Shown here: one piece after another, positions 1 to 64,000 of the stretch | Layout of the letters: every line of letters starts with the position of its first letter | Position numbering within the stretch: the first letter of the stretch is position 1 | Assembly: GCF_026340675.1 (NCBI RefSeq) | Contig: NZ_JAPEOX010000001.1 | Span: 4,402,001-4,466,000 of the forward strand | DNA: 64,000 nucleotides | From: Streptomyces sp. NBC_01264 | Lineage (GTDB): Bacteria; Actinomycetota; Actinomycetes; Streptomycetales; Streptomycetaceae | Reading direction: 5' to 3' | The notes under the pieces: model-generated | Told to the model about the DNA's origin: nothing | The model's input: only the letters and a program-made list of their open reading frames with translations | Database searches by the model: none | Position numbers and translations under genes: made by a program

Positions 1-1
1 C

Positions 2-1192
2 GACCGGGTGGAACCGGTGATCGACAGCGAGGTCACCCGCTGGCTGCGCGAGGCGGCGCCCGTGGCGCGCAGGACCGGGTCGATCTGCGCGGGAGCGCAC
101 CTGCTGGCCGCGGCGGGCCTGCTCGACGGGCTGGCCGCCACGACCCACTGGCTCACCGCCGCACGGCTGGCCGCCGACCATCCCGAAGTCACGGTGGATC
201 CGGACCCGATCTTCATCCGGTCCGGGAGCGTGTGGACCTGCGCCGGTGTCACCTCGGGGCTGGACATGGCGCTGGCGATGGTCGCCGAGGACCACGGCCA
301 GGCCCTCGCCCTCGCCACCGCGCGGATGATGGTCATGTACGTCAAACGCTCGGGCGGGCAGAGCCAGTTCAGCGTTCCGCTCTCGGCCCCGGCCACGTCC
401 GGCGACCGGATCGACGACCTGCGCGTGTGGATCGCCGACCACCTCACCGAGGACCTCACCGCGGAGGCCCTGGCGGCACGACTGCACCTGAGCGTGCGGC
501 TCCTGGGCCGGAGGCCCGTGATCGTCGACGCCGGGACGCCCGGCAGCGGCCGGAAGATCCACGACCGGATCACCGAGCTCGGAGTGGACCCCGGGGACGT
601 CTCGCTGATCGTCCTCACGCACGGGCACATCGACCACTTCGGCTCCGCCGCCGAACTGCACCGGCTCACCGGTGCCCCCGTCGCCGGGCACGTCGCCGAC
701 CTCGGCCCGTACCGCAGCGGCCGGGTCCGCGAGCCGTACCTGCCCACGGGCCCGATGGGCCGGATCATGGACCGGAGCAAGGAGCTGCACGCTCGGGCCG
801 AACCCGTCGAACCCCAGGTCCTGATCCGCGGTGAGACCTCCCTGGAGGACTTCGGGCTCGCGGCCCGCATCATGCCGACCCCGGGGCACACCGCCGGGTC
901 GATCTCCGTCCTCACCGATGACGGGGACCTCGTCGCCGGCGACCTGGTCGCCAACTCCGTCATGGGGCTCATCCCGGGCAAGCCGGCGAACCCGCCGTTC
1001 CACGACGACCCGCGGCGCAACCTCGTCAGCCTGCGCGAGATGCTCGACCTCGCCCCCACCAGGCTCCACGTCGGCCACGGCGCCCCGCTGGAACCCGACC
1101 GGGTCCGCCGCTGGGCCGACCGCGAGCACGCCCGCCTGTCGAAGCGCGAAGCGACCGGCCGGATCGCCACACGTGCCGGGGACGCGGCGTGA
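2..1192 (+). CDS. GlxA-type regulator fused in frame to a metallo-beta-lactamase-fold hydrolase (5' end outside window)
   Basis: The frame is open from the first bases, so the true start lies upstream. Counting from the GTG at 8, residues 1-130 match the C-terminal half of a DJ-1/PfpI (GATase1-like) sensor domain of GlxA/AraC regulators, with the SICAGAH and CAGVTSG segments and the GGQSQF motif. Residues 134-164 begin the AraC HTH, then break at about R164 (nt 497-505). From there the protein reads as an MBL-fold hydrolase with THGHIDH (H205, H207, D209, H210), H294, D312 and H357, which is a full dinuclear metal ligand set. The regulator has lost nearly all of its DNA-binding domain and the hydrolase has lost its N-terminal strand. 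The closest intact relative here is the GlxA gene at 34112. I infer a deletion fusion or an assembly chimera; the hydrolase half could still fold. Confidence 0.85.
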   Translation, partial: DRVEPVIDSEVTRWLREAAPVARRTGSICAGAHLLAAAGLLDGLAATTHWLTAARLAADHPEVTVDPDPIFIRSGSVWTCAGVTSGLDMALAMVAEDHGQALALATARMMVMYVKRSGGQSQFSVPLSAPATSGDRIDDLRVWIADHLTEDLTAEALAARLHLSVRLLGRRPVIVDAGTPGSGRKIHDRITELGVDPGDVSLIVLTHGHIDHFGSAAELHRLTGAPVAGHVADLGPYRSGRVREPYLPTGPMGRIMDRSKELHARAEPVEPQVLIRGETSLEDFGLAARIMPTPGHTAGSISVLTDDGDLVAGDLVANSVMGLIPGKPANPPFHDDPRRNLVSLREMLDLAPTRLHVGHGAPLEPDRVRRWADREHARLSKREATGRIATRAGDAA

Positions 1193-1215
1193 CCCTCCGT
1201 TCCCCGCTGGGTGTC

Positions 1216-1247
1216 GGCGCCGCGGGTCATACTCGTGCCGCGGCGCC
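1216..1247. terminator. Hairpin downstream of the fusion gene
   Basis: A perfect 10-bp inverted repeat (GGCGCCGCGG / CCGCGGCGCC) with a 12-nt loop lies 23 nt after the stop of the fusion gene and 32 nt before the next start. It has no U-tract, as is usual in this GC range. It could be a terminator or part of the next gene's leader. Confidence 0.45.
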
Positions 1248-1279
1248 GGCCGGAGCCGTAGGACGAGGGGAGCGATGAC

Positions 1280-1858
1280 ATGGCCAAGGTGCTGGTCTTC
1301 CACCACGGGCAGGGGCTGACGCCCGGCGTCCGGGCGTTCGCCGGGGAGCTGCGGCGTGCCGGACACGTCGTCCACGTCCCGGACCTGTTCGAAGGGCGGG
1401 TCTTCGACAGCCTCGACGAGGGCATCGGCTACGCCGGGGAGACCGGGTTCACCGCGATCACCGCGCGCGGAACCTCCGCCGCCGAGGTGCTGCCCGCGGG
1501 GCTCGTGTACGTCGGGTTCTCGCTCGGGGTCCTCCCGGCGCAGAAGCTGGCCCAGACCCGGCCCGGCGCGCGGGGCGCGGTGTTGATCGAGGCGTGCGTG
1601 CCCGTCTCGGAGTTCGGTGATGCCTGGCCCGGGGACGTTCCGGTCCAGGTCCACGGCATGGACGCGGATCCGTTCTTCGCCGGGGAAGGCGATGTGGACG
1701 CGGCCCGCGCGCTCGTCGGGACGGCCCGGGACGGACGGCTGTTCCTCTACCCCGGCGACCGCCACCTGTTCTGCGACAGCGGCCTGCCGTCGTACGACGA
1801 GGACGCCGCGCAGCGGGTCACCGGTCGGGTGCTCGCCTTCCTCGACCGCGTCGGATAG
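1280..1858 (+). CDS. Dienelactone hydrolase family protein
   Basis: This is a 192-residue cytosolic alpha/beta-hydrolase. The nucleophile elbow is GFSLG with S81, where classical dienelactone hydrolases have Cys. The acid is probably D128 or D130 in HGMDADP, and the base is H162 in YPGDRHLFCD, a typical DLH C-terminal motif. Length and motif order fit the DLH family of small hydrolases seen widely in actinobacteria. The ATG at 1280 is preceded by GAGGGGAG about 7 nt upstream. The substrate cannot be read from sequence. It is not visibly coupled to the catabolic operons and has no CTGAC operator. Confidence 0.85.
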   Translation: MAKVLVFHHGQGLTPGVRAFAGELRRAGHVVHVPDLFEGRVFDSLDEGIGYAGETGFTAITARGTSAAEVLPAGLVYVGFSLGVLPAQKLAQTRPGARGAVLIEACVPVSEFGDAWPGDVPVQVHGMDADPFFAGEGDVDAARALVGTARDGRLFLYPGDRHLFCDSGLPSYDEDAAQRVTGRVLAFLDRVG

Positions 1859-1862
1859 GCCT

Positions 1863-1885
1863 GGGGGCCGGCCTGGCCGGCCCCC
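1863..1885. terminator. Convergent terminator hairpin
   Basis: GGGGGCCGGCC and GGCCGGCCCCC form an almost gapless 11-bp palindrome, and a second copy of the right arm at about 1896-1909 can compete for pairing. It sits between two convergent genes (stops at 1858 and 1925), so it probably works in both directions. Confidence 0.6.
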
Positions 1886-1924
1886 TCCTCCACCCCAGGC
1901 CGGCCCCCGGCGTCGTCCGTGTCC

Positions 1925-3625
1925 TCAGCGGGTGCGCAGTTCGCGTTTGAGGACCTTGCCGCTCGCGTTGCGCGGGAGTTCGGTGACGAACTCCACCTCG
2001 CGCGGGACCTTGTAGTTGGCCATCTCCCGGCGGGACCACGCGATCAGGTCGTCGGCCGTGAGCACCGCTCCCGGGCGGCGGACCGCGTACGCCTTGCCCA
2101 CCTCGCCCAGCCGCGGGTCGGGCACTCCGACGACCGCCACGTCGGCGATGTCCGGGTGCAGGCCGAGGAGTTGCTCGATCTCGGCGGGGTAGGCGTTGAA
2201 GCCGCCGACGATGAACATGTCCTTGATCCGGTCGGTGATGCGCAGGTTCCCCGCGGCGTCGAGGACGCCGACGTCCCCGGTGCGGAGCCAGCCCTCGGGG
2301 GTGATGGCCCCGGCGGTTTCGGCGGGGTCCTCGAAGTAGCCGCTCATGACGTTGTGGCCGCGCACCCACACCTCGCCGGCCCGGCCCGTGGGCTGGGGGC
2401 CGCCGTCCGCGTCCACGACCCTGACCTCCGTCCCGGGGATGGCCCGGCCCGAGGTCGACGCGATGGTCTCCGCCGGGTCGCCGCGGCGGCACATGGTGAC
2501 GATGCCGCTCGCCTCGGAGAGCCCGTACGCGGTGAGGACGGTGCCGATGTGCAGCTCGCCGCGGAGCCGTTCGACGAGCTGCAGCGGGACCACGGCGGCG
2601 CCGGTGACGACCAGGCGCAGGGCGGAGAGGTCGTGGTGGGCGCGCTGGGGGTGGTCGAGGAGGGACTGGTGCAGGGTGGGCGGGCCGGGGAGTACGGAGA
2701 TCCGCTCGGCGGCGATGTTGGCGAGGACGGTGTCCACGTTGAAGACGGGCTGGGGGACCATCGTCGCCCCGCGCATCAGGCAGGCGATGACCCCGGCCTT
2801 GTAGCCGAAGGTGTGGAAGAAGGGGTTCACGATCAGGTAGCGGTCGCCCTCGCGCAGTCCGGCGAGCTCGCTCCAGACCTCGTAGCAGCGCAGGGACTGG
2901 GCGTGGGAGATGACGGCGCCCTTGGGGCTGCCGGTGGTGCCGGAGGTGAAGATGATGTCCGAGGGGGCGGTGGCGGGGATCGCGTCCGTACGGGCCCGGA
3001 CGGCCTCCGCGGTGACGGAGTCGCCGCCGGTCAGGAACTCCTTCCAGGTGCGGAAGGAGTCCGGGGCGTCCTCGGACAGGACGACGACCTGCTTCAGGTG
3101 GGGCAGGCCGGGCAGCGGCCCGGAGCCCTCGCCCTCGGCGGCGGCGCGGCGCAGGGAGGCGACGTAGGAGGTACCGAGGAAGGTGCCGGTGACGAAGAGG
3201 AGCCGGGCGCGGCTGCGCTGGAGGACGTAGGCGGCTTCGGAGCCCTTGAAGCGGGTGTTGAGGGGGACGAGGACGGCTCCGGCGGAGACGGCGCCGAGGG
3301 CGGAGACGATCCATTCGAGGGTGTTGGGCGCCCAGACGGCGACCCGGTCCCCCGGTTCCACGCCGGCGGCCATGCAGGCGGCGGCGGCCCGTTCGACGCG
3401 CTCGCCGAGCTGCGCGTAGTCGATCCGGACCCGCCCGTCGACGACGGCCTCGCGGTCGGCGTAGCGCTCGGCGGCGTGCCGTACGAGTCCGCCGATGCTG
3501 GTCCAGGCGAGATCGGCCCGTCCGTCCTCCGGCGTGTCCCGCGCCGTGTCCTGCGCCGCGTTCTCCACCGTGTCCTGCGCCGTGTCCGCGGCCCCGCGCG
3601 TGCGCTCGTCCTCGTCCTCGGTCAT
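1925..3625 (-). CDS. fadD3: FadD3-like acyl-CoA synthetase (AMP-forming)
   Basis: This 566-residue class I adenylate-forming ligase activates a carboxylate to acyl-AMP and then to the CoA thioester. The AMP-binding P-loop TSGTTGSPKG is at 227-236, NPFFHTFGYK follows at about 270, YGLSEA is the A5 motif, and the C-terminal catalytic lysine is K557 in ASGKVLK. NPFFHTFGYK, the GPPT and SLLDHPQR segments and TAYGLSEA match what I know of mycobacterial FadD3, which activates HIP, the C/D-ring propanoate of sterol degradation. The N-terminal 35 residues are a hydrophilic extension with imperfect AQDT repeats that is absent from typical FadD3, so a start near residue 38 is possible. The gene is divergent from the thiolase-like gene and shares the operator at 3654-3668, 29 nt upstream. 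Family assignment is firm; the exact substrate is inferred. Confidence 0.88.
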   Translation of the reverse strand: MTEDEDERTRGAADTAQDTVENAAQDTARDTPEDGRADLAWTSIGGLVRHAAERYADREAVVDGRVRIDYAQLGERVERAAAACMAAGVEPGDRVAVWAPNTLEWIVSALGAVSAGAVLVPLNTRFKGSEAAYVLQRSRARLLFVTGTFLGTSYVASLRRAAAEGEGSGPLPGLPHLKQVVVLSEDAPDSFRTWKEFLTGGDSVTAEAVRARTDAIPATAPSDIIFTSGTTGSPKGAVISHAQSLRCYEVWSELAGLREGDRYLIVNPFFHTFGYKAGVIACLMRGATMVPQPVFNVDTVLANIAAERISVLPGPPTLHQSLLDHPQRAHHDLSALRLVVTGAAVVPLQLVERLRGELHIGTVLTAYGLSEASGIVTMCRRGDPAETIASTSGRAIPGTEVRVVDADGGPQPTGRAGEVWVRGHNVMSGYFEDPAETAGAITPEGWLRTGDVGVLDAAGNLRITDRIKDMFIVGGFNAYPAEIEQLLGLHPDIADVAVVGVPDPRLGEVGKAYAVRRPGAVLTADDLIAWSRREMANYKVPREVEFVTELPRNASGKVLKRELRTR

Positions 3626-3653
3626 CGTCCGCCCTTCCCTGCAACACCACTAG

Positions 3654-3668
3654 CTGACTATCCGTCAG
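3654..3668. promoter_or_regulatory. CTGAC-N5-GTCAG operator, divergent fadD3/ltp promoter
   Basis: The perfect palindrome CTGACTATCCGTCAG lies between divergent starts at 3625 and 3720. The same 15 bases recur at 48790-48804. Its position over the promoter fits a repressor site of TetR type. Confidence 0.75.
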
Positions 3669-3719
3669 ATTAGCTGTAGCCTTCGCGGCTGTCAGTACTG
3701 GTGCACCCCGGAGGTGGCG

Positions 3720-4874
3720 ATGGCGGCAACGCTCAAGGACGCTACGGCGATAGTCGGCATCGGGCAGACCGCCTTTGCCAAACAACTGCCGCAGTCCGAA
3801 AAGGAACTGGCCTGCCGGGCCATTCTCGCGGCGCTCGAGGACGCGGGCATAGACCCGTCCGAGGTCGACGCCTTCTCCTCCTACACCATGGAGGAGACCG
3901 ACGAGGTCGAGGTCGCCAAGGCCATAGGCGCCGGCGACGTCACCTTCTTCTCCAAGATCGGCTACGGCGGCGGCGGTTCCTGCGCCACCGTCGGACACCT
4001 GGCCGCCGCCGTCGCCACCGGCCAGGCGAGCGTCGGCGTGGCCTGGCGCTCGCGCAAGCGCGGCTCGGGGCCGCGGCCGTGGAAGAACACGGCCGTCCAG
4101 CTCCCCACCCCCGGTCAGTGGACGCGCCCCTTCGGGCTGCTGCGCCCCGCCGACGAGATCGGCATGCTGGCCCGCCGCTACATGCACGAGTACGGCGCCA
4201 CCCGCGACCACCTCTTCAACGTCGCGATGGCCTGCCGCAACCGCGCCAACGAGAACCCGGCCGCGATGATGTACGAGCGCCCACTGACCCGCGAGATGTA
4301 CATGACCGCCCGCATGATCAGCGACCCGCTCTGCCTCTTCGACAACTGCCTGGAGACCGACGGCGCGCTGGCCTGCGTCATCGTGAGCGCCGAGCGCGCC
4401 CGCGACTGCCGCCAGAAGCCCGTCTACGTCCACTCCGTCGCCCAGGGCCTGCCCTCCCAGCACCACGGGATGGTCAACTACTGGAACGACGACCCGCTCT
4501 CCGGCCCCGCCTGGACGGCCGCCCGACACCTGTGGAAGCAGGCCGACTTCGGCCCCCAGGACGTGGACGTCGCCCAGATCTACGACGCCTTCACCCCGCT
4601 GATCCCGCTCTCCCTGGAGGGCTACGGCTTCTGCGGGCGCGGCGAGGGCGCCGCCTTCACCGAGGGCGGTGCGCTGGAGATGGGCGGCCGGCTCCCCATC
4701 AACACCGGCGGCGGCGGCCTCAGCGAGGCCTACGTGCACGGCTTCAACCTGATCAACGAGGGCGTCAAGCAGCTCCGCGGCATCTCCACCGCCCAGGTGC
4801 CCGACGCGGCGACCTGCCTGGTGACCGCCGGTGAGGGCGTCCCCACGTCCGCCATCCTGCTGCGAGCGTCCTGA
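3720..4874 (+). CDS. Ltp2-like thiolase-fold aldolase (lipid-transfer protein)
   Basis: This thiolase-superfamily protein of the SCP-x/Ltp type lacks the classical nucleophile context. IYDAF places a tyrosine at Y288 and LSEAYVHG another at Y338. Their 50-residue spacing equals that of the two active-site tyrosines (Tyr294, Tyr344) reported for the steroid side-chain retro-aldolase Ltp2, as I recall it. Such enzymes act as a complex with a DUF35 protein, and the DUF35 gene at 7023 originally followed directly. The ATG at 3720 is chosen because GGAGG ends 6 nt upstream; the in-frame GTG at 3714 overlaps that ribosome site. The reading frame is intact, but the operon is interrupted one base after its stop by the TnpB-like gene in antisense. 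The substrate is probably a beta-hydroxyacyl-CoA. Confidence 0.85.
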   Translation: MAATLKDATAIVGIGQTAFAKQLPQSEKELACRAILAALEDAGIDPSEVDAFSSYTMEETDEVEVAKAIGAGDVTFFSKIGYGGGGSCATVGHLAAAVATGQASVGVAWRSRKRGSGPRPWKNTAVQLPTPGQWTRPFGLLRPADEIGMLARRYMHEYGATRDHLFNVAMACRNRANENPAAMMYERPLTREMYMTARMISDPLCLFDNCLETDGALACVIVSAERARDCRQKPVYVHSVAQGLPSQHHGMVNYWNDDPLSGPAWTAARHLWKQADFGPQDVDVAQIYDAFTPLIPLSLEGYGFCGRGEGAAFTEGGALEMGGRLPINTGGGGLSEAYVHGFNLINEGVKQLRGISTAQVPDAATCLVTAGEGVPTSAILLRAS

Positions 4875-6851
4875 TCAGCTGATTGAACCTGTGTCAGACA
4901 TAGTTCCTGACCACAGGTTTTCCCATCGTGGAGGTGTGGCATGGGCGTGGAAGTGAAATCCCGCACCCAGTGCTGCTCCGCGCGGCCGGTGTCGGCTCGT
5001 GGGGGTGCTGATCGTCGTCACGCCCTGGTGCCGGTGAGCTGCGCGGGGCAGCAATGTCCGGTCCGTGTAGGCGTGTCCCTCCGGACGCTGGCCCGCCGAA
5101 CTCGTAAGCCTGGCAGGGGAGGGTGTCCGGCGTCGCCTGGGCGTCGGACGTGTTGTCATATGCCGAGTTGGGCCGGTCTTGGACCGATCCCACCGGCTCA
5201 CTTTCGGCACGGTCGGTGTAGTGATCGCGCCCGCTTCGAGGTCGTTAACCACGGCACGGATGGCCATCGCACCTGTGGTGCGGTCGGTCACCGTCTTCAA
5301 CTGATGGGCAAGTCCACGTGCCGCAATACGCTGCCAAGCACCGTGATCGCGATCTCCTTGCCACCCGCAGCCGGGATTGAGACAGAAGGCCCATTTCCAT
5401 CCGGGAGTGGTTGGCCGGTCGGGGGCTTTGCGGTGCCTGAGGGGGGTGAGGCATTGCGGGCAGTGCTTCGAAGTGTTGCGCGCCGGGACAGTGACGACGG
5501 CGATGCCTGTCTCAGCGGCCAGAAGCCGCATACGGTCCATGATCTGCCCGCGCACCTGCTGGGAGAGCCGAGTGTTGATTGTCCGGCCCATACCGCGCGC
5601 TTCCATGGAGCGGAGGTCTTCCCTGTAGATGACGCTCGCCCCAGCTGCGATGGCCTGATCGACCGCCCAACGGGCCGCTGCCCAGGCCAATGCATCGTTG
5701 AGATTCGACCGGCGTGCGCTGACCCGGCTGATTTCCTCACTCAGAACGGTGTTTTTGGCGACGAGGCAGTGCTGCTCAGCCCCGGCGATCAGCTGCTGAT
5801 ACCGCCTGGCTTTGGCGTGCAGATGTTCGGAAAGCCGGCGCAACCGGTGCTGCTTCGCGAGGACCCCAGCCGCCCGGAACAAGGCCCCGCCCCCCAGGAC
5901 GGCTATCCTCCCGCCCTCGTGCACTCGGGCCGCACCCGCACTGAGCAGAGTGTTCAGGCCCCAGTCCACACCGAGCGCGACCACGTGCCCGCTGCGCGCC
6001 GCCATCGGGACCGGGTAGCTGTAGGCGAGATCGGCTCTTACACAGCCCTGGTACGGACGGAGCGTGGGCAGGTGCAGCACCGCATCCACAGGGATCGTCG
6101 GAGGCAGCTTGATAGGGCAGGCGACCCATGTCCAGTCCTTATAGGACTGCGGATCGGGGCGAGTGGGAAGCTGCAAGCGCAGCAGCGCCCGGCCCGGCTG
6201 ATCCGCACGTTCGATGGTTGCCTGCTGCCCGTCACACGCCGACAACAACAGCATCGGTGCCACCCGGGGCGCCCTCTCCAGCACGAACAGGTCAGCCGGC
6301 ATCCGGCCCTGCTGTTTGATGAACGTGGCAATCTGCCGGGTGCTGGATGTGATGACACTCGACGGCAGATTCTGCCCTCCAGGCACCATTTCGCGCACAG
6401 CGTCCCACTCCCAGCTCGTGCGCTTGCCGGGGTCGGCGGGCCAGGTCGTGACCACTCCGGCAGTCAGATCAGCACGCCACTTCACCGATCGGAGCGTACG
6501 CCCGGCCTGTTCCTGCGCCATTCGAACGATCCTGTCATTGACGCGGATGCCCCCAGGCGGCGCGATGGTCCAGCCAAGGCGGCGCAGCGCCATCCACGCA
6601 TTCGACGGCAGCTTCCTGCCCGCGCCGTCCTCCCCGGAGGCGAGCGCATCCACATCCGGCCCGTTCCAGTGTGCGGCCAGCAGCTCGCCGACCATGCCGG
6701 AGACCAGGGTGGCTGCCCACCCGACACGATCCGTCAGCACGCTGGGGGTCAGTAGTTCGCCAGTCCCCTCATTCACCCCAGCCCGCAACAGGCCACGGGC
6801 ACAGGCGGTCCGAGTCGTCTCGCCATCTGCCAGCGGCACCTTCCGGCTCAT
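4875..6851 (-). CDS. TnpB/Cas12-like RuvC nuclease (IS605 OrfB-type, long form)
   Basis: This 658-residue protein carries the RuvC/zinc-ribbon arrangement of TnpB. D296 is in GVDWGL (RuvC-I), E411 in IYREDL (RuvC-II), the ribbon cysteines are C464, C467, C490 and C495, and D500/D502 in GDRDHGAW form RuvC-III. The usual DRDxNAA has become DRDHGAW, but the catalytic D-E-D set is present. It is unusually long: about 290 residues precede RuvC-I, and a basic, low-complexity tail of about 110 residues follows the nuclease core. By analogy with known TnpB loci, the tail's DNA may encode the 3' part of a guide (omega) RNA. No TnpA and no CRISPR array are adjacent. It lies antisense inside the ltp-DUF35-echA operon and its stop abuts the stop of the upstream gene. 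Codon use is slightly less GC-extreme than in its neighbours. Confidence 0.8.
   Translation of the reverse strand: MSRKVPLADGETTRTACARGLLRAGVNEGTGELLTPSVLTDRVGWAATLVSGMVGELLAAHWNGPDVDALASGEDGAGRKLPSNAWMALRRLGWTIAPPGGIRVNDRIVRMAQEQAGRTLRSVKWRADLTAGVVTTWPADPGKRTSWEWDAVREMVPGGQNLPSSVITSSTRQIATFIKQQGRMPADLFVLERAPRVAPMLLLSACDGQQATIERADQPGRALLRLQLPTRPDPQSYKDWTWVACPIKLPPTIPVDAVLHLPTLRPYQGCVRADLAYSYPVPMAARSGHVVALGVDWGLNTLLSAGAARVHEGGRIAVLGGGALFRAAGVLAKQHRLRRLSEHLHAKARRYQQLIAGAEQHCLVAKNTVLSEEISRVSARRSNLNDALAWAAARWAVDQAIAAGASVIYREDLRSMEARGMGRTINTRLSQQVRGQIMDRMRLLAAETGIAVVTVPARNTSKHCPQCLTPLRHRKAPDRPTTPGWKWAFCLNPGCGWQGDRDHGAWQRIAARGLAHQLKTVTDRTTGAMAIRAVVNDLEAGAITTPTVPKVSRWDRSKTGPTRHMTTRPTPRRRRTPSPARLTSSAGQRPEGHAYTDRTLLPRAAHRHQGVTTISTPTSRHRPRGAALGAGFHFHAHATPPRWENLWSGTMSDTGSIS
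4886..4919 (-). repeat. Terminal hairpin at the 3' end of the TnpB-like element
   Basis: AACCTGTG-TCAG pairs with CTGA-C-CACAGGTT, giving 12 bp with one bulged base and a 9-nt loop. It overlaps codons for the last residues of the TnpB-like protein and stands about 10 nt from the ltp stop. Subterminal hairpins mark the right ends of IS605 elements, and in TnpB systems the omega RNA ends here just before its guide. Its role here is inferred. Confidence 0.5.
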
Positions 6852-7022
6852 CCCTCACCCCCCGCATCCTGTGCTGTCATCCGATCAACGACACCACTGG
6901 CGAAAGGTCACCCGTTCGACTCGTGAACCCGTGCCCGGCAACCACGCCGGACGCCCACCACGACGAGAACGCAACATCACTACGGATACCCAAAGAACCA
7001 TGTGAGTCTGAGGAGCTGACCA

Positions 7023-7487
7023 ATGACCTCCGCATCCATAGAATCCGCTGACGAACTCCTCCTCCCCGTCCCCGACGGGGACGGTGCCCCCTTCTGGGAG
7101 TACGCCGCCCAGGGCGAACTACGCGTCCAGGCCTGCGCGGCCCCCGCGTGCGGGAAGCTGCGCTTCCCGCCCCGCCCCTGCTGCCCGCACTGCCGGTCCT
7201 TCGACTCCGAATGGCGCCGGATGAGCGGCCGGGGCCGGATCTGGTCGTACGTCCAGCCGCACCCGCCGCTGCTGCCCGCGTACGCCGCGCAGGCCCCGTA
7301 CAACGTGATCCTCGTGGAGCTGGCCGACGCCCCGCAGATCCGCCTCGTCGGGAACCTCGTCACCTCCGCCGACGCCCCGCTGGACTCGATGGACCCGGCG
7401 CGGCTGCGCATCGGCGCGCGGGTCCAGGTGGTGTTCACCGAGACGGGCGGGATCGCGGTGCCGCGCTGGATCCTGGAGAAGTCGTGA
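7023..7487 (+). CDS. DUF35 zinc-ribbon/OB-fold protein, partner of the thiolase-like protein
   Basis: This 154-residue protein has a rubredoxin-like zinc ribbon (CAAPACGK then CCPHC, residues about 38-58) followed by an OB fold. DUF35 proteins such as the ChsH2 C-terminal domain bind thiolase-like Ltp enzymes and help position acyl-CoA. GAGGAG precedes the ATG by 7 nt. Its GTGA stop overlaps the start of the hydratase by 4 nt, so the two are translationally coupled. It must have been directly downstream of the ltp gene before the TnpB-like insertion. It may now depend on read-through or on a promoter inside the element. Confidence 0.85.
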   Translation: MTSASIESADELLLPVPDGDGAPFWEYAAQGELRVQACAAPACGKLRFPPRPCCPHCRSFDSEWRRMSGRGRIWSYVQPHPPLLPAYAAQAPYNVILVELADAPQIRLVGNLVTSADAPLDSMDPARLRIGARVQVVFTETGGIAVPRWILEKS

Positions 7488-8284
7488 CGGCCCAGGGGAC
7501 CCCCGGCCTGCGGGTGGAGCGGGACAAGACCACCGGGGTCGCGGTCGTCACCCTGGACCGGGAGCGCAAGCACAATGCGATCGACCTGGGGACCGCAGCC
7601 GAACTCGCGCGAGTATGGAGGGAGTTGCGCTACGAGGACGCGGTACGGGCGATCGTGCTGACGGGCGCCGGGCAGGCGGCCTTCTGCACGGGCATCGACC
7701 GGGGCGTCGAGGTGCCGCAGCCCTCCTCGCCGTACTCGGTGGACGACCCGCTCGTCGCCATCGGGCCGAAGGCCAACGACCTGTGGAAGCCGGTGGTCGC
7801 CGCCGTCAACGGCATGGCCTGCGGCGGGGCGTTCTACCTGCTGGGCGAGTCGGAGTTCATCATCTCCTCCGCCTCCGCGACCTACTTCGACCCGCACACC
7901 AGCTACGGGATGGTCAGCGCGTACGAGGCGATCTACATGGCGCAGCGCATGCCCTTCGGCGAGGCCGCCCGGATGTCCCTGATGGGCACGGCGGAACGGC
8001 TCTCCGCGCGGCGGGCGTACGAGATCGGCCTGGTCTCGGAGCTGGCGGAGCCCGGGGAGCTGCTCCCGGCGGCCCTGCGGGCGGCCGAGACGCTGGCCGG
8101 CTTCCCGACGGAGGCCGTGCAGGGCACCGTACGGTCCCTGTGGGCGGCGAAGCAGGCCACCCTCCAGCAGGCGCTGGCGCAGGCTCCGGGACTGGTGGCG
8201 CTGGGGAACCTGCCGCCCGAGCGGCAGGCGGAGCTGTTCGCCGGGCGCCGCGGCGGGGCGGGCCAGGAGCCCCGGATCCGCTGA
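7484..8284 (+). CDS. Enoyl-CoA hydratase/isomerase family protein
   Basis: This is a 266-residue crotonase-fold protein with an oxyanion-hole segment (FCTGIDRGVEVP) and NGMACGGAFYLL, where other hydratases have NGxAxGGG. The first catalytic Glu position of classical hydratases is not obvious. FDPHTSYGMVSAYEA replaces the usual F-x-E-P stretch, so it may catalyse another crotonase reaction such as isomerisation or C-C hydrolysis. The GTG start at 7484 overlaps the DUF35 stop. It is the last gene of the ltp-DUF35-ech operon and is followed by a strong hairpin. In sterol catabolism, crotonases act on side-chain and ring intermediates; the exact step here is unknown. Confidence 0.85.
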   Translation: MTAQGTPGLRVERDKTTGVAVVTLDRERKHNAIDLGTAAELARVWRELRYEDAVRAIVLTGAGQAAFCTGIDRGVEVPQPSSPYSVDDPLVAIGPKANDLWKPVVAAVNGMACGGAFYLLGESEFIISSASATYFDPHTSYGMVSAYEAIYMAQRMPFGEAARMSLMGTAERLSARRAYEIGLVSELAEPGELLPAALRAAETLAGFPTEAVQGTVRSLWAAKQATLQQALAQAPGLVALGNLPPERQAELFAGRRGGAGQEPRIR

Positions 8285-8313
8285 GGCGGGGGCTGCCTTC
8301 GCGGGCCCCCGCC
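8285..8313. terminator. Convergent terminator hairpin
   Basis: GGCGGGGGC pairs with GCCCCCGCC across an 11-nt loop, one base after the hydratase stop and 5 nt from the convergent gene's stop. It probably terminates both transcripts. Confidence 0.65.
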
Positions 8314-8317
8314 GCCG

Positions 8318-8932
8318 CTAGCGGGTCTTCCTCGTGGACCTGGGCTTCGGCTTGCTCGGGGTCTTGCCGCCCGTGCTGCCGCCGGTGGTGGTGGACCCGG
8401 TGCTGCCGGAGCCGGACGTCGAGGTCGGGGTGGGCGACGCGGTCGAGAGGGTCTGTACGGGGCCCAGGGTGCAGCGCTTGACCTCGCCCGCCTTGGCCGC
8501 GCTCGTCATCGGCAGGTCGACCGTCCGGCTCTCGCCCGCCTTGAGGGCGAGGTCCACAGAGCCGGAGTCGACCCGGCCGGAGGCGCCTTCGAAGACCAGC
8601 GGGACGCGGAAGGTGTGCCCGGACGCCGAGTCGGAGGTGACCTTGACGGTGGCCTTCGCCACCGAAGGCCCGGCGCAGGTGACGACCTCGGCGTGCGCGA
8701 GCGGCCGGGTCCCGGTGGCCGTGGCCGTGGCCGTGGGGGTGGCCGCGGAGCCGCCGCCGCTCCCGCCCGTGCCGCTGTAGCTCTTCTTCTTCGACTTGCT
8801 CTTGGAGCTGGAGCAGCCGCCCCCGCTGCTCTTGCTCTTGCCGCTTCCGCCCGTCGACGAGAACCCCGTCAGCGCGAGCACCACACCCACCAGTACCGCT
8901 GTGAGCCGGACCCGCCGTCCCGTGACCACCAT
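8318..8932 (-). CDS. Secreted or membrane-anchored Ser/Thr/Gly-rich protein
   Basis: The product has 204 residues. An N-terminal hydrophobic segment (residues 9-25, LTAVLVGVVLALTGFSS) follows VTGRRVR, a plausible signal peptide or anchor without a lipobox. Next come a Ser/Lys/Gly-rich linker (35-70), a compact central region with two cysteines (about 85-160) and a Ser/Thr/Gly tail ending in basic residues. The ATG at 8932 is chosen because GGGGAGGGG stands 8 nt upstream; a longer frame to 9010 has no ribosome site. I do not recognise the family. The low-complexity flanks suggest a wall-exposed or stalk-like protein. Confidence 0.6.
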   Translation of the reverse strand: MVVTGRRVRLTAVLVGVVLALTGFSSTGGSGKSKSSGGGCSSSKSKSKKKSYSGTGGSGGGSAATPTATATATGTRPLAHAEVVTCAGPSVAKATVKVTSDSASGHTFRVPLVFEGASGRVDSGSVDLALKAGESRTVDLPMTSAAKAGEVKRCTLGPVQTLSTASPTPTSTSGSGSTGSTTTGGSTGGKTPSKPKPRSTRKTR

Positions 8933-9051
8933 GGCCTGAACCCCTCCCCGTTGGACAACCGGCGGCACGCTACCAGGAGGCTCGAGGCGCAACGGTACGG
9001 TGGCCGCCACGCGCGACGGCCGCGATCAGCCACTCCCCGGGGGGACACACC

Positions 9052-9381
9052 ATGACCGACGAGACCAACACCAGCCCTGACGCCGGAGTCATCACGGCGA
9101 TCGCCCGCCTCCAGGCCCGGCCCGGGCTGGAGGCGGAGGTCCGCGCGCAGGCCCTGTCCCTGGTCGCGCCGACCCGGGCCGAAGCGGGCAACGTCTCCTA
9201 CCGCGCGTACGAGGACCCGACCGCTCCGGGTGCCTGGGTCGTCGTGGAGGAGTGGGCGGACTCCGCGTCCTGGGAAGCCCACCTGGCCTCCCCGCACCTG
9301 GCCGAGGCCCTGTCCCGTACGGGCGCCCTGCTGGCCGGGGCGCCGGTCGTGCGGGTGTTCCCCCCGGCGCTCCCCTCTTAG
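9052..9381 (+). CDS. Antibiotic biosynthesis monooxygenase (ABM)-domain protein
   Basis: This 109-residue protein is one ferredoxin-like alpha+beta barrel domain. The core spans residues 12-105, with VITAIARLQARPG, the central SYRAYEDP and the VVVEEWADSASWEAHLASPHL segment typical of YgiN/ABM quinol monooxygenase-like proteins. These act as small cofactor-free dimers, often on quinols or polyketides. GGGGGG lies 8 nt before the ATG. The gene is followed by an unusual G/C repeat tract and seems monocistronic. The substrate is unknown. Confidence 0.8.
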   Translation: MTDETNTSPDAGVITAIARLQARPGLEAEVRAQALSLVAPTRAEAGNVSYRAYEDPTAPGAWVVVEEWADSASWEAHLASPHLAEALSRTGALLAGAPVVRVFPPALPS

Positions 9382-9382
9382 G

Positions 9383-9490
9383 GACCCGGGGGCGGGACTC
9401 CGGGGGCGGGACTCCGGGGGCGGACCCCACGTCCGGACCCCGCCCCGGACCCCGCCCCGGACTCCGCGTGCGGGACTCCGGGGGCGGGCG
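9383..9490. repeat. GC repeat tract able to form a long hairpin
   Basis: Three tandem copies of a roughly 14-nt unit (CCGGGGGCGGGACT and variants) are followed by complementary CCGGACCCCGCC-type units. The tract is therefore both a direct repeat and a long imperfect inverted repeat. The G runs on the plus strand could also form a quadruplex. It separates the ABM gene from the membrane-protein gene. Confidence 0.7.
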
Positions 9491-9537
9491 TAGCGTCGGG
9501 ATCGAGATCCAGACCCACTCCCCCCGGAGGGCCGGGC

Positions 9538-10089
9538 ATGATCCGCAACGTACTCGGCTCGTTCCTGGGTCTGATCGGAGCGACGGCCGCCGTCTGGAGC
9601 CCCTTCCGTGCCTGGTACGACGGCCGTCACGGGCGCGACTACCGCATCGAGGAGCTCTTCTCCTCCTCCGGGATCACCGATGACAAGGCCGCCCTGCTGG
9701 GCTCGCTGCTGCTGCCCTTCCTCTTCGCCGCCGTGCTCGCGCTGGTCGCGATCGTGCTGCGCTCCCGGCTGCTCATGGCCCTCTCCGGGGTCGTCGTCCT
9801 CGGCTTCGCCGTGCTCTGGATGGTCCGCCAGGGCCAGGCCGCGGGGAGCCTCTCGGTCGGCGGCGACGGCAGCGCGGGCCTCGGGGACGGCCTCGCCAAC
9901 GCCTTCGGTGCGGGCGCCCTGCTCATCCTCGCGGCGGCCGTGATGAGCGGCCGGCCCCGCCGCCGCGACCGGGTCGCCAGGGAACCCGCCCCGGAGCCGT
10001 ACCGGGAGCCGCACCCGGAGCCCGTCGAGGACCCTGACCGTCCCCCGGCCCCGTCGGCCTGGCCTCCGCCGCCGCAGGACCACTCGTAG
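9538..10089 (+). CDS. Small integral membrane protein with Pro-rich tail
   Basis: The product has 183 residues. An N-terminal hydrophobic stretch (1-20) precedes a soluble YDGRHGRDYRIEELFSS segment, followed by three likely membrane helices (about 54-75, 79-96 and 120-138). The C-terminus is a 40-residue Pro/Glu/Arg-rich cytoplasmic-type tail. GGAGGG stands 6 nt before the ATG. I recognise the arrangement from streptomycete conserved membrane proteins, but no function is known to me. It converges on the cyclophilin gene across a terminator. Confidence 0.7.
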   Translation: MIRNVLGSFLGLIGATAAVWSPFRAWYDGRHGRDYRIEELFSSSGITDDKAALLGSLLLPFLFAAVLALVAIVLRSRLLMALSGVVVLGFAVLWMVRQGQAAGSLSVGGDGSAGLGDGLANAFGAGALLILAAAVMSGRPRRRDRVAREPAPEPYREPHPEPVEDPDRPPAPSAWPPPPQDHS

Positions 10090-10144
10090 GACCTCGGGGC
10101 CCTGCGCGACCTCATGGGCCTGTCCGCCGCCCGGACATGACGGC

Positions 10145-10173
10145 GGCCCCGTCCCCCCGGAGGGGGCGGGGCC
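10145..10173. terminator. Convergent terminator hairpin
   Basis: GGCCCCG-TCCCCC pairs with GGGGGC-GGGGCC with a small internal irregularity. It lies between the convergent stops at 10089 and 10201. Confidence 0.6.
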
Positions 10174-10200
10174 GGCCAGCCGTTGCGGGCGGGGTGGGGA

Positions 10201-10704
10201 TCAGGCCTCGACGACGCCGGACGCCGCGATCTCGACCTTGCCCTTGGGGGCGCCCGAGGCGGAACCGAGCGCCTCGATCTGGTCGACGAGCTCCTGGCCC
10301 GAGACGACCTCGCCGAAGACGACGTGCTTGCCGTCGAGCCACGGGGTGAGGACGGTGGTGATGAAGAACTGCGAGCCGTTGGTGTTCTTGCCTGCGTTCG
10401 CCATCGACAGCAGGTACTTGCGGTCGTGCTTCAGGGTGAAGTTCTCGTCGGCGAACTTCTCGCCGTAGATGCTCTTGCCACCCGTGCCGTTGTGGTTGGT
10501 GAAGTCACCGCCCTGCAGCATGAACTGCGGGATGACGCGGTGGAAGCCGGAGCCGGCGTAGCCGAAGCCGTTCTGGCCGGTGCACAGCTCGCGGAAGTTC
10601 TGGGCGGTCTTCGGGACGACCTCGTCGAAGAGGTTGAAGACGATGCGACCGGCGGGTGCGCCGTTGATGGTGATGTCGAAGAATACGTTGCTCATGGGGT
10701 CCAT
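10201..10704 (-). CDS. ppiA: Cyclophilin-type peptidyl-prolyl cis-trans isomerase
   Basis: This cytosolic cyclophilin of about 165 residues catalyses X-Pro isomerisation. The active-site [15 protein letters not shown] (catalytic Arg) is at about 54-68, followed by [15 protein letters not shown], and the cyclosporin-contact Trp is in [12 protein letters not shown]. No signal peptide is present, in line with streptomycete CypA. Two starts fit: the ATG at 10704 with GGGAG upstream, or the ATG at 10695 that begins MSNVFF, the usual N-terminus. It is monocistronic and unrelated to the catabolic genes. Confidence 0.95.
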
Positions 10705-10796
10705 CCTGTCACTCCCGGTGCGGTGCGCGACCCCGAGGGGGCCGTGACGGGGCCCCCGGACGGCTCAGCCGCAGCTCAGGCCGCGGCTGAACCGGG

Positions 10797-13223
10797 TCAG
10801 CCTCCCGTACGGGTCCCCGTGCCCTTGGCGGCGTCCAGTGCGTAGACGCAGCGGTCCTTGCTGCACGCGTAGACCACGCCCGCCTCGGCCACCGGGGCCC
10901 CGGTGATCTCCCCGCCGGTGGCCAGTTTCCAGCGGAGCTGGCCGCCCGCCGCGTCCAGGGTGTACAGGCAGTGGTCGGCCGACCCGAAGTGGACGCGGCC
11001 GTCCGCGACCGCCGGGGAACCGGTGATCTCGCCGCCCGCCGCGAACCGCCACTTCGGGGTGCCGGTGACCGCGTCGAGCGTGTACACGGCGCTGCCCGCG
11101 GCCAGGTGGACGTTGCCCGCGGCCACGAGGACCGGGTCGGCGGCCTGCCGGGGCTCGGTGGCGATCCGCCAGCGGTCCTTGCCGGTGGCCGCGTCCAGGG
11201 CGTAGACGGTGCCCAGGTAGTCCGCGAGGTAGACCCCGCCGCCCGTGACGGCCGCGCCGGAGGCGAAGGCCGGGGGCGCGAGGAACACGGCGGGGGCCTC
11301 GAAGTGCCAGCGGACCCGGCCCGAGGCCCGGTCGATGGAGATCACCCGGGTGCCTGCGGCGACGTAGACGTTGCCGTCGGGCGCGGGGGTGACCCGTACG
11401 GGCACGTTCCCGCAGGAGGCCGCGTCGCCGACCGGGTACGACCAGGACTCCCGCCCGGAGCGGGCATCGAGGGCGCGCAGCCGGGCGTCCTGCCACACGT
11501 AGACCGTGCCCTCGTGCAGGACGGGGGCCGCCTCGGCGGTCTCGAACTCGCTCTGCGCGCCGGTCAGCTCCCACAGCTTGTGCCCGTTGGACGACTCCCA
11601 GGCCTGTACGCCGCCTCCGCGCGTGGCGGTGACGACGGTCCCCCGGTCGGCGCGCAGGGCGTACACCCAGGCGTCGGCGGACAGCCGCCAGCGCTCGGAG
11701 CCGTCACCGGCGTCGAGGGCGTAGAGGGAGGGGCCGTCGGAGGCGTGGATGCGCCCGTCGGAGACGGCCATGGACCAGGCGACGTCGCGGGTCTTGAACT
11801 GGCGGCGGCCGCTGGCCACGTCCAGGGCGTGCACCTCGAAGGAGGTGACGTAGAGCAGGTCGCCGGCGACGGTCGGGGTGCCCCAGACCTCGTTCGACAT
11901 CCGGAACCGCCAGGGCCGCCAGCGGCCGCTGTCGGGGGCCGGACCCGGGTTCGGTACGAGGACCGAGGGCGCGGGGCCCGCCACCGGGGTACCGGCGGGC
12001 GGCCGGATCCAGCCGGTCGCGGAGTCCGCCGCTGCGGCGTGGGCGGCCGGGGCCGAGGCGGAGGCCTGCGGTCCGGGGCCGATCGGCACCGGGGAGCCGC
12101 CGAGCCGGACGGGCTCGCCCGAGGGCGCCATCGGGGGGTGCTCGGGCCGCTGCGGGACGGCCTGGCCGGTCCGCGGGTCGGTCCAGGGGTCGGCTCCGCC
12201 GCGCCGCCTGCGGTGCGTGGCGGGACCGGAGGCGGGACCGGCGCTCTCGATGGGCGCGGAGACACCGGCCCGGGGCAGCGCCGGCTTCGGCACGGCGGCA
12301 GCGGCCGCGGCGGCCGCCGCGGCGGCGTTGCGGTGACCGGCCCGCCGGGCCTCGATCATCGCGACGGCCCGCTCGGGCAGCCACGCCGAGGCGGTACCGC
12401 TCTCGTCGCCGCCCTCGAAGAGGTGCGGGGCCAGCTGCGCCTGCAGGTCGGCCGGGGTCGGCCGCTGCGTGGCGTCCATCTTCATGCAGGAGTCGATCAG
12501 CGGGCGGAGCTCGTCGGGGAGCCCCTCCAGGTTGGGGCCCTCGCGCAGCAGCATGAAGACCGTCTCCACCGGGTTCGCCCCGTGGTACGGCGGATGCCCA
12601 GTGGCGGCGAAGACCAGCGTGGAGCCGAGCGAGAACACGTCGCTGGCGCCCTTGACGCTGCGCGAGTCCTTGGCCTGCTCCGGCGACATGTACGCGGGGG
12701 TGCCGACGGCGACGTTCGTCATGGTCAGGCGGGTGTTGGAGACCCCGCTGGCGATGCCGAAGTCGATCACGCGCGGGCCGTCCTCGACGACGAGCACGTT
12801 GGAGGGCTTCAGGTCGCGGTGGACCAGGCCCGCCCCGTGGATGGACTGGAGCGCCTCGGCGATGCCGGCGGCGAGCCACCGTACGGCCTGGGCGGGCATC
12901 GGCCCGCACTCGTGGACGATCTCCTCCAGGGAGGGCGCCGGGACGTACGCGGTCGCCAGCCACGGCACGGCCGCGCGCGGGTCGGCGTCGACCACGGCCG
13001 CGGTGTAGAAGCCGGAGACGGCGCGGGCCGCCTCCACCTCACGGGTGAAGCGGACGCGGAACAGCTGGTCCTCGGCGAGCTCGGTGCGCACCGTCTTGAT
13101 CGCCACCCGGCGCCCGGACGCCGACCGGGCGAGATAGACCAGCCCCATGCCGCCGGCGCCGAGCCGTCCCAGCACCTCGAAGGGGCCGATCCGTCTCGGG
13201 TCGTGCTGCGTCAGCTGCTCCAC
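10797..13223 (-). CDS. Ser/Thr protein kinase with C-terminal PQQ-like beta-propeller
   Basis: Hanks-type kinase of about 808 residues. The glycine loop GAGGMG is at 22-27, the ATP lysine K43 is in [12 protein letters not shown] has catalytic D137, and D154 is in DFG. SPEQ replaces APE, as is common in Streptomyces. The catalytic domain ends near residue 265. An Ala- and Pro-rich linker (about 300-420, with a run of alanines) leads to a PQQ-type propeller (about 430-808) built of repeats such as [13 protein letters not shown] and [13 protein letters not shown]. No transmembrane helix is evident, so the sensor may be cytoplasmic. The GTG at 13223 has GGAGG 6 nt upstream and starts just before the kinase fold; a longer frame to 13262 lacks this support. 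Confidence 0.9.
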
Positions 13224-13531
13224 CACTCGCCTCCACACCCATCCCCGTACGGGGTCCCTCACGGGCCCCGCTCTTCCAGCCGTCGCCGGTGGGCATCGCC
13301 GTCGTCGCCGTCACGTCACCGGATGCGCGCGAGCCGCCGCGGGTCCCTGCCCCGTGCAGCGTCTCACCCCGGGGGCCGCCCGGGTCGCGCACCCCCGATT
13401 CTGTCAGGCCCGCGCCCGCTCCGGCCCCGGCACGGCGGGTGGCTGTGCACGGGGTGCGGGCAAAGTCGTACAACCCCCCGGGGGCCCGTGTGTCTAGCCC
13501 CCCGTTCAGTCAGTCGACACCCGGGAGAAAC
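13224..13531. other. Gene-free interval between the kinase and the broken secreted-protein gene
   Basis: This holds the divergent promoter region. The only signal I can define is the CAACC/GTCTA pair at 13471-13496, which points towards the secreted-family gene. Confidence 0.5.
13471..13496 (+). promoter_or_regulatory. ECF-like promoter (CAACC-N16-GTCTA)
   Basis: CAACC at 13471-13475 and GTCTA at 13492-13496 are separated by 16 nt. The same layout, preceded by GTA, occurs before the two other members of the secreted family (15209 and 57727). Spacing and GTC core fit group IV sigma promoters. Confidence 0.55.
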
Positions 13532-15141
13532 ATGCGACACCGTTCGACTTCAGCCACCGTCATCGCCGTGGTGGTGCTCGGGGGACTGGCCGTGCCGGGG
13601 GCGGCGCATGCCTCGGCGGCGACTGCGGGGGCAAGATGAGCGCCACCCGTGAGGGAGCCGTCTCGTACCAGGGGTCTATGACGGTCCCGGTGTCCCCACC
13701 CCCGTCCATGTGCGGGACAAGAGGACGGGTCTGCGCGTCGCGTCCGTGACCCGCTTCCACCCCGTGCCCGCCGGATCCTGCGGACGACGGGCACGCGGAA
13801 ACCCCGCGCGGGATCTCCGACCCGCTCAAGCTGGAAGCCCTCGGGATGTACACGCTCGAGGTGGACAAGGCGGGCGGCACCGTTGTCTGCGGTGACTTCG
13901 ACTACGGGCTCCGCACGGAGGTCGCCCAGCCCGTCGCGCAGGGCACGGTTTCCCTGAGCAACCTGAAGTCCACCGTGTCGACGAGCCTCACCGGCTTCGA
14001 CCCGCGGACCCAGAAGACCGCTCCGCTCAAGAACACCAAGGTCACCGTCTCCCACGAGGGCTCCGCTCGGCGGGAGGTGTCCACCGACGCGCAGGGCCGC
14101 CTGTCCTCGACCGTCACGTTCCTGGGCACGGAGAGCTCGACCGTGGTGACCGTCGACCTGGCGGCCACCCCGGAGAGGGGCCCCGGGACGGGCCGGGTCC
14201 GCGTGGCCGCGGACGGCCGGAAGGCCGAGGTCGTCCTCGATGCCGCCTCCCGGAACGTCACGGCCCGCTACGGGGAGGTCGTGAAGCTCACCGGCAAGGC
14301 CGTCATGATCGCCGCGGACGGCACGCGCACGCCCGTGCCCGAGGGCACCGCGCTCTCCACGGGGATCAACGGTGCCGTGACGAGGACGGGAGCGGACGGC
14401 CGGTTCGAGCGATCGGTACGGGCCTTGAGCCCCGCGGGCGTCTCGACCTGGTGGCTGGGCGGAAACGCGCATCCGTGGCTGTACGGCGGTGGGGGCCTCA
14501 CCAAGGTCCGGCTCCTCGCGGCCACCGGCATCGGCGATTTCAAGGCCACGATCGACGCGGAACGGCGCGTGACCTTCACCGGGGGCACGGTCCTGAAGCC
14601 CGCCGCCGCCGACCCCGGTTCCACCCGCATGGAGGTGCAGTACTCGGCCGACGGCAAGACCGGCTGGACGACGCGCAAGACGTTCGGCTTCACCTTCAAC
14701 CAGGCCTTCGCGCAGACCCTGCCGGGCGAGGCCGACGGCTACTGGCGGCTGCAGTACTCCGGGGGCAAGAGCAGTACGGGCGTGATCCTCGAACGCACCG
14801 TCACCCCGCCGGTCCGGCTGACCCGGACGGCGACGGCCTTCACCTCCTTCGACGCGGCTCCGGAGCCGGTCCGCAAGGGCCAGACCTTCACCATCAAGGG
14901 CACCCTGCGGCACGGGACGCCGGCGAAGGCCTACGCCGGCCGGACGGTGGTCTTCTGCTTCCGGCCCGAGGGCAGTCAGACCTTCGTCCACCAGGGCCAG
15001 ACCAAGACCGCCGCGGACGGCACCTTCGCCCACTCTTTCAAGGCCGACCGCACCGGCACCTGGATCGCCCGCTACCGCGACGCCGACGGCAAGCACTTCG
15101 ACGCCGAATGCCGCCGGGACGAACTCGCCGTGAACCCGTAA
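13532..15141 (+). pseudogene. Broken paralogue of the secreted multi-domain protein at 15271
   Basis: Pieces of one protein lie in three different frames. The signal peptide (MRHRSTSATVIAVVVLGGLA... to AHASAA) runs from 13532 and stops at 13639. A middle piece reading VHVRDKRTGLRVASVTRF is in a second frame from 13704. The C-terminal 430 residues are open in a third frame, with recognisable sequence from about 13810 to the stop at 15141. Each piece aligns with the intact neighbour at 15271, with the stretch between the signal peptide and VHVRDK shortened. At least two frameshifts and a deletion are needed. The long C-terminal frame is well conserved, so the decay looks recent, but it lacks an export signal in frame. 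The promoter-like motif is still present. Confidence 0.8.
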
Positions 15142-15208
15142 CGCACATCCCGTACGGACCCTCCCCCGCAGGTCGGCCCGATCGGCCCAACCTGCGGGGA
15201 AAGGCGTA

Positions 15209-15235
15209 CAACCCATCGGGGGTTCCACGGGTCTA
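15209..15235 (+). promoter_or_regulatory. ECF-like promoter (CAACC-N17-GTCTA)
   Basis: CAACC at 15209-15213 and GTCTA at 15231-15235 lie 36 nt before the GTG start at 15271. The context GTACAACCC...GGGTCTAAGCCCC matches the paralogue upstream almost base for base. Confidence 0.6.
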
Positions 15236-15270
15236 AGCCCCGTTCAGCTCGTTCATGTCCGGGGGGATCC

Positions 15271-16947
15271 GTGCGTCACCGTTTGACCTCAGCCGTCGTC
15301 GCCGCAACTGCGCTGCTCGGGGGCCTGACCTTGACCGGGTCGGTCCATGCCGCGGCGGAGGGAGCCGACGGGTCCGGTGCGCCGGGTCCGTCCGCCTCGG
15401 CCCCCGACAGCGCCCCCGACGCTGTCGCCGCCTCCGACGTCGCCGCGGCCCCCGCCGCCGTCTGCCCGCCGGACATGTACGCCAGGCAGGACGGGTCCCT
15501 CAGCGTCCACAGCGCACAGGACGGGACGGGCGTGCCCGAGGGCCTCGCCGTCCACCTGCGGGACAAGAAGACGGGTCTGCGGGTCGCCTCCGTCGACACC
15601 TTCCGCAAGGTGACCGACCCGGAAGGCGTCTTCCCCGACTTCCAGCTGGTCTCGGAGCCGCTCAAGCTCGCCGCCCTCGGGATGTACACGCTGGAACTCG
15701 GCTCCGACGCCGAGCCCGTCGCCTGCGGGGACTTCGACTACCGGCTGCGCTCGGTGGTCACCCGGGTCGACGCGGCGGACGGGGTGTCCCTCGACCACCT
15801 CGGGACCACCGTGACGGCCGACGTCACCACCCTCGACCCGCGGACCGGGGCGAGCGCCCCGCTGAAGAACGCCAAGGTCCGCCTCTCCGGTGACCGCACC
15901 TCGCAGGAGGCCACCACGGACGCGCGGGGCCGCGTGTCCGCTCCGTTCACCTTCCGGGGTACGGAGGACCACACCGACGTGCGCGTCGACGTACTGGACA
16001 CCCCGGAGCTGAGCCCCGGAAGCGGCAGCGAGACCGCCCGCGCGGTCCGCCAGAAGGCCGAGATCGTCCTCGACCCCGAGTCCCGGAAGCTCAAGGCCCG
16101 CTACGGATCGACCACCAGCATCACGGGCCGGGCCTACAGGACCGCCGCGGACGGCACGCGCAAGCCCGTCCCCGAGGGCACGCCGATGCTCGCGGACCTG
16201 GGCGGCGAGCCGAGGACGACGGCGGACGGCCACTTCGAGCGGCAGCTCAGGACGGTCCACCGCGGCCAGGTGAAGACCACGTGGGCGGGCGGCCGCTCCC
16301 CGTGGCTGCGGTACGTGAGCGCCGAGACCGAGGTCGAGGTCGTCGAGGTCAGCTACTTCACCGACGTCAAGACGACGATCGGATCCGCCGGCGTGACCTT
16401 CACCGGGAGCCTCGCCCACAAGCCCCTCAGCCCGGCCCCCACCCTCGTCGAAGTGCAGTACTCGGCCGACGGCAAGACGGACTGGACGACGCGCGAGGTC
16501 TTCACCGTGGACCTCGGCTCCACCCGGTTCGACCGGACCCTGCCGGGCGAGCCGGACGGCTACTGGCGCCTGCGCTACGCCGCCGCCCCTCGCATGCAGG
16601 GCTCCGTCACCGAGCCCGTGCGGCTGACCCGGACCGCGACGGAGTTCACGAAGTTCAACGCGGGGCCGGAGCCCCTGGGCAAGGGCCAGACCTTCTTCGT
16701 CAAGGGCACCCTGCGGCACGGAACCCCGGCGAAGGCCTACGGCGGCCAGCTCGTGCTGTTCTACTTCCAGGCCGCCGGCAGCCAGGAGTACGTCTACCAG
16801 GGCCAGGCGCGGACCACCGAGGGCGGCGCCTTCTCCCACACCTTCACCGCCGAGGGCACCGGCAGCTGGATCGCCCGCTACCGCGACGCCGACGGCAAGC
16901 ACTTCGACGCCGAGAGCCGCCGGGACGAGGTCACCGTGAAGCCGTAG
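15271..16947 (+). CDS. Secreted multi-domain protein (Ig-like repeats), unknown function
   Basis: The product has 558 residues with a Sec signal peptide (MRHRLTSAVVAATALLGG, cleavage near AHA/AAE at about residue 28). An Ala/Pro/Ser-rich linker precedes a Cys-containing domain (about 65-150; VCPPDMYAR and VACGDFDY). Several beta-rich modules of 80-100 residues follow, with recurring phrases such as PLKNAKV, VQYSADGKTDWTTR and KGTLRHGTPAKAYGG. The final module ends WIARYRDADGKHFDAESRRDEV, repeated in the two paralogues here. The GTG start has GGGGGGA 6 nt upstream. An extracellular adhesin- or matrix-like role is plausible, but I do not know the family's function. It is a tandem relative of the broken gene just upstream. 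Confidence 0.75.
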   Translation: MRHRLTSAVVAATALLGGLTLTGSVHAAAEGADGSGAPGPSASAPDSAPDAVAASDVAAAPAAVCPPDMYARQDGSLSVHSAQDGTGVPEGLAVHLRDKKTGLRVASVDTFRKVTDPEGVFPDFQLVSEPLKLAALGMYTLELGSDAEPVACGDFDYRLRSVVTRVDAADGVSLDHLGTTVTADVTTLDPRTGASAPLKNAKVRLSGDRTSQEATTDARGRVSAPFTFRGTEDHTDVRVDVLDTPELSPGSGSETARAVRQKAEIVLDPESRKLKARYGSTTSITGRAYRTAADGTRKPVPEGTPMLADLGGEPRTTADGHFERQLRTVHRGQVKTTWAGGRSPWLRYVSAETEVEVVEVSYFTDVKTTIGSAGVTFTGSLAHKPLSPAPTLVEVQYSADGKTDWTTREVFTVDLGSTRFDRTLPGEPDGYWRLRYAAAPRMQGSVTEPVRLTRTATEFTKFNAGPEPLGKGQTFFVKGTLRHGTPAKAYGGQLVLFYFQAAGSQEYVYQGQARTTEGGAFSHTFTAEGTGSWIARYRDADGKHFDAESRRDEVTVKP

Positions 16948-16979
16948 CCGTAGCCATAGCCATAGCCATAGCCATAGGC
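16936..16979. repeat. Hexamer microsatellite AGCCAT/AGCCGT
   Basis: About seven tandem hexamers (AGCCGT then AGCCAT) start at the secreted gene's stop codon and run up to the convergent VOC gene's stop. In the plus frame each unit supplies another TAG. Slippage here would not harm either protein. Confidence 0.8.
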
Positions 16980-17780
16980 CTAGCCGCCCGTCCTGGTCCG
17001 GGGCTCCGAGAGCAGCCCGAAGACCGCGCCCTGGTTGTCCGCGACCACCGCGATGCGCCCGTACGGGGTGTCGAAGGGGTCGGCCGTGACCCGGCCGCCG
17101 AGGCGCTGGACCATCGCGACGGACTGGTCGCAGTCCGGGACGGCGAAGTACGCGAGGAAGTGCGCGGGCATGATCTCCGGGAAGGCGTCGGTGATCAGGC
17201 TCCGCCCCAGGACGGCGGTGTCCGAGCCGGGCGCCTTGCCGGGCGGGGACCAGACGCGGTACTCGATGCCCGAGGCGTCGTCGTTCTGGTCCTCGGGGAC
17301 GTAGCCGAAGACCTTGGCGTAGAAGACGTCCACGACGTCGCGGGCCCGGGTGTACACCTCGGACCAGCAGTACGTGTAGGGCTCGTTCTGGGCGTCGAAG
17401 CCGTGGTGGGTGCCGGGCTGCCACAGGCCGAAGACGGCCCCGCCGGGGTCGGCGGCCATCGCGGCGGTCCCGTAGGGGCCGACCGGCGTCGGGTCCATCA
17501 CCATCTGGCCGCCGGCGGCGCGGATGCGCTGGGCGCAGGCGTACGCGTCGGTGGTGTAGAGGTAGATCCCCCAGACGGTCGGCATGCGGCCGTCGGGCTT
17601 GGGGGCGAGGGCGGCGACGTTGCGGCCGCGGCTGTAGGCCTGGGTGTAGTGGCCGTACTCGGCTCCCGCACTGTCGGCGAAGGTCCACCCGAAGAGCTCA
17701 CCGTAGAAGCGCTTGCCGGCTTCCACGTCCGGCAGGGAGGCGTCGACCCAGCAGGGTGAGCCTTCCGCGAATGCGGCCAT
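16980..17780 (-). CDS. Two-domain VOC (glyoxalase/CFP30B-like) protein
   Basis: This 266-residue protein has two vicinal-oxygen-chelate modules (about 1-125 and 135-262), each a pair of beta-alpha-beta3 units. FYGELFGWTF and FYAKVFGYVP begin the modules, and DPGGAVFGLWQ and DNQGAVFGLL end them. The layout matches the actinobacterial VOC family that includes the mycobacterial antigen CFP30B. The usual His/Glu metal ligands are not clearly conserved, so a binding role rather than catalysis is possible. A similar gene lies at 32431. It is divergent from the TetR gene, 301 nt away. Confidence 0.85.
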   Translation of the reverse strand: MAAFAEGSPCWVDASLPDVEAGKRFYGELFGWTFADSAGAEYGHYTQAYSRGRNVAALAPKPDGRMPTVWGIYLYTTDAYACAQRIRAAGGQMVMDPTPVGPYGTAAMAADPGGAVFGLWQPGTHHGFDAQNEPYTYCWSEVYTRARDVVDVFYAKVFGYVPEDQNDDASGIEYRVWSPPGKAPGSDTAVLGRSLITDAFPEIMPAHFLAYFAVPDCDQSVAMVQRLGGRVTADPFDTPYGRIAVVADNQGAVFGLLSEPRTRTGG

Positions 17781-18081
17781 GAGCCCGGTTCCTTCCGTTG
17801 TGCGGGGGTGTGCAAGGGTGTGGAACCTCCGCGCACGTTCTGCCTCGTTCGCCCAGTCATGTCCTCCGGATCATGATGTGCCCGAAAACTTGTCCACAGC
17901 CTGTTGATAAGACTATTCGGGGGACAGCGTCCTGAGCCGGACGGCGCGCCCGGGGCGCCCGCCCGGCCGGAATCGGTCGCACCGGCGGGCCGGGACGGGG
18001 GTACGCCCAGGCCAGGGGTCCCGTAACCCCATTTGCAGGCGGCCGAATCGCGCGCCGATCACCCCTCGGTAAGCTGACGGC
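17781..18081. other. Divergent intergenic region with a DnaA box
   Basis: TTGTCCACA, the preferred streptomycete DnaA box, occurs once at 17890-17898 and is followed by CTGTTGATAA. It also holds the degenerate operator next to the TetR start. No small gene is evident. Confidence 0.5.
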
Positions 18082-18088
18082 ATGACAG
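18074..18088. promoter_or_regulatory. Degenerate CTGAC-N5-GTCAG site over the TetR start codon
   Basis: CTGAC-GGCAT-GACAG keeps the arms with one mismatch (GACAG for GTCAG), and its spacer contains the first two bases of the ATG. It may be an autoregulatory site or a chance match. Confidence 0.35.
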
Positions 18089-18729
18089 GACAAGTACGCA
18101 CCGTCGACGGTCGCGTTGCCGGCCGGCGCGGTCAGGCGACGAGGCAGAAGCTGCTCGACTGCCTCAGCGAGATGCTCAGCTCCTCGCCGTACCGCGACGT
18201 CAAAGTGATCGACGTCGCCCGCAAGGCCGGTACCTCCCCCGCGACCTTCTACCAGTACTTCCCGGACGTCGAAGGCGCCGTCCTGGAGATCGCGGAGCGC
18301 ATGGCCAACGAGGGCGCGCAGTTGACCTCACTGGTCGAGGGGCGCGCGTGGGTCGGCAAGGCGGGCTGGGCGGCGGCCGAGGAACTCGTCGACGGCTTCC
18401 TGGAGTTCTGGCGGCGCAACGACGCGATCCTGCGGGTCGTCGACCTCGGCGCGGCCGAGGGCGACAAGCGGTTCTACAAGATCCGCATGAAGATCCTCAA
18501 CTCCGTCACCAACTCCCTGACGGAGTCGATGAAGGAGCTCCAGGCCAAGGGCAAGGTCGACAAGGACGTGAGCCCGGCGGCGATGGCCGGTTCGCTGGTC
18601 GCCATGCTCGCGGCGGTCGCCTCGCACCAGAAGGGCTTCCAGACCTGGGGCGTCAAGCAGGCGGAACTGAAGCCGAACCTGGCGCTCCTGGTCCACCTGG
18701 GCATCACGGGCAAGAAGCCCACGAAGTGA
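18082..18729 (+). CDS. TetR family transcriptional regulator, candidate regulator of the CTGAC regulon
   Basis: This is a 215-residue TetR repressor. The N-terminal HTH spans about 15-65, with RQKLLDCLSEML, VIDVARKAGTSPATFYQYFPD as helices 2-3 and the typical Tyr-Phe end. An all-helical ligand/dimer domain follows, with ELVDGFLEFWRRNDAILRVVDLGA in its middle. It is the only TetR gene in the window and sits among the regulated operons. A degenerate copy of the shared palindrome overlaps its start codon. TetR proteins of acyl-CoA catabolism usually respond to a CoA thioester. It shows no clear likeness to KstR or KstR2 beyond the HTH. Its assignment as regulator of the CTGAC sites is inference. 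Confidence 0.9.
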   Translation: MTGQVRTVDGRVAGRRGQATRQKLLDCLSEMLSSSPYRDVKVIDVARKAGTSPATFYQYFPDVEGAVLEIAERMANEGAQLTSLVEGRAWVGKAGWAAAEELVDGFLEFWRRNDAILRVVDLGAAEGDKRFYKIRMKILNSVTNSLTESMKELQAKGKVDKDVSPAAMAGSLVAMLAAVASHQKGFQTWGVKQAELKPNLALLVHLGITGKKPTK

Positions 18730-18756
18730 GCGGCGGACCCCCACAGGGTCCGCCGC
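18730..18756 (+). terminator. Terminator hairpin after tetR
   Basis: GCGGCGGACCC and GGGTCCGCCGC form a perfect 11-bp stem with a CCACA loop, starting 1 nt after the TetR stop. It separates tetR from the convergent reductase gene. Confidence 0.75.
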
Positions 18757-18790
18757 CGCCTTCACCCCTCTTACGGAACCTCCGCCGTGA

Positions 18791-19264
18791 TCAGCGACGC
18801 TCCAGGCGGAACAACCGGATCTCGCGCTCGATGCGCGCCTGGTACGCCGCGTAGGGCGGCCAGAACTTCAGCACCGCCTGCCACGCCGCCGCGCGTTCCT
18901 CACCCGCCAGCAGGCGGGCGCGTACGGCGATGTCCTGACCCTTCCAACTCACTTCCGCGTCAGGGTTCTTGAGCAGGTTCCCGGTCCACGCCGGGTGTCC
19001 GGGGCGGCCGAAGTTCGAGCCGATCAGGATCCAGCTCGCCCCGTCCTGCTCGGGCATGCACGCGAGCGGGGTGCTGCGCGGTTCGCCGGTCTTGGCTCCC
19101 TTGGCGGTGAGGATCACGCCGGGGAGCATCTGGGCGCTGAGGATGACCTTGCCGCGGGTCAGCTTGTGCACCGCCTTGTCCATGGCGGGGATGAAGTGCG
19201 GTGCGATCTTGGCGAACAGCATGGTCGAGGAGACCTTCTGCATCAGCTTGACTCCGGGCGCCAT
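18791..19264 (-). CDS. Deazaflavin-dependent (DDN-type) nitroreductase/quinone reductase family protein
   Basis: This 157-residue protein has the split-barrel fold of DDN proteins, which use reduced F420. GVILTAKGAKTGEPRSTPL (about 49-67) contains the G-x-KTG-x-xR-x-x-PL signature, followed by WILIGSNFGRPGHPAWTGNLLKNP, the family's cofactor-contact region. Its start overlaps the stop of the upstream ACAD gene (TGATG), so the pair is co-translated and shares the operator at 20517. F420-dependent reductases appear in actinobacterial sterol and lipid pathways and could reduce an enone here. The substrate is not known. Confidence 0.85.
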   Translation of the reverse strand: MAPGVKLMQKVSSTMLFAKIAPHFIPAMDKAVHKLTRGKVILSAQMLPGVILTAKGAKTGEPRSTPLACMPEQDGASWILIGSNFGRPGHPAWTGNLLKNPDAEVSWKGQDIAVRARLLAGEERAAAWQAVLKFWPPYAAYQARIEREIRLFRLERR

Positions 19265-20496
19265 CAGACGGTCACCTTCTCGTTCCGTGGGGCGGGGGCG
19301 GGGGCTTGTGCGGGCGCGGGTGCGAGGGGCGCGCGGGGCGCGAACAGCCCGGCGGCCTCCGCGGCGTGGGCGCGCAGCCGGTGGACGGGGCCGAAGAGCA
19401 GTTCGTCGGCGGCCGCCCGCTTGAAGTAGAGGTGCGCGTCGTGCTCCCAGGTGAAGCCGATCCCGCCGTGCAGCTGGATGGCCTCGCCCGCGGTGATCCG
19501 CAGTGCCTCCAGGGCCTGGGCCAGGGCGAGTCCGCCCTGTCCCGGGTCCCAGGCGGCGTAGTAGGCGGCGGAGCGGGCCGCCTGGACCTGTACGTAGAGG
19601 TCGGCGAGGCGGTGCTTGACCGCCTGGAACGAGCCGATGGCCCGGCCGAACTGCTCGCGCTGCTGTACGTACTCCACGGTGCGGGCGAGCGCCTGCCCGG
19701 CCGCGCCGACCGCCTCGGCGGCCAGGACGGCGGCGGCGCCGCGTCCGGTGGCGGCGAGGGCGGCGCCCACATCGGCCTCCTCGGAGTCGCCCAGCAATTC
19801 GGCTTCCACGTCACGGAGTTGGATCCGGCCCTGCGGGCGGGTCTCGTCCAGGGTGGTCTGCCGCGCCCGTACGAGGCCCGGCGCGTCCTCCCGCACGAGG
19901 AACAGCAGGGTGCGGCTGCGGGCGAAGCCTCCCGTGTGCGCGGCGACCAGCAGCAGCGAGGCGCTGTGCCCGTCGAGCACCTGGGCGACCTCCCCGTACA
20001 GCCGCCAGCCGCCGTCCACGGCGCGGGCCTGCACCCCGCCGGCCCGGCCGCCGCCGGCCCATTCGCCCGGGGCGTCGTCCCCGGTCAGCGCGAGGGCGGT
20101 GGCCAGGGCGGGGCCGGGTACGGCCAGTGCGGCGGTGAGCCCGCCCGTCGCGAGCGGCGGGAGCAGGGCGGAGCGCTGGGCGCCGGTGCCCAGGGCGGTG
20201 ACCAGCGGTACGGCGAGCACGGCGGTGGCCAGCAGCGGCGAGGGCAGCAGCACCCGCCCGGTCTCCTCGCAGGCCAGGACCAGGTCGGCGGGGGTGCAGC
20301 CGACGCCCCCGTACTCCTCGGCCACGGCGATGCCGGGCAGCCCGAGCCGTTGGGCGAGCTGCTGCCACAGCTCGGTGTCGTGTCCGGCGGCGGTGCGGAC
20401 GGCGGCCTTGACCTCGTCCGGGCCGCAGCGTTTGCCCAGGATCTCGCGCAGGGTACGCCGTATCTCGTCCTGCTCCGCGGTGAAGGCGGCATCCAT
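19264..20496 (-). CDS. Acyl-CoA dehydrogenase (FadE family)
   Basis: This 410-residue FAD enzyme introduces the alpha-beta double bond in an acyl-CoA. The N-terminal helical domain covers about 1-120 and a beta domain about 125-235. The C-terminal helical domain contains REQFGRAIGSFQAVKHRLADLY and QLHGGIGFTWEHDAHLYFKRA, with the likely base Glu in TWEHD. The C-terminus ends in an Ala/Pro-rich tail. The last motif is that of the sterol-type FadE beta-like subunits, which often need a partner; no ACAD partner is adjacent, so it may be homomeric or pair in trans. It forms an operon with the reductase below and has a CTGAC site 20 nt upstream of its start. Confidence 0.9.
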   Translation of the reverse strand: MDAAFTAEQDEIRRTLREILGKRCGPDEVKAAVRTAAGHDTELWQQLAQRLGLPGIAVAEEYGGVGCTPADLVLACEETGRVLLPSPLLATAVLAVPLVTALGTGAQRSALLPPLATGGLTAALAVPGPALATALALTGDDAPGEWAGGGRAGGVQARAVDGGWRLYGEVAQVLDGHSASLLLVAAHTGGFARSRTLLFLVREDAPGLVRARQTTLDETRPQGRIQLRDVEAELLGDSEEADVGAALAATGRGAAAVLAAEAVGAAGQALARTVEYVQQREQFGRAIGSFQAVKHRLADLYVQVQAARSAAYYAAWDPGQGGLALAQALEALRITAGEAIQLHGGIGFTWEHDAHLYFKRAAADELLFGPVHRLRAHAAEAAGLFAPRAPLAPAPAQAPAPAPRNEKVTV

Positions 20497-20516
20497 CGTC
20501 GGGCTCCTCCCCGTAT

Positions 20517-20531
20517 CTGACGGGCCGTCAT
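20517..20531. promoter_or_regulatory. CTGAC-N5-GTCAT operator before the ACAD-reductase operon
   Basis: CTGACGGGCCGTCAT has one arm mismatch in the palindrome and lies 20 nt upstream of the ATG at 20496. Confidence 0.65.
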
Positions 20532-20597
20532 GTTAGGGCGATCGGCGCCATATGCACAGGGGGCGGACGGGCCCGCGATATGCGCGGGGCGCTCCCC

Positions 20598-21095
20598 TCA
20601 GAAGTGGGTGGCGATGCCGAAGGCCCGGCGGAGTTCCGCCATGTCCCGCCGGTCGCGGTCCGTGGGCTCGTACCCCTGATGGAAGAAGACCTGCTGCTCG
20701 GCGGACAGGCACGGGACGACGACCCCCTCGATCGCACCCGTCACGAAGCAGGAGGCGGGATAGGGGAAGGGGCGCTCCGGATCCAGCGAGGCCTGGACCG
20801 CCGAGCCGTCGCCGCCGCCCGCGAAGACCAGCGGGTGGAGGTCGATCTCCCGGCCGTTGGCGTGCGTGACGACGAACCGCACGGGGCGCCAGTCCAGGCT
20901 CTCGGAGAAGCCCGCCTCCGCGAGGGCCGCCACCACGGCGGGCTCCTGCTCCTGCCGGTGCATCAGGTCCAGATCGCGGTGGTCCCGGGTCCGGCGGCCG
21001 AGGAGCGCGTCGATCCCCCACCCGCCACCGACCCAGACCTCCACCCCCGCCCGGCGCAGCAGCGCCAGCACGGACAGCACCTCGGCGGCCTCCAT
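20598..21095 (-). CDS. Nucleotidyltransferase-fold protein (LnuA/ANT(2'')-like)
   Basis: The product has about 165 residues. GGWGIDALLGRRTRDHRDLDLM (residues about 23-44) is the nucleotidyltransferase signature with the two metal aspartates in DHRDLDL. It is the arrangement of small lincosamide and aminoglycoside adenylyltransferases and of many uncharacterised relatives. The ATG at 21095 is chosen because the frame upstream (to 21131) looks non-coding; the ribosome site is weak. Substrate unknown; actual resistance activity would have to be shown. It has no operator and seems independent of the neighbouring catabolic genes. Confidence 0.75.
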   Translation of the reverse strand: MEAAEVLSVLALLRRAGVEVWVGGGWGIDALLGRRTRDHRDLDLMHRQEQEPAVVAALAEAGFSESLDWRPVRFVVTHANGREIDLHPLVFAGGGDGSAVQASLDPERPFPYPASCFVTGAIEGVVVPCLSAEQQVFFHQGYEPTDRDRRDMAELRRAFGIATHF

Positions 21096-21156
21096 CACGC
21101 GGTGCAGCCTAGGAGGGGCCGCGCCCCCCACTCAACCCACCGGGACCCCCTAGCAT

Positions 21157-21171
21157 CTGACGGTACGTCAG
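21157..21171. promoter_or_regulatory. CTGAC-N5-GTCAG operator before the second thiolase-like gene
   Basis: CTGACGGTACGTCAG is a perfect 5-bp-arm palindrome ending 15 nt before the ATG at 21187. The close spacing implies a very short or leaderless transcript, or a site overlapping the transcription start. Confidence 0.72.
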
Positions 21172-21186
21172 TTGTACCGTCAGGCC

Positions 21187-22395
21187 ATGCCTGTCACCCC
21201 TGGACCCCTCTCCGCCACCGCCGGCCCCCAGGCCCGGCCCCGCCGGGTCGCCGTCGTCGGCGTCGCCCTCTCGGACTGCGGCCGGGTGGACGGCCCCACC
21301 CCGTACGCCCTGCACGCGCAGGCCGCCCGCCGGGCCCTGGCCGACTCCGGCCTGGACCGGTCGGTGATCGACGGCTTCGCCTCGGCCGGCCTCGGCATCC
21401 TGGCGCCCGTGGAGGTCGCCGAGTACCTGGGCCTGCGCCCCACCTGGGTCGACTCCACCTCGGTCGGCGGCTCCACCTGGGAGGTCATGGCCGCCCACGC
21501 CGCCGACGCCATCGCGGCCGGCCACGCCAACGCCGTCCTCCTCGTCTACGGATCCACCGCGCGCGCCGACATCAAGGCCCGCCGCCGGACCTCGAACCTC
21601 TCCTTCGGGGCGCGGGGCCCGCTGCAGTTCGAGGTCCCGTACGGGCACACGCTGGTCTCCAAGTACGCGATGGCCGCGCGCCGCCACATGCACGAGTACG
21701 GCACGACTCTGGAGCAGCTCGCCGAAGTCGCCGTCCAGGCACGGGCGAACGCCGCCACCAACCCGGACGCGATGTTCCGCGACCCCATCACGGTCGACGA
21801 CGTCCTGTCCTCCGGGATGATCGCGGACCCCTTCACGAAGCTGAACTGCTGCATCCGCTCGGACGGCGGCTGCGCGGTCCTGCTGGCCGCGGAGGACTAC
21901 GTACCGGACACGGCCAAGGAGCCCGTCTGGATCCTCGGCTCCGGCACCGCCGTCTCGCACACCACGATGTCGGAATGGGAGGACTTCACCGTCTCCCCGG
22001 CGGCCGTCTCGGGCCGCCAGGCCTTCGCCCGCGCCGGGCTCACCCCGGCGGACGTGGACCTCGCCGAAATCTACGACGCCTTCACCTACATGACGCTCGT
22101 CACCCTGGAGGACCTCGGCTTCTGCGCGAAGGGCGAGGGCGGTGCGTTCGTGGAGAAGGGACGCCTCCTGCGGGACGGCGAGTTCCCGGTCAATACGGAC
22201 GGCGGCGGACTCTCCGCCTGCCATCCGGGCATGCGCGGTCTCTTCCTCCTCGTCGAGGCGGTACGCCAACTCCGCGGCGAAGCGGGTGAGGGACAGGTAC
22301 GCAAACGGGGCGGAAGCCTCCCGAAGATCGCCCTCGCCTCGGGCACGGGAGGCTGGTTCTGCTCGTCGGGCACCGTGATCCTCGGACGCGACTGA
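21187..22395 (+). CDS. Thiolase-fold acyl-CoA acetyltransferase-like protein (Ltp family)
   Basis: The product is 402 residues from the ATG at 21187; an in-frame TTG at 21172 lies directly on the operator and is unlikely as start. It shares with the gene at 3720 the RRHMHEYGTTLEQLA, IYDAF (Y296) and GFCAKGEGGAF segments. At the second tyrosine position it reads LSACHPGM (H346), so it is nearer to the HPG type of thiolase-like proteins and may not be an aldolase. A Cys nucleophile is not evident in VGGSTWEV. The DUF35 protein at 26205 is its likely partner, encoded 4 kb away but under the same operator type. Confidence 0.85.
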   Translation: MPVTPGPLSATAGPQARPRRVAVVGVALSDCGRVDGPTPYALHAQAARRALADSGLDRSVIDGFASAGLGILAPVEVAEYLGLRPTWVDSTSVGGSTWEVMAAHAADAIAAGHANAVLLVYGSTARADIKARRRTSNLSFGARGPLQFEVPYGHTLVSKYAMAARRHMHEYGTTLEQLAEVAVQARANAATNPDAMFRDPITVDDVLSSGMIADPFTKLNCCIRSDGGCAVLLAAEDYVPDTAKEPVWILGSGTAVSHTTMSEWEDFTVSPAAVSGRQAFARAGLTPADVDLAEIYDAFTYMTLVTLEDLGFCAKGEGGAFVEKGRLLRDGEFPVNTDGGGLSACHPGMRGLFLLVEAVRQLRGEAGEGQVRKRGGSLPKIALASGTGGWFCSSGTVILGRD

Positions 22396-22406
22396 TCACT
22401 TGTCAG
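22392..22406. promoter_or_regulatory. CTGAT-N5-GTCAG operator-like sequence
   Basis: CTGATCACTTGTCAG has one arm mismatch. It overlaps the stop codon of the thiolase-like gene and precedes the peptidase leader, a place where regulation by the catabolic repressor would be odd. It may be chance. Confidence 0.25.
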
Positions 22407-22427
22407 TCCGGCTGAGTAAGCTCCCGG

Positions 22428-22458
22428 AGGGGCCGGCACCTCGGTGCCCACGGCCCCT
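22428..22458 (+). promoter_or_regulatory. Structured leader of the first D,D-peptidase gene
   Basis: AGGGGCCG pairs with CGGCCCCT around an inner GCACC/GGTGC hairpin with a 2-nt loop. It lies 33 nt before the TTG start. The second gene copy has a corresponding hairpin with different bases (23668-23702). Confidence 0.5.
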
Positions 22459-22490
22459 ACGGGGAACTCCAGCCATCACGGGGATTTGAC

Positions 22491-23420
22491 TTGATATCGA
22501 ACCTGCTGCGGCGTTCGCGCGCCGCTCTCGCCATTACGGTCGCCACCGGCGCGCTCCTGACGGTCGCCTCGCCGGCCCAGGCCGTCTCGGGGCCGCCGAC
22601 GCTGGCCGCATCGGCCTTCCTGATGGACGGCACCACGGGAGCCACGCTCGCCAGCAAGCTGGGTGACACCAAGCGCGAGGTCGCCAGCACCACGAAGATC
22701 ATGACGGCCTACGTCGTCCTCACCACTCCGGGCATCGACCTCAACAAGCGGGTCACCGTCCAGCAGGAGTACCTGGACTACGTCTACCGGGAGGGCGGGA
22801 GCTCGGCCCACCTGAAGGCCGGCGCCACCCCGACCGTCCGCCGGCTGCTGTACGCGATGATGCTGCCCTCGGGCTGCGACGCCGCCTACGCGCTCGCCGA
22901 CACCTTCGGCTCGGGCACGACCAGGGCGGCCCGCGTCGCGGACTTCATCGCGAAGATGAACGCCAAGGCGAAGACCCTCGGCATGGCCAACACCACCTAC
23001 GACAGCTTCGACGGCATCTCGCCCGCGGGGAAGGGCCAGTCAACCGCCCGCGACCTCGCGAAGCTCACCCGCGCCGCGATGAAGGGCACCACCTTCAAGT
23101 CGATCGTCAAGACCGCCTCGTACAGCAGCGACGGCACCTCCACGGACGCCACGTGGCTGAACACCAACCTGCTGATCAAGCCCGGACACGCCTACCAGAC
23201 CCCCGGCGCCATCGGCGTCAAGACGGGATCCGGCACGGCCGCGGGCCAGTGCCTCGTCTTCTCCGTGACCCGCAACGGCAAGACGATCATCGGCGTCCTG
23301 CTGAAGTCCGACGACCGCTACCCGGACGCGATCAAGCTCACCGACTGGGCCCTCGGCCCGGCCGCCGGTGCCACGACCAAGCGCGCCACCACCGAGCCCA
23401 TCCCGGACGTCCTCGACTGA
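22491..23420 (+). CDS. K15-type D-Ala-D-Ala carboxypeptidase/transpeptidase, copy 1
   Basis: This 309-residue secreted low-molecular-weight penicillin-binding protein trims or cross-links peptidoglycan stem peptides. The signal peptide is residues 1-31 (ending SPAQA). The active site is S66-T-T-K69, the second motif S127-G-C129 and the third K244-T-G246. Motif spacings of 61 and 178 residues equal those of the Streptomyces K15 enzyme (Ser35, Ser96, Lys213), which also has Cys in SGC instead of SGN. No C-terminal membrane anchor is seen. The start is TTG at 22491, conserved in the second copy, after a CACGGGGA ribosome site and a structured leader. It is followed by its own terminator. Confidence 0.92.
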   Translation: MISNLLRRSRAALAITVATGALLTVASPAQAVSGPPTLAASAFLMDGTTGATLASKLGDTKREVASTTKIMTAYVVLTTPGIDLNKRVTVQQEYLDYVYREGGSSAHLKAGATPTVRRLLYAMMLPSGCDAAYALADTFGSGTTRAARVADFIAKMNAKAKTLGMANTTYDSFDGISPAGKGQSTARDLAKLTRAAMKGTTFKSIVKTASYSSDGTSTDATWLNTNLLIKPGHAYQTPGAIGVKTGSGTAAGQCLVFSVTRNGKTIIGVLLKSDDRYPDAIKLTDWALGPAAGATTKRATTEPIPDVLD

Positions 23421-23458
23421 TGTCGTGACGCCCTGACGCCCTGATGTCGCGACATCCA

Positions 23459-23503
23459 CGGGGGCGCCCCACCCGACCTCTCCGGCCGGGCGGGGCGCCC
23501 CCG
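23459..23503 (+). terminator. Terminator of peptidase copy 1
   Basis: CGGGGGCGCCCC pairs with GGGGCGCCCCCG (12 bp), with an inner CCCG/CGGG pair and a final GTT. The same structure follows copy 2. Confidence 0.8.
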
Positions 23504-23667
23504 TTCGTCATCCCCCGGAGCGGGGCGGGCGCGGGCCACGTACGCAAACACCGTGAAACCTCCCACAGGGGGCAATCACCCCCGCCGCGAACGGCTGTTC
23601 CGCACCTCCGGCACCCTCAATCCCCGGCGCGACCGGTCCCCTCGCCGGTCCGGCTGCGTAAGCTCCC

Positions 23668-23702
23668 CGAGGGGCCGGCGCCTCGGTGCCCACACCCCCT
23701 CG
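23668..23702 (+). promoter_or_regulatory. Structured leader of the second D,D-peptidase gene
   Basis: CGAGGGG pairs with CCCCTCG around an inner GGCGCC/GGTGCC hairpin. Compared with copy 1 both sides of the outer stem have changed but pairing is kept, which is the pattern expected of a functional RNA fold. It lies 29 nt before the TTG. Confidence 0.5.
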
Positions 23703-23731
23703 GGGAATCTCCAGCCATCACGGGAACTGAC

Positions 23732-24661
23732 TTGATATCGAACCTGCTGCGGCGCTCCCGCGCCGCTCTCGCCGTCACCGTCGCCACCGGCGCGCTCCTG
23801 ACGGTCGCCTCTCCGGCCCAGGCCGCCTCCGCGCCGCCCACCACCGCCGCCTCCGCCTTCGTGATGAACGCCTCCACGGGCGCCACGCTCACCAGCAAGC
23901 TGGGCGACGTCAAGCGTGAGGGGGCCAGCACCACGAAGATCATGACGGCCTACGTCGTCCTCACCACTCCGGGCATCGACCTCAACAAGCGGGTCACCGT
24001 CCAGCAGGAGTACCTGAACTACGTCGCCCGGGAGGGCGCGAGCTCGGCCTACCTGAAGGCCGGCGCCACCCCCACCGTCCGCCAGCTGCTGTACGCGCTG
24101 ATGCTGCCCTCGGGCTGCGACGCCGCCTACGCGCTCGCCGACACCTTCGGACAGGGCTCGACCCGGGCGGCACGCGTCCAGAGCTTCATCTCGAAGATGA
24201 ACACCAAGGCGAAAGACCTTGGCATGACGAACACCCACTACGACACCTTCGACGGCATCTCGCGCGGCAACACCTACATCACCGCGCGCGACCTCGCGAA
24301 GCTCACCCGCGCCGCGATGAAGGGCACCACCTTCAAGTCGATCGTGAAGACCACCGCGTACAGCAGCGGCGGCACGTCCACCGTCGCCACGTGGAAGAAC
24401 ACCAACCTGCTGATCCAGCCCCGCCCCACCGGATACGGGATCCCGGGCGCCATCGGCGTCAAGACCGGCACCGGCACGGCCGCGGGCAAGTGCATCGTCT
24501 TCGCCGCGACCCGTAACGGCAAGACCGTCATCGGCGTCCTGCTGAAGGACGAGGAGCGCTACGCCGACGCGATCAAGCTCATCGACTGGGCCGCCGGACC
24601 GGCCGCCACGTCGTCGCTCCAGCGCAGCGCCACCGAGCCCATCCCGGACGTCCTCGACTGA
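23732..24661 (+). CDS. K15-type D-Ala-D-Ala carboxypeptidase/transpeptidase, copy 2
   Basis: Tandem paralogue of the gene at 22491, with the same length (309 residues) and signal peptide. S66-T-T-K69, S127-G-C129 and the KTG triad are conserved, with GVKTGTG in place of GVKTGSG. Differences cluster in loops, such as DGISRGNTYITARDL against DGISPAGKGQSTARDL, and before the KTG motif. These could alter substrate choice. The TTG start at 23732 is chosen by exact alignment with copy 1; the open frame extends upstream to 23444 but that part is the intergenic leader. Each copy has its own leader and terminator, so they may be expressed separately. Confidence 0.92.
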   Translation: MISNLLRRSRAALAVTVATGALLTVASPAQAASAPPTTAASAFVMNASTGATLTSKLGDVKREGASTTKIMTAYVVLTTPGIDLNKRVTVQQEYLNYVAREGASSAYLKAGATPTVRQLLYALMLPSGCDAAYALADTFGQGSTRAARVQSFISKMNTKAKDLGMTNTHYDTFDGISRGNTYITARDLAKLTRAAMKGTTFKSIVKTTAYSSGGTSTVATWKNTNLLIQPRPTGYGIPGAIGVKTGTGTAAGKCIVFAATRNGKTVIGVLLKDEERYADAIKLIDWAAGPAATSSLQRSATEPIPDVLD

Positions 24662-24699
24662 TGTCGTGACGCCCTGATGCCCTGACGCCCTGACATCCA

Positions 24700-24744
24700 C
24701 GGGGGCGCCCCACCCGACCTCTCCGGCCGGGCGGAGCGCCCCCG
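24700..24744. terminator. Terminator of peptidase copy 2
   Basis: CGGGGGCGCCCC pairs with GGAGCGCCCCCG, one mismatch relative to copy 1's stem. It also serves the convergent lipoprotein gene, whose stop is at 24784. Confidence 0.75.
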
Positions 24745-24783
24745 TTGCGCATGCGGCCCCTCCGTCGCAACGTCTCTACGTTC

Positions 24784-25290
24784 CTAGTACTGCCAGCGGG
24801 GCTGCGCGCCGTCCATCCGGCAGTAGATCATCCGCCGGTTGGCGGCGTGGGTGGAGCGTCCGAGGTCGGCCTTGCGGCAGAACTGGCCGGCGTTGTAGCA
24901 GTTCCCCGCGTTGGAGACGATCTCGCAGACTCCGCTCGGAGGCTCCTGCGGCGTCTTGCTCGCGACCGGCGGTTTCGCCGTGCTGCGGCTGGGCGTCGGG
25001 GCCGGCTTGGCATCGGCGGGTGCCGGGGTCCGGGTCCGCGGCGGGGCCTTCGTGGGGGTCGGAGTCGGAGTCGGAGTCGGTGTCGGCGTCGGCGTCGGCG
25101 TCGGCGCCGCGGAGGAGGGCGGGGCCGAAGTGGCGGGGGCCGAGCTCGCCGGTGCGGAGGAGGCCGGTGCGGAGCTCGACGGGACGGCCGGGGCCCCGCC
25201 ACCCCCCGACGCGGGCCCGCAGGCCACCGCGACACCGGCGACGACCAACGCCACCAGGGCTCTTCGTATAGCGCCGACGCTCTTGTCCAT
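24784..25290 (-). CDS. Putative lipoprotein with Thr-Pro stalk and Cys-rich C-terminal domain
   Basis: The product has 168 residues. A signal peptide ends in GVAVAC, a lipobox-like site with the Cys at about residue 24, followed by a Gly/Pro start. A long Ser-Ala-Pro and then Thr-Pro dipeptide stalk spans about 35-80, consistent with a wall-spanning spacer. The C-terminal 50 residues hold a compact four-Cys domain (CEIVSNAGNCYNAGQFC ... IYCRMDG) that I recognise from many streptomycete secreted proteins, without known function. The ATG at 25290 has GGGGAG 8 nt upstream; the GTG at 25296 is too close to it. Confidence 0.75.
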   Translation of the reverse strand: MDKSVGAIRRALVALVVAGVAVACGPASGGGGAPAVPSSSAPASSAPASSAPATSAPPSSAAPTPTPTPTPTPTPTPTPTKAPPRTRTPAPADAKPAPTPSRSTAKPPVASKTPQEPPSGVCEIVSNAGNCYNAGQFCRKADLGRSTHAANRRMIYCRMDGAQPRWQY

Positions 25291-25381
25291 TCCCACGTCT
25301 CCCCACCCTCACGACTCGCGTAAAGCACGTAAAACGCACACATCGTAGTGACGGCCGAGCCGCGTGGTGTTCGATTGAGAA

Positions 25382-26059
25382 ATGACGAGCGAGACGAGCG
25401 ACCTGAGCGACTTCCACGCCACCCTGCACTCCCTGCGCGTCTGGGACGGCCCGCTGCCCTCCTTCGACACGGCCACCGCACCGGCCGAGCCGCTCGAGCT
25501 GTTCCGGGAGTGGTTCACGCACGCCGCCAAGGCGGGGCAGCCGGAGCCGCACACGATGAGCCTGGCGACGGTGGACGCGGACGGGCGGCCCGACGTACGG
25601 ACGCTCATGCTGCACGACGCCGACGAGCGCGGCCTGCACTTCGCCTCGCACTCCACCAGCACGAAGGGCCGACAGCTGGCCGGGCAGCCGGACGCCGCGC
25701 TGGGCTTCTACTGGCCGGCGGTGGCCCGCCAGATCCGCATCCGGGGCCGGGTCACCGCCTGCGACGCGGTGGAGAGCCGGGCCGACCTGGCGGTCCGCAC
25801 GCGCGGGGCACTTGCAGCGGCGCTGACGGGCCACCAAAGCGAGGTGCTGGCCTCCCGGGAGGAACTGGCCGCCGCCGCGGCGCGCTCCTGGGAGCGGGCC
25901 GGCACGGAGCCGGACGCCCCGGCGCCGACCTGGACCCGTTACGTCCTCGCCCCCACGGAGATCGAGTTCTTCCAGGGCGACGTCACCCGCCTGCACACCC
26001 GCCTCCACTACACCCGCACACCCACCACCCCCTGGACCCGCCACCTCCTGTGGCCGTGA
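25382..26059 (+). CDS. Pyridoxamine 5'-phosphate oxidase family protein (PdxH-like)
   Basis: This 225-residue FMN split-barrel protein has the full PdxH layout. PHTMSLATVDADGRPDVRTLML is the FMN-binding strand pair and FASHSTSTKGRQLAGQPDAALGFYW the central segment. The C-terminal RLHTRLHYTR...WTRHLLWP corresponds to the PdxH dimerisation domain. PdxH oxidises pyridoxamine or pyridoxine phosphate to PLP. Some streptomycete paralogues act on other substrates, so the exact role is left open. The ATG at 25382 directly follows the promoter region; the ribosome site is weak (GAGAA). Confidence 0.82.
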   Translation: MTSETSDLSDFHATLHSLRVWDGPLPSFDTATAPAEPLELFREWFTHAAKAGQPEPHTMSLATVDADGRPDVRTLMLHDADERGLHFASHSTSTKGRQLAGQPDAALGFYWPAVARQIRIRGRVTACDAVESRADLAVRTRGALAAALTGHQSEVLASREELAAAAARSWERAGTEPDAPAPTWTRYVLAPTEIEFFQGDVTRLHTRLHYTRTPTTPWTRHLLWP

Positions 26060-26101
26060 CCCCCGTCCAGCCGCCCGGCGCCTGAGACGGCCCGGGCCCA
26101 T

Positions 26102-26186
26102 TCAGCCGTCCGGCGTTTGAGGCGCGGGTCCGGGCAGCGCCCGGGGGCCGGTGGAAGGGCGGGTAGGGGACTCCGCCCCGCAGGGC
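26102..26186. repeat. Intergenic repeat element, copy A
   Basis: An element of about 85 bp, starting CAGCCGTCCGGCGTTTGAGG and ending in CTCCGCCCCGCAGGG, lies between convergent stops. An inverted copy with over 80% identity by eye is at 31143-31228. The CCGTCCGGCGTTTGAGG core is familiar from streptomycete intergenic spacers. Confidence 0.75.
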
Positions 26187-26204
26187 CGCGCCACCCACAC
26201 CCGG

Positions 26205-26654
26205 TCAGGCGACGCGCGGCGCGAACACCGCCACCCAAACACCCTCCGCCGCCTCCCGGAAGGCCACTTCCAGGTCCATGCCCACGCGCAGCCCCACCCC
26301 CGGCTCCGCCCCCTCCCCACCCACGACCTCGGTCATCATCCGCGGCCCCTCCGCAAGATCCACCACCGCCGCCACATAAGGCACCCGCCCCCCGAAGGGC
26401 GGCAGGTCGTTCCGGTGGATCACCGACCAGGTGTACAGCGTGGCCCGCCCGCTCGCCGTCTCCCACGTCACGCGGTCCTCCCCCGCCCAGCAGGCCGGGC
26501 AGAACTCCCGCGGGTAGTGGTGCGCCTTGCCGCACTCCCCGCAGCGGCGCAGCAACAGCCGCCCCTCCGCCGCCGCGTCCCAGTAGGGCCGCGTGAAGTC
26601 GTCGATCTCCGGCAGGTCGAACCGCGCAGCCGTACCGGCTCCAGTACTCACGAC
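26205..26654 (-). CDS. DUF35 zinc-ribbon/OB-fold protein
   Basis: The product has 149 residues. The zinc ribbon is CGECGK and CPAC (about 38-58), followed by an OB fold with RATLYTWSVIHRND and VPYVAAVVDLAEGPRMMTEVVG. DUF35 proteins pair with thiolase-like enzymes; the most likely partner is the gene at 21187, whose own neighbourhood lacks one. The GTG at 26654 is preceded by GGAGG at 8 nt. The CTGAC operator is 32 nt upstream, putting it in the same regulon. It is divergent from the flavin monooxygenase gene. Confidence 0.85.
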   Translation of the reverse strand, partial: VVSTGAGTAARFDLPEIDDFTRPYWDAAAEGRLLLRRCGECGKAHHYPREFCPACWAGEDRVTWETASGRATLYTWSVIHRNDLPPFGGRVPYVAAVVDLAEGPRMMTEVVGGEGAEPGVGLRVGMDLEVAFREAAEGVWVAVFAPRVA

Positions 26655-26686
26655 ACCACTCCTCCGGGGCACACCCATCACTCAAC

Positions 26687-26701
26687 CTGACGTATCGTCA
26701 G
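26687..26701. promoter_or_regulatory. CTGAC-N5-GTCAG operator, DUF35 promoter
   Basis: CTGACGTATCGTCAG is a perfect palindrome of the shared type. It lies 32 nt upstream of the DUF35 GTG and 171 nt from the divergent monooxygenase ATG. Confidence 0.72.
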
Positions 26702-26872
26702 TTCACCGGATCCCGCCGCATCCCACAAGCCCCCACCACCGAGGGCCGACCCCGGGGCCGCACCCCCCGGGGGCTCGCCCACACCGCCCCACCACTCCCC
26801 GTAATCGATCCGCAACCGATTCCCTCCTCGTCCGAGACCCACCGCCCCCGTACGGCGATACGCTCACACCTC

Positions 26873-28093
26873 ATGCCCGGAGTCCCCACAGCACCCGACC
26901 TGTCCACCCAGCCCCGCCCGGTCTACGTGATCGGCGCCGGCCCCGGCGGCCTCGCCGTCGCCGCCGCGCTGCGCGCCCGCGGGGTCCGCGCGGTGGTCGT
27001 GGAGAAGTCGGAGTCGGTCGGCGCCGCCTGGCGGAAGCACTACGACCGCCTCCACCTGCACACCACGCGCCGCCTCTCCGCCCTGCCCGGCCTGGCCATA
27101 CCGCGCCGCTTCGGACGCTGGGTGGCGCGCGAGAACGTGGTGCGGTACCTGGAGAAGTACGCCGAGTTCCACGAGCTGGAGATCGCCACCGGCATCGAGG
27201 TGACCCGCATCGAGCCCACCACGGACACCCACCCCGAAGGCTCCGACGGCTCGGCAAGCTCCTCGCCCACCACCCCCGGCTGGACCCTGCACGCGTCCGG
27301 CGGCCGCGTCATGGCGGCGGGGGCGGTCGTGGTCGCGACGGGCTTCAACCACACCCCGTTCGTCCCCGACTGGCCCGGCCGGGACGCCTACCCGGGCCCC
27401 CTCGCGCACGCCGCCGAGTACCGCAACCCTGCCCCGTACGCCGGCCAGGACGTCCTCGTCGTCGGCGTCGGCAACACGGGCGCCGAGATAGCCGTCGACC
27501 TCGCCGAAGGCGGCGCCTCCCGGGTCCGGCTCGCGGTGCGCACGGCCCCGCACATCCTGCGCCGCTCCACCGCCGGCTGGCCCTCCCAGCGGACCGGGAT
27601 CCTGATCCGGCGCCTCCCCGTCCGCCTGGTCGACCGGCTCGGCGCGATCGTCGGCAAGGTCTCGGTCCCGGACCTGTCCGCGTACGGACTCCCGCGCCCC
27701 ACCACCGGCCTGTACAGCAGGGTCAAGCAGGGGGCGATCCCGATCCAGGACGTCGGCCTGATCGACGCGGTCCGCACGGGCCGGGTGGAGCCCGTGGCCG
27801 CCGTCGAGTCCTTCGACGGAGCCGAGGTGGTCCTCGCGGACGGCTCCCGGATCACCCCGGACGCCGTCATCGCGGCAACCGGCTACCGCCGCGCCCTGGA
27901 GGGCCTGCTCACCGGCCTCGACGTACTGGACGACCGAGGCCGCCCCCGCACCCACGGCGCCAAAACCCCACCGGGCGCCCCGGGCCTGTATTTCACGGGC
28001 TTCACCAACCCGATCAGCGGAAACCTCCGCGAACTGGCCCTGGACGCCGAGAAGATCGCCAAGCGTATCGCCCGTACGACGGGCACGCGGTAG
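26873..28093 (+). CDS. FAD-dependent flavin-containing monooxygenase
   Basis: This 406-residue cytosolic protein has two Rossmann motifs: GAGPGGLAVAAAL (residues 17-29) for FAD and VVGVGNTGAEIAVDLAE (about 199-215) for NADPH. Between them, AYPGPLAHAAEYRNP resembles the FMO/Baeyer-Villiger fingerprint F-x-G-x3-H-x3-Y/W. The C-terminal ATGY followed by a final FTGFTNP is typical of class B monooxygenases. Such enzymes oxygenate ketones or soft nucleophiles, a useful step before ring opening. It is divergent from a regulon DUF35 gene, but the operator is 171 nt away, so shared control is uncertain. Confidence 0.85.
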   Translation: MPGVPTAPDLSTQPRPVYVIGAGPGGLAVAAALRARGVRAVVVEKSESVGAAWRKHYDRLHLHTTRRLSALPGLAIPRRFGRWVARENVVRYLEKYAEFHELEIATGIEVTRIEPTTDTHPEGSDGSASSSPTTPGWTLHASGGRVMAAGAVVVATGFNHTPFVPDWPGRDAYPGPLAHAAEYRNPAPYAGQDVLVVGVGNTGAEIAVDLAEGGASRVRLAVRTAPHILRRSTAGWPSQRTGILIRRLPVRLVDRLGAIVGKVSVPDLSAYGLPRPTTGLYSRVKQGAIPIQDVGLIDAVRTGRVEPVAAVESFDGAEVVLADGSRITPDAVIAATGYRRALEGLLTGLDVLDDRGRPRTHGAKTPPGAPGLYFTGFTNPISGNLRELALDAEKIAKRIARTTGTR

Positions 28094-28195
28094 ACCCCTC
28101 CCCCGCGCGCGGGTCCGTTGTCAGTGGTCTGGTGCAGCATCGGCACATCGGCGGTGATGCGCCGACCCGTCGAAGCACACACGTGGGGGACCACC

Positions 28196-28537
28196 ATGCT
28201 GATCACGAACCGCCAGGTCGCGGCCCGCTCCTTCCTGAAGCCGCTCTACGCGGACGCGTACTACCCCGACCACGTCCTCGACCAGGGCCGGGCCATCCTG
28301 CTCCGGCTGTGCGCCCGCATCGAGGCGGAGGCCCCCTCGGACCTGGCCGCGCTGTACGTGCTGACGGGTGCGGCGACCGAGGAGTTCAACCTGCTGGAAG
28401 CGGAGTTCGAGGCCGCCGGGAGCGAGATCGAGACCGTCGCGCGCGAGGAGATAGCCGAGGACTTCGCCTTCGTGGCCTCCGCGTACGGATTCCAGGACGC
28501 GGACGTGGAGGCGCTCATCGCCCCCCGGGAGTGGTGA
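28196..28537 (+). CDS. DUF5713 family protein
   Basis: This small acidic helical protein of 113 residues begins MLITNRQVAARSFLKPLYADAYYP. The ILLRLCARIEAE and TGAATEEFNLLEAEFE helices are typical of DUF5713, whose function I do not know. The ATG at 28196 has GTGGGGGA 6 nt upstream; the frame is open from 28118 but that part has no ribosome site. It is monocistronic. Confidence 0.75.
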   Translation: MLITNRQVAARSFLKPLYADAYYPDHVLDQGRAILLRLCARIEAEAPSDLAALYVLTGAATEEFNLLEAEFEAAGSEIETVAREEIAEDFAFVASAYGFQDADVEALIAPREW

Positions 28538-28699
28538 GGCCCCCCAGGCCTTCGGGCCCCGCAGGCCCTCTGACCTCGGCCGAATACTGGTCTGGACCGG
28601 CCCGCGGCAATCTGAGACCGTTCCCTGAACGACCCCTGGCGTCCGGCCTCGGGGGGTTCCACACATCACCTCCACCAGCTTTCCTGTGCATCCCTGTTC

Positions 28700-28714
28700 C
28701 TGACGGCACGTCAG
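28700..28714. promoter_or_regulatory. CTGAC-N5-GTCAG operator 1 of the ATP-grasp synthetase promoter
   Basis: CTGACGGCACGTCAG is a perfect palindrome. Its centre is 24 bp from that of the next copy, so the two lie on nearly the same DNA face. Confidence 0.72.
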
Positions 28715-28723
28715 TTCAGTAAT

Positions 28724-28738
28724 CTGACTACGCGTCAG
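28724..28738. promoter_or_regulatory. CTGAC-N5-GTCAG operator 2 of the ATP-grasp synthetase promoter
   Basis: CTGACTACGCGTCAG is a perfect palindrome 45 nt before the ATG at 28784. The double site is unique in this set and may give tighter or cooperative control. Confidence 0.72.
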
Positions 28739-28783
28739 TTATTGAGATTCGTCGAGGTTCATCGAGCAGGAGCGGGCGGAACG

Positions 28784-31018
28784 ATGCTTGGATCTACTCA
28801 CGGCACCCTCACCACCGACTTCCGCGCACGTGTCGAGGCCTGCGGGGAGACCCCCAGGACGGCCGTCCACTCCACAGCGGCCCCGTCCGCCGAGGACACG
28901 GTCGCGCTCGACGTCAGCGGTCGGCCCCTGCACGCCGACGCTCCCGACCTGGACCGGTTCTTCCGGCCCGAGTCCGTGGCGGTCATCGGCGCCTCGGACG
29001 CCGACGGCAGACCCAACACCGGCATCACCCGCCAGCTCATCGCCTGGGCGGAACGCGTCGGCGCCCGGCTGCACCCCGTGCACCCCACCCGGACCACCGT
29101 CTTCGGGCTGCCCTGCCACGCCTCCGTGGCCGACCTGCCCGAACAGGTGGACCTCGCCGTCCTCCTGGTCGCCGACCCGCTCCCGATCGTGGAGCAACTG
29201 GCTGAAGTCAAGGTCAAGTTCGCCGTGGCCTTCGCCTCCGGCTTCGCCGAGACCGGCGACGAGGGCGCCGCCGCACAGGCCCGCCTGGGCGCCGCCGTAC
29301 AGCGCTCGGGCCTGCGCCTGCTCGGCCCCAACACGAACCTCAACGCCTTCGAGAAGTTCCGCGACGACCTCGACGGCCCGGCCATCGCGCTCATCACCCA
29401 GTCCGGCCACCAGGGCCGGCCGGTCTACACCCTCCAGGAGCTGGGCATCCGCCTCTCCCACTGGGCGCCCACCGGCAACGAGGCCGACCTCGAAACCTCC
29501 GACTTCATCTCCTACTTCGCCGAGCAGCCCGAGGTCGGGGCCATCGCCTGCTACGTGGAAGGCCTCAAGGACGGCCGGCAGTTCCTCCTCGCCGCCGACC
29601 GGGCCGCCCGCAACGGCGTCCCCGTCGTCGCCGTCAAGGTCGGCCGCACCGAGACCGGCGCCCGCATGGCCGCCTCGCACACCGGGAAGCTGACCGGCGC
29701 GGACACCGTCGTCGACGCCGCCATGCGGCAGTTCGGCGTCATCCGCGTCGACGGCCTCGACGAACTCCAGGACACCGCCGCCCTCCTCGCCCGCGCCCGC
29801 AAACCGCTGGCCGACGGCGTGGTCGTGTACTCCATCTCCGGCGGCACCGGCGCCCACTTCTCCGACCTGGCCACCGAGGCGGGCCTCAGCATCCCCACCC
29901 TCTCCCAGGCCAAGCAGGACGAGCTGCACCAGTGGATCCCGGAGTACCTGGGCGTCTCCAACCCTGTGGACAACGGCGGCCACCCGGTCGGCGACTGGCG
30001 CGGCCGCAAGATCATCGACGCGATCCTCGCCGACCCCTCCGTAGGCGTCCTGATCTGCCCGATCACGGGCCCCTTCCCTCCCATGAGCGACAAACTGGCG
30101 CAGGACCTCGTGGACGCGGCCGAGCAGACCGACAAGCTGATCTGCGTGATCTGGGGCTCCCCGGTCGGCACGGAGGAGGCCTACCGCACCACCCTCCTCG
30201 GCTCCTCCCGGGTCGCGACCTTCCGCACCTTCGGCAACTGCATCACCGCCGTCCGCGCCTACCTCGGCCACCACCGCTTCACCGCCGCCTACCGCTCCCC
30301 CTTCGAGGACGCCCCGCGCACCACCTCCCCCTCCTTCCGCAAGGCCCAGGCCCTCATGCGTCCGGGCCAGCAGCTCAGCGAGCACGCGGCGAAGCAGCTC
30401 CTGCGCGCCTACGGGATACGCGTGCCCCGGGAACAACTGGTGACCAGCGCCGCAGCGGCCGTACGCGCCGCCGGACTGGTCGGATACCCGGTCGTCATGA
30501 AGGCCTCGGGCCCCCAGCTCGCCCACAAGACCGAACTGGGCCTGGTCAAGATCGGCCTGACCTCCGCGAGCCAGATCCGGGACGCCTACCGCGAGTTGAC
30601 GGACATCGCCCGCTACGAGAACGTCCCGCTGGACGGGATCCTCGTCTGCCAGATGGTGGAACGCGGCGTCGAAATGGTCGTCGGCGTCACCCAGGACGAC
30701 CTCTTCGGCCCCACCGTGACGGTGGGACTGGGCGGAGTCCTGGTGGAGGTCCTGCACGACGTGGCCGTACGGGTCCCTCCCTTCGGCGAGGACCAGGCAC
30801 GGGCGATGCTGGGGGAACTCCGTGGGCACGCACTGCTGGAGGGCGTACGGGGGGCGCCCCCCGCGGACGTCGACGCGCTGGTGGAGGTCATCCTGCGGGT
30901 CCAGAGGATGGCGATGGAACTGGGCGACGAGCTGTCGGAGCTGGACATCAACCCGCTGATGGTTCTCCCCCGGGGCCAGGGGGCGGTGGCGCTGGACGCC
31001 CTCGCCATCTGCCACTGA
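28784..31018 (+). CDS. ATP-grasp (NDP-forming) acyl-CoA synthetase
   Basis: This 744-residue fused alpha/beta acyl-CoA synthetase (ADP-forming) has a CoA-binding Rossmann domain (about 45-175, starting FFRPESVAVIGASD). Succinyl-CoA-ligase-like flavodoxin domains follow (GPNTNLN, TQSGHQGRPVYTL, VYSISGGTGA). A C-terminal ATP-grasp domain (about 520-744) carries GYPVVMKASGPQLAHKTELGLVKIGL and ELDINPLMV. It activates a carboxylic acid with ATP and CoA, giving ADP. There is no acetyltransferase domain, unlike Pat-type relatives. The ATG at 28784 is preferred over a TTG at 28742 that lies next to the operators. It is one of three CoA-activating enzymes under the same palindrome. Confidence 0.88.
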   Translation: MLGSTHGTLTTDFRARVEACGETPRTAVHSTAAPSAEDTVALDVSGRPLHADAPDLDRFFRPESVAVIGASDADGRPNTGITRQLIAWAERVGARLHPVHPTRTTVFGLPCHASVADLPEQVDLAVLLVADPLPIVEQLAEVKVKFAVAFASGFAETGDEGAAAQARLGAAVQRSGLRLLGPNTNLNAFEKFRDDLDGPAIALITQSGHQGRPVYTLQELGIRLSHWAPTGNEADLETSDFISYFAEQPEVGAIACYVEGLKDGRQFLLAADRAARNGVPVVAVKVGRTETGARMAASHTGKLTGADTVVDAAMRQFGVIRVDGLDELQDTAALLARARKPLADGVVVYSISGGTGAHFSDLATEAGLSIPTLSQAKQDELHQWIPEYLGVSNPVDNGGHPVGDWRGRKIIDAILADPSVGVLICPITGPFPPMSDKLAQDLVDAAEQTDKLICVIWGSPVGTEEAYRTTLLGSSRVATFRTFGNCITAVRAYLGHHRFTAAYRSPFEDAPRTTSPSFRKAQALMRPGQQLSEHAAKQLLRAYGIRVPREQLVTSAAAAVRAAGLVGYPVVMKASGPQLAHKTELGLVKIGLTSASQIRDAYRELTDIARYENVPLDGILVCQMVERGVEMVVGVTQDDLFGPTVTVGLGGVLVEVLHDVAVRVPPFGEDQARAMLGELRGHALLEGVRGAPPADVDALVEVILRVQRMAMELGDELSELDINPLMVLPRGQGAVALDALAICH

Positions 31019-31142
31019 GAGGCCACCCGCCCTCCTCCTCGACGCGGAGCTCGCACCGCTGCGCGGGCCTCCGGCCGGCGGTGGCCCGGCGGGGCTGCCG
31101 CCACCGCCGTCCCGGCGCGGGGCCCGGTGGGCGCGTGCGGGC

Positions 31143-31228
31143 AGGCCCTGCGGGGCGAAGTCCCCTACCCACCCTTCCACCGTTCCCCGGGCCAGCCCGG
31201 ACCCGGTCCTCAAACGCCGGACGGCTGA
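31143..31228. repeat. Intergenic repeat element, copy B (inverted)
   Basis: The reverse complement of the element at 26102-26186, from GCCCTGCGGGGCGAAGTCCC to CAAACGCCGGACGGCTGA. A shortened copy C in the forward sense is at 31499-31535 (CCCCGCCGGCGCTTGAGG). Confidence 0.75.
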
Positions 31229-31312
31229 AAAAACCAAACCCCGGCCGGGGCTGAAGTGTCCCCAGGCCGGGACTGAGCTGTCCCCCGGCCGGGGACGGGG
31301 GCTGCGGGGCCA

Positions 31313-31463
31313 GGGCCGGGGACGGGGGCGGGGTGGGGTGTTGGCCGGGACGTAAAGCGTGATTTGTGGCGCACAAGAAAGCCACAACTGTCGAACGTCG
31401 GGGACAGGGCGCCTAAATCATGCAGTCCAGGCCAACACCCCACCCCGCCCCCGGCACCGGCCC
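31313..31463. repeat. 151-bp element with 34-bp inverted arms and branched interior
   Basis: The inner 23 bp of the arms (31324-31346 and 31430-31452) are perfectly complementary; outward the match continues to 31313/31463 with two mismatches. Inside, GGAC/GTCC and a 9-bp helix (31357-31365 with 31415-31423, one G-U) extend the stem. Two side hairpins follow: TTGTGGC/GCCACAA and CTGTC/GACAG. The interior is less GC-rich than the surroundings. No coding frame fits it. It could be a non-autonomous mobile element, a structured RNA gene or a protein-binding cruciform. Confidence 0.8.
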
Positions 31464-31594
31464 ACCACCCGCAGCCAACCCGCGCGCAGGCCAACCCCAG
31501 CCCCGCCGGCGCTTGAGGCGCAGGGGCCCGGGGACTGGTCCCCGGCAACGGCGCCGCACCCACACCCCCACCCACCGACCAACAGGAGCCCACC

Positions 31595-32398
31595 ATGACC
31601 GACACCCCGGAGGACGAAGTCCTCCACCGCTTCGAGAGCGGCGTCCGCTGGATCACCCTCAACCGCCCGGAGGCGATGAACGCCGTCACCTGGGACCAAC
31701 GCGAACGCATCATCGGCCTCCTCACAGAAGCCTCCGCCGACCCCGACGTCCGCGCCGTCGTCATCACCGCCACCGGCAAGGGCTTCTGCGCGGGCGCCGA
31801 CCTCCGAGGAGCGCCCGCCGCGCCGGCGGAGCGGGTCGTCGGGGACGTGGCCCGCATGATCCGGCTCGGCGCACAGCGCCTGATCACGGCCGTGCTCGAC
31901 TGCGAGAAGCCGGTCATCGCCGCCGTGAACGGCACCGCGGCCGGCATCGGCGCACACCTCGCGCTCGCCTGCGACCTGGTCATCGCCGCCGAACAGGCCC
32001 GTTTCATCGAGGTGTTCGTCCGCCGGGGCCTGGTCCCGGACGGCGGCGGCGCGTACCTGCTCCCCCGCCTCGTCGGCCCGCAGAAGGCGAAGGAGCTGAT
32101 GTTCTTCGGGGACGCCGTCCCCGCGGCCGAGGCGGAGCGGCTCGGCCTGGTGAACAAGGTGGTTCCCGCGGAGGCGCTGGAGGAGACCGCCCGGGAGTGG
32201 GCGGAGCGCCTCGCCCAGGGCCCCACCCGCGCCCTGGCCCTGGCGAAACAGCTGGTCAACGCCTCCCTGGACGGCGACCGGGCCACGGCCCTCGCCGCCG
32301 AGGCCACCGCCCAGGAGCTCAACATGACCACGGCCGACGCGAACGAGGGGGTCGCCAGCTTCGTGGAGCGCCGCACCCCGAAATACCTCGGCCGGTAA
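31595..32398 (+). CDS. Enoyl-CoA hydratase/isomerase (PaaG-like)
   Basis: This 267-residue crotonase has GKGFCAGADLRG and NGTAAGIGAHLALACDL forming the oxyanion hole. At the first hydratase Glu position it has His (GIGAHLA). The second acid lies in RRGLVPDGGGAYLLPRLVG, where an Asp stands as in PaaG-type isomerases. An isomerase (double-bond shift) is therefore more likely than a hydratase. AACAGGAG precedes the ATG by 7 nt. No CTGAC operator is found upstream, but it follows the synthetase gene in the same direction after the long non-coding interval. Confidence 0.85.
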   Translation: MTDTPEDEVLHRFESGVRWITLNRPEAMNAVTWDQRERIIGLLTEASADPDVRAVVITATGKGFCAGADLRGAPAAPAERVVGDVARMIRLGAQRLITAVLDCEKPVIAAVNGTAAGIGAHLALACDLVIAAEQARFIEVFVRRGLVPDGGGAYLLPRLVGPQKAKELMFFGDAVPAAEAERLGLVNKVVPAEALEETAREWAERLAQGPTRALALAKQLVNASLDGDRATALAAEATAQELNMTTADANEGVASFVERRTPKYLGR

Positions 32399-32430
32399 GC
32401 CGGGTAAGCCGGGCAAGCCGGGACGCCCCG

Positions 32431-33216
32431 CTACATCCGCGGGTCCGGCGTGAGCAGAGCGAACACCGCTCCCGTCGGGTCCGCCGTCCACGCCATCCGC
32501 CCGACCTCCGGGAGATCGGCGGCGGGCATCAGCACCGAGCCCCCGCCGCCCCGGACCGCGGCCACGGTCGCGTCCACATCGGCGACGTTGAAGTACGGCA
32601 CCCAGCGGGGAACCTCGTTGCCCGTGCCCTCACCCAGCGGCGCGACCCCTCCGAAGGAGCCGTCCTCCTGGTCCCCGTCGGCGATGCTCAGCACCCGGTA
32701 GGTCATCCCGGGTGCGTCCATCTCCGCCGAGCGCCACCCGAAGAGGCCGGCGTAGAACTCGACGGCCGCGACCGGGTCGGCGACGTGCAGCTCCGCCCAG
32801 ACCAGGGCGTTGACCTCGGAGGTCAGCCCCAGCCCGGCGGTCCTCCCCGGCTGCCAGCACGCGAACTCCGCGCCCTGCGGGTCGGTGAACTGCGCCAGCC
32901 ACCCCTCCCCCATGACGTCCCCGGGCTCCATGCGGACCGTTCCGCCGCCCGCCCGGACGGCCGCCGCCGTCTCCTGGATGTCGGGGGTGTCGAAGTGCAG
33001 CATCCACGCCGGCTTGGCGCCCTCCTCGGTGAGCGGCCCGAGGGCGGCGACGGTCTTGCCGTCGACCTGGAAGAAGCCGTAGCCGCCCGCCTCGGGGCCG
33101 AGGGAGAGGAACTGCCAGCCGAAGACCCCGGTGTAGAACGAGACGGCCCCGTCGGTGTCGGGGCTCCCGAGGTCGAGCCAGTTGGGCGATCCCTTGCGGA
33201 AATCGGTGCCGAGCAT
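32431..33216 (-). CDS. Two-domain VOC (glyoxalase-like) protein
   Basis: This 261-residue paralogue of the protein at 16980 has two VOC modules. FYTGVFGWQF and FYAGLFGWRS open them, and DPQGAEFACWQPG and DPTGAVFALLTP close them. The ATG at 33216 has AGGAGG upstream (MLGTDFRKGSPNW...). The frame is open to 33288, but the extra part reads as leader. Function is unknown; CFP30B-like proteins are often secreted or stress related. It converges on the isomerase gene. Confidence 0.85.
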   Translation of the reverse strand: MLGTDFRKGSPNWLDLGSPDTDGAVSFYTGVFGWQFLSLGPEAGGYGFFQVDGKTVAALGPLTEEGAKPAWMLHFDTPDIQETAAAVRAGGGTVRMEPGDVMGEGWLAQFTDPQGAEFACWQPGRTAGLGLTSEVNALVWAELHVADPVAAVEFYAGLFGWRSAEMDAPGMTYRVLSIADGDQEDGSFGGVAPLGEGTGNEVPRWVPYFNVADVDATVAAVRGGGGSVLMPAADLPEVGRMAWTADPTGAVFALLTPDPRM

Positions 33217-33298
33217 GAAGTTCCTCCTGTGCCTGCGTACGTCCGCCGCTGCTACCGGGTCGGGGCGGGCCCCCGGTCCCCCCGCCACGATGCCGAGC

Positions 33299-33334
33299 CC
33301 GTACGGGGCCCGCGCCCCGGGGAGCCCCGTACGG
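33299..33334. repeat. Hairpin in the VOC-HD intergenic region
   Basis: CCGTACGGGGC pairs perfectly with GCCCCGTACGG (11 bp, 14-nt loop). It lies 83 nt upstream of the VOC start and 146 nt upstream of the HD gene. CCGTACGG recurs nearby. Confidence 0.5.
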
Positions 33335-33479
33335 CGGTGGAATCACCCGTACGGACGCGCCCCGCCCGCACCCGTGTCCGTATCTGTGGGATGTACGGCC
33401 CCACGGCCATGGCGGGAGGCCGCGCGGACCCCGAAGACTGGTGCTGACCCGCAGGGGACCCACGAAGGGACGACCGGCC

Positions 33480-34124
33480 ATGACAACGGCAACGACACCG
33501 GTACCGGTACCGGTACCCGACTCACGCCTCGCCAAGGAGGCCACCGAACTCGTCCGGGACAGCGTGAGCGAGCTGCTCTACGACCACTCCCGCCGCGTGT
33601 ACTTCTTCGGCAGCCTCCAGGGCCGCCGCCTCGGCATCGAGGCCGATCCGGAACTGCTCTACGTGGCCTCGATGTTCCACGACCTCGGCCTCACCGAGCC
33701 CTTCCGCACCAGCGGCCGCCGCTTCGAGGTGGACGGCGCCGACGAGGCGCGCCGCTTCCTGCGGACCCACGGGGTCCCCGAGGACGCGGTGCGCCGGGTG
33801 TGGACAGCGATCGCCCTGCACACCACCCCGGGCATCCCGGAGCACATGGAGCCCGAGGTGGCCCTGGTGACGGCCGGCGTGGAGTACGACGTGCTCGGCA
33901 TCGGCTTCCACGACCTCTCCGAGGCGGACCGCGCGGCGGTCGTCGCCCTGCACCCGCGACCGCGGTTCAAGGAGCGCATCCTGCGCGCCTTCGCCGACGG
34001 CGTGGGGCCCAAGCCCGAAACGGCCTTCGGCAACATCAAGGCCGACGTGCTCGCGCACCACGTGCCCGGTTTCGAGCGCGCGGACTTCGTACGCGTCGTC
34101 CTGGACTCGCCGTGGCCCGAGTAG
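33480..34124 (+). CDS. HD-domain phosphohydrolase-like protein (cyanamide-hydratase-like)
   Basis: The product has 214 residues. The HD metal site is built from the early His in LYDHSRRVYFFG, FHDLGL (residues about 68-73) and ALHTTPGIPEHM. The arrangement H...HD...H...D resembles the cyanamide hydratase branch of HD proteins, as does FHDLGLTEPFR. The first codons contain repeated GGTACC units giving Thr-Pro-Val-Pro-Val-Pro. The ATG at 33480 is chosen over the open frame from 33441. The downstream GlxA regulator starts 13 nt inside this gene, so the two form a translational unit. Confidence 0.82.
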   Translation: MTTATTPVPVPVPDSRLAKEATELVRDSVSELLYDHSRRVYFFGSLQGRRLGIEADPELLYVASMFHDLGLTEPFRTSGRRFEVDGADEARRFLRTHGVPEDAVRRVWTAIALHTTPGIPEHMEPEVALVTAGVEYDVLGIGFHDLSEADRAAVVALHPRPRFKERILRAFADGVGPKPETAFGNIKADVLAHHVPGFERADFVRVVLDSPWPE

Positions 34125-35212
34125 CCGCCCGGCCCGCCCCGCACAGCATCGTCATCGTCGCCTTCGACGGCGTGCAGCTGCTCGACGTCACGGGTCCCGC
34201 AGAGGTGTTCAGTACCGCCAACCTGCACGGTGCCCGCTACGAGGTCCGGATCGTCTCCCCGGACGGGTCCGACGTCCGGACCTCCTCGGGCGTACGCATC
34301 GGTGCGGACGGCGGCCCGGACAGCCTCCCGGCGCGGCCCGGGACGCTCGTGGTCCCCGGCCGCAGCGACTGGCGGCGGGCCGTCGCCGATCCGGCCCTGA
34401 CGGGGCTGGTCGGCGAGCTGGTGCGGCGTTCGCGCCGGGTCACCTCGGTGTGCGCGGGGGCCTTCGTCCTGGCGGAGACCGGGGTGCTCGACGGGCGGCG
34501 GGCGGTCACGCACTGGAGGCTCGCGGCGCAGCTCGCGGCGGCGTACCCGCGGGTGCGCGTGGAGGCGGATCCGGTGTTCGTGCAGGACGGGCACGTGGTC
34601 ACCTCCGCCGGGGTGACCTCCGGCATCGACCTCGCGCTGTCCCTGGTCGAGGAGGACCACGGGCCGGCCGTCGCCCGGGAGGTCGCGCGGGAGCTGGTCG
34701 TCTTCATGGCCAGGCCCGGCGGGCAGTCCCAGTACAGCGCCCGGCTGACCCCGCGCGAGGCCCGGCACCCGGTGCTGCGCACGGTCATGGACGCCATCGG
34801 GGCCGACCCGCGGCTCGCGCTCGATGAGGTCGCCCGGGACGCCGGGATCAGCGGCCGGCACCTCGCCCGGCTCTTCCGTTCGGAGACCGGGATGACGCCG
34901 GGGCAGTACCTGGAGTCCATCCGCCTCGAAGCCGCCCAGGTCCTCCTGGAGGCCGGGGACGATCCGGTGGACACGGTGGCCGAGCAGTCGGGCTTCGGCT
35001 CCGCCGAGACGATGCGCCGCGTCTTCCAGCACACCCTGGACCTCGCCCCGACGGCCTACCGCGCCCGCTTCCGCAGCACGCGCACGTCCCCGCCGTCGGG
35101 GTCGCCGATCAGCACGAACAGCTCGGGCTCCGCCGAGGTGCCCGCGACCTCCCACCTGAGCGAGGCCTCCGGGCACTCGGGCACGGTGAGGACCACGGCC
35201 GCCCGGTCGTAG
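34112..35212 (+). CDS. GlxA family AraC-type regulator with DJ-1/PfpI sensor domain
   Basis: The product has 366 residues. The DJ-1/PfpI domain (about 8-180) begins HSIVIVAFDGVQLLDVTGPAEVF, has VCAGAFVLAETG with the nucleophile-elbow Cys, and ends at GGQSQYSARL. The AraC HTH pair spans about 205-315 with ISGRHLARLFRSETGMTPGQYLESIR and QSGFGSAETMRRVFQ. The last 40 residues lie beyond the HTH and are encoded antisense to the convergent membrane-protein gene (157-nt overlap). The tail is Ser/Thr-rich and may be non-functional. The GTG at 34112 overlaps the HD gene. It probably regulates the HD gene or itself; the effector is unknown. Confidence 0.85.
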   Translation: MARVAARPAPHSIVIVAFDGVQLLDVTGPAEVFSTANLHGARYEVRIVSPDGSDVRTSSGVRIGADGGPDSLPARPGTLVVPGRSDWRRAVADPALTGLVGELVRRSRRVTSVCAGAFVLAETGVLDGRRAVTHWRLAAQLAAAYPRVRVEADPVFVQDGHVVTSAGVTSGIDLALSLVEEDHGPAVAREVARELVVFMARPGGQSQYSARLTPREARHPVLRTVMDAIGADPRLALDEVARDAGISGRHLARLFRSETGMTPGQYLESIRLEAAQVLLEAGDDPVDTVAEQSGFGSAETMRRVFQHTLDLAPTAYRARFRSTRTSPPSGSPISTNSSGSAEVPATSHLSEASGHSGTVRTTAARS

Positions 35213-35979
35213 AAGCGGTCCGCCTCCCGGGGCTCCCACGTGCCGTGGCCCGAGCAGCGGTCGACCACCTCGAACCCGTCGTCCACCGGCAGCTTCTCCG
35301 CCGTCACCCCGCCCTGCGCGTCGAGTTCCAGGCGGATTCCGGCACCGGTCCACTCGCCGACGTAGTCGCCCTGCGACAGGACCGGCGGCTGGTACGGCCC
35401 CGACCGCGACGGCCAGGCCGAGCCGGCGACGAAGGCCACCACGGCCGCCACCGCCGCCACCCCGAGCGTCCACCGCCGCACCGAGGACTTCGTCCGCTGC
35501 CGCATCCGTGCGTACACGGCCACCGCCACCGGGAGCACCCCGGCGGCCGTGAGCCAGCCGCACGTGGCGGCGTACGGCGCGCTCGTCAGCAGGGCCACCG
35601 GGGTGGCGTACACGGCGCTGAGCACGGCGAGGACCGGCAGGGCCCACCAGGGTGCAGGGATGCGGGTGCGCACACCGGCGGCGTTCGAGAGCGCCATCAC
35701 GGGGACGGTGACGAGCGTGCTGTGCACCCAGCCCAGCGCGAAGGCCAGCAGCGGCAGGACGAAACAGATGAAGACCAGCCCGACGATCGCGCCGATACCG
35801 CCGCCGTAGCCCTGGCCGTAGGGGTCGTCCATCACTTCCGCGAAGGTGGCCATCTGGTAGAACACCCCGGCGGCCACGAACTGCCCCGCGGCGACGGTCT
35901 CCCCGCCCGGCGCGGCGCCGCTCCAGTCGCGTCCCTTCGGCTGCGCCACGGCCACGCCGTTCCACGTGCCAGCACCCAC
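35056..35979 (-). CDS. Multi-pass membrane protein with extracytoplasmic C-terminal domain
   Basis: The product has 307 residues. About five hydrophobic segments occur between residues 30 and 205 (GAIVGLVFICFVLPLLAFALGW and WALPVLAVLSAVYATPVALL are the clearest). A 90-residue C-terminal domain begins GDYVGEWTGAGIRLELDAQGG, contains two Cys and looks like a lipocalin-type GxW module. I do not recognise the family. Its 3' end overlaps the 3' end of the GlxA gene by 157 nt. Its promoter region holds the KstR-like palindrome, which may serve the divergent flavin reductase gene instead. Confidence 0.7.
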   Translation of the reverse strand: MGAGTWNGVAVAQPKGRDWSGAAPGGETVAAGQFVAAGVFYQMATFAEVMDDPYGQGYGGGIGAIVGLVFICFVLPLLAFALGWVHSTLVTVPVMALSNAAGVRTRIPAPWWALPVLAVLSAVYATPVALLTSAPYAATCGWLTAAGVLPVAVAVYARMRQRTKSSVRRWTLGVAAVAAVVAFVAGSAWPSRSGPYQPPVLSQGDYVGEWTGAGIRLELDAQGGVTAEKLPVDDGFEVVDRCSGHGTWEPREADRFYDRAAVVLTVPECPEASLRWEVAGTSAEPELFVLIGDPDGGDVRVLRKRAR

Positions 35980-36000
35980 GGCGATCCCCCCGGATCATTA

Positions 36001-36016
36001 ATTGAACACGTTCAAT
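36001..36016. promoter_or_regulatory. KstR-like palindrome ATTGAAC-AC-GTTCAAT
   Basis: The arms are perfect 7-bp inverted repeats with a 2-nt spacer and fit the KstR consensus TnnAACnnGTTnnA exactly. It lies 31 nt upstream of the CTGAC operator in the flavin reductase promoter. No KstR gene is in the window. Confidence 0.6.
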
Positions 36017-36046
36017 CCATGGCGAACCCTACACCCCCCTTCCTAT

Positions 36047-36061
36047 CTGACGCACCGTCAG
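36047..36061. promoter_or_regulatory. CTGAC-N5-GTCAG operator before the flavin reductase gene
   Basis: CTGACGCACCGTCAG is a perfect palindrome 17 nt before the ATG at 36079. Together with the KstR-like site this promoter may integrate two signals. Confidence 0.72.
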
Positions 36062-36078
36062 CTTCAATCGGGAGGGTG

Positions 36079-36711
36079 ATGGGACACGCAGGGATGGCGG
36101 CCACCGTCGTCCGATACCTCAGGTCAGTCGGCTCCCTCCCCTCCGCCGCCGCGGAGCCCGGGGCCGAGCCCGTCGAAGCACTGCCCCGCCCCGATCTGCG
36201 GGCCGTCGGCGAACACGAGCGTGCACCCGTCAGCCCCGCCGAGTTCCGCGCCGTACTGGGGAACTTCGCCAGCGGGGTCACGATCATCACCTCGCCGCCC
36301 GGCGAGGGCGAGGAGGGTCCGGCCGGCTTCGCCTGCCAGTCCTTCGCCTCGCTCTCCCTCGACCCCCCGCTGGTCACTTTCATGGTGGCCCGTACGTCGA
36401 CCACCTGGCCCCGCATCGCACGCACCGGGGTGTTCTGCGTGAACATCCTCGGCGCCGAACAGGGCGACCTGTGCCGGGCCTTCGCCGTCAGCGGCGCCGA
36501 CAAGTTCGCCGGGGTCGCGCACACCCCGGCCCCCGCCACGGGCTCCCCGCAGCTCGACGCCGTGCCCGCCTGGATCGACTGCCGGATCCACGCCGTGCAC
36601 ACCGGCGGCGACCACCTCATCGTGGTCGGCAAGGTCGAGGCCATGGGCGCGGCCGGCGAGGGCGAGCCCCTGCTCTTCCACAAGGGCCGCTTCGGCCGCT
36701 TCGCCGACTGA
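36079..36711 (+). CDS. Flavin reductase domain protein (HsaB-like)
   Basis: The product is about 210 residues. The flavin reductase split barrel spans about 60-205: FRAVLGNFASGVTIITS, then GFACQSFASLSLDPPLVTF, RTGVFCVNIL and HTGGDHLIVVGKVEAM. Such proteins supply FADH2 or FMNH2 to a two-component monooxygenase. HsaB does this for HsaA in sterol A-ring opening, and the match in order and length of the core is good. No oxygenase partner is adjacent. The N-terminal 50 residues are extra and Ala/Pro-rich. Starts at 36079 or 36094 are both possible; GGGAGG is very close to the first. Confidence 0.8.
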   Translation: MGHAGMAATVVRYLRSVGSLPSAAAEPGAEPVEALPRPDLRAVGEHERAPVSPAEFRAVLGNFASGVTIITSPPGEGEEGPAGFACQSFASLSLDPPLVTFMVARTSTTWPRIARTGVFCVNILGAEQGDLCRAFAVSGADKFAGVAHTPAPATGSPQLDAVPAWIDCRIHAVHTGGDHLIVVGKVEAMGAAGEGEPLLFHKGRFGRFAD

Positions 36712-36734
36712 CCCGGGCCGGTGGCGCCCCACCA

Positions 36735-36773
36735 CGAGAGGGGCCCCGGCCGCAACGGCCGGGGCCCCTCTCG
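36735..36773. terminator. Bidirectional terminator
   Basis: A perfect 18-bp stem (from CGAGAGGGGCCCC to GGGGCCCCTCTCG) with a CAA loop lies between the convergent flavin reductase and alcohol dehydrogenase genes. It is the strongest hairpin of this kind in the window. Confidence 0.9.
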
Positions 36774-36790
36774 CGTCCGCGCCCCCGATG

Positions 36791-37858
36791 TCAGAACGTG
36801 AGGACCCCCCGCGCCACCCGCCCGTGGTGCGCGTCGTCCACGGCCTTGGCGAAGTCCTCGACCGGGTAGACCTCCGTGACCAGTTCGTCCAGCAGCAGCC
36901 TGCCCTGCCGGTAGAGCTCCGCGTAGAGCGCGATGTCCCGCTGCGGGCGCGAGGACCCGTACCGGCAGCCCATGATCGTCTTGTCCAGGTACATGGACGA
37001 GACCTGGAAGGCCGCCTCCTCCTTGAAGCCGGGCACGCCCAGCAGGACCGCCTGTCCGTGCCGGTCCAGGAGGTCGATGGCCTGCCGGATCAGCTTGACG
37101 TTGCCCACGCACTCGAAGGCGTGGTCCGCGCCCGTGGGCAGGATCTCCTTCACCGCCGCCGAGGAATCGGCGACCGCCGAGGCGTCGATGAAGTGCGTGG
37201 CGCCGAACTGCCGGGCCACCGCCTCCTTCGCCGGGTTCGCGTCGATCGCCACGATCGTCGTGGCACCCGCGATCCGCGCGCCCTGGAGCACGTTGAGCCC
37301 GATGCCGCCCGTGCCGATGACGACCACGCTCTCGCCGCGGTCCACCTTCGCCCGGTTCAGCACGGCGCCCACGCCCGTCAGGACCCCGCAGCCGATCAGG
37401 GCGGCCGAGGTCAGCGGGATGTCCTGGGGGATCTTCACCGCCTGCACGGCCTTGACGATCGTCCGCTCCGCGAAGGCCGAGTTGGACGCGAACTGATAGA
37501 GCGGCTTGCCGCCCCGCGAGAACGGCTGACCCGGCATCCCGATCGCCTTGCGGCACATCGTCGGCCGGCCGCGGTCGCAGTCCGCGCACGCCCCGCAGTT
37601 GGCGAGCGTGGACAGGGAGACGTGGTCGCCGGGCGCCACGTGCGTGACCCCGGAACCGACCGCCTCCACCACGCCCGCGCCCTCGTGCCCGAGGACCACC
37701 GGCGGCGGGAACGGGATCGTCCCGTCGATCACCGAGAGATCGCTGTGACACAGCCCGGCCGCCGCTATCGCGACCAGCACCTCCCCCGGCCCCGGGTCCC
37801 GGATCTCCAGATCGTCGACCACCTGGGCCTGCTTGCCGTCGAATACGACGCCTCTCAC
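36791..37858 (-). CDS. Zinc-dependent medium-chain alcohol dehydrogenase
   Basis: This 355-residue MDR dehydrogenase has the catalytic zinc Cys in GLCHSD (about 36-41) and GHEGAGVVEAVGSGV. The structural zinc cysteines are in CGACADCDRGRPTMC (about 88-102). The NAD-binding GTGGIGLNVLQGA is at about 184-196. It resembles class III and mycothiol-type alcohol dehydrogenases of actinobacteria. It would oxidise an alcohol formed during substrate breakdown. The GTG start overlaps the ACAD stop by 4 nt, making it the last gene of the SDR-ACAD-ADH operon. Confidence 0.9.
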   Translation of the reverse strand: MRGVVFDGKQAQVVDDLEIRDPGPGEVLVAIAAAGLCHSDLSVIDGTIPFPPPVVLGHEGAGVVEAVGSGVTHVAPGDHVSLSTLANCGACADCDRGRPTMCRKAIGMPGQPFSRGGKPLYQFASNSAFAERTIVKAVQAVKIPQDIPLTSAALIGCGVLTGVGAVLNRAKVDRGESVVVIGTGGIGLNVLQGARIAGATTIVAIDANPAKEAVARQFGATHFIDASAVADSSAAVKEILPTGADHAFECVGNVKLIRQAIDLLDRHGQAVLLGVPGFKEEAAFQVSSMYLDKTIMGCRYGSSRPQRDIALYAELYRQGRLLLDELVTEVYPVEDFAKAVDDAHHGRVARGVLTF

Positions 37859-39078
37859 CTGGACTCCTTAGGCAGGCCGAGCACGCGCTCGGCGATGATG
37901 TTGCGCTGGATCTCGTCCGAGCCGCCGTAAATGGTGTCGGCGCGGGTGAACAGGAACAGCCGCTGCTCCTCGTCGAGTCCGAGTTCGTACGGGGTCCCCT
38001 GCGACCAGTGCCCCGGCCCGGCGGTGGCCACCGCGCCCCGGACCTCCACCGCCAGCTCCCCGAGCCGCCGGTGCCAGCCGCCCCACAGCAGTTTGGCCAC
38101 GCTGGGCGCGCCGGGGTCGGCTCCCGCGGAGCCGTCGGCGCCCGCGGCGCCCAGCGTCCGCAGCGCGTTCCACCGCATCGTGCGCAGCTCGGCCCACTGC
38201 CGTACGAGGCGTTCGCGTAGGACCGGGTCGCCCGCACCGGCGTCCACGTACGCCCGGACCACCCGCTCCAGTTCGGCCGCGAAGCCGATCTGCTGGACGA
38301 GCGTGGAGACCCCGCGCTCCAGGGCGAGCAGTCCCATGGCCACGGACCATCCGTTGCCCTCCCCGCCCACCACCTCGGCGGCGACGGCCCCGTCGAAGAA
38401 CACCTCGTTGAACTCGGAGGTCCCCGACATCTGCCGGATCGGCCGGACCTCGACCCTGCCCGGCTGGTCCATGCGGACCAGGAGGAAGGACAGCCCGCGG
38501 TGCCGCACCGACCCGGCGCCGGTGCGCGCCAGGACGAAGCACCAGTCGGCGTCCTGGGCGAGCGAGGTCCAGATCTTCTGCCCGGTGACCCGGAACGATC
38601 CATCGGCGGTGTCCCGTACGGCCGTCGTACGAATTCCCGCGAGGTCGGAGCCGGCGCCCGGTTCGGAGTACCCCTGGCACCACAGCTCCTCGCCGCGGGC
38701 GATGCCGGGGAGGAAGCGGGCCCGCTGCTCCGGGGAGCCGTAGGCGATCAGCGTCGGCGCGAGGAGGTTCTCACCGATGTGGCCGACCCGGGCCGGGGCG
38801 CGCGCGGCCGCGTACTCCTCGGCCCACACCACCTGCCCGGTGAGGGAGAGCCGCCGGTTGCCGTAGGCATCGCCCTCCCCGGTCTCCCAGCCCTGACCGA
38901 TCCATCCCGCGCCCCCCAGCTCGCGCTCCCACGCGCGCCGGGTCTCGACGCCCTCGTGCTCACTGCCCGGCCCTCCGAGGCCGACGGCCTCCGCGTACGG
39001 GCCCACGAGGTGCTCCGCCAGCCACGCCCGCGCGCGACCGCGCAGCTCCTCGTCCTCCTCGCCGAAGCGGAAGTCCAT
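37855..39078 (-). CDS. Acyl-CoA dehydrogenase (FadE family)
   Basis: This 407-residue ACAD has LWCQGYSEPGAGSDLAGIRTTA (FAD/substrate region, about 133-154) and RVTGQKIWTSLAQDADWCFVLART. The C-terminal GGSDEIQRNIIAERVLGLP is the usual FAD-contact motif. The N-terminal domain is normal in length. This is the alpha-like subunit type that in sterol catabolism pairs with a smaller FadE; a partner could be the ACAD at 19264. The ATG at 39078 starts MDFRFGEEDEEL; the longer frame to 39210 lacks a ribosome site. It is translationally coupled to the dehydrogenase. Confidence 0.9.
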   Translation of the reverse strand: MDFRFGEEDEELRGRARAWLAEHLVGPYAEAVGLGGPGSEHEGVETRRAWERELGGAGWIGQGWETGEGDAYGNRRLSLTGQVVWAEEYAAARAPARVGHIGENLLAPTLIAYGSPEQRARFLPGIARGEELWCQGYSEPGAGSDLAGIRTTAVRDTADGSFRVTGQKIWTSLAQDADWCFVLARTGAGSVRHRGLSFLLVRMDQPGRVEVRPIRQMSGTSEFNEVFFDGAVAAEVVGGEGNGWSVAMGLLALERGVSTLVQQIGFAAELERVVRAYVDAGAGDPVLRERLVRQWAELRTMRWNALRTLGAAGADGSAGADPGAPSVAKLLWGGWHRRLGELAVEVRGAVATAGPGHWSQGTPYELGLDEEQRLFLFTRADTIYGGSDEIQRNIIAERVLGLPKESR

Positions 39079-39229
39079 GGTCGGTACCCCCCTTGGGTCC
39101 TGTCCGGCCGCTGCGGCCGGCCTCTCGCGCCTTGGCACGCGTACGCGCCGCTCCAACGGGTCCACCGGGCTCTGCCGGGATCTGCCGGAACGCCCGGCGC
39201 ACCGGAACACCCGAACCGCCCGGCCAGGG

Positions 39230-40150
39230 CTACGCGTTGGGGCGGTCCTTGGCGGCCGCCGCCTTGGCCATGGCTTCGAGCTGGGCGAGCATCGGCATCG
39301 GGTCGGTGCCCACCGTCCCGGGCAGGAAGTCGGCGATCTTCTCGGGGGTCCAGGAGCCCTCGGCGTAGCCGGCGCGCAGTTCGCGGGGCTGGGCCCAGAC
39401 GGCGATCTTCGGTCCGGCGATCGTGTAGACCTGCCCGGTGATCTTCTCGCCGCCGACGGCGACGGCCTTGTCGGAGAGCAGGTAGGTCACGAGCGCGGCC
39501 ACGTCCTCGGGCTCGCCGATCTCCTTGAGCTCCATCGGCACGTTGGCCGACATCCGGGTGCGCGCGACGGGCGCCACGGCGTTGGAGGTGACCCCGTACT
39601 TGGCCAGGCCCAGCGCGGCCGACCGTACGAGCGAGATGATCCCGCCCTTGGCGGCGCTGTAGTTGGCCTGGGCCACCGAGCCCTGGTGGTTGCCGCTGGT
39701 GAAGCCGATCAGCGTGCCGGTCCCCTGGCGTCGCATGACGGCGGAGGCGGCGCGGAAGACGGTGAAGGTGCCCTTGAGGTGGGTGGCGACCACCGGGTCC
39801 CACTCCTCCTCGGACATGTTGAACAGCATCCGCTCGCGCAGGATGCCGGCGACGCACACGACTCCGTCGATGCGTCCGTACTGGGCGAGCGCGGTGTCCA
39901 CGATGCGCTGGCCGCCCGCCATGGTCGAGATGTCGTCGGCGACGGCAACAGCTTCCCCACCAGCGGCGATGATCTCCTTCACCACCGCTTCGGCGATCTC
40001 GCTGGTGGGCTCGTTGCCCTCCATGCCCACGCCGTAGTCGTTGACGACGACCCTGGCACCTTCGGCGGCCGCGGCGAGTGCCACGGCCCGCCCGATGCCC
40101 CGGCCGGCGCCTGTGACGGCGACGACTTTGCCTGCCAAGAAGTTCCCCAC
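39230..40150 (-). CDS. Short-chain dehydrogenase/reductase (FabG/Rv3548c-like)
   Basis: This 306-residue SDR has GAGRGIG (14-20) for NAD(P), S152, and Y164-x3-K168 in NYSAAKGG as the catalytic set. Beyond the SDR core (about 270 residues) a 35-residue helical tail ends in an Ala/Lys stretch. Sequence phrases such as NDYGVGMEGN, HLKGTFTVFRAA and GSVAQANYSAAKGGI resemble the MFE-2/Rv3548c type of hydroxyacyl-CoA dehydrogenases known from mycobacterial sterol clusters. It likely oxidises a 3-hydroxyacyl-CoA. First gene of an operon with ACAD and ADH; the operator is 22 nt upstream, shared with the divergent cyclase gene. Confidence 0.88.
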   Translation of the reverse strand: MGNFLAGKVVAVTGAGRGIGRAVALAAAAEGARVVVNDYGVGMEGNEPTSEIAEAVVKEIIAAGGEAVAVADDISTMAGGQRIVDTALAQYGRIDGVVCVAGILRERMLFNMSEEEWDPVVATHLKGTFTVFRAASAVMRRQGTGTLIGFTSGNHQGSVAQANYSAAKGGIISLVRSAALGLAKYGVTSNAVAPVARTRMSANVPMELKEIGEPEDVAALVTYLLSDKAVAVGGEKITGQVYTIAGPKIAVWAQPRELRAGYAEGSWTPEKIADFLPGTVGTDPMPMLAQLEAMAKAAAAKDRPNA

Positions 40151-40172
40151 GTCCGGCCCCTTCCCGCGTTTT

Positions 40173-40187
40173 CTGACGGTCCGTTAG
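40173..40187. promoter_or_regulatory. CTGAC-N5-GTTAG operator, divergent SDR/cyclase promoter
   Basis: CTGACGGTCCGTTAG has one arm mismatch. It lies 22 nt from the SDR start and 73 nt from the cyclase start, so it can control both. Confidence 0.65.
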
Positions 40188-40260
40188 ATTCTATGGGCAG
40201 TCAGATGTACGAGCACAAGCCCCAGTTCGTCACAGCGGTTCATTTCACTCCGAGGAGCTG

Positions 40261-41196
40261 ATGAGATCGATGGCCATGCCCGCCGAGTTCCACGACATCG
40301 CCAAGCGCGTCAACAACTGGGGCCGGTGGGGCGCCGAAGACGAGATCGGCACCCTCAACCTCATCACCGACGAGGTGGTCCGCGCGGCCGCCGCCGAGAT
40401 CCGTACCGGCCGCCGGATCCCCATGGCCCTCCCCCTCAAGGAGGACGGGGTGCAGTCCGGCATGATCCCCGGCCGGATCAACCCGCTGCACACGATGGTG
40501 CAGATCAACCAGGAGCTCTTCGGCCCGGGCACGGTGGCCTGCAGCGACGACGCGGTGACCTTCGGCCTCCAGGCCGGCACCCACTGGGACGCGCTCACGC
40601 ACGTCTCGCACTCGGGGAAGATCTACAACGGTCGCCCGGCCGGCACCATCACGGCCCACGGCCGCGCCGAGTTCAGCGGCATCGACAAGGCCGGGCACAT
40701 CGTCTCGCGCGGGGTCCTGCTGGACGTGGCCCGCGCCAAGGGCCTGGACCGGCTCCCCGGCGGCCACGCGGTCACCCCGGAGGACCTGGAGCAGGCGGAG
40801 GAGTTCGCCGGGGTCACCGTCCGCGCGGGCGACATCGTTCTGGTCCGCACCGGCCAGGTGCAGGTCTACCTCGCGGGCGACAAGCACGGCTACGGCTACC
40901 CGTCGCCCGGCCTGTCCGTCCGTACGCCCGAGTGGTTCCACGCCCGGGACGTGGCGGCCGTCGCGAACGACACCCTGACCTTCGAGATCTTCCCGCCGGA
41001 GATAGACAACCTGTGGCTGCCGGTGCACGCCCTGGACCTGGTCGAGATGGGCATGCACCAGGGCCAGAACTGGAACCTCGAAAAGTTGTCCACAGCCTGT
41101 GCGGAAGAATCCCGCTACTCCTTCCTCCTCTCGGCCATGCCCGAACCCTTCGTCGGCGCGGTCGGCACCCCGGTGGCCCCGATCGCCATCCTCTGA
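40261..41196 (+). CDS. Cyclase family metal-dependent hydrolase
   Basis: This 311-residue protein of the cyclase/kynurenine-formamidase superfamily carries GTHWDALTH, with H108, D110 and H114 as metal ligands. MRSMAMPAEFHDIAKRVNNWGRWG is the typical start of the actinobacterial subgroup. These enzymes hydrolyse amides or lactones, and a ring lactone is a sensible substrate beside a Baeyer-Villiger-type monooxygenase. GAGGAG precedes the ATG by 3-4 nt; a later ATG at 40270 or 40276 is possible. It is divergent from the SDR operon. A DnaA-box match lies within its 3' end. Confidence 0.85.
   Translation: MRSMAMPAEFHDIAKRVNNWGRWGAEDEIGTLNLITDEVVRAAAAEIRTGRRIPMALPLKEDGVQSGMIPGRINPLHTMVQINQELFGPGTVACSDDAVTFGLQAGTHWDALTHVSHSGKIYNGRPAGTITAHGRAEFSGIDKAGHIVSRGVLLDVARAKGLDRLPGGHAVTPEDLEQAEEFAGVTVRAGDIVLVRTGQVQVYLAGDKHGYGYPSPGLSVRTPEWFHARDVAAVANDTLTFEIFPPEIDNLWLPVHALDLVEMGMHQGQNWNLEKLSTACAEESRYSFLLSAMPEPFVGAVGTPVAPIAIL
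41086..41094 (+). other. DnaA-box match TTGTCCACA inside the cyclase gene
   Basis: TTGTCCACAGCCTGT is identical over 15 bases to the sequence at 17890-17904. The second copy lies in coding DNA, 23 kb away. Isolated boxes occur by chance or as DnaA-titration sites. Confidence 0.4.
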
Positions 41197-41398
41197 GCGG
41201 GGACGGGGACGGGGGCGGGGCAGCGGGTACCGGGCCAAACCCTTTGCCAGGGAACCGATCGGCCAGCTAGGTTCACCCAGCCGTCCGTCTCTTGCCGGAC
41301 CGGCGCCGTCGACGAGGAGGTGTGGAGCACATGCGCACGAGTGCCCAGCAGGTGAGCCCGCGTACCGACCTCTGCCACCTCCTCACGACGGAGACACC

Positions 41399-42277
41399 TT
41401 GTCGTTCCACATCACCCCGCTGACCGACCCCGCTCACGGCGCGCACAGCCGACGCCTCGCATGGCTGGCGTCCGACGCCGATTCCAGCCCCGTCGGGACG
41501 GCCTTCCTGCGCCTGTTCGACGGCGGACAGGCGCACCTGGCCGAACTGACCCTCCACGTGCACCCCGTGGAGCGCCGCGAGGGCGTCGGATCCCGGCTCC
41601 TCGAGGTGGCCGTGGCCGCCGCCCGGGACGACTCCCGGCGCTGCGTCACCGCGCAGGCCGAGGCCGGATCGCCCGGCGACCGCTTCCTGGCGGCCCGCGG
41701 CTTCCGCAAGGTGCTCACCCTGAGGTTCGCCCGCCTGCCACTGGCCGACCTGGACACCACCGCCCTCGCGGCCGTCATCGAGCGGCCGCATCCCGGCTAC
41801 CGGCTGGCGTCCTGGCCGGGGACCGTCCCCGACGACCTCGCCCAGACCTTCGCCGACTCGCGCCGCGCCATGGACGACATGCCCATGGAGGACACCGACC
41901 ACGGCATCACGGCCTGGGACGTGGACCGCGTCCGGGCCGCCGCCAAGGCCGTCGAACAGCGCGGTGACCAGCTGCACACCGTCGTGGCCGTCGACACCTC
42001 GGACGGCTCGATCGCCGGGTTCACCGAACTCGTCGTCCCCGGCAGCGGCAAGGGCGACGCCGTGCACTACGGCACCGCCGTGCTGCCCGAGCACCGCGGA
42101 CACGGCCTCGGCCGCTGGATGAAGGCCGAGTCGATCCGACGGGCCCACGAGCACCATCCGGACCTCGGCGGCCTCCTGACCGACACCGCCGACAGCAACA
42201 CGCACATGCGGAACATCAGCGACAGCCTCGGCTACCTGCCCACGCACACGACACTGCAGTACCAGCTCGACCTGTAG
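41399..42277 (+). CDS. GNAT family N-acetyltransferase, two tandem domains
   Basis: The product has 292 residues. Two GNAT folds are joined: the first (about 10-150) has VHPVERREGVGSRLLEVAV as acetyl-CoA loop, and the second (about 155-290) has VLPEHRGHGLGRWMKAESI. Tandem-GNAT proteins of this kind are common in streptomycetes; the acceptor is unknown. The TTG at 41399 is chosen because GGAG lies 6 nt upstream and the GNAT fold starts at once. The frame is open from 41099, but the extra part is unrelated and overlaps the cyclase gene. A strong terminator follows. Confidence 0.85.
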   Translation: MSFHITPLTDPAHGAHSRRLAWLASDADSSPVGTAFLRLFDGGQAHLAELTLHVHPVERREGVGSRLLEVAVAAARDDSRRCVTAQAEAGSPGDRFLAARGFRKVLTLRFARLPLADLDTTALAAVIERPHPGYRLASWPGTVPDDLAQTFADSRRAMDDMPMEDTDHGITAWDVDRVRAAAKAVEQRGDQLHTVVAVDTSDGSIAGFTELVVPGSGKGDAVHYGTAVLPEHRGHGLGRWMKAESIRRAHEHHPDLGGLLTDTADSNTHMRNISDSLGYLPTHTTLQYQLDL

Positions 42278-42285
42278 GGACGAGC

Positions 42286-42325
42286 CGAAGGGCCGGACCC
42301 GGCCATCGCCCGGTCCGGCCCTTCG
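42286..42325. terminator. Convergent terminator hairpin
   Basis: CGAAGGGCCGGACC pairs perfectly with GGTCCGGCCCTTCG (14 bp, 12-nt loop) between the stops of the GNAT gene and the Cys-rich protein gene. Confidence 0.85.
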
Positions 42326-42335
42326 CGTTCCCCGG

Positions 42336-43031
42336 TCAGCCCTTGGCGCAGATCACGTCGTACGGGCGGCCCACCGCCATCACGAGCTGCATCGGCTTGT
42401 TGGTCCCCGACGGGCACTCTGCCTTCGTCTTGACCAGGCCGAGCACCTTGTACGTGCCCGAGCCGCCCGAGGCGCACGGCACTTCCTGCGCCTGGCCGGT
42501 CACGCAGTCGCCCTGTACCAGCTGGCCGCCGCCGGCGCCCGCGTCACCGGGGTGTTCGCCGGTCAGGTTGCGGCCGCAGACGGTGTTGGTGGGGATGCCG
42601 CCCGACTTCGCGGAGCCGTAGGACATGCTCACCTGGATCATCAGGTCGGTACCGGGCGGGCACTGGATCGCGCCCGGCAGGATGCTGGCGTCCTTGATGT
42701 CGATCGCCTTGAAGGTGGCTCCGGACGCCGAGCACTTCCGCGGCCGGTAGCCGTCCGGCGGGTTGTCCGGGTCGGGGCCTCCGCAGTCGCCCACCGCCCA
42801 TGTACTCGACGTGTCGGAGGAGGACTCCGGATTTCCGGGGTCCTTGGAGGAGTTGGCGGGCGCCGGTGCGGAAGCCGAGGGCTTGGCGTCCGCCTTGTCG
42901 TCGTTCTTGCCGAGCCACTGGGAGGCTCCGTACACGGCTGCGATGAGCAGCACGAGGACGAGGAGGCCGGGGAGCTTGCTCCCACGGCGCCCCGGGGCGG
43001 GTGGAGGCGTCGCCTCGTACGGGTTTGCCAT
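42336..43031 (-). CDS. Membrane-anchored Cys-rich extracytoplasmic protein (LppU/SCO3897-like)
   Basis: The product is 231 residues. A short Pro-rich cytoplasmic head (MANPYEATPPPAPGRRG) precedes one transmembrane helix (about 20-38, LPGLLVLVLLIAAVYGASQWL), an Asp/Ser-rich linker and an outer domain with seven Cys. The Cys pairs are embedded in two repeats with related text (KAIDIKDASILPGAIQCPPGTD... and LGLVKTKAECPSGTN...). These LppU-like modules are widespread in Streptomyces without known role. The ATG at 43031 has AGGAG upstream. Encoded beside the ECF sigma pair but in a separate unit. Confidence 0.72.
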   Translation of the reverse strand: MANPYEATPPPAPGRRGSKLPGLLVLVLLIAAVYGASQWLGKNDDKADAKPSASAPAPANSSKDPGNPESSSDTSSTWAVGDCGGPDPDNPPDGYRPRKCSASGATFKAIDIKDASILPGAIQCPPGTDLMIQVSMSYGSAKSGGIPTNTVCGRNLTGEHPGDAGAGGGQLVQGDCVTGQAQEVPCASGGSGTYKVLGLVKTKAECPSGTNKPMQLVMAVGRPYDVICAKG

Positions 43032-43127
43032 GCGCTTCTCCTGCGGTGAGGGGGGACTTCGGGGTGGGACGGCGTGCCCCGCACAGAGACACGTCATGGA
43101 CACCTCATGGTTCCACCCCGCCCGCCC

Positions 43128-43676
43128 TCAGCGGCAGAGCGGCGGTTCCTCCTCCGTGGCGCGGAAGGTGACCGTGGGACCCGAGTCGTGGCGGACGAAG
43201 CGCGCCTCGACCGCCGAGACGAGCGTCATCGTGCCCGCCGTGTACGGGTCGTCCCAGACGGCCGCGTCCAGCTCCTGGTCCGGAACCTCCGGATCGGCGC
43301 GCCACCAGCGGCCCGCGAACTTCGTGAACCGGATTCCGCAGTGCACGTACAGGTCGTGCGCGTACGGGACTCCGAGCGCGTCCGGGTCGGTCAGAACGGC
43401 CGACTCCGTCGCCTCGGGCATCACGCTCGGCGGTCCCGCGGTCGCGGCCGGCGGGGCCGGCATCCGGCCCCCGCCGCCCGGCAGCCACTGCGGGACGAGG
43501 ACGGCCAGCACCGCGGCGGCCGCCACCAGTCCGGCCGCGGCCGCCCTCCGGCGGCGGCGGATCCGGGCGGCCGCCCGGACCGCGCCGTGCGGTGTCGGCG
43601 CCGCGACCGGCACCGCCGGCCGGTCCGCCAGCGCGTGCAGGGCGCTGCGCAGCTCTTCTTCGGGGAACCCGTTCAT
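43128..43676 (-). CDS. Putative membrane-bound anti-sigma factor
   Basis: The product has 182 residues. The N-terminal 40 residues are cytoplasmic and start MNGFPEEELRSALHALADR. A single membrane helix is at about 46-62 (AAAAGLVAAAAVLAVLV), after an Arg cluster. The outer domain (about 85-182) has two Cys. Its ATG overlaps the sigma factor stop (ATGA), the classic arrangement of an ECF sigma factor and its cognate regulator. It lacks the H-x3-C-x2-C zinc motif, so binding would be by another fold. The role is inferred from position and topology. Confidence 0.68.
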   Translation of the reverse strand: MNGFPEEELRSALHALADRPAVPVAAPTPHGAVRAAARIRRRRRAAAAGLVAAAAVLAVLVPQWLPGGGGRMPAPPAATAGPPSVMPEATESAVLTDPDALGVPYAHDLYVHCGIRFTKFAGRWWRADPEVPDQELDAAVWDDPYTAGTMTLVSAVEARFVRHDSGPTVTFRATEEEPPLCR

Positions 43677-44218
43677 CGCGCCTGCGCCTCACTCGGGGTC
43701 GTGGTCTTGGTTGCGCCCTCGCCCGGCCAGAGGTCGGGGTGGGACCGCAGGCGGGTCAGGGCCCGCGCGGTCAGGCTGGTCACCGTGCCGTTGGGGCAGC
43801 CCAGGATCTCCGCCGTCTGCTCGACGGTCAGGTCCTGGTAGTAGCGCAGCACCAGGACGGCCCGCTGGCGCCGTGGCAGGCCGAGCAGCGCGCGTTCGAG
43901 CAGGTCGGCAGCCGCGACCGCCTCGGCCGCGGGCTCGACGGAGCCGCCCGCCGCATCGGGCAGGGCCGCGTGGGGAAGCTCGTGGTTCCAGCGCCTGCGG
44001 CGCCAGGTGCAGTACGTGGTGACCATGACCTTGTGCGCGTAGCCGACCGGCGCGTCGTACCGGCCCGCGCGGGCCCAGCGGTCGTACACCTTGGCCAGGG
44101 TCACCTGCACCAGGTCCTGCCCCAGATGCCAGTCGCCCGTCAGCAGCCGCGCGGTGCGGAGCAACGGCATTCCCTCTGCCGCGACGAACTCCGCGAACGA
44201 TTCCTCGGATGGATCCAC
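43673..44218 (-). CDS. RNA polymerase sigma factor, SigE-family ECF
   Basis: The product has 181 residues. Region 2 spans about 10-80 (FAEFVAAEGMPLLRTARLLTG, LGQDLVQVTLAKVYDRWARAG), and region 4 about 115-170 with LLGLPRRQRAVLVLRYYQDLTVEQTAEILGCPNGTVTSLTARALTRLR. No extra domains are seen. The GTG at 44218 begins the conserved part; a longer frame to 44266 has no support. Co-transcribed with the putative anti-sigma factor. It is a candidate to read the CAACC-N16/17-GTC promoters of the secreted family, but the second sigma gene at 51351 is equally possible. Confidence 0.88.
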   Translation of the reverse strand: MDPSEESFAEFVAAEGMPLLRTARLLTGDWHLGQDLVQVTLAKVYDRWARAGRYDAPVGYAHKVMVTTYCTWRRRRWNHELPHAALPDAAGGSVEPAAEAVAAADLLERALLGLPRRQRAVLVLRYYQDLTVEQTAEILGCPNGTVTSLTARALTRLRSHPDLWPGEGATKTTTPSEAQAR

Positions 44219-44558
44219 CCGGCAACACCCCCTCACCCTCAAGACGACTTGGGGGTGCCGTCGCATTGCAGCACGGAGGCACCGACTTCACGGCCGGGCC
44301 GGGCTCCAGCCGGTCGACGGCCGGAGGCCGGCGCAGCGGCGCGAAGCCGGGGAGGCCCGCCAGGGCCGAGCCGTGCGAGCGGCGCGTGAAGAAAGGGTGC
44401 TGCGGGTGGCGGCGGCGCGCATGCACGCCCCGAGCGCGGCACGGCGGCCGCCACCCCACGACCCGCACTCGTCAAGGCAGGACTGACCCTTGGCGTCCCC
44501 TCGCGACGAATCGTTCAACACAAGAGTGATCACCAGTTGACGAACCGTCAACACCTCG
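44219..44558. other. Gene-free interval upstream of the sigma factor gene
   Basis: GTTGACGAACCGTCAAC (44536-44552) is a 6-bp-arm palindrome that contains TGAC-N5-GTCA, the core of the regulon motif, but with different flanks. Otherwise I see only GC-rich sequence without a convincing frame. Confidence 0.4.
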
Positions 44559-45017
44559 TTAGAGGTACAAGCGCGGTTCCCGGATCCCGCCCCGGATTTC
44601 CGGCTCGTCCGCAACGGCCTCCGCGGTCTTCTCCTCGCGGTCGATCTCGCACCAGATCCGCTTCCCGGCGCCCTCGCGCTGCCAGCCCCAGCGGTCCGCC
44701 AGCCCGTCCACCAGTTCCAGCCCCCGCCCGCCCGTGTCGTCCCCCGCGGCCTGCCGCGGGGACGGGGCCCGGTCGCTCGCGTCCGCGACCTCCACCCGCA
44801 CCCCCGGCTCCCCGAAGAGCATGCGCAGCACGGCCGGACAGCCGGTGTGCACGACGGCGTTGGTGACCAGCTCGGAGATCAGCAGGATCAGCGTCTCCGC
44901 GAGCGGCTCGTCATCCCCTATGCCGCAGCCCGCGAGCCGGGAGCGGGCCCATCGGCGGGCCCGGCCGACCTCGGCGGGGTCCGGTCCTACCTCCAGCTGA
45001 ACCTGAAGCACCTGCAC
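44559..45017 (-). CDS. ATP-binding anti-sigma regulatory factor (RsbW-like HATPase)
   Basis: This 152-residue single-domain GHKL ATPase has an N box ELVTNAVVHTG (about 49-59) and the G1/G2 region DASDRAPSPRQAAGDDTGGRGLELVDGLADRWGW. Streptomyces encode dozens of such small proteins. Those studied bind or phosphorylate antagonist proteins or act as regulators beside DUF397 genes, neither of which is seen here. The GTG at 45017 is the likely start. It is monocistronic, with its own promoter region upstream. Confidence 0.82.
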   Translation of the reverse strand: MQVLQVQLEVGPDPAEVGRARRWARSRLAGCGIGDDEPLAETLILLISELVTNAVVHTGCPAVLRMLFGEPGVRVEVADASDRAPSPRQAAGDDTGGRGLELVDGLADRWGWQREGAGKRIWCEIDREEKTAEAVADEPEIRGGIREPRLYL

Positions 45018-45360
45018 CGCTCACACCATCCGAACCGGCGGACACTTCGCCTCGCGACAGGACGGAGTCACCGAGTGTGACCCCGTTGCGGAGCAGCATG
45101 GTTGACATACAGTCACCGCAACAAGCGCTTCGGGCATATTCCAGCGTGAAGGAGTAGGCGTGGTGCATACTGTGCGACGCTCGCGCCGCTCAACCGCTCG
45201 CATTCCCGGGAGCGTACCGGAGCGGCCCCCCGCCTCCGGGCCGCAATGAGTCGGGCGAAGGACACAAACCGATATCAACTCTATGTAATCGGACATGCGT
45301 CCCGCGCCGTCCCTCCCGTGCCCGGCCGTCACTGTGCGCGAGCTGCTCCACGGCCGCGAA
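45018..45360. other. Gene-free interval between the HATPase and the ACAD pair
   Basis: Convergent and divergent signals meet here. A 29-codon frame at 45160-45249 begins after GAAGGAG and is described separately. The rest is AT-richer than average near 45250-45300 and holds no recognisable motif. Confidence 0.5.
45160..45249 (+). CDS. Possible 29-residue small protein
   Basis: GGAG stands 6 nt before a GTG at 45160. The frame gives a basic, Arg/Ser/Pro-rich peptide starting MVHTVRRSRRS and ends at a TGA at 45247-45249. Nothing follows in frame. It could be a leader peptide or spurious; I cannot identify it. Confidence 0.25.
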   Translation: MVHTVRRSRRSTARIPGSVPERPPASGPQ

Positions 45361-46290
45361 CTACTCCGCCGCCGCCAGCAGCTCCGCCGCCAGCGCCTCC
45401 TCCCCCTGCGCCGCCGTCCGCCACTGCTCCGCCCGCACCCAGGCCCGCTTCAGGTGCAGGTGCACGTCCGCCTCCCAGGTGAAGCCCATCCCGCCGTGCA
45501 CCTGCAGGCAGTCCCGGGCATTGCGCACGGCCGCCTCGTCGGCCAGCAGCTTGGCCCCGGCCACCTCCGCCGGGTCCGCCGTCACGGCGGCCGCGTAGAC
45601 CGCCGTACGGGCCACCTCCGCGCGCACCAGCATCTGCGCGCACAGGTGCTTGACCGCCTGGAACGCCCCGATCGGCTGCCCGAACTGCTCGCGCTCCTTG
45701 GCGTACCGCACCGCCAGCTCCACCGTGCGCAGCGCGCTGCCGAGCTGCAGGGCCGCCGTCAGCAGCGCCCCCTCGTCCCGGTACGTCCCGGCCGCCACCG
45801 GCCGCCCCGGTACGGAGACCCGTGCCAGCGGGGTCAGCGGGTCCGCGGAGCGCACCGGCTCCCCCGAGTAGACCTCGACCGGTTCCCCGTCCGCGCCGAG
45901 CACCGCGTCGGCCTCCCCTAGGTGGGCCACCAGCGGGCCCTCCAGGTCGAAGGCCGTCACCACCGCCTCGCCCTCGGCGGCTCCCGCGACCAGCCCGGCG
46001 GCCAGGTGGGTGGCGACCAGCGGGCCCGGCAGCAGGGCCCGGCCGGCCTCTTCGAAGACGAGGACGGCCTCCGGCAGCCCCAGCCCGACCCCGCCCTCGT
46101 CCTCCGGGAGCCGCAGCGCGAAGAACCCGGCCTCGCCGAGCTCCCGCCACAGGACCCGGTCCACGGCCCGGCCCGTGGTGGCCGCCCCGTCCACCGAGGC
46201 GCGCAGCGCCTCGCGGTCGTAGCGGCCCTCCAGGAGGTCCCGTACGCCTGCCCGCAGGTCCCGCTGGTCCTGCGTCGGCTGGAAGTCCAC
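45361..46290 (-). CDS. Small acyl-CoA dehydrogenase subunit (FadE beta type)
   Basis: The product has only 309 residues, because the middle beta domain is shortened. The N-terminus MDFQPTQDQRDLRAGVRDLLEGRYD and the C-terminal QVHGGMGFTWEADVHLHLKRA are typical of the smaller partner in alpha2beta2 ACADs of steroid catabolism (FadE28/FadE29 and FadE26/FadE27 type in mycobacteria). The Glu in TWEADVH is the likely base. The gene is 7 nt downstream of the larger ACAD gene and belongs to the amidohydrolase operon. Heteromeric assembly with the product of 46298 is inferred from this pairing. Confidence 0.88.
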   Translation of the reverse strand: MDFQPTQDQRDLRAGVRDLLEGRYDREALRASVDGAATTGRAVDRVLWRELGEAGFFALRLPEDEGGVGLGLPEAVLVFEEAGRALLPGPLVATHLAAGLVAGAAEGEAVVTAFDLEGPLVAHLGEADAVLGADGEPVEVYSGEPVRSADPLTPLARVSVPGRPVAAGTYRDEGALLTAALQLGSALRTVELAVRYAKEREQFGQPIGAFQAVKHLCAQMLVRAEVARTAVYAAAVTADPAEVAGAKLLADEAAVRNARDCLQVHGGMGFTWEADVHLHLKRAWVRAEQWRTAAQGEEALAAELLAAAE

Positions 46291-46297
46291 GGAACGC

Positions 46298-47461
46298 TCA
46301 CCTGCCCTTCGGAAGGCCGAGGATGCGCTCGGCCACGATGTTCTGCTGGATCTGCGAGGTGCCCGCCGCGATCGTGTAAGAGAGCGAGGACAGCCGGTCC
46401 AGGGTCCACTCCTCCTCCAGCGAGAGGGACTGGGCCCCCAGCACCTCGGCGGCCGTGTCGTACAGCTCCTGGCGCGCGTGCGAGTAAGCCAGCTTGAAGA
46501 CGCTGCCGCCGATGCCGGGGACGCCGCCGGAGCGCTCGGACTCGCTGACGTTCCACTGGGTGAGCCGCCACAGGGCGCCGAACTCCCCGTACAGCCGGCC
46601 CAGCCGGCGCCGCAGCACCGGGTCGTCCCAGCGGCCGTTGGCCTTCGCGGCGCGCGCCAGCTCGCCGAGCGTGCGCCGGCAGGCGACGACCTCGCCGACG
46701 AAGGCGGTGCCGCGCTCGAAGGACAGGGTCACCATGGTGACCCGCCAGCCGTCGTTCTCGGCGCCGACCCGGTTGGCGACCGGGACCCGTACCTCGTCGA
46801 GGAACATCTCCGCGAACTCGGTGGACCCGGCCAGGGTGCGCAGCGGCCGGATCGTCACCCCCGGCGCGTCCATCGGCATGGCCAGCCAGGAGATCCCCCG
46901 GTGCTTGGGGGTCTCGGCGCTGATGGGATCGGTCCTGACCAGCAGCTCGCACCAGTCGGAGACCTCCGCGTGTGAGGTCCATATCTTCGAGCCGGTGATC
47001 ACGTACTCGTCGCCGTCGCGGACCGCGCGGGTGCGCAGCGAGGCCAGGTCGGAGCCCGCGTCCGGCTCGCTGAAGCCCTGGCACCACATCTCGTCGCCGC
47101 GCAGCACGGGCGGCAGCCAGCGCGCCCGCTGCTCCGCGGTGCCCTCGGCGGCGATGGTCGGGCCGGCGTGCAGCAGCCCGACGAAGTTCGCTCCGACGTA
47201 CGGGGCTCCCGCGCGCTCGGTCTCCTCCAGGTAGATCAGGTGCTGGGTGGGGGTGGCCCCGCGGCCGCCCGCGTCCACCGGCCAGTGCAGTCCGGCGTAC
47301 CCGGCGTCGTACAGCCGGCGCTGCCAGCCCGCGTCGTAGGCGCGGCGGCCCGGCCAGTCGTCGGGCGAGGGCTTGGGCGGCAGGTCCGGGAGCACGTACG
47401 CGAGCCAGGCCCGCAGCCGGGCCCGGAACTCGCGTTCCTCCTCGGTATAGGTGAGGTCCAC
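46298..47461 (-). CDS. Acyl-CoA dehydrogenase, large partner (FadE alpha type)
   Basis: This 387-residue ACAD has MWCQGFSEPDAGSDLASLRTRA and YVITGSKIWTSHAEVSDWCELLVRT in the middle domain. The C-terminal GTSQIQQNIVAERILGLP is the conserved FAD motif. It lies directly upstream of the 309-residue ACAD, the organisation of sterol-type heteromeric dehydrogenases, where FAD sites form at the subunit interface. The preceding amidohydrolase gene stops 5 nt away. Expression follows the operator at 48705. Confidence 0.9.
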   Translation of the reverse strand: MDLTYTEEEREFRARLRAWLAYVLPDLPPKPSPDDWPGRRAYDAGWQRRLYDAGYAGLHWPVDAGGRGATPTQHLIYLEETERAGAPYVGANFVGLLHAGPTIAAEGTAEQRARWLPPVLRGDEMWCQGFSEPDAGSDLASLRTRAVRDGDEYVITGSKIWTSHAEVSDWCELLVRTDPISAETPKHRGISWLAMPMDAPGVTIRPLRTLAGSTEFAEMFLDEVRVPVANRVGAENDGWRVTMVTLSFERGTAFVGEVVACRRTLGELARAAKANGRWDDPVLRRRLGRLYGEFGALWRLTQWNVSESERSGGVPGIGGSVFKLAYSHARQELYDTAAEVLGAQSLSLEEEWTLDRLSSLSYTIAAGTSQIQQNIVAERILGLPKGR

Positions 47462-47466
47462 TGCGC

Positions 47467-48675
47467 CTACCGCCCCGTCCGCCGGTCCTTGTCGAAGTCA
47501 AGTCCGAGCATACGGATGGCATTTCCACGCATGAGCTTGTATACGGTTTCTTCGTCGAGGCCCTTGACGTGGTCGAGGGCGACCTCCTTGGTGTGCGGGA
47601 AGGTCGAGTCCACGTGCGGGTAGTCGGTCTCGAAGGTGGCGTTGTCGCGGCCGACGACGTCCAGCGAGGCGATCCCGTGCTTGTCGCGGAAGAAGCAGCA
47701 GAACATCTGCCGGTAGTAGTACGTGGACGGCGGCTCGGGGATCAGGTCCTTGACCCCGCCCCAGGCGCGGTGCTCCTGCCACACGTCGTCGGCGCGCTCC
47801 AGGGCGTACGGGATCCAGCCCATCTGGCCTTCGCTGTACGCCAGTTTCAGCGTCGGGAACTTCACGAGCACCCCGCTGAACAGGAAGTCCATCATCGAGG
47901 CCATGGCGTTGTTGAAGCTGAGCGCGGCCTGCACGGCGGGCGGGGCGTCGGGGGAGGCGGCGGGCATCTGGGAGCTGGAGCCGATGTGCATGTTGATGAC
48001 GGTGCCGGTCTCCTGGCAGACGGCGAAGAAGGGGTCCCAGTAGCCGGAGTGGATGGACGGCAGGCCGAGGTAGGTGGGGATCTCGGAGAAGGTCACCGCC
48101 CGCACCCCGCGCGCGGCGTTGCGGCGGATCTCGGCGACGGCCAGGTCGATGTCCCAGAGCGGGATGATGCAGAGCGGGATGAGCCGGCCGCCGCTGTCCC
48201 CGCACCACTCCTCGACCATCCAGTCGTTGTACGCGCGCACGCAGGCCAGGGCGACCTCCTTGTCCTTGGCCTCGGCGAAGGTCTGCCCGCAGAAGCGCGG
48301 GAAGGTCGGGAAGCACAGGGAGGCCTCGACGTGGTTGAGGTCCATGTCGAGCAGGCGTGCCTTGGGGTCCCAGCAGCCGCGCCGCATCTCCTCGCGGGTG
48401 ATGCCCTCCAGGGTCATCTCGTCCCGGTCGAAGCCGACGGCGGCGATGTTGCGCTTGTACGGGAACTTCAGGTCCTCGTAGATCCACCAGTCAGTGGGCG
48501 GGCCGTCGGGGTCCATGGTGATCACGTACTTGCCGCCGGTGTAGGCGAGCTCGCCGATGCCGGCGGTGAGCGCCTTGGGTCCGCGGTCGCGGTACTTGGC
48601 GGGTAGCCACACGTCGAAGAGGTGGGCCGGTTCGATGACGTGGTCGTCGACGCTGATGATCCGAGGCAGTTCCAT
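47467..48675 (-). CDS. Amidohydrolase family 2 protein
   Basis: This 402-residue TIM-barrel metal hydrolase of the ACMSD-like amidohydrolase_2 family starts with the metal-binding VDDHVIEP (D10, D11, H12). Further ligands are probably in NMHIGSSSQ and ETDYPHVDSTF near the C-terminus. YSEGQMGWIPYALERADDVWQ is a hallmark of this actinobacterial group. Relatives in sterol gene clusters are of unknown function and could decarboxylate or hydrolyse a ring-derived acid. First gene of a three-gene operon with the ACAD pair; an operator lies 29 nt upstream of the ATG. Confidence 0.88.
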   Translation of the reverse strand: MELPRIISVDDHVIEPAHLFDVWLPAKYRDRGPKALTAGIGELAYTGGKYVITMDPDGPPTDWWIYEDLKFPYKRNIAAVGFDRDEMTLEGITREEMRRGCWDPKARLLDMDLNHVEASLCFPTFPRFCGQTFAEAKDKEVALACVRAYNDWMVEEWCGDSGGRLIPLCIIPLWDIDLAVAEIRRNAARGVRAVTFSEIPTYLGLPSIHSGYWDPFFAVCQETGTVINMHIGSSSQMPAASPDAPPAVQAALSFNNAMASMMDFLFSGVLVKFPTLKLAYSEGQMGWIPYALERADDVWQEHRAWGGVKDLIPEPPSTYYYRQMFCCFFRDKHGIASLDVVGRDNATFETDYPHVDSTFPHTKEVALDHVKGLDEETVYKLMRGNAIRMLGLDFDKDRRTGR

Positions 48676-48704
48676 GGTGTCCCCTCGCTGATCTGATGGC
48701 GAAT

Positions 48705-48719
48705 CTGATGGTGCGTCAG
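48705..48719. promoter_or_regulatory. CTGAT-N5-GTCAG operator, amidohydrolase operon
   Basis: CTGATGGTGCGTCAG has one arm mismatch (CTGAT). It lies 29 nt upstream of the amidohydrolase start and 70 nt from the operator of the divergent gene. Confidence 0.62.
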
Positions 48720-48789
48720 AAATCTGGAACCAAGCTAGCTCCCCACCCCTGGACCGACAAGCGTCCGCGCCCTACGCTCTGCCCTTGAT

Positions 48790-48804
48790 CTGACTATCCG
48801 TCAG
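48790..48804. promoter_or_regulatory. CTGAC-N5-GTCAG operator, second ligase promoter
   Basis: CTGACTATCCGTCAG is identical to the site at 3654-3668 and lies 30 nt before the ATG at 48835. The two operators in this 159-bp divergent region serve opposite transcripts. Confidence 0.72.
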
Positions 48805-48834
48805 GTCGTGTCGGCCAGGGGAGGTCGGTCCGGG

Positions 48835-50397
48835 ATGACGGACAGCACCGCAGTCGAACTCAGCCGGTCCCGCACGCTCTGGGACCTGATCACCCGCCGG
48901 GCCGCCATGACCCCGGACGCCCCCGTCCTCATCGAGGCCGCGGAGGGCTCCTCAGCCGACGCCGCCGCCGACCGCCGGCTGACCTTCGGGGAGCTGCGGG
49001 ACCGCTCCGAGCAGGTCGCGGCCGGCCTGTACGACATGGGCGTGCGCCCCGGCACGGTGGTCGCCTGGCAGCTCCCCACCCGCATCGAGACCGTGCTGCT
49101 CTCGGTCGCCCTCGCCCGCATCGGCGCCGTCCAGACCCCCGTGATCCCCTTCTACCGGGACCGCGAGGTCGGCTTCGCGCTGCGCGAGTCGAAGGCCGAG
49201 TTCTTCGCCGTCCCCGGCGTCTGGCGCGGCTTCGACCACACCGCGATGGCGCACCGCCTCGGCGCCCATGGCGTCTTCGAGGCCTACGACTCCCTGCCCA
49301 CGGGCGACCCGGCGGTGCTCCCCCCGCCCCCCGCCGAGGGCGTCTCGGTCCGGTGGATCTACTGGACCTCGGGCACCACCTCGGACCCCAAGGGCGTCCT
49401 GCACACGGACCGCTCGCTCATCGCGGGCGGCTCCTGCCTGGCCCACGCCCTGCACCTGTCACCGGACGACGTCGGCTCGATGGCCTTCCCGTTCGCCCAC
49501 ATCGCCGGACCCGACTACACGGTGATGCTGCTGCTCTACGGGTTCCCGGCGGTCCTCTTCGAGAAGTTCGCGATGCCCGACGCCCTGGACGGCTACCGCC
49601 GCCACGGGGTCACGGTCGCCGGCGGCTCCACCGCCTTCTACTCGATGTTCCTCACCGAGCAGCGCAAGGACCCGTCCGACAAGCTCATCCCCAGCCTCCG
49701 CCTCCTCGCGGGCGGCGGCGCGCCGAAGCCCCCGGAGATCTACCACGCGGTCGTCCGCGAGCTGGGCTGCCAGCTCACCCACGGCTACGGCATGACCGAG
49801 GTCCCCATGATCACGATGGGCGCCCCCGACGACACCGCGGAGAACCTCGCCACCACCGAGGGCCGGCCGCCGCAGGGCATGTCGATCCGCATCACGACCC
49901 CGGAGGGGACGCTCCTGCCCCCGGACACCGACGGGGAGGTCCGCCTGCGCGGGGAGGCGGTCTGCCAGGGATACCTGGGGCGGGAGCAGAACACCGGCGT
50001 CTTCGACGCCGACGGGTACCTGGTCACCGGCGACCTCGGGCACCTCACGAAGGACGGCTACCTGGTCCTCACCGGCCGCAGCAAGGACGTCATCATCCGC
50101 AAGGGCGAGAACATCTCGGCGAAGGAGATCGAGGACCTGCTCCACCTGCTCCCCGGCGTGGCCGACGTCGCGGTCATCGGCCTCCCGGACCCGGAACGCG
50201 GCGAACGCGTCTGCGCCGTCGTGGAGCAGCCCGCGGGCGCGGCCCCGCTGACCCTCGCCGAGGTGACCTCCCACCTGCGCACGGAGGGCCTCTCCACGCA
50301 CAAGCTCCCGGAACAACTGGAACTGGTCGAGGCCCTGCCCCGCAACGACGCCTTGCGCAAGGTCCTCAAGTACAAGCTCCGCGAACGCTTCGCGTAG
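48835..50397 (+). CDS. AMP-forming acyl-CoA ligase (FadD family)
   Basis: This 520-residue class I adenylate-forming ligase has the P-loop YWTSGTTSDPKGVLHT at about 180-195, HGYGMTEVPM as the A5 motif, VTGDLGHL and the hinge LTGRSKDVIIRKGENISAKEIED. The C-terminal NDALRKVLKYKLRE has Lys at the catalytic position but Arg where most ligases have Gly. It differs from the FadD3-like protein at 1925 and is closer in pattern to cyclohexanecarboxylate/short-chain type ligases. The ATG at 48835 has GGGGAGG about 10 nt upstream. It is divergent from the amidohydrolase operon. Confidence 0.88.
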   Translation: MTDSTAVELSRSRTLWDLITRRAAMTPDAPVLIEAAEGSSADAAADRRLTFGELRDRSEQVAAGLYDMGVRPGTVVAWQLPTRIETVLLSVALARIGAVQTPVIPFYRDREVGFALRESKAEFFAVPGVWRGFDHTAMAHRLGAHGVFEAYDSLPTGDPAVLPPPPAEGVSVRWIYWTSGTTSDPKGVLHTDRSLIAGGSCLAHALHLSPDDVGSMAFPFAHIAGPDYTVMLLLYGFPAVLFEKFAMPDALDGYRRHGVTVAGGSTAFYSMFLTEQRKDPSDKLIPSLRLLAGGGAPKPPEIYHAVVRELGCQLTHGYGMTEVPMITMGAPDDTAENLATTEGRPPQGMSIRITTPEGTLLPPDTDGEVRLRGEAVCQGYLGREQNTGVFDADGYLVTGDLGHLTKDGYLVLTGRSKDVIIRKGENISAKEIEDLLHLLPGVADVAVIGLPDPERGERVCAVVEQPAGAAPLTLAEVTSHLRTEGLSTHKLPEQLELVEALPRNDALRKVLKYKLRERFA

Positions 50398-50466
50398 CGG
50401 GGGACGCCCACGAGCGCGGCGGGGCCGCGGGACTCCGCCCCGCCACCCCGCTCCGCCCCGCCGGGG

Positions 50467-50530
50467 CCACGCGTCCGGCGCCGCCGGGGCCACGCGTCCG
50501 GCGCCGCCGGGCTACGCGTCCGGCGCCGCC
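50467..50530. repeat. 23-bp tandem repeat running into the EF-hand gene
   Basis: Nearly three copies of CCACGCGTCCGGCGCCGCCGG(GG) lie end to end. The last unit contains the stop codon of the EF-hand gene and its final codons. The repeat could have lengthened or shortened the protein's tail. Confidence 0.8.
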
Positions 50531-51030
50531 ACCCCGCAGTAGCCGGCGAAGGCCGCCAGGATCTCGTCCTCCGTGATGCGGCCGTCGCCGTCCGCGTCCA
50601 GGGCCGCCGCGACCGGTTCCGCGAGCTCCTCCGGGGTGCCGAGCACGCGCAGGACGCGCGCCGTCGCCGCCGGGGTCGCGCCGAGCCCGTCCGAGTCCGC
50701 CGCCGCGATCACCGCCCGCAGGAACGGCCGTGCGATCTCCGCGAACCGGTGCGGGTTGTCCCGCAGCCGCTTCGCCGCGCCCGTGACGAACTCCTCGCGG
50801 GACACCCGCTGGTCCCCGTCCACGTCCGCGATGCCGGCCATGCCCTGCCAGAAGGCCTCCGCGCCGGCGAACACGGCCTGGCCCCTGTCGGACCGGGCAG
50901 CCACGGCGAATTCGGCCAGGACCGCCCTGGCCGCCGTACTGAAGTCCTCCCGGTCGATGTACCCGGACCCGTCCTGGTCGAAGGTGGCGAAGCGGGCGGC
51001 GATCTTGCGCTCGTATTCTGCGCTGTCCAT
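50512..51030 (-). CDS. EF-hand calcium-binding protein
   Basis: This 172-residue protein has four EF-hand loops, at 18-29 (DQDGSGYIDRED), 69-80 (DVDGDQRVSREE), 112-123 and 145-156 (DADGDGRITEDE). The third loop keeps only the first two acidic positions and lacks the final Glu, so it probably does not bind calcium. No signal peptide is seen. Streptomycete four-EF-hand proteins of this size act as calcium buffers or sensors, for example the Cab proteins. A 23-bp repeat array covers the 3' end. It is divergent from the sigma factor gene. Confidence 0.88.
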   Translation of the reverse strand: MDSAEYERKIAARFATFDQDGSGYIDREDFSTAARAVLAEFAVAARSDRGQAVFAGAEAFWQGMAGIADVDGDQRVSREEFVTGAAKRLRDNPHRFAEIARPFLRAVIAAADSDGLGATPAATARVLRVLGTPEELAEPVAAALDADGDGRITEDEILAAFAGYCGVAAPDA

Positions 51031-51350
51031 ATTCGGCGTTCCGCCTTCACATATGCGGTGGGGTGCAGTTCAAGACAGGACAGGAGCGTAAGGCCTACGT
51101 GGCCTGCGCGTTAAGCGAAGCGGGCAAGCAGGTGGCCGCATCGAACCAGCGCACGAGGAGCGCGGCGGGGCGCGTACGCGTGTACCCATGTCATGGGGCC
51201 GGCATTCGCGTTCACCCCCGCGACGCTCCTAGCACGCGGGGCCCGGTTCCCGGAGGAGGTTCTGGCAAAACGGGCGCACACCCCCGCATGCCCACTACAT
51301 TCGAGTGGTCGACACACGGCTGCGAAACCGGGAATCCGGCTGGGGGCACG
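51031..51350. other. Intergenic region before the second sigma factor
   Basis: The region holds divergent promoters of the EF-hand and sigma genes. The frame is open upstream of the sigma ATG, but it has no ribosome site, so I read it as non-coding. No CAACC/GTC pair was seen. Confidence 0.45.
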
Positions 51351-51929
51351 ATGCCGAAGGACGCACCACCGCGCTGGGACCGCCGCATGCAACAACGCCT
51401 GGCCCGCGGCGAGGCCGCCGCGCTCGGAGAGCTGTACGACCGCTTCGCCTCGCTCGTGCACAGCCTCGCCCACCGGGTCCTGGGCGACGAGAAGGCCGCC
51501 GACCGGGTCACCCGCGAGGTCTTCGGCTACATCTGGGAGAACCCGGACGCCTACGACCCCAAACAGGGCTCCATGCGCTCCTGGGTCGCCCGCATCACCC
51601 AGGGGCAGGCCGTGGCCCGCCTGCGCCAGGCCGAACTGGGCAACGGCTCCCGCGAGGAACTGGAACAGAAAGTGCGCAGCGCCAACGCGGCGGCCCGGGC
51701 CGACTTCATCGTCACCTCCATGCCCGCACCCCTGCGGGCCGCGCTCGAACTCGCCTACTTCAAGCGCCGCGACTACCGCCAGGCCGCCGCCGACCTGCAG
51801 ATCAGCGAGGACGAGGCCCGGCGCCGGCTGCGCCTGGGCCTGCAGCTCCTGTCCACGGCCAACGCCGTCCCGCGCGAGGACACCGTCCCGCCGGGATACG
51901 GTCCCTCCGGATATGGAACCGCCCGATGA
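51351..51929 (+). CDS. ECF-like RNA polymerase sigma factor
   Basis: The product has 192 residues. Region 2 begins RMQQRLARGEAAALGELYDRFASLVHSLAHRVLGD (about 12-46). Region 4 (about 125-170) reads PLRAALELAYFKRRDYRQAAADLQISEDEARRRLRLGLQLL. The region 4 HTH is shorter and more divergent than usual, as in zf-HC2/MDMPI-linked sigma factors. The ATG at 51351 follows GGGGG. The ATGA overlap with the downstream anti-sigma gene couples the two. A redox or envelope signal sensed by the partner's zinc site is a reasonable guess. Confidence 0.82.
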   Translation: MPKDAPPRWDRRMQQRLARGEAAALGELYDRFASLVHSLAHRVLGDEKAADRVTREVFGYIWENPDAYDPKQGSMRSWVARITQGQAVARLRQAELGNGSREELEQKVRSANAAARADFIVTSMPAPLRAALELAYFKRRDYRQAAADLQISEDEARRRLRLGLQLLSTANAVPREDTVPPGYGPSGYGTAR

Positions 51930-53263
51930 CGATGCCGCCGAGCCCCTTCGGTGAAGAAGACGGCGAAGAGTACGAACGGCCCCCGAACCCCGGCGGCCCG
52001 GCGCGCATACCAGGCCCGCGTGGGGCGGCCGACGACCTCGAGGACCTCGACGACCTCGACGACGCCGAGTACGCGAAGTTCACGGAGTACCCGGTCATCA
52101 CCGACTTCCCGGTCGTACCGGCACCCGCGGAGCCCGACCCCGAGCCCGTCCCTGCCGCGCCGCCGCCCAGCCACGCCGTACTGAAGTCCCTGCTCGGCGC
52201 CTGGGCCCTGGCGGCCTGCTCCGCGGAGGAGACCCAGGCCGTCGAGGACCACCTCACGGAATGCGCGCCCTGCGCCGAGGAGGCGCTGCGGCTGCGCGAC
52301 GCCGTGGCGCTGCTGCACCCGGAGGAGAGCCTCGACCTCAAGCCGCTGCTGCGCTCGCGCGTGCTGGAGGACTGCCTCGGCAAGCGCCCCGCCCGCATCC
52401 CAGTCCCGGTGTGGGCCAGCCCGTACGACACCGAGACGGCCCGGCTCGACTCGCTGCTGCGGGACTTCGGGGACTCGGAGTGGCACACGCCGGTCCGGCT
52501 GAAGTGGTTCGAGGAGGAACGCCGCCAGACCCGCCGGACCACGGTGGCCGGGGTCATCGGGCACCTGCTGGCGGTGGACGGCCTCGTGGCGTCCGCGCTG
52601 GGTCTGGACGACCCCCTGGGCCCCGCCGGATCCGCGGGCACCCCGGCCGAGCGCACGGAACGGTTCTGGGAGGACTCCCCGTACCCGACCACCCGCCGCG
52701 TCCGCGAGCCGTGGCGGGAGCAGGGCCACACCCTGGTCCGTACGGTCTCCTTCGCGGGCCGCGGCGTGGCCGAACTGGACGTGGACTACGGCGCCTTCGC
52801 GCTGCCCCTCGGGGACGCGTTCCTGGAGCGGGCCTTCGAGTGCTGGGTCCACGCCGTGGACATCGCGGAGGCGGTGGACTATCCGTACGGGCCGCCGGCC
52901 GCGCCCCACCTGAACCGGATGATCGACCTGGCGGCCCGGCTGCTGCCGGCGGCCCTGGCCGGGCGGCGGCGGGCGGGACTGGCGGCGCCGCCGCGCGGGC
53001 TGGTCGCGGCGGGGGCGCCGGGCCGGACCCTGCACCTGGAGATCGAGGGTGCGGGAGGCGGCGGCTGGGACATCGCGCTGGACTCCCCCGCAGCCAAGCC
53101 CTCACCGGACCACACGGTGGCCCGGATCGCCCTGGACGGCACCGAATTCTGCCAGCTCGCCGCGGGCCACATCTCCCCGGAGGATGCCGCGGTCGGCCAG
53201 AACGGCGACCGCGAGGCCATCCGCGACGTCCTCTTCGCGGCGGCGTCCCTGAGCCGGATGTAG
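51926..53263 (+). CDS. Zinc-finger anti-sigma factor fused to a mycothiol-dependent isomerase-like domain
   Basis: The product has 445 residues. An acidic head (EDLDDLDDAEY) leads to a ZAS-type motif, H109-x3-C113-x2-C116, in a zf-HC2 domain (about 83-145). A DinB/MDMPI-type four-helix domain follows (about 165-310: WHTPVRLKWFEEERRQTRRTTVAGVIGHLLAVDGLVAS). The C-terminal region (about 350-445) resembles the MDMPI C-terminal fold. Mycothiol-dependent maleylpyruvate isomerase folds use a metal and a thiol cofactor, so the protein may sense mycothiol redox state while holding the sigma factor. No membrane helix is predicted, suggesting a soluble regulator. The coupling is seen; the mechanism is inferred. 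Confidence 0.8.
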   Translation: MTMPPSPFGEEDGEEYERPPNPGGPARIPGPRGAADDLEDLDDLDDAEYAKFTEYPVITDFPVVPAPAEPDPEPVPAAPPPSHAVLKSLLGAWALAACSAEETQAVEDHLTECAPCAEEALRLRDAVALLHPEESLDLKPLLRSRVLEDCLGKRPARIPVPVWASPYDTETARLDSLLRDFGDSEWHTPVRLKWFEEERRQTRRTTVAGVIGHLLAVDGLVASALGLDDPLGPAGSAGTPAERTERFWEDSPYPTTRRVREPWREQGHTLVRTVSFAGRGVAELDVDYGAFALPLGDAFLERAFECWVHAVDIAEAVDYPYGPPAAPHLNRMIDLAARLLPAALAGRRRAGLAAPPRGLVAAGAPGRTLHLEIEGAGGGGWDIALDSPAAKPSPDHTVARIALDGTEFCQLAAGHISPEDAAVGQNGDREAIRDVLFAAASLSRM

Positions 53264-53329
53264 AGCCGGTCGGATGCGGGGCGGGCCGGATGCGGGGGCC
53301 GGGTCCGTGCGGCCGGGCCCGGCCGGCGG

Positions 53330-54205
53330 TTACGTGAAGACGACCGTCCGGGTCCCGTTCAGCAGGACCCGGTGCTCGCTGTGCCACTTCACGGCCCGCG
53401 CCAGCGCCTGGCACTCCACGTCCCGCCCGATCGCCACGAGCTGGTCCGGGGTGACCTCGTGCCCCACCCGCTCGACCTCCTGCTCGATGATCGGGCCCTC
53501 GTCCAGGTCCGCCGTCACGTAGTGAGCGGTCGCACCGATGAGCTTCACGCCCCGGGCGTGCGCCTGGTGGTAGGGCTTCGCGCCCTTGAAGCTCGGCAGG
53601 AACGAGTGGTGGATGTTGATGATCCGCCCGCTCAGCTCCTTGCACAGGGTGTCCGACAGCACCTGCATGTACCGGGCGAGGACCACGAGGTCGACCTCCT
53701 CGGCACGCACCAGCTCCAGCAGCCGCGCCTCCGCCGCCGCCTTCGTGTCCTTCGTCACCGGGATGTGCACGAACGGGACCCCGTACGAGCCGACCAGTTC
53801 CTCGAAGTCGGTGTGGTTCGAGACGACGGCCGCGATCTCCACCGGCAGCGCACCGATCCGGTGCCGGAAGAGCAGGTCGTTGAGGCAGTGCCCGAACTTC
53901 GACACCATCAGCACGATCCGCATGCGCTCGTCGGAGCGGTGGATCTGCCAGTCCATCCGGAAGGTGTCGCCGATCGCGGCGAAGCTGGCCCGCAGCTTCT
54001 CCACGGTCACCGGGGCGTCGGCCGCGAAGTGGACCCGCATGAAGAACAGGCCGGTGTCGCGGTCGCCGAACTGCTGGCTGTCCTCGATGTTGCACCCGGT
54101 CATGAACAGATAGCTGGACACGGCGTGCACGATGCCCTGCTTGTCGGGGCACGAAAGGGTCAGTACGTACTGCTGCGGGGCCTGGGGCTGCGGGTCGTCG
54201 CTCAT
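53330..54205 (-). CDS. purU: Formyltetrahydrofolate deformylase
   Basis: This 291-residue enzyme hydrolyses 10-formyl-THF to THF and formate. An N-terminal ACT domain (about 12-85, YVLTLSCPDKQGIVHAVSSYL) precedes the formyltransferase fold. INIHHSFLPSFKGAKPYHQAHARGVKLIGATAHYV and the following DLDEGPII hold the Asn-His-Asp catalytic set. The ATG at 54205 begins MSDDPQPQAPQQY; six upstream codons are open but weakly supported. It is next to the SCO4402-like gene in the same direction, spaced 19 nt, which suggests an operon. Confidence 0.93.
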   Translation of the reverse strand: MSDDPQPQAPQQYVLTLSCPDKQGIVHAVSSYLFMTGCNIEDSQQFGDRDTGLFFMRVHFAADAPVTVEKLRASFAAIGDTFRMDWQIHRSDERMRIVLMVSKFGHCLNDLLFRHRIGALPVEIAAVVSNHTDFEELVGSYGVPFVHIPVTKDTKAAAEARLLELVRAEEVDLVVLARYMQVLSDTLCKELSGRIINIHHSFLPSFKGAKPYHQAHARGVKLIGATAHYVTADLDEGPIIEQEVERVGHEVTPDQLVAIGRDVECQALARAVKWHSEHRVLLNGTRTVVFT

Positions 54206-54224
54206 GACCCGACAGCCTTCCACA

Positions 54225-54671
54225 TCACACCGCGCGCGTGAGGATCCTCAGGACGTCGAGTGACCGCGGACGCGCGTCCGCGTCGTCCCCGTCCGCCGTC
54301 GACAGCCGTACGTGGGCTTCGCGCGCGGCCCGTACCGCCTCCGGCCAGGCATGGTGCTCCAGGTATCCGGAGACCGGGGCGTCGGGGCCTATCTGGTGCA
54401 TGATCCGCAGCACGCGCAGCACGGCGAGGTCCACGAGGGCCGCCTCCTGCGAGTCGCGGAAGATCGTGCCGACGTACTTCTCCGCGGACCAGCTGTCGAG
54501 CCAGGTGTCCTCGACGAGCCGGTACACGGCGTCGGTGACGTCCCCGTACCCTTCGGCGCCGGCCAGCCAGGTGTCCTCCTGGAACGCGGGGTCGGAAAGC
54601 ATGTGCAGCGCCGAGCGCACGTTGCTGCGCCAGCGCCACCACGGCATGTCATTGAGGGGCATGCCGCCCAT
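54225..54671 (-). CDS. SCO4402-family protein, unknown function
   Basis: The product has about 148 residues, mainly helical and soluble. MPLNDMPWWRWRSNVRSALHMLSDPAFQEDTWL is the conserved start. ADARPRSLDVLRILTRAV closes it. The family is conserved in Streptomyces next to purU, as I recall from S. coelicolor; no function is known. ATG starts at 54671 (MGG) or 54662 (MPLN) are possible; the longer frame to 54809 includes a plausible promoter and is not preferred. Likely co-transcribed with purU. Confidence 0.65.
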   Translation of the reverse strand: MGGMPLNDMPWWRWRSNVRSALHMLSDPAFQEDTWLAGAEGYGDVTDAVYRLVEDTWLDSWSAEKYVGTIFRDSQEAALVDLAVLRVLRIMHQIGPDAPVSGYLEHHAWPEAVRAAREAHVRLSTADGDDADARPRSLDVLRILTRAV

Positions 54672-54896
54672 GGTGGAGGAGCGGCCGCCGTGGGCGGAAG
54701 AGTTCTTCGAACCTTGGGCGAATGTCACGCTTTCGATCGTACGTTCCCGTGCGGCGTGATCTTCAGGCGCCCGGACCCGGGGGCCCGGACCCACCCGGCG
54801 CTCACTCACCGTGTGCGCGCCACCCGTAATTCACCTGGATGTCACTGGATGTTGTGTACACCTCACACTTCAGTTACCCGGGGGGCGGAATGGTGC

Positions 54897-56228
54897 ATGC
54901 ACATGACCACCCGGCGATCCGCAGCGGCACTCTCCCGAACCCTTCTGGCCCGGACCACGGCCATGGCGATGGGCGCGTGTCTCGTCGCCGGCTGCGGGGC
55001 GCTCCCCGGGGGCTCGGGGGGCTCCGGGGACGCCGACACCCTCACGGTCATGACCTTCGCTCCGGAGGAGTCCAAGGCGACCAACATGCCCGGCATGCCG
55101 GGCATGGCCAAGGCCTACGAGCGCTGGGTCAACGCCAAGGGTGGCATCAACGGCCGCAAGCTCCGCGTCCTGACCTGCGACGAGCGCAACACGCCCACCG
55201 GCGCCGCCGACTGCGCCCGCAAGGCGGTCGCCGAGAAGGCCGTCGCCGTCATCGGCTCCTACAGCCAGCACGGACGCGCCTTCCTGGCCCCGCTGGAAGT
55301 CGCGGGCATCCCCTTCATCGGCGGGTACGGGGTCTCCCCCGAGGAGTTCCAGTCCCCGCTCTCCTACCCGGTCAACGGCGGCCAGCCCGTCCTGGTGGCC
55401 GGCGCCGGCCACCAGCTGGGGCGCACCTGCGCCAAGGTCGCCCTGGTCCGCCCCGACACCCTCGCCGGCGATTCCCTGCCGGGCCAGCTCAACTCCGGCC
55501 TCAAGGCCAACCAGATGGACGGGGCCAGCGACATCCGGGCCGCCGAGGACTCCGCGGACCTCTCCGCCCAGGCCGGCGAGGCACTGGTCGACTCCACCCC
55601 GAAGGGCGGCGGGAAGGGCACGAAGGACGGCAAGGAGAAGGGCTGCGTGGCCGCCGTGCTCGGCGCCCGCACCGAGACCTTCTTCGACGCCTTCCGCCGC
55701 CTCGACTCCCAGGACCGCAAGCCTCAGATCTCCTCGGTGCTCGGCTCGGTCAGCCAGGCCCTGGTCGACCGCACCGGCGGCAAGGAGAGCCCCTTCGAGG
55801 GCGCGTACGTCACGAGCTGGTACCCGGTCTCCACCGACCCCCTCTGGGCGCAGATGCGTAACGTGATCTCCGACTACGCCTTCGGCGACAACGCCGTGGA
55901 CCCCGACGACAGCGGCGCCCAGACCACCTGGATCGCGTACACGGTGTTCGGCGAGATGGTGAAGCGGTTCAAGGAGGACGAGGAGATCACCGGGCGCACC
56001 CTCACCCGCAGGCTCAACCAGGCCGATCCCGTCACGACCGGCGGCCTGACCCCCGAACTCAGCTGGCGCTACCAGGACATGCGCGCCGTCTCCGGCTTCC
56101 CCCGCATGGTCAACGGCCGGGTCACCTTCCAGGTCGTCCAGCAGGGCCGCCTGGTGGCCCAGCAGGTCGGGGCGGCGGCGTCCATGGACATGACCAAGAC
56201 CCTGGAACAGGCCCCCCGTTCGAGCTAG
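54897..56228 (+). CDS. Branched-chain amino acid-type ABC solute-binding lipoprotein
   Basis: The product has 443 residues. A lipobox ends LVAGC with C33, giving a membrane-tethered protein. The Peripla_BP_6 fold has TLTVMTFAPEE, MPGMAKAYERWVNAKGGINGRKLRVLTCDERN as ligand-binding start, and VAVIGSYSQHGRAFLAPLEVAGIPFIGG. The C-terminal lobe includes YVTSWYPVSTDPLWAQM. Typically such proteins bind amino acids or other small carboxylates, but no permease genes are adjacent, so it may act as an orphan receptor. The ATG at 54897 has a G-rich ribosome site 7 nt upstream. Confidence 0.82.
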   Translation: MHMTTRRSAAALSRTLLARTTAMAMGACLVAGCGALPGGSGGSGDADTLTVMTFAPEESKATNMPGMPGMAKAYERWVNAKGGINGRKLRVLTCDERNTPTGAADCARKAVAEKAVAVIGSYSQHGRAFLAPLEVAGIPFIGGYGVSPEEFQSPLSYPVNGGQPVLVAGAGHQLGRTCAKVALVRPDTLAGDSLPGQLNSGLKANQMDGASDIRAAEDSADLSAQAGEALVDSTPKGGGKGTKDGKEKGCVAAVLGARTETFFDAFRRLDSQDRKPQISSVLGSVSQALVDRTGGKESPFEGAYVTSWYPVSTDPLWAQMRNVISDYAFGDNAVDPDDSGAQTTWIAYTVFGEMVKRFKEDEEITGRTLTRRLNQADPVTTGGLTPELSWRYQDMRAVSGFPRMVNGRVTFQVVQQGRLVAQQVGAAASMDMTKTLEQAPRSS

Positions 56229-56237
56229 GGAGCGCCC

Positions 56238-57590
56238 CTAGAGCTGGCTCTTGTCCCGCTTGGTGAGGTCGTACTTGCCGGCGATGGAGTTCCACAACCC
56301 GGCCGCGGTCTCCTTGGCCCGGGTGGCGTCACCGCTCGACTTGTTCCCGTCCGAGGCGTTGTCGGTGGTCTTGGCCTTGCCGTCCTTGCACTTGTCGCCG
56401 TCGCCCTTGATGTCGTCCGCCCAGTCCGCGTAGCTGTTGTCGGCCTCGGCGGAGGACTTCCACGCCTTGGTGAGGGCCGCGGTCAGCTTCCCGTCGTTCG
56501 GGAGCTTGTCCACCTTGAGCTCCTGGAGCCGGGTCACCAGCTCCTGGCGCTGCCGGGCCGCGTCGCGCAGGTCGGTGGCCGCCTGATCCAGGTTGCTGCA
56601 GCTCTTGATGTCCTCGACGGCCTTGATCACCGCGGCCCGGCTGTCGTTGCTGTCCGCGAGGAGCTTGTCGAGCTGGACCGCCTGCGGCTGCGCGGGGTCC
56701 AGCGCGGCCTCTCCGGAGTCCGCGGCGGAGCTGCCGGGGGTCGGGGCGGGTGCCACGGCGGCCGGGTCGTTGTTCTGGGCCTTGCCGTCACTGAGCAGCG
56801 CGCCGACCCCGAGCCCGACGACGGCCAGGCCGATGACGACGGCGGCGATGATCGCGGGAGAGACCTTGCGGGGGGCCGGCGGCTCCGCGTAGGGCGGCGG
56901 CTGCTGCTGGTACTGCTGCGGCGGCGCGTACTGCTGCTGGGGCGGCTGCTGCTGGTACTGCTGCGCGTACTGCTGTTGCTGCGGGTGGGGGCGCTGCTGC
57001 GGCGGCTGCCGGCGGAGCACCGGCTCCTGGACGGGGGGCAGTTGCGCCGTGTGCTGCAACTCCTCCCCCCGGAACAGCCCGTCGAACCCGGCTGCGGGAT
57101 CGGCCGGCCCGGCCGGCACCGGCGGGATGAACTGCGTCGCGGCCTCGTCGTGGGAGGGGCCCGCGGGGACCGGCGGTATGTACTGGGTGGCCGCCTCGCC
57201 GTGCGGCGGACCCGCGGGGACCGGCGCGATGAACTGCGTCGCCGCCTCCTCGTGCGCGGGGGCGGCGGGCACCGGCGGAATGTACTGGGTGGCCGCCTCC
57301 GGCAGCGGCGGGTAACCGTAGCCGTGCGGGTCGCCGGGGCCCTCGTAGCCGGGGCCGACCACGTGACCCTGCGGGTAGCCGTAGGCGGGGCCCTCAGGTG
57401 CGGGGTATCCGTAGGCGTGCTGACCGTAGGCGGGCCCGCCGTCGGAGGGCTGCCCGTAGGACGGCTGGCCGGGCAGGTACTCCGGCTCCCCGCCGGGCTG
57501 CGCGGGCGGCTGCGTCGGCGGCTGCGCGGGTACGTACGGGCCCCACGGCTCGCCTCCCTGCGGGCTGCCGCCCTGTCCGCTCTCCGTCAC
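56238..57590 (-). CDS. Pro/Gln-rich membrane protein with EAATQ repeats
   Basis: The product has 450 residues. The N-terminal cytoplasmic half is disordered: Tyr/Gly/Pro-rich stretches, then four tandem repeats of 16-17 residues (EAATQYIPPVPAGP type, about 98-164), then a Gln/Pro region. One membrane helix follows at about 245-266 (IIAAVVIGLAVVGLGVGALL). The outer domain (about 290-450) is helical, with KLLADSNDSRAAVIKAVEDIKSCSN and two further Cys nearby. The repeats carry a Thr in a fixed A-T-Q-Y/F-I context, a possible phosphorylation or FHA-docking site. The GTG at 57590 has GGGAG 6 nt upstream. Confidence 0.72.
   Translation of the reverse strand: MTESGQGGSPQGGEPWGPYVPAQPPTQPPAQPGGEPEYLPGQPSYGQPSDGGPAYGQHAYGYPAPEGPAYGYPQGHVVGPGYEGPGDPHGYGYPPLPEAATQYIPPVPAAPAHEEAATQFIAPVPAGPPHGEAATQYIPPVPAGPSHDEAATQFIPPVPAGPADPAAGFDGLFRGEELQHTAQLPPVQEPVLRRQPPQQRPHPQQQQYAQQYQQQPPQQQYAPPQQYQQQPPPYAEPPAPRKVSPAIIAAVVIGLAVVGLGVGALLSDGKAQNNDPAAVAPAPTPGSSAADSGEAALDPAQPQAVQLDKLLADSNDSRAAVIKAVEDIKSCSNLDQAATDLRDAARQRQELVTRLQELKVDKLPNDGKLTAALTKAWKSSAEADNSYADWADDIKGDGDKCKDGKAKTTDNASDGNKSSGDATRAKETAAGLWNSIAGKYDLTKRDKSQL
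57099..57299 (-). repeat. Four tandem 48-51-nt coding repeats
   Basis: The DNA encodes EAATQYIPPVP, EAATQFIAPVP, EAATQYIPPVP and EAATQFIPPVP units in series, in the middle of the Pro/Gln-rich protein. Alternate units share the Tyr/Phe choice, so the array may have grown by doubling of a pair. Confidence 0.8.
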
Positions 57591-57726
57591 CGGAACTCCC
57601 TTTCCGACCTGTCCGCGTCTACGGAACCGTCGGCTCACGCTACCGGTCCCCGCCGAGTTTGCCAGTGTCGGCCTCGTCGACAGGGGCCGGGCATCCGGTA
57701 CCGGCGGGAATTCGACGCGGCCCGTA

Positions 57727-57753
57727 CAACCCCCGGGGCGGGTCGGCCGTCAA
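57727..57753 (+). promoter_or_regulatory. ECF-like promoter (CAACC-N17-GTCAA)
   Basis: CAACC at 57727-57731, GTCAA at 57749-57753. The preceding GTA and the following ACCCC match the two promoters near 13.5 and 15.2 kb. It lies 40 nt before the GTG start at 57793. Confidence 0.55.
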
Positions 57754-57792
57754 ACCCCGCGGAAGATCACATGGACACACGGGGGACAACCG

Positions 57793-59463
57793 GTGAACAG
57801 CTTCAAGAGGACCATGACGGCCGTCGGTACGGCGGTCGTGCTGACGGCCGTGGGGGCGCTGGCCGCTCCCGCGGCGCATGCCGCGCCCGGCGCCGCGCCG
57901 GTGAGCGCTGCGGCGGACGCGGAGGCGAAGGCGGCCAAGGCCGCTTCGGGGGTCTACGCCAGCATCTTCCAGCGTGCGCACAACGAGTTCGCCGTCTACC
58001 TCGACGACGTCTGGCTCCCGAAGCGGGTCGAGGTGCGCCGGGCCGGCACCGACAAGGTCGTCGCCGTCGTCGACGACCTCACGTACCACCAGGAGGATTC
58101 CGGTGAGTCGGGTGTGGAGGGCCGCGACTGGTACGAGGGCGACAAGCCGCTCGTCCTCGACGACATGGCCGACTACGAACTGGACGTGTACTCCGGGGCC
58201 AACGGCGACGTGATCACCCGCAGCGCGGGTCGGTCCACCTACGCCCTCGACGCCAGGATCGAGGCGAAGTCCAGCCAGCAGGAGTTCTCGCTGGACGACC
58301 TCGACACCCAGGTCACCGGTACGGTCACCGCGGTCCACCCGCGCACCGGTGAGCGGCTGCCGCTGGCGGGCGCGCGGGTCCGGGCCGCGCTCGGAGAGGG
58401 CTCGGCCGACGTGGTGTCCGACGCGCAGGGGAAGTTCGCCACTTCCGTCTCCGCCCTCGGCACCGAGAGCCAGGCCTCCATGTACGTCAACGTGGCCCTG
58501 GCGAGCGGGGACACCGAGACGCGCGTATCGACCCCGGCGAAGATCCGGGCGCAGAAGGCCGCCCTGACCCTGTCCACGACGGGTCCCTTCACCGCGCGGT
58601 ACGGGACCAAGGTGACGCTGCGCGGCACGCTCACCCGCACCGCCGACAACGGCACCGTGAAGCCCGCCGCCGGACGGCGCGTGCTCCTGTCGGGGATCCA
58701 GAACATGGAGGCCTTCGCCGGCGCCGACGGCAGCTACACCGCCTTGGCCCCGGTCTACCGTCCCGGTTCCCTGAACGTGGCCGTCGGCGACAGCTGGCTG
58801 GTCGGGGACCGTACACGGACCGCGACCGTCACGAAGATCACCCACATGACCAAGGTCACCGAGGAGAAGATCGCCTCCAGCGACAAGTACGGCAAGCTCA
58901 CCATCAGCGGCAAGGTCACGGTCGACGGCTACACCACCCAGCAGGCGTCGATCGAGATCCAGTACTCGGACCGGGGGCGCTGGGTCACCCGGCAGTCCTT
59001 CGTGGTGCCCTACAACAAGACCTTCTCCGTGACGGTCAGCACACCGAGCACCCGGCAGGTCAGCGGGTGGCGGGTGTACACGCCGGGCACCACCAACATC
59101 GCCCCCAGCACGGGCACCCAGGTGCTCCGCACGACGCGCACCGAGACCCGGATCACCGACGCCCGCTTCGGGCCCCGCACCGTGGCCAAGGGCAAGCAGC
59201 TGTTCGTCCTCGGAGTGCTGAACAACTACAGCCCCGAGGGGGGCTACACCATCTACCCCGGCCAGAAGGTCCGCTTCTACTTCCGGCCCGACGGTTCCAC
59301 GGAGTGGAAGGAGATGGGCACCGCCGTGACCCGGGCCGACGGATCCGTGGGCAAGAAGTTCACCGCGGAGACCAGCGGCTACTGGCGCATCCGGTTCGTC
59401 GACGCCGATGCCAGCCACCTCGCCTCGACGGGCATGGAAGGCCGCATCCGCGTCACCGGCTGA
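57793..59463 (+). CDS. Secreted multi-domain protein, third family member
   Basis: The product has 556 residues. The signal peptide ends at about APAAHA (residue 30). The modules parallel those of 15271: a first domain (about 50-150) with VYLDDVWLPKRVEVRRAGTDKVV, then beta-rich modules with TDAQG/SDAQGKF-type turns and VQYSADG/IQYSDRG phrases. The last ends YWRIRFVDADASHLASTGMEGRIRV. Overall identity to the 15 kb paralogue is modest. Unlike that protein its first domain has no CPPDMY/ACGDFDY Cys pair. GTG start with GGGGGACAACC upstream. Function unknown; the shared promoter motif suggests common stress control. Confidence 0.75.
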   Translation: MNSFKRTMTAVGTAVVLTAVGALAAPAAHAAPGAAPVSAAADAEAKAAKAASGVYASIFQRAHNEFAVYLDDVWLPKRVEVRRAGTDKVVAVVDDLTYHQEDSGESGVEGRDWYEGDKPLVLDDMADYELDVYSGANGDVITRSAGRSTYALDARIEAKSSQQEFSLDDLDTQVTGTVTAVHPRTGERLPLAGARVRAALGEGSADVVSDAQGKFATSVSALGTESQASMYVNVALASGDTETRVSTPAKIRAQKAALTLSTTGPFTARYGTKVTLRGTLTRTADNGTVKPAAGRRVLLSGIQNMEAFAGADGSYTALAPVYRPGSLNVAVGDSWLVGDRTRTATVTKITHMTKVTEEKIASSDKYGKLTISGKVTVDGYTTQQASIEIQYSDRGRWVTRQSFVVPYNKTFSVTVSTPSTRQVSGWRVYTPGTTNIAPSTGTQVLRTTRTETRITDARFGPRTVAKGKQLFVLGVLNNYSPEGGYTIYPGQKVRFYFRPDGSTEWKEMGTAVTRADGSVGKKFTAETSGYWRIRFVDADASHLASTGMEGRIRVTG

Positions 59464-59482
59464 ACCGGCTGACCTCGCCGGC

Positions 59483-59509
59483 CCCGCCGCCCGGCCCCCG
59501 GGCGGCGGG
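59483..59509. terminator. Convergent terminator hairpin
   Basis: CCCGCCGCCCG pairs perfectly with CGGGCGGCGGG (11 bp, 5-nt loop) between the secreted gene's stop (59463) and the regulator's stop (59510). Confidence 0.75.
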
Positions 59510-60889
59510 TCAGCCGACGGGCTCCAGGCGTGCGGTGAACTCCCGGGCAGCCGGTTCCTCCCGGTACGGGTCCAGGCGGGTGCGGAAGTCCTCCAGGTAC
59601 ACCGTCCCGCGGTGGGACCGGATGCCCGACAGGAGCTCCGCCGCCTGGGTGGCCGTCTGGCAGGCGGCCTCCACCTCGCGCTGCTGCACCCGCGCCGCCG
59701 CCAGCAGGAGCAGGCCGATCGCCCGGCGCCGCGCCTTGCCCGCCGGGAGGTCCCGCAGGGACTCCTCCGCGCGGCTCGCCGCCGCGTCGGCCTGGCCCAG
59801 GTCCCGGTGGCAGTGCGCCAGTTCGTCCGCGAGGTAGGCCCGGTCGAAGTGCCGGATCCACTCGGGGTCGTCCCCCGACTCCGGCTCCGCCCGCTCCAGC
59901 GCGGTCAGCGCCCGCGAGGACAGCACCGCCGTCGAGCGCGCGTCGCCGAGGAGCGCGTGCCCGCGCGCCTCCGCCGCGTAGAACATCGCCTCCACCCGGG
60001 GGGTGACCTGGCCGCGGGTGCCCTCCTGTGCCGCTCTGGCCAGCTGCGCGATCTCCCTCGGGTTGCCCAGTTCGGCGGCGAGGTGACTCATCGAGGCCGC
60101 CAGTACGTAGCCCCCGTACGCCCGGTCGCCGGCCGCCTGGGCGAGCCGTAGCGCCTGGATGTAGTAGCGCTGGGCCAGGCCCGGCTGGCCCGTGTCCACC
60201 GCCATGTAGCCCGCCAGCTCCGTGAGGCGGGCGACCGCCGCGAACAGGGCCCGGCCCACCGGCTCCCGGTACGAGCCGCCGATCAGGCCGGAGACCACCG
60301 AGTTGAGGTAGTGCACGACCACCGGGCGCACGTGCCCGCTGCCGAAGCGGTGGTCGAGGTCCTTGAGCGCCTGGGTGGTGGCCCGTACCGCCTCCACGTC
60401 CGACATGCCCACTCGCGAGCCGCCGCTGCGTGCGACCTGCGCGTCCGCCCCGGTGATCAGCCAGTCGCGGCTCGGCTCGACCAGCGCCGAGGAGGCCACG
60501 CTCGAGCCCGACAGGAAGTCGCGCCGGCCCACGTCGCTCCGCCACAACTCGCTGACCTGCTCGATCGCGCCGATGACGGTCGGGGAGAACTGCAGGCCGA
60601 CGCCCGAGGCGAGGTTCTTGCCGTTGGCCATGCCGATCTCGTCGATGGTGACGGTCCGGCCGAGTTTGCGGCCCAGCGCCTCGGCGATGATCCCGGGGGC
60701 CCGGCCGCGCGGCTGCTGGCCGCGCAGCCAGCGGGCCACCGAGGTCTTGTCGTAGCGGAGGTCGAGCCCGTGCTCGGCCCCGCACATGTTGACGCGCCGG
60801 GCGAGCCCGGCATTGGAGCACCCGGCTTCCTGGATGAGCGCCTGCAGCCGTTCGTTCGGCTGGCGGGCGACGAGAGGCCTGGCTGCCAT
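59510..60889 (-). CDS. NsdA/NsdB-like TPR regulator
   Basis: The product has 459 residues. The N-terminal 100 residues form an atypical HTH (VARQPNERLQALIQEAGCSNAGLARRVNMCGAEHG, YDKTSVARWLRGQQPRGRAPGIIAEALGRKLGR). The rest is a TPR-like helical array (about 160-440) with LAGYMAVDTGQPGLAQRYYIQALRLAQAAGD and related repeats. This layout and size match the streptomycete NsdA/NsdB group of regulators affecting differentiation and antibiotic production. The ATG at 60889 has GGGG upstream. It is divergent from the PrimPol-like gene. Confidence 0.82.
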   Translation of the reverse strand: MAARPLVARQPNERLQALIQEAGCSNAGLARRVNMCGAEHGLDLRYDKTSVARWLRGQQPRGRAPGIIAEALGRKLGRTVTIDEIGMANGKNLASGVGLQFSPTVIGAIEQVSELWRSDVGRRDFLSGSSVASSALVEPSRDWLITGADAQVARSGGSRVGMSDVEAVRATTQALKDLDHRFGSGHVRPVVVHYLNSVVSGLIGGSYREPVGRALFAAVARLTELAGYMAVDTGQPGLAQRYYIQALRLAQAAGDRAYGGYVLAASMSHLAAELGNPREIAQLARAAQEGTRGQVTPRVEAMFYAAEARGHALLGDARSTAVLSSRALTALERAEPESGDDPEWIRHFDRAYLADELAHCHRDLGQADAAASRAEESLRDLPAGKARRRAIGLLLLAAARVQQREVEAACQTATQAAELLSGIRSHRGTVYLEDFRTRLDPYREEPAAREFTARLEPVG

Positions 60890-61108
60890 GAAAACCCCCA
60901 GAGACGCGGGTGATCGTTCGAATGATCACTTCCCGCCTGATGTGCGGGGAATCTTCCCCATTGCGTCCTGTCGCTACCCACCTACGGCGCCCCGGCCTCC
61001 TACGCGCCCCCCGCGATGCACCGATGCGCCCCGCATGCAGGATCGATGCTCCCGAGCCCGGCGGGTTTACGCCCGTAACCCCCGGTGACCGCAAGAGTTG
61101 TGTTGCAC

Positions 61109-61789
61109 GTGGAAGAGACCATCGGAGTCACGGAGACCGCGCCCATCCCCCTGCAGCGCAGTGAGCCGCTGCTGGACCATGCCGTGCGGTACACGGAAGA
61201 ACGGCACTGGGATGTCTTCGCCGGCACCTGGCTGGAGTCCGTCGACGGGCGGGAGCGGTGCTCGTGCGGGGCCGCGGAGTGCCCGGTGCCCGGCGCGCAC
61301 GCGGCGGGCAAGGACTGGGCCTCGCAGGCCTCCGGCAGCGCCGTGCAGGTCAGGCGGCTCTGGGGGAAGAACCCGAAGGCCGCCATCCTGCTGCCCACCG
61401 GCCGGACCTTCGACGCGCTCGACGTCCCGGACGCGGCCGGCTTCCTGGCCCTGGCCCGGCTCCAGCGCATGCAGCGCACCCTCGGACCGGTGATCGCCAA
61501 CCCCGCGGGGCGGATGCTGTTCTTCGTCCTGCCCGGCGCCGGGGCGAAGGTGCCCGACCTGCTGCGCAAGATCGGCTGGCAGCCGGCCCAACTCGACCTG
61601 GTCGCACGCGGTGAGGGCGAGTACGTGCCCGCGCCGCCGACCCGGATCGGCGGGCGCGGCTCGGTGCAGTGGGCGCAGCCCCCGACTGCCGCGAACCGGT
61701 GGCTGCCGGACGTGGAGGAGCTGATCGACGCCCTGGCCTACGCGTGCGGGCGCGAGGCGGCGGCGGAACGGGCCCGGCGCGGGGCCTGA
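61109..61789 (+). CDS. Bifunctional primase/polymerase-like (PrimPol N-terminal) protein
   Basis: The product has 226 residues from the GTG at 61109; a GTG at 61085 in the same frame adds 8 residues. It resembles the N-terminal archaeo-eukaryotic-primase-like domain: HWDVFAGTWLE, CSCGAAECPVPGAHAAGKDWASQA (a Cys/His cluster) and NPKAAILLPTGRTFDALDVPDAAG. In true PrimPols the last stretch carries the catalytic acidic residues; here it reads FDALD, so activity is doubtful. It is a stand-alone chromosomal version common in Streptomyces next to a regulator. Role unknown. Confidence 0.75.
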   Translation: MEETIGVTETAPIPLQRSEPLLDHAVRYTEERHWDVFAGTWLESVDGRERCSCGAAECPVPGAHAAGKDWASQASGSAVQVRRLWGKNPKAAILLPTGRTFDALDVPDAAGFLALARLQRMQRTLGPVIANPAGRMLFFVLPGAGAKVPDLLRKIGWQPAQLDLVARGEGEYVPAPPTRIGGRGSVQWAQPPTAANRWLPDVEELIDALAYACGREAAAERARRGA

Positions 61790-61900
61790 CCAGCGGACAT
61801 ATCCGCCGGGAAACTCATGACATAAGTAACTGCTCCGCCTCTCCCCCTCCTCCTATGGTGAGAAAAGCAGGACACGGGGAACAGAACGAGAGGCAGGCGC

Positions 61901-62776
61901 ATGCCGGACCAGGGCGTTGCGACGGGCGGGGCGACGGACGGAGCGGGCGGCGGTGCGCGACCCGCGCCGACCGCCGCACCCGCCGTGCGGGTCGAGGGTT
62001 TGTGGAAGCGGTTCGGCCAGCAGGTGGCCGTGTCCGGGATCGATCTCGAGCTGCCCGCCGGGCAGTTCATCGGCCTGGTCGGGCCGAACGGCGCGGGCAA
62101 GACGACGACCCTGTCCATGGTGACCGGGCTGCTGCGCCCGGACATGGGCCGGGTGTTCGTCGCCGGGCACGACGTGTGGGCGGACCCGGTGCAGGTGAAG
62201 TCCCGGATCGGCGTGCTGCCGGAGGGGCTGCGACTCTTCGAGCGGCTCTCCGGACGGGAACTGCTCGGCTACATGGGCCGGTTGCGGGGGCTGCCGGGCC
62301 GTGAGGCGGACAGCCGGGCCACGCAGCTGCTGGACATCCTGGACCTGGCCGGTTCCCAGCACAAGCTGATCGTCGACTACTCGACGGGCATGCGGAAGAA
62401 GATCGGCCTGGCGGCCGCACTGCTCCACAACCCCGAAGTGCTCTTCCTGGACGAGCCGTTCGAGGGCGTGGACCCGGTGTCCGCGCAGACCATCCGCGGA
62501 GTGCTGGAACGTTACACCTCCTCCGGAGCCACGGTCGTCTTCTCCTCCCACGTCATGGAGCTCGTCGAGTCGCTGTGCGACTGGGTGGCCGTCATGGCCG
62601 CCGGCCGGATCCGGGCCGCGGGCCCGCTGGCCGACGTACGGGGCGACGCGCCCTCGCTGCAGGCCGCGTTCCTGGAGCTGGTCGGGGCGCAGGGCCGGGC
62701 CACGGGCGAGTCCCTGGACTGGCTCGGCGGCGGGTCGAACGGCAACGGGGCGGGCAGCGGGGCGGGCGTCCGATGA
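61901..62776 (+). CDS. ABC transporter ATP-binding protein
   Basis: The product has 291 residues. The nucleotide-binding domain (about 28-250) has Walker A GPNGAGKTT at about 64-72, the signature YSTGMRKKIGLA, Walker B VLFLDEPFEGVD and the H-loop SSHVMELVE. Head and tail are Gly/Ala-rich. It forms an ATGA overlap with the permease gene, so it energises that exporter. The pair resembles ABC-2 type exporters of streptomycetes. Substrate unknown. Confidence 0.92.
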   Translation: MPDQGVATGGATDGAGGGARPAPTAAPAVRVEGLWKRFGQQVAVSGIDLELPAGQFIGLVGPNGAGKTTTLSMVTGLLRPDMGRVFVAGHDVWADPVQVKSRIGVLPEGLRLFERLSGRELLGYMGRLRGLPGREADSRATQLLDILDLAGSQHKLIVDYSTGMRKKIGLAAALLHNPEVLFLDEPFEGVDPVSAQTIRGVLERYTSSGATVVFSSHVMELVESLCDWVAVMAAGRIRAAGPLADVRGDAPSLQAAFLELVGAQGRATGESLDWLGGGSNGNGAGSGAGVR

Positions 62777-64000
62777 GCACGTCCGTCACGCCCGTCGCGC
62801 CCGTCGACATCATCCCGATCTTCGTCCGCCTCAAGCTGTCGCTCCTGCGCAACGGGCTCAAGGGCTCCTCGACGCGCAAGGCCGCCTACTTCGGCGCCCT
62901 CGCCTTCGCGCTCGTCATCGCCTTCTTCGCCACGCTCGGCCTCATCGTGCTGCGCGGCAACGCGCACGCCGGCGCGGTCGTCGTCCTGCTGGCGGCGATC
63001 ACGGCCCTCTGCTGGACCTTCGTACCGCTGTTCTTCTCCACCGGCGACGAGACGCTCGACCCGACCCGGCTGGTCATGCTGCCGCTGCGCCCGAGGCCGC
63101 TCGTACGGGCCATGCTGGCCGCCTCGCTCGTCGGCATCGGGCCGCTGTTCACGCTGTGCCTGGCCGTCGGCTCGGTGATCGCCGTCGCCCGGGGCGCGGC
63201 GGGCGTGGTGGCAGCCGTACTGGCCGTGCCGCTGCTGCTGGTCGGCTGCGTCGCCCTGGCCCGTGCGGTGGCCACCGCCAACGTCCGGCTGCTGACCAGC
63301 CGCAAGGGGCGCGACCTCGCGCTGCTCAGCGGCCTGCTCATCGCGATCGGCGCGCAGGTGGCGAACTTCGCCGCCCAGCGACTGTTCCAGACCGGCGGCC
63401 TGGACAAGCTGGAGCCGGCCGGGGAGGTCGTCCGCTGGCTGCCGCCCGCGACGGCCGTCGGGATGGTGGACTCCGCGAGCGAGGGCTCGTACGGGATCGC
63501 CGCCGCCCAGCTCCTCATCACGGTCGCGGCCCTCGGCCTGCTGCTCCGGTTCTGGGAGCGCAGCCTGACCAAGCTGATGGTCACCCCCGACGGTTCGACG
63601 ATCGCGGCCGCCAAGGAGAAGAAGAAGCGGGCGAACGGCGAGGGCGGCCGCGGCTGGTCGATCCTGCCGGACGACCGTACGGGCGCGGCCGCCCAGCGCG
63701 TGCTGCGCTACATGGTGCGCGACCCGAAGACCAAGGCGGCCTGGGTGTCGGCCCTGGCGCTCGGCCTGATCATCCCGGTCGTCAACGCCTTCCAGGGCGC
63801 CGGCTCTGTGTACCTGGCCTGCTTCGCCTCGGGCATGATCGGCCTCCAGATGTACAACCAGTTCGGGCAGGACACCTCGGCGTTCTGGATGGTCGCACAG
63901 ACCATTTCGAGCACCCGGGACGCCTACGTGGAACTGCGCGCCCGCGCCCTGGCCCTCGCGCTGGTCACCGTGCCCTTCACGGTGGTGGTCGCGACCGTCA
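62773..64000 (+). CDS. ABC transporter permease (3' end outside window)
   Basis: The reading frame runs from the ATG at 62773 to the end of the window without a stop (at least 409 residues). The visible part has a cytoplasmic head (to about residue 38) and hydrophobic segments at about 39-60, 68-82, 113-137 and 142-160. A further long loop with KEKKKRANGEGGRG follows and more helices begin beyond 325. The layout fits a large ABC-2-like permease that works with the upstream ATPase. The truncated C-terminus prevents further assignment. Confidence 0.88.
   Translation, partial: MSTSVTPVAPVDIIPIFVRLKLSLLRNGLKGSSTRKAAYFGALAFALVIAFFATLGLIVLRGNAHAGAVVVLLAAITALCWTFVPLFFSTGDETLDPTRLVMLPLRPRPLVRAMLAASLVGIGPLFTLCLAVGSVIAVARGAAGVVAAVLAVPLLLVGCVALARAVATANVRLLTSRKGRDLALLSGLLIAIGAQVANFAAQRLFQTGGLDKLEPAGEVVRWLPPATAVGMVDSASEGSYGIAAAQLLITVAALGLLLRFWERSLTKLMVTPDGSTIAAAKEKKKRANGEGGRGWSILPDDRTGAAAQRVLRYMVRDPKTKAAWVSALALGLIIPVVNAFQGAGSVYLACFASGMIGLQMYNQFGQDTSAFWMVAQTISSTRDAYVELRARALALALVTVPFTVVVATV

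Follow-up and report, generated by a model that had tools for sequence, protein, structure and literature searches.

The 658-residue TnpB-like nuclease encoded antisense between ltp and its DUF35 partner gene is best explained, with a probability of about 0.85, as the product of a tnpA-less member of an actinobacterial IS607-family lineage, whose TnpB would act with an omega RNA to cut the empty ltp allele. It lies in the window, the 64,000-nucleotide stretch of Streptomyces sp. NBC_01264 DNA analysed here. The initial annotation rightly described an antisense insertion beside ltp; its span of 4875..7022 contains the ORF, and toward 7022 it also takes in the leader and the left end (Table 1).

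Table 1. Features at the ltp insertion, in window positions
Feature	Position	Strand	Basis
Whole element, ~2140 bp, left end 7004, right end 4865	4865..7004	-	End alignments, empty site in relative
AGACT, host side of left junction, predicted TAM-like target (AGGCT in empty relative)	7005..7009	-	Junction comparison
Leader block, conserved in 16 aligned Streptomyces copies without tnpA match	6871..6925	-	Leader alignment
tnpB ORF, 658 aa, RuvC D296/E411/D500, zinc-ribbon Cys 464/467/490/495	4875..6851	-	ORF listing, Pfam, homologue alignments
Putative omega-RNA scaffold, overlaps the ORF's basic tail	4865..5231	-	Synonymous constraint, fold; 5' limit approximate, from codon 541
3' hairpin, 8 + 5 bp	4886..4919	-	Fold; same place in relatives
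Putative guide, antisense to last ltp codons	4845..4864	-	First 20 bases outside right end, length assumed
ltp (lipid-transfer protein/thiolase), last codons and stop from element	3714..4874	+	ORF listing, domain match, empty-site comparison
DUF35/ChsH2-like partner gene, zinc ribbon and OB fold	7023..7487	+	ORF listing, Pfam

Comparison with an unoccupied locus delimits the insertion. The empty site in relative G013 (L076), whose ltp DNA is 95% identical, reads CTGCTGCGAGCCTGAGGAGCTGAC; in the window, CTGCTGCG precedes the element and AGTCTGAGGAGCTGACC comes after it. Read on the tnpB strand, the unoccupied site has AGGCT and then CGCAGCAGG. Aligning relatives, a check proposed at the outset for element ends and target motif, gave ends near 4865 and 7004 and the motif AGGCT, with the ends uncertain by 2–3 bases because (G)CT is common to both junctions. 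All 28 orthologous ltp loci from relatives (L076–L103) are without the element, 26 of them with flanks at most ~140 bases apart and two (L094 and L099) with sequence continuing into the next gene, so that this strain's locus is the only occupied one of 29 compared. Host sequence runs uninterrupted across the motif at the empty sites of four insertions, the window's and three more whose empty sites were sought in 295 genomes; among the fetched loci, those spanning the join numbered 12 for L138 (11 AGGCT, 1 AGGCC), 13 for L165 (4 AGGCT, 9 CGGCT) and 2 for L170 (AGGCT and AGGTT). By these junctions, the element entered the extreme end of ltp, immediately following a host motif of the AGGCT type. 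The G+C fraction inside the insert is 0.646–0.684 versus mostly 0.70–0.80 elsewhere in the first 14 kb of the window, where a few flanking bins are equally low (for example, 0.674 at 3501–4000).

The motif recurs at insertions elsewhere. Of 63 left junctions that differ in their flanks, 54 carry AGGCT (35/36 Micromonospora-type and 19/27 Streptomyces-type), a count slightly favoured because the Streptomyces left ends were found by a motif starting AGGCT (34 bases, with up to 11 substitutions, one insertion and one deletion allowed). The set excludes L135 and any copy whose left end was not located, and two of its rows, L002 and L159, have nearly the same flank. The other junctions read AGACT (three, including the window's), AGGGT (three), AGGTT (one) and GGGCG (one), and one row is base-shifted. 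Right flanks carry at most 0.26 bit of information per position (64 right ends). At position -4, left junctions have G (62 of 63) and right ends have C (63 of 64). A motif filter kept 65 right ends from 206 loose candidates; 61 of these read GACGCT, in which nothing corresponds to the GG of AGGCT. Since (G)CT is present at both junctions and the GG is absent at right ends, the core is (G)CT rather than GG. The empty sites indicate no further duplication, and the repeat pairs found for the element include no end-to-end inverted repeat. From the junctions, AGGCT is the predicted TAM.

The insertion has left the ltp protein nearly unchanged. Its C-terminus is LLRA-stop in the empty relative versus LLRAS-stop in the window, from which the element's right end is seen to have replaced the last ltp codon and stop. 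The distance between ltp and the DUF35 gene is now 2.1 kb, and the insertion may exert a polar effect. Two features of the surroundings stand apart from the element: positions 13814-16900 hold two adjacent stretches ~1.8 kb apart and 72–88% alike in pieces, which suggests a tandem gene duplication, and a single plus-strand ORF at 8-1192 combines an FtrA-type regulator (residues 9–171) with a metallo-beta-lactamase-fold domain (~171–304), as either a fusion or a joined gene.

Same-length relatives occur in unrelated places in Streptomyces, Micromonospora and Actinomadura. The initial annotation had reasoned that relatives in unrelated places without conserved ends would speak against it; the places did prove unrelated, but the ends are conserved while flanks vary from copy to copy. 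A contig scan gave 30 loci, some of them fragments at contig ends: 22 in Micromonospora sp. MP36, 4 in Micromonospora CB01531, 3 in Streptomyces and 1 in Actinomadura. The MP36 genome holds 33 left-end matches (E <= 0.01), 32 of which start at the first base of the query, and 33 right-end pattern matches (at most 2 mismatches; reversed-pattern control, 0). The 3' part was matched in 58 of 295 Streptomyces genomes (E <= 0.001), and 28 of these, including the window's, reached at least 200 bits by hand count. Among the 39 fetched Streptomyces stretches, 19 have an uninterrupted tnpB of more than 600 aa when judged by a single HSP, and several others have internal deletions that keep the 3' part (for example, L140, L153 and L168–L171). 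Seven plasmid records match the element, one over at least 80% of its length, and the phage collection gave no match.

We also considered an autonomous partner with other cargo among the MP36 left-end variants. Those seen looked like copies of the tnpB element or short left-end remnants, in 13 stretches compared by BLAST (with ORFs listed for L065, L069 and L073), some of which were read only in part, some cut by contig ends and L073 by another insertion. L069 (3518-3559) and L072 (1614-1654) contain left-end-like fragments of ~40 nt with no tnpB match behind them; from ~1040, L073 has ~150 nt of left end followed by another insertion-sequence-like stretch (transposase-like ORF, 1096-1389). 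Elsewhere, L144 is a tnpA-bearing copy that appears to lie inside another tnpB gene, the joined flanks of which read in frame across AGGCT.

The relatives also reveal the ancestry of the element. In L163, a 212-aa ORF upstream of tnpB scores 141 bits on the NCBIfam IS607 transposase model NF033518 (cut-off 110). This tnpA is matched in 7 of the 39 fetched Streptomyces stretches (L144, L149, L154, L160, L162, L163 and L166), over the first 51 residues only in L154 and in two pieces in L149 and L166, and in 2 of the 29 loci L002–L030 (L006 and L026). Nine Micromonospora loci have a weak match in front of tnpB to the DNA-binding part of tnpA, within residues 15–59 (E 4e-7 to 7e-4). Serine-recombinase tnpA sequence upstream of tnpB in these relatives assigns the lineage to IS607. 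The window copy itself has no tnpA, as the initial annotation noted for its vicinity, and a search of the whole genome found no IS607 tnpA; the best match there (E 0.0014) is to what its sequence and a neighbouring dnaJ-like gene identify as an HspR-like regulator. By gene content, the window element is thus a tnpA-less derivative of the IS607 lineage and not an autonomous IS607 element.

Copies without tnpA outnumber tnpA-bearing copies in the fetched sample. A tree of 26 intact ORFs, comprising 24 distinct ones, is weakly resolved, with good support for 8 of its 21 inner branches; it places the window copy together with L142 and the identical pair L003/L136, all tnpA-less (support 99/96), and requires two changes in tnpA status. 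A leader block of ~55–60 nt, ATCGAATG-GTGACCTTT ... GTCGTTGATCGGATGACAGCA, with repeat-like GATCG motifs, is strongly conserved among the aligned Streptomyces copies, the window's included. It has no blastn match in the leader of tnpA-bearing L163 and was likewise not observed in Micromonospora L004 or in L013. The block may be a TnpA-binding site or the tnpB promoter.

The protein retains the residues expected of an active nuclease. The RuvC triad D296, E411 and D500 and the four zinc-ribbon cysteines, recognized at the outset and proposed for checking in homologues, are invariant in all 120 listed homologues (the window's own protein, P0001, among them) and in a 47-row family alignment (A5). 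The region before the RuvC-I aspartate spans 295 residues, in line with the ~290 first estimated; the idea that the protein is abnormally long holds against typical TnpB but not within its own family, in which length ranges from 606 to 685 aa (120 listed of 1256 homologues found among 7996 scored candidates). We conclude from these homologues that a long TnpB is a family trait. Pfam Cas12f1-like_TNB scored 33.9 bits (cut-off 26.3), NCBIfam guided_TnpB (NF040570) scored 40.1 bits, under its cut-off of 100, and a search of the strain's genome with the protein returned one match, itself. A scan of 47 family members found no accepted Pfam domain in the N-terminal half, and a PDB profile search gave coverage limited to RuvC-II to the zinc ribbon. 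Pro-Fanzor TnpBs are defined by DPG and Ealt motifs in PMC10711439; by that definition, D296-W-G at RuvC-I and a Glu411 located 53 residues ahead of the first zinc cysteine rule out membership.

Identity at four-fold third positions of tnpB, compared among the 26 intact ORFs (24 different), is 0.46–0.60 over codons 1–540 (one bin, 0.42), rises to 0.67–0.79 over codons 541–630 and is 0.48 in the last 28 codons. This synonymous constraint implies that the nucleic acid encoding part of the basic tail is itself conserved. For the final 190 nt, the fold is better than that of all 200 shuffles (z -3.0), and the hairpin that had been remarked at the 3' end is real, with AACCTGTG and CACAGGTT plus a 5-bp inner stem giving 13 pairs in the fold. 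Across 25 rows (24 equal-length copies of 59 nt and the window, with at least one more such length, L171, left out), it is paired in 74% of cells versus at most 39% when slid, a percentage favoured by taking the counted structure from L153, itself a row. Its covariation score exceeded all 500 shuffles, which related sequences can do without structure; four pairs changed on both sides (reached by 223 of 500 shuffles), and further pair types were reached by 202 of 500. A second small stem is paired in 90% of cells with no covariation. RNAalifold, applied to 51 of the 65 right ends (A2), placed the hairpin poorly and gave almost no covariation (term -0.43), with only 3 of 22 pairs altered on both sides. 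Rfam had no match in window 4500-7400 at E up to 1. The earlier proposal of an omega RNA ending at the hairpin, with a guide reading into ltp, is supported only indirectly, by fold, hairpin pairing and synonymous constraint, but gains little or nothing from covariation in RNAalifold or the second stem. Taken together, the hairpin and a portion of the basic-tail sequence resemble an omega-RNA scaffold. Alone among the 65 right ends, the window has GATCAGGACGCT, which is one base short within the final 13 bases of the scaffold; this deletion may cripple the putative RNA of this copy.

These observations suggest a cycle in which the element, having inserted after an AGGCT-type motif at the end of ltp with (G)CT at both junctions, would be transcribed over the 3' portion of tnpB and across its right end to give a scaffold running into ltp. 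TnpB would bind this omega RNA and cut DNA in which AGGCT precedes the ltp guide. Such DNA would be the empty allele, whether produced by excision or arriving from a relative, and repair from the occupied copy would keep or spread the element. The occupied copy itself would escape cutting, since ACGCT rather than AGGCT stands before the guide at its right end. The host genome contains 10 places with at most 3 mismatches to the motif plus the first 15 guide bases (reversed-pattern control, 1); the nearest is the occupied site, with one mismatch, in the motif, and the next-nearest mismatches at two positions, a motif base and the first guide base. Movement would need an IS607 TnpA supplied in trans. 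Given that no IS607 TnpA was found in the genome, the element here is probably stranded. RNA production, cutting and movement in trans are all inferred. We think it unlikely, yet worth stating, that tnpA-less copies spread largely by TnpB-driven homing, in which empty alleles are cut and recombination copies the element in. In that case the lineage would count as an IS607-derived, RNA-guided homing element, and its enlarged N-terminal half may serve such homing.

A more substantial alternative shares this origin and holds that the window copy is a dead remnant, without transposase, with its scaffold broken by the deletion and its ORF still open through recency. We rate this as a real prospect, somewhat short of even odds; it is compatible with the IS607-lineage explanation, as it concerns the function of this copy and the explanation concerns the lineage. 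The absence of any IS607 tnpA hit in the genome, the deletion seen in 1 of 65 right ends and a site still empty in a relative with nearly the same ltp DNA all fit decay. Against it, the ORF is fully open with every family-invariant residue kept, and dN/dS for codons 1–540 of the window ORF against eight relatives is 0.17–0.22, a value that mostly reflects older branches.

The initial annotation had also offered an RNA-guided repressor or a domesticated guardian of the site. Either would silence or guard ltp, as a guide region antisense into that gene might invite; every TnpB, however, has its own insertion site as guide target. Intact catalytic residues and copies with unrelated flanks elsewhere argue against a repressor, and the absence of the element from every fetched orthologous locus (28 of 28) argues against domestication, which makes these readings very improbable. 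Its third suggestion, a mobile-element nuclease, agrees with the conserved ends, unrelated insertion places, empty sites and tnpA-bearing relatives, and the window element is better read as mobile than in either of these other ways. A stray type V CRISPR effector has almost nothing in its favour, as the PADLOC Cas12f/Cas12u3 matches are weak (best 40.1 bits), a direct-repeat search of window 1-20000 found no CRISPR-like array, as first noted, and the transposon ends, empty sites and IS607 tnpA in relatives point elsewhere.

The IS607-lineage reading defines an actinobacterial branch of the family with clear ends, a 5-nt TAM, AGGCT, predicted from its junctions, a putative RNA scaffold overlapping the basic tail of the protein and a built-in self/non-self difference at position -4. 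The ends, predicted TAM and -4 difference make TAM and cleavage tests direct. The lineage also offers a long TnpB whose N-terminal half awaits an accepted Pfam domain, and a case in which an element supplies the stop codon of a host gene with little change to the host protein.

Several known systems bear comparison with this lineage. TldR proteins are nuclease-dead repressors derived from TnpB, with an inactivated RuvC; unlike them, the TnpB-derived protein of the window keeps its catalytic residues. Similarity to Cas12f and Cas12g is weak and runs from RuvC-II to the zinc ribbon, and unlike those systems, the element has no CRISPR array within window 1-20000. ISDra2 represents the TnpBs of IS200/IS605, and IS1341-type elements are TnpB-only and insert after a fixed motif. 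With IS200/IS605 and IS1341-type elements (IS1341 is also mentioned in PMC9956272), the window element shares the TnpB core, the tnpB-only layout and fixed-motif insertion; unlike IS200/IS605, its relatives carry an IS607 serine recombinase, and no Y1 transposase was seen. A limited search of the open-access literature yielded no description of the window TnpB lineage; subscription papers lie mostly outside it, so a description elsewhere is possible.

The closest likeness is to IS607 itself. IS607 of H. pylori and IS1535 of M. tuberculosis use a (G)GG target and a serine transposase and are without terminal inverted repeats or target duplication (PMC6188088). The window element likewise lacks terminal inverted repeats and target duplication, with the serine transposase found in its relatives only, whereas its lineage uses AGGCT. 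IS607-family elements such as ISXfa1 have a GG core and the TAM GGG, and in known TnpB systems the guide RNA extends past the right end into flanking DNA, with the target DNA being cut beside the TAM (PMC10711439). Like ISXfa1-type elements, relatives of the window copy have a serine-recombinase tnpA followed by tnpB, exchange occurs over a short matching core without duplication, and a guide RNA is expected from the right end into the flank. Unlike them, the lineage has a (G)CT core, a 5-nt target, AGGCT, and a TnpB of ~655 aa. Of the traits that mark IS607, tnpA is thus missing from the window copy and the GG core from the lineage; its working mode would nevertheless be that of IS607 TnpB.
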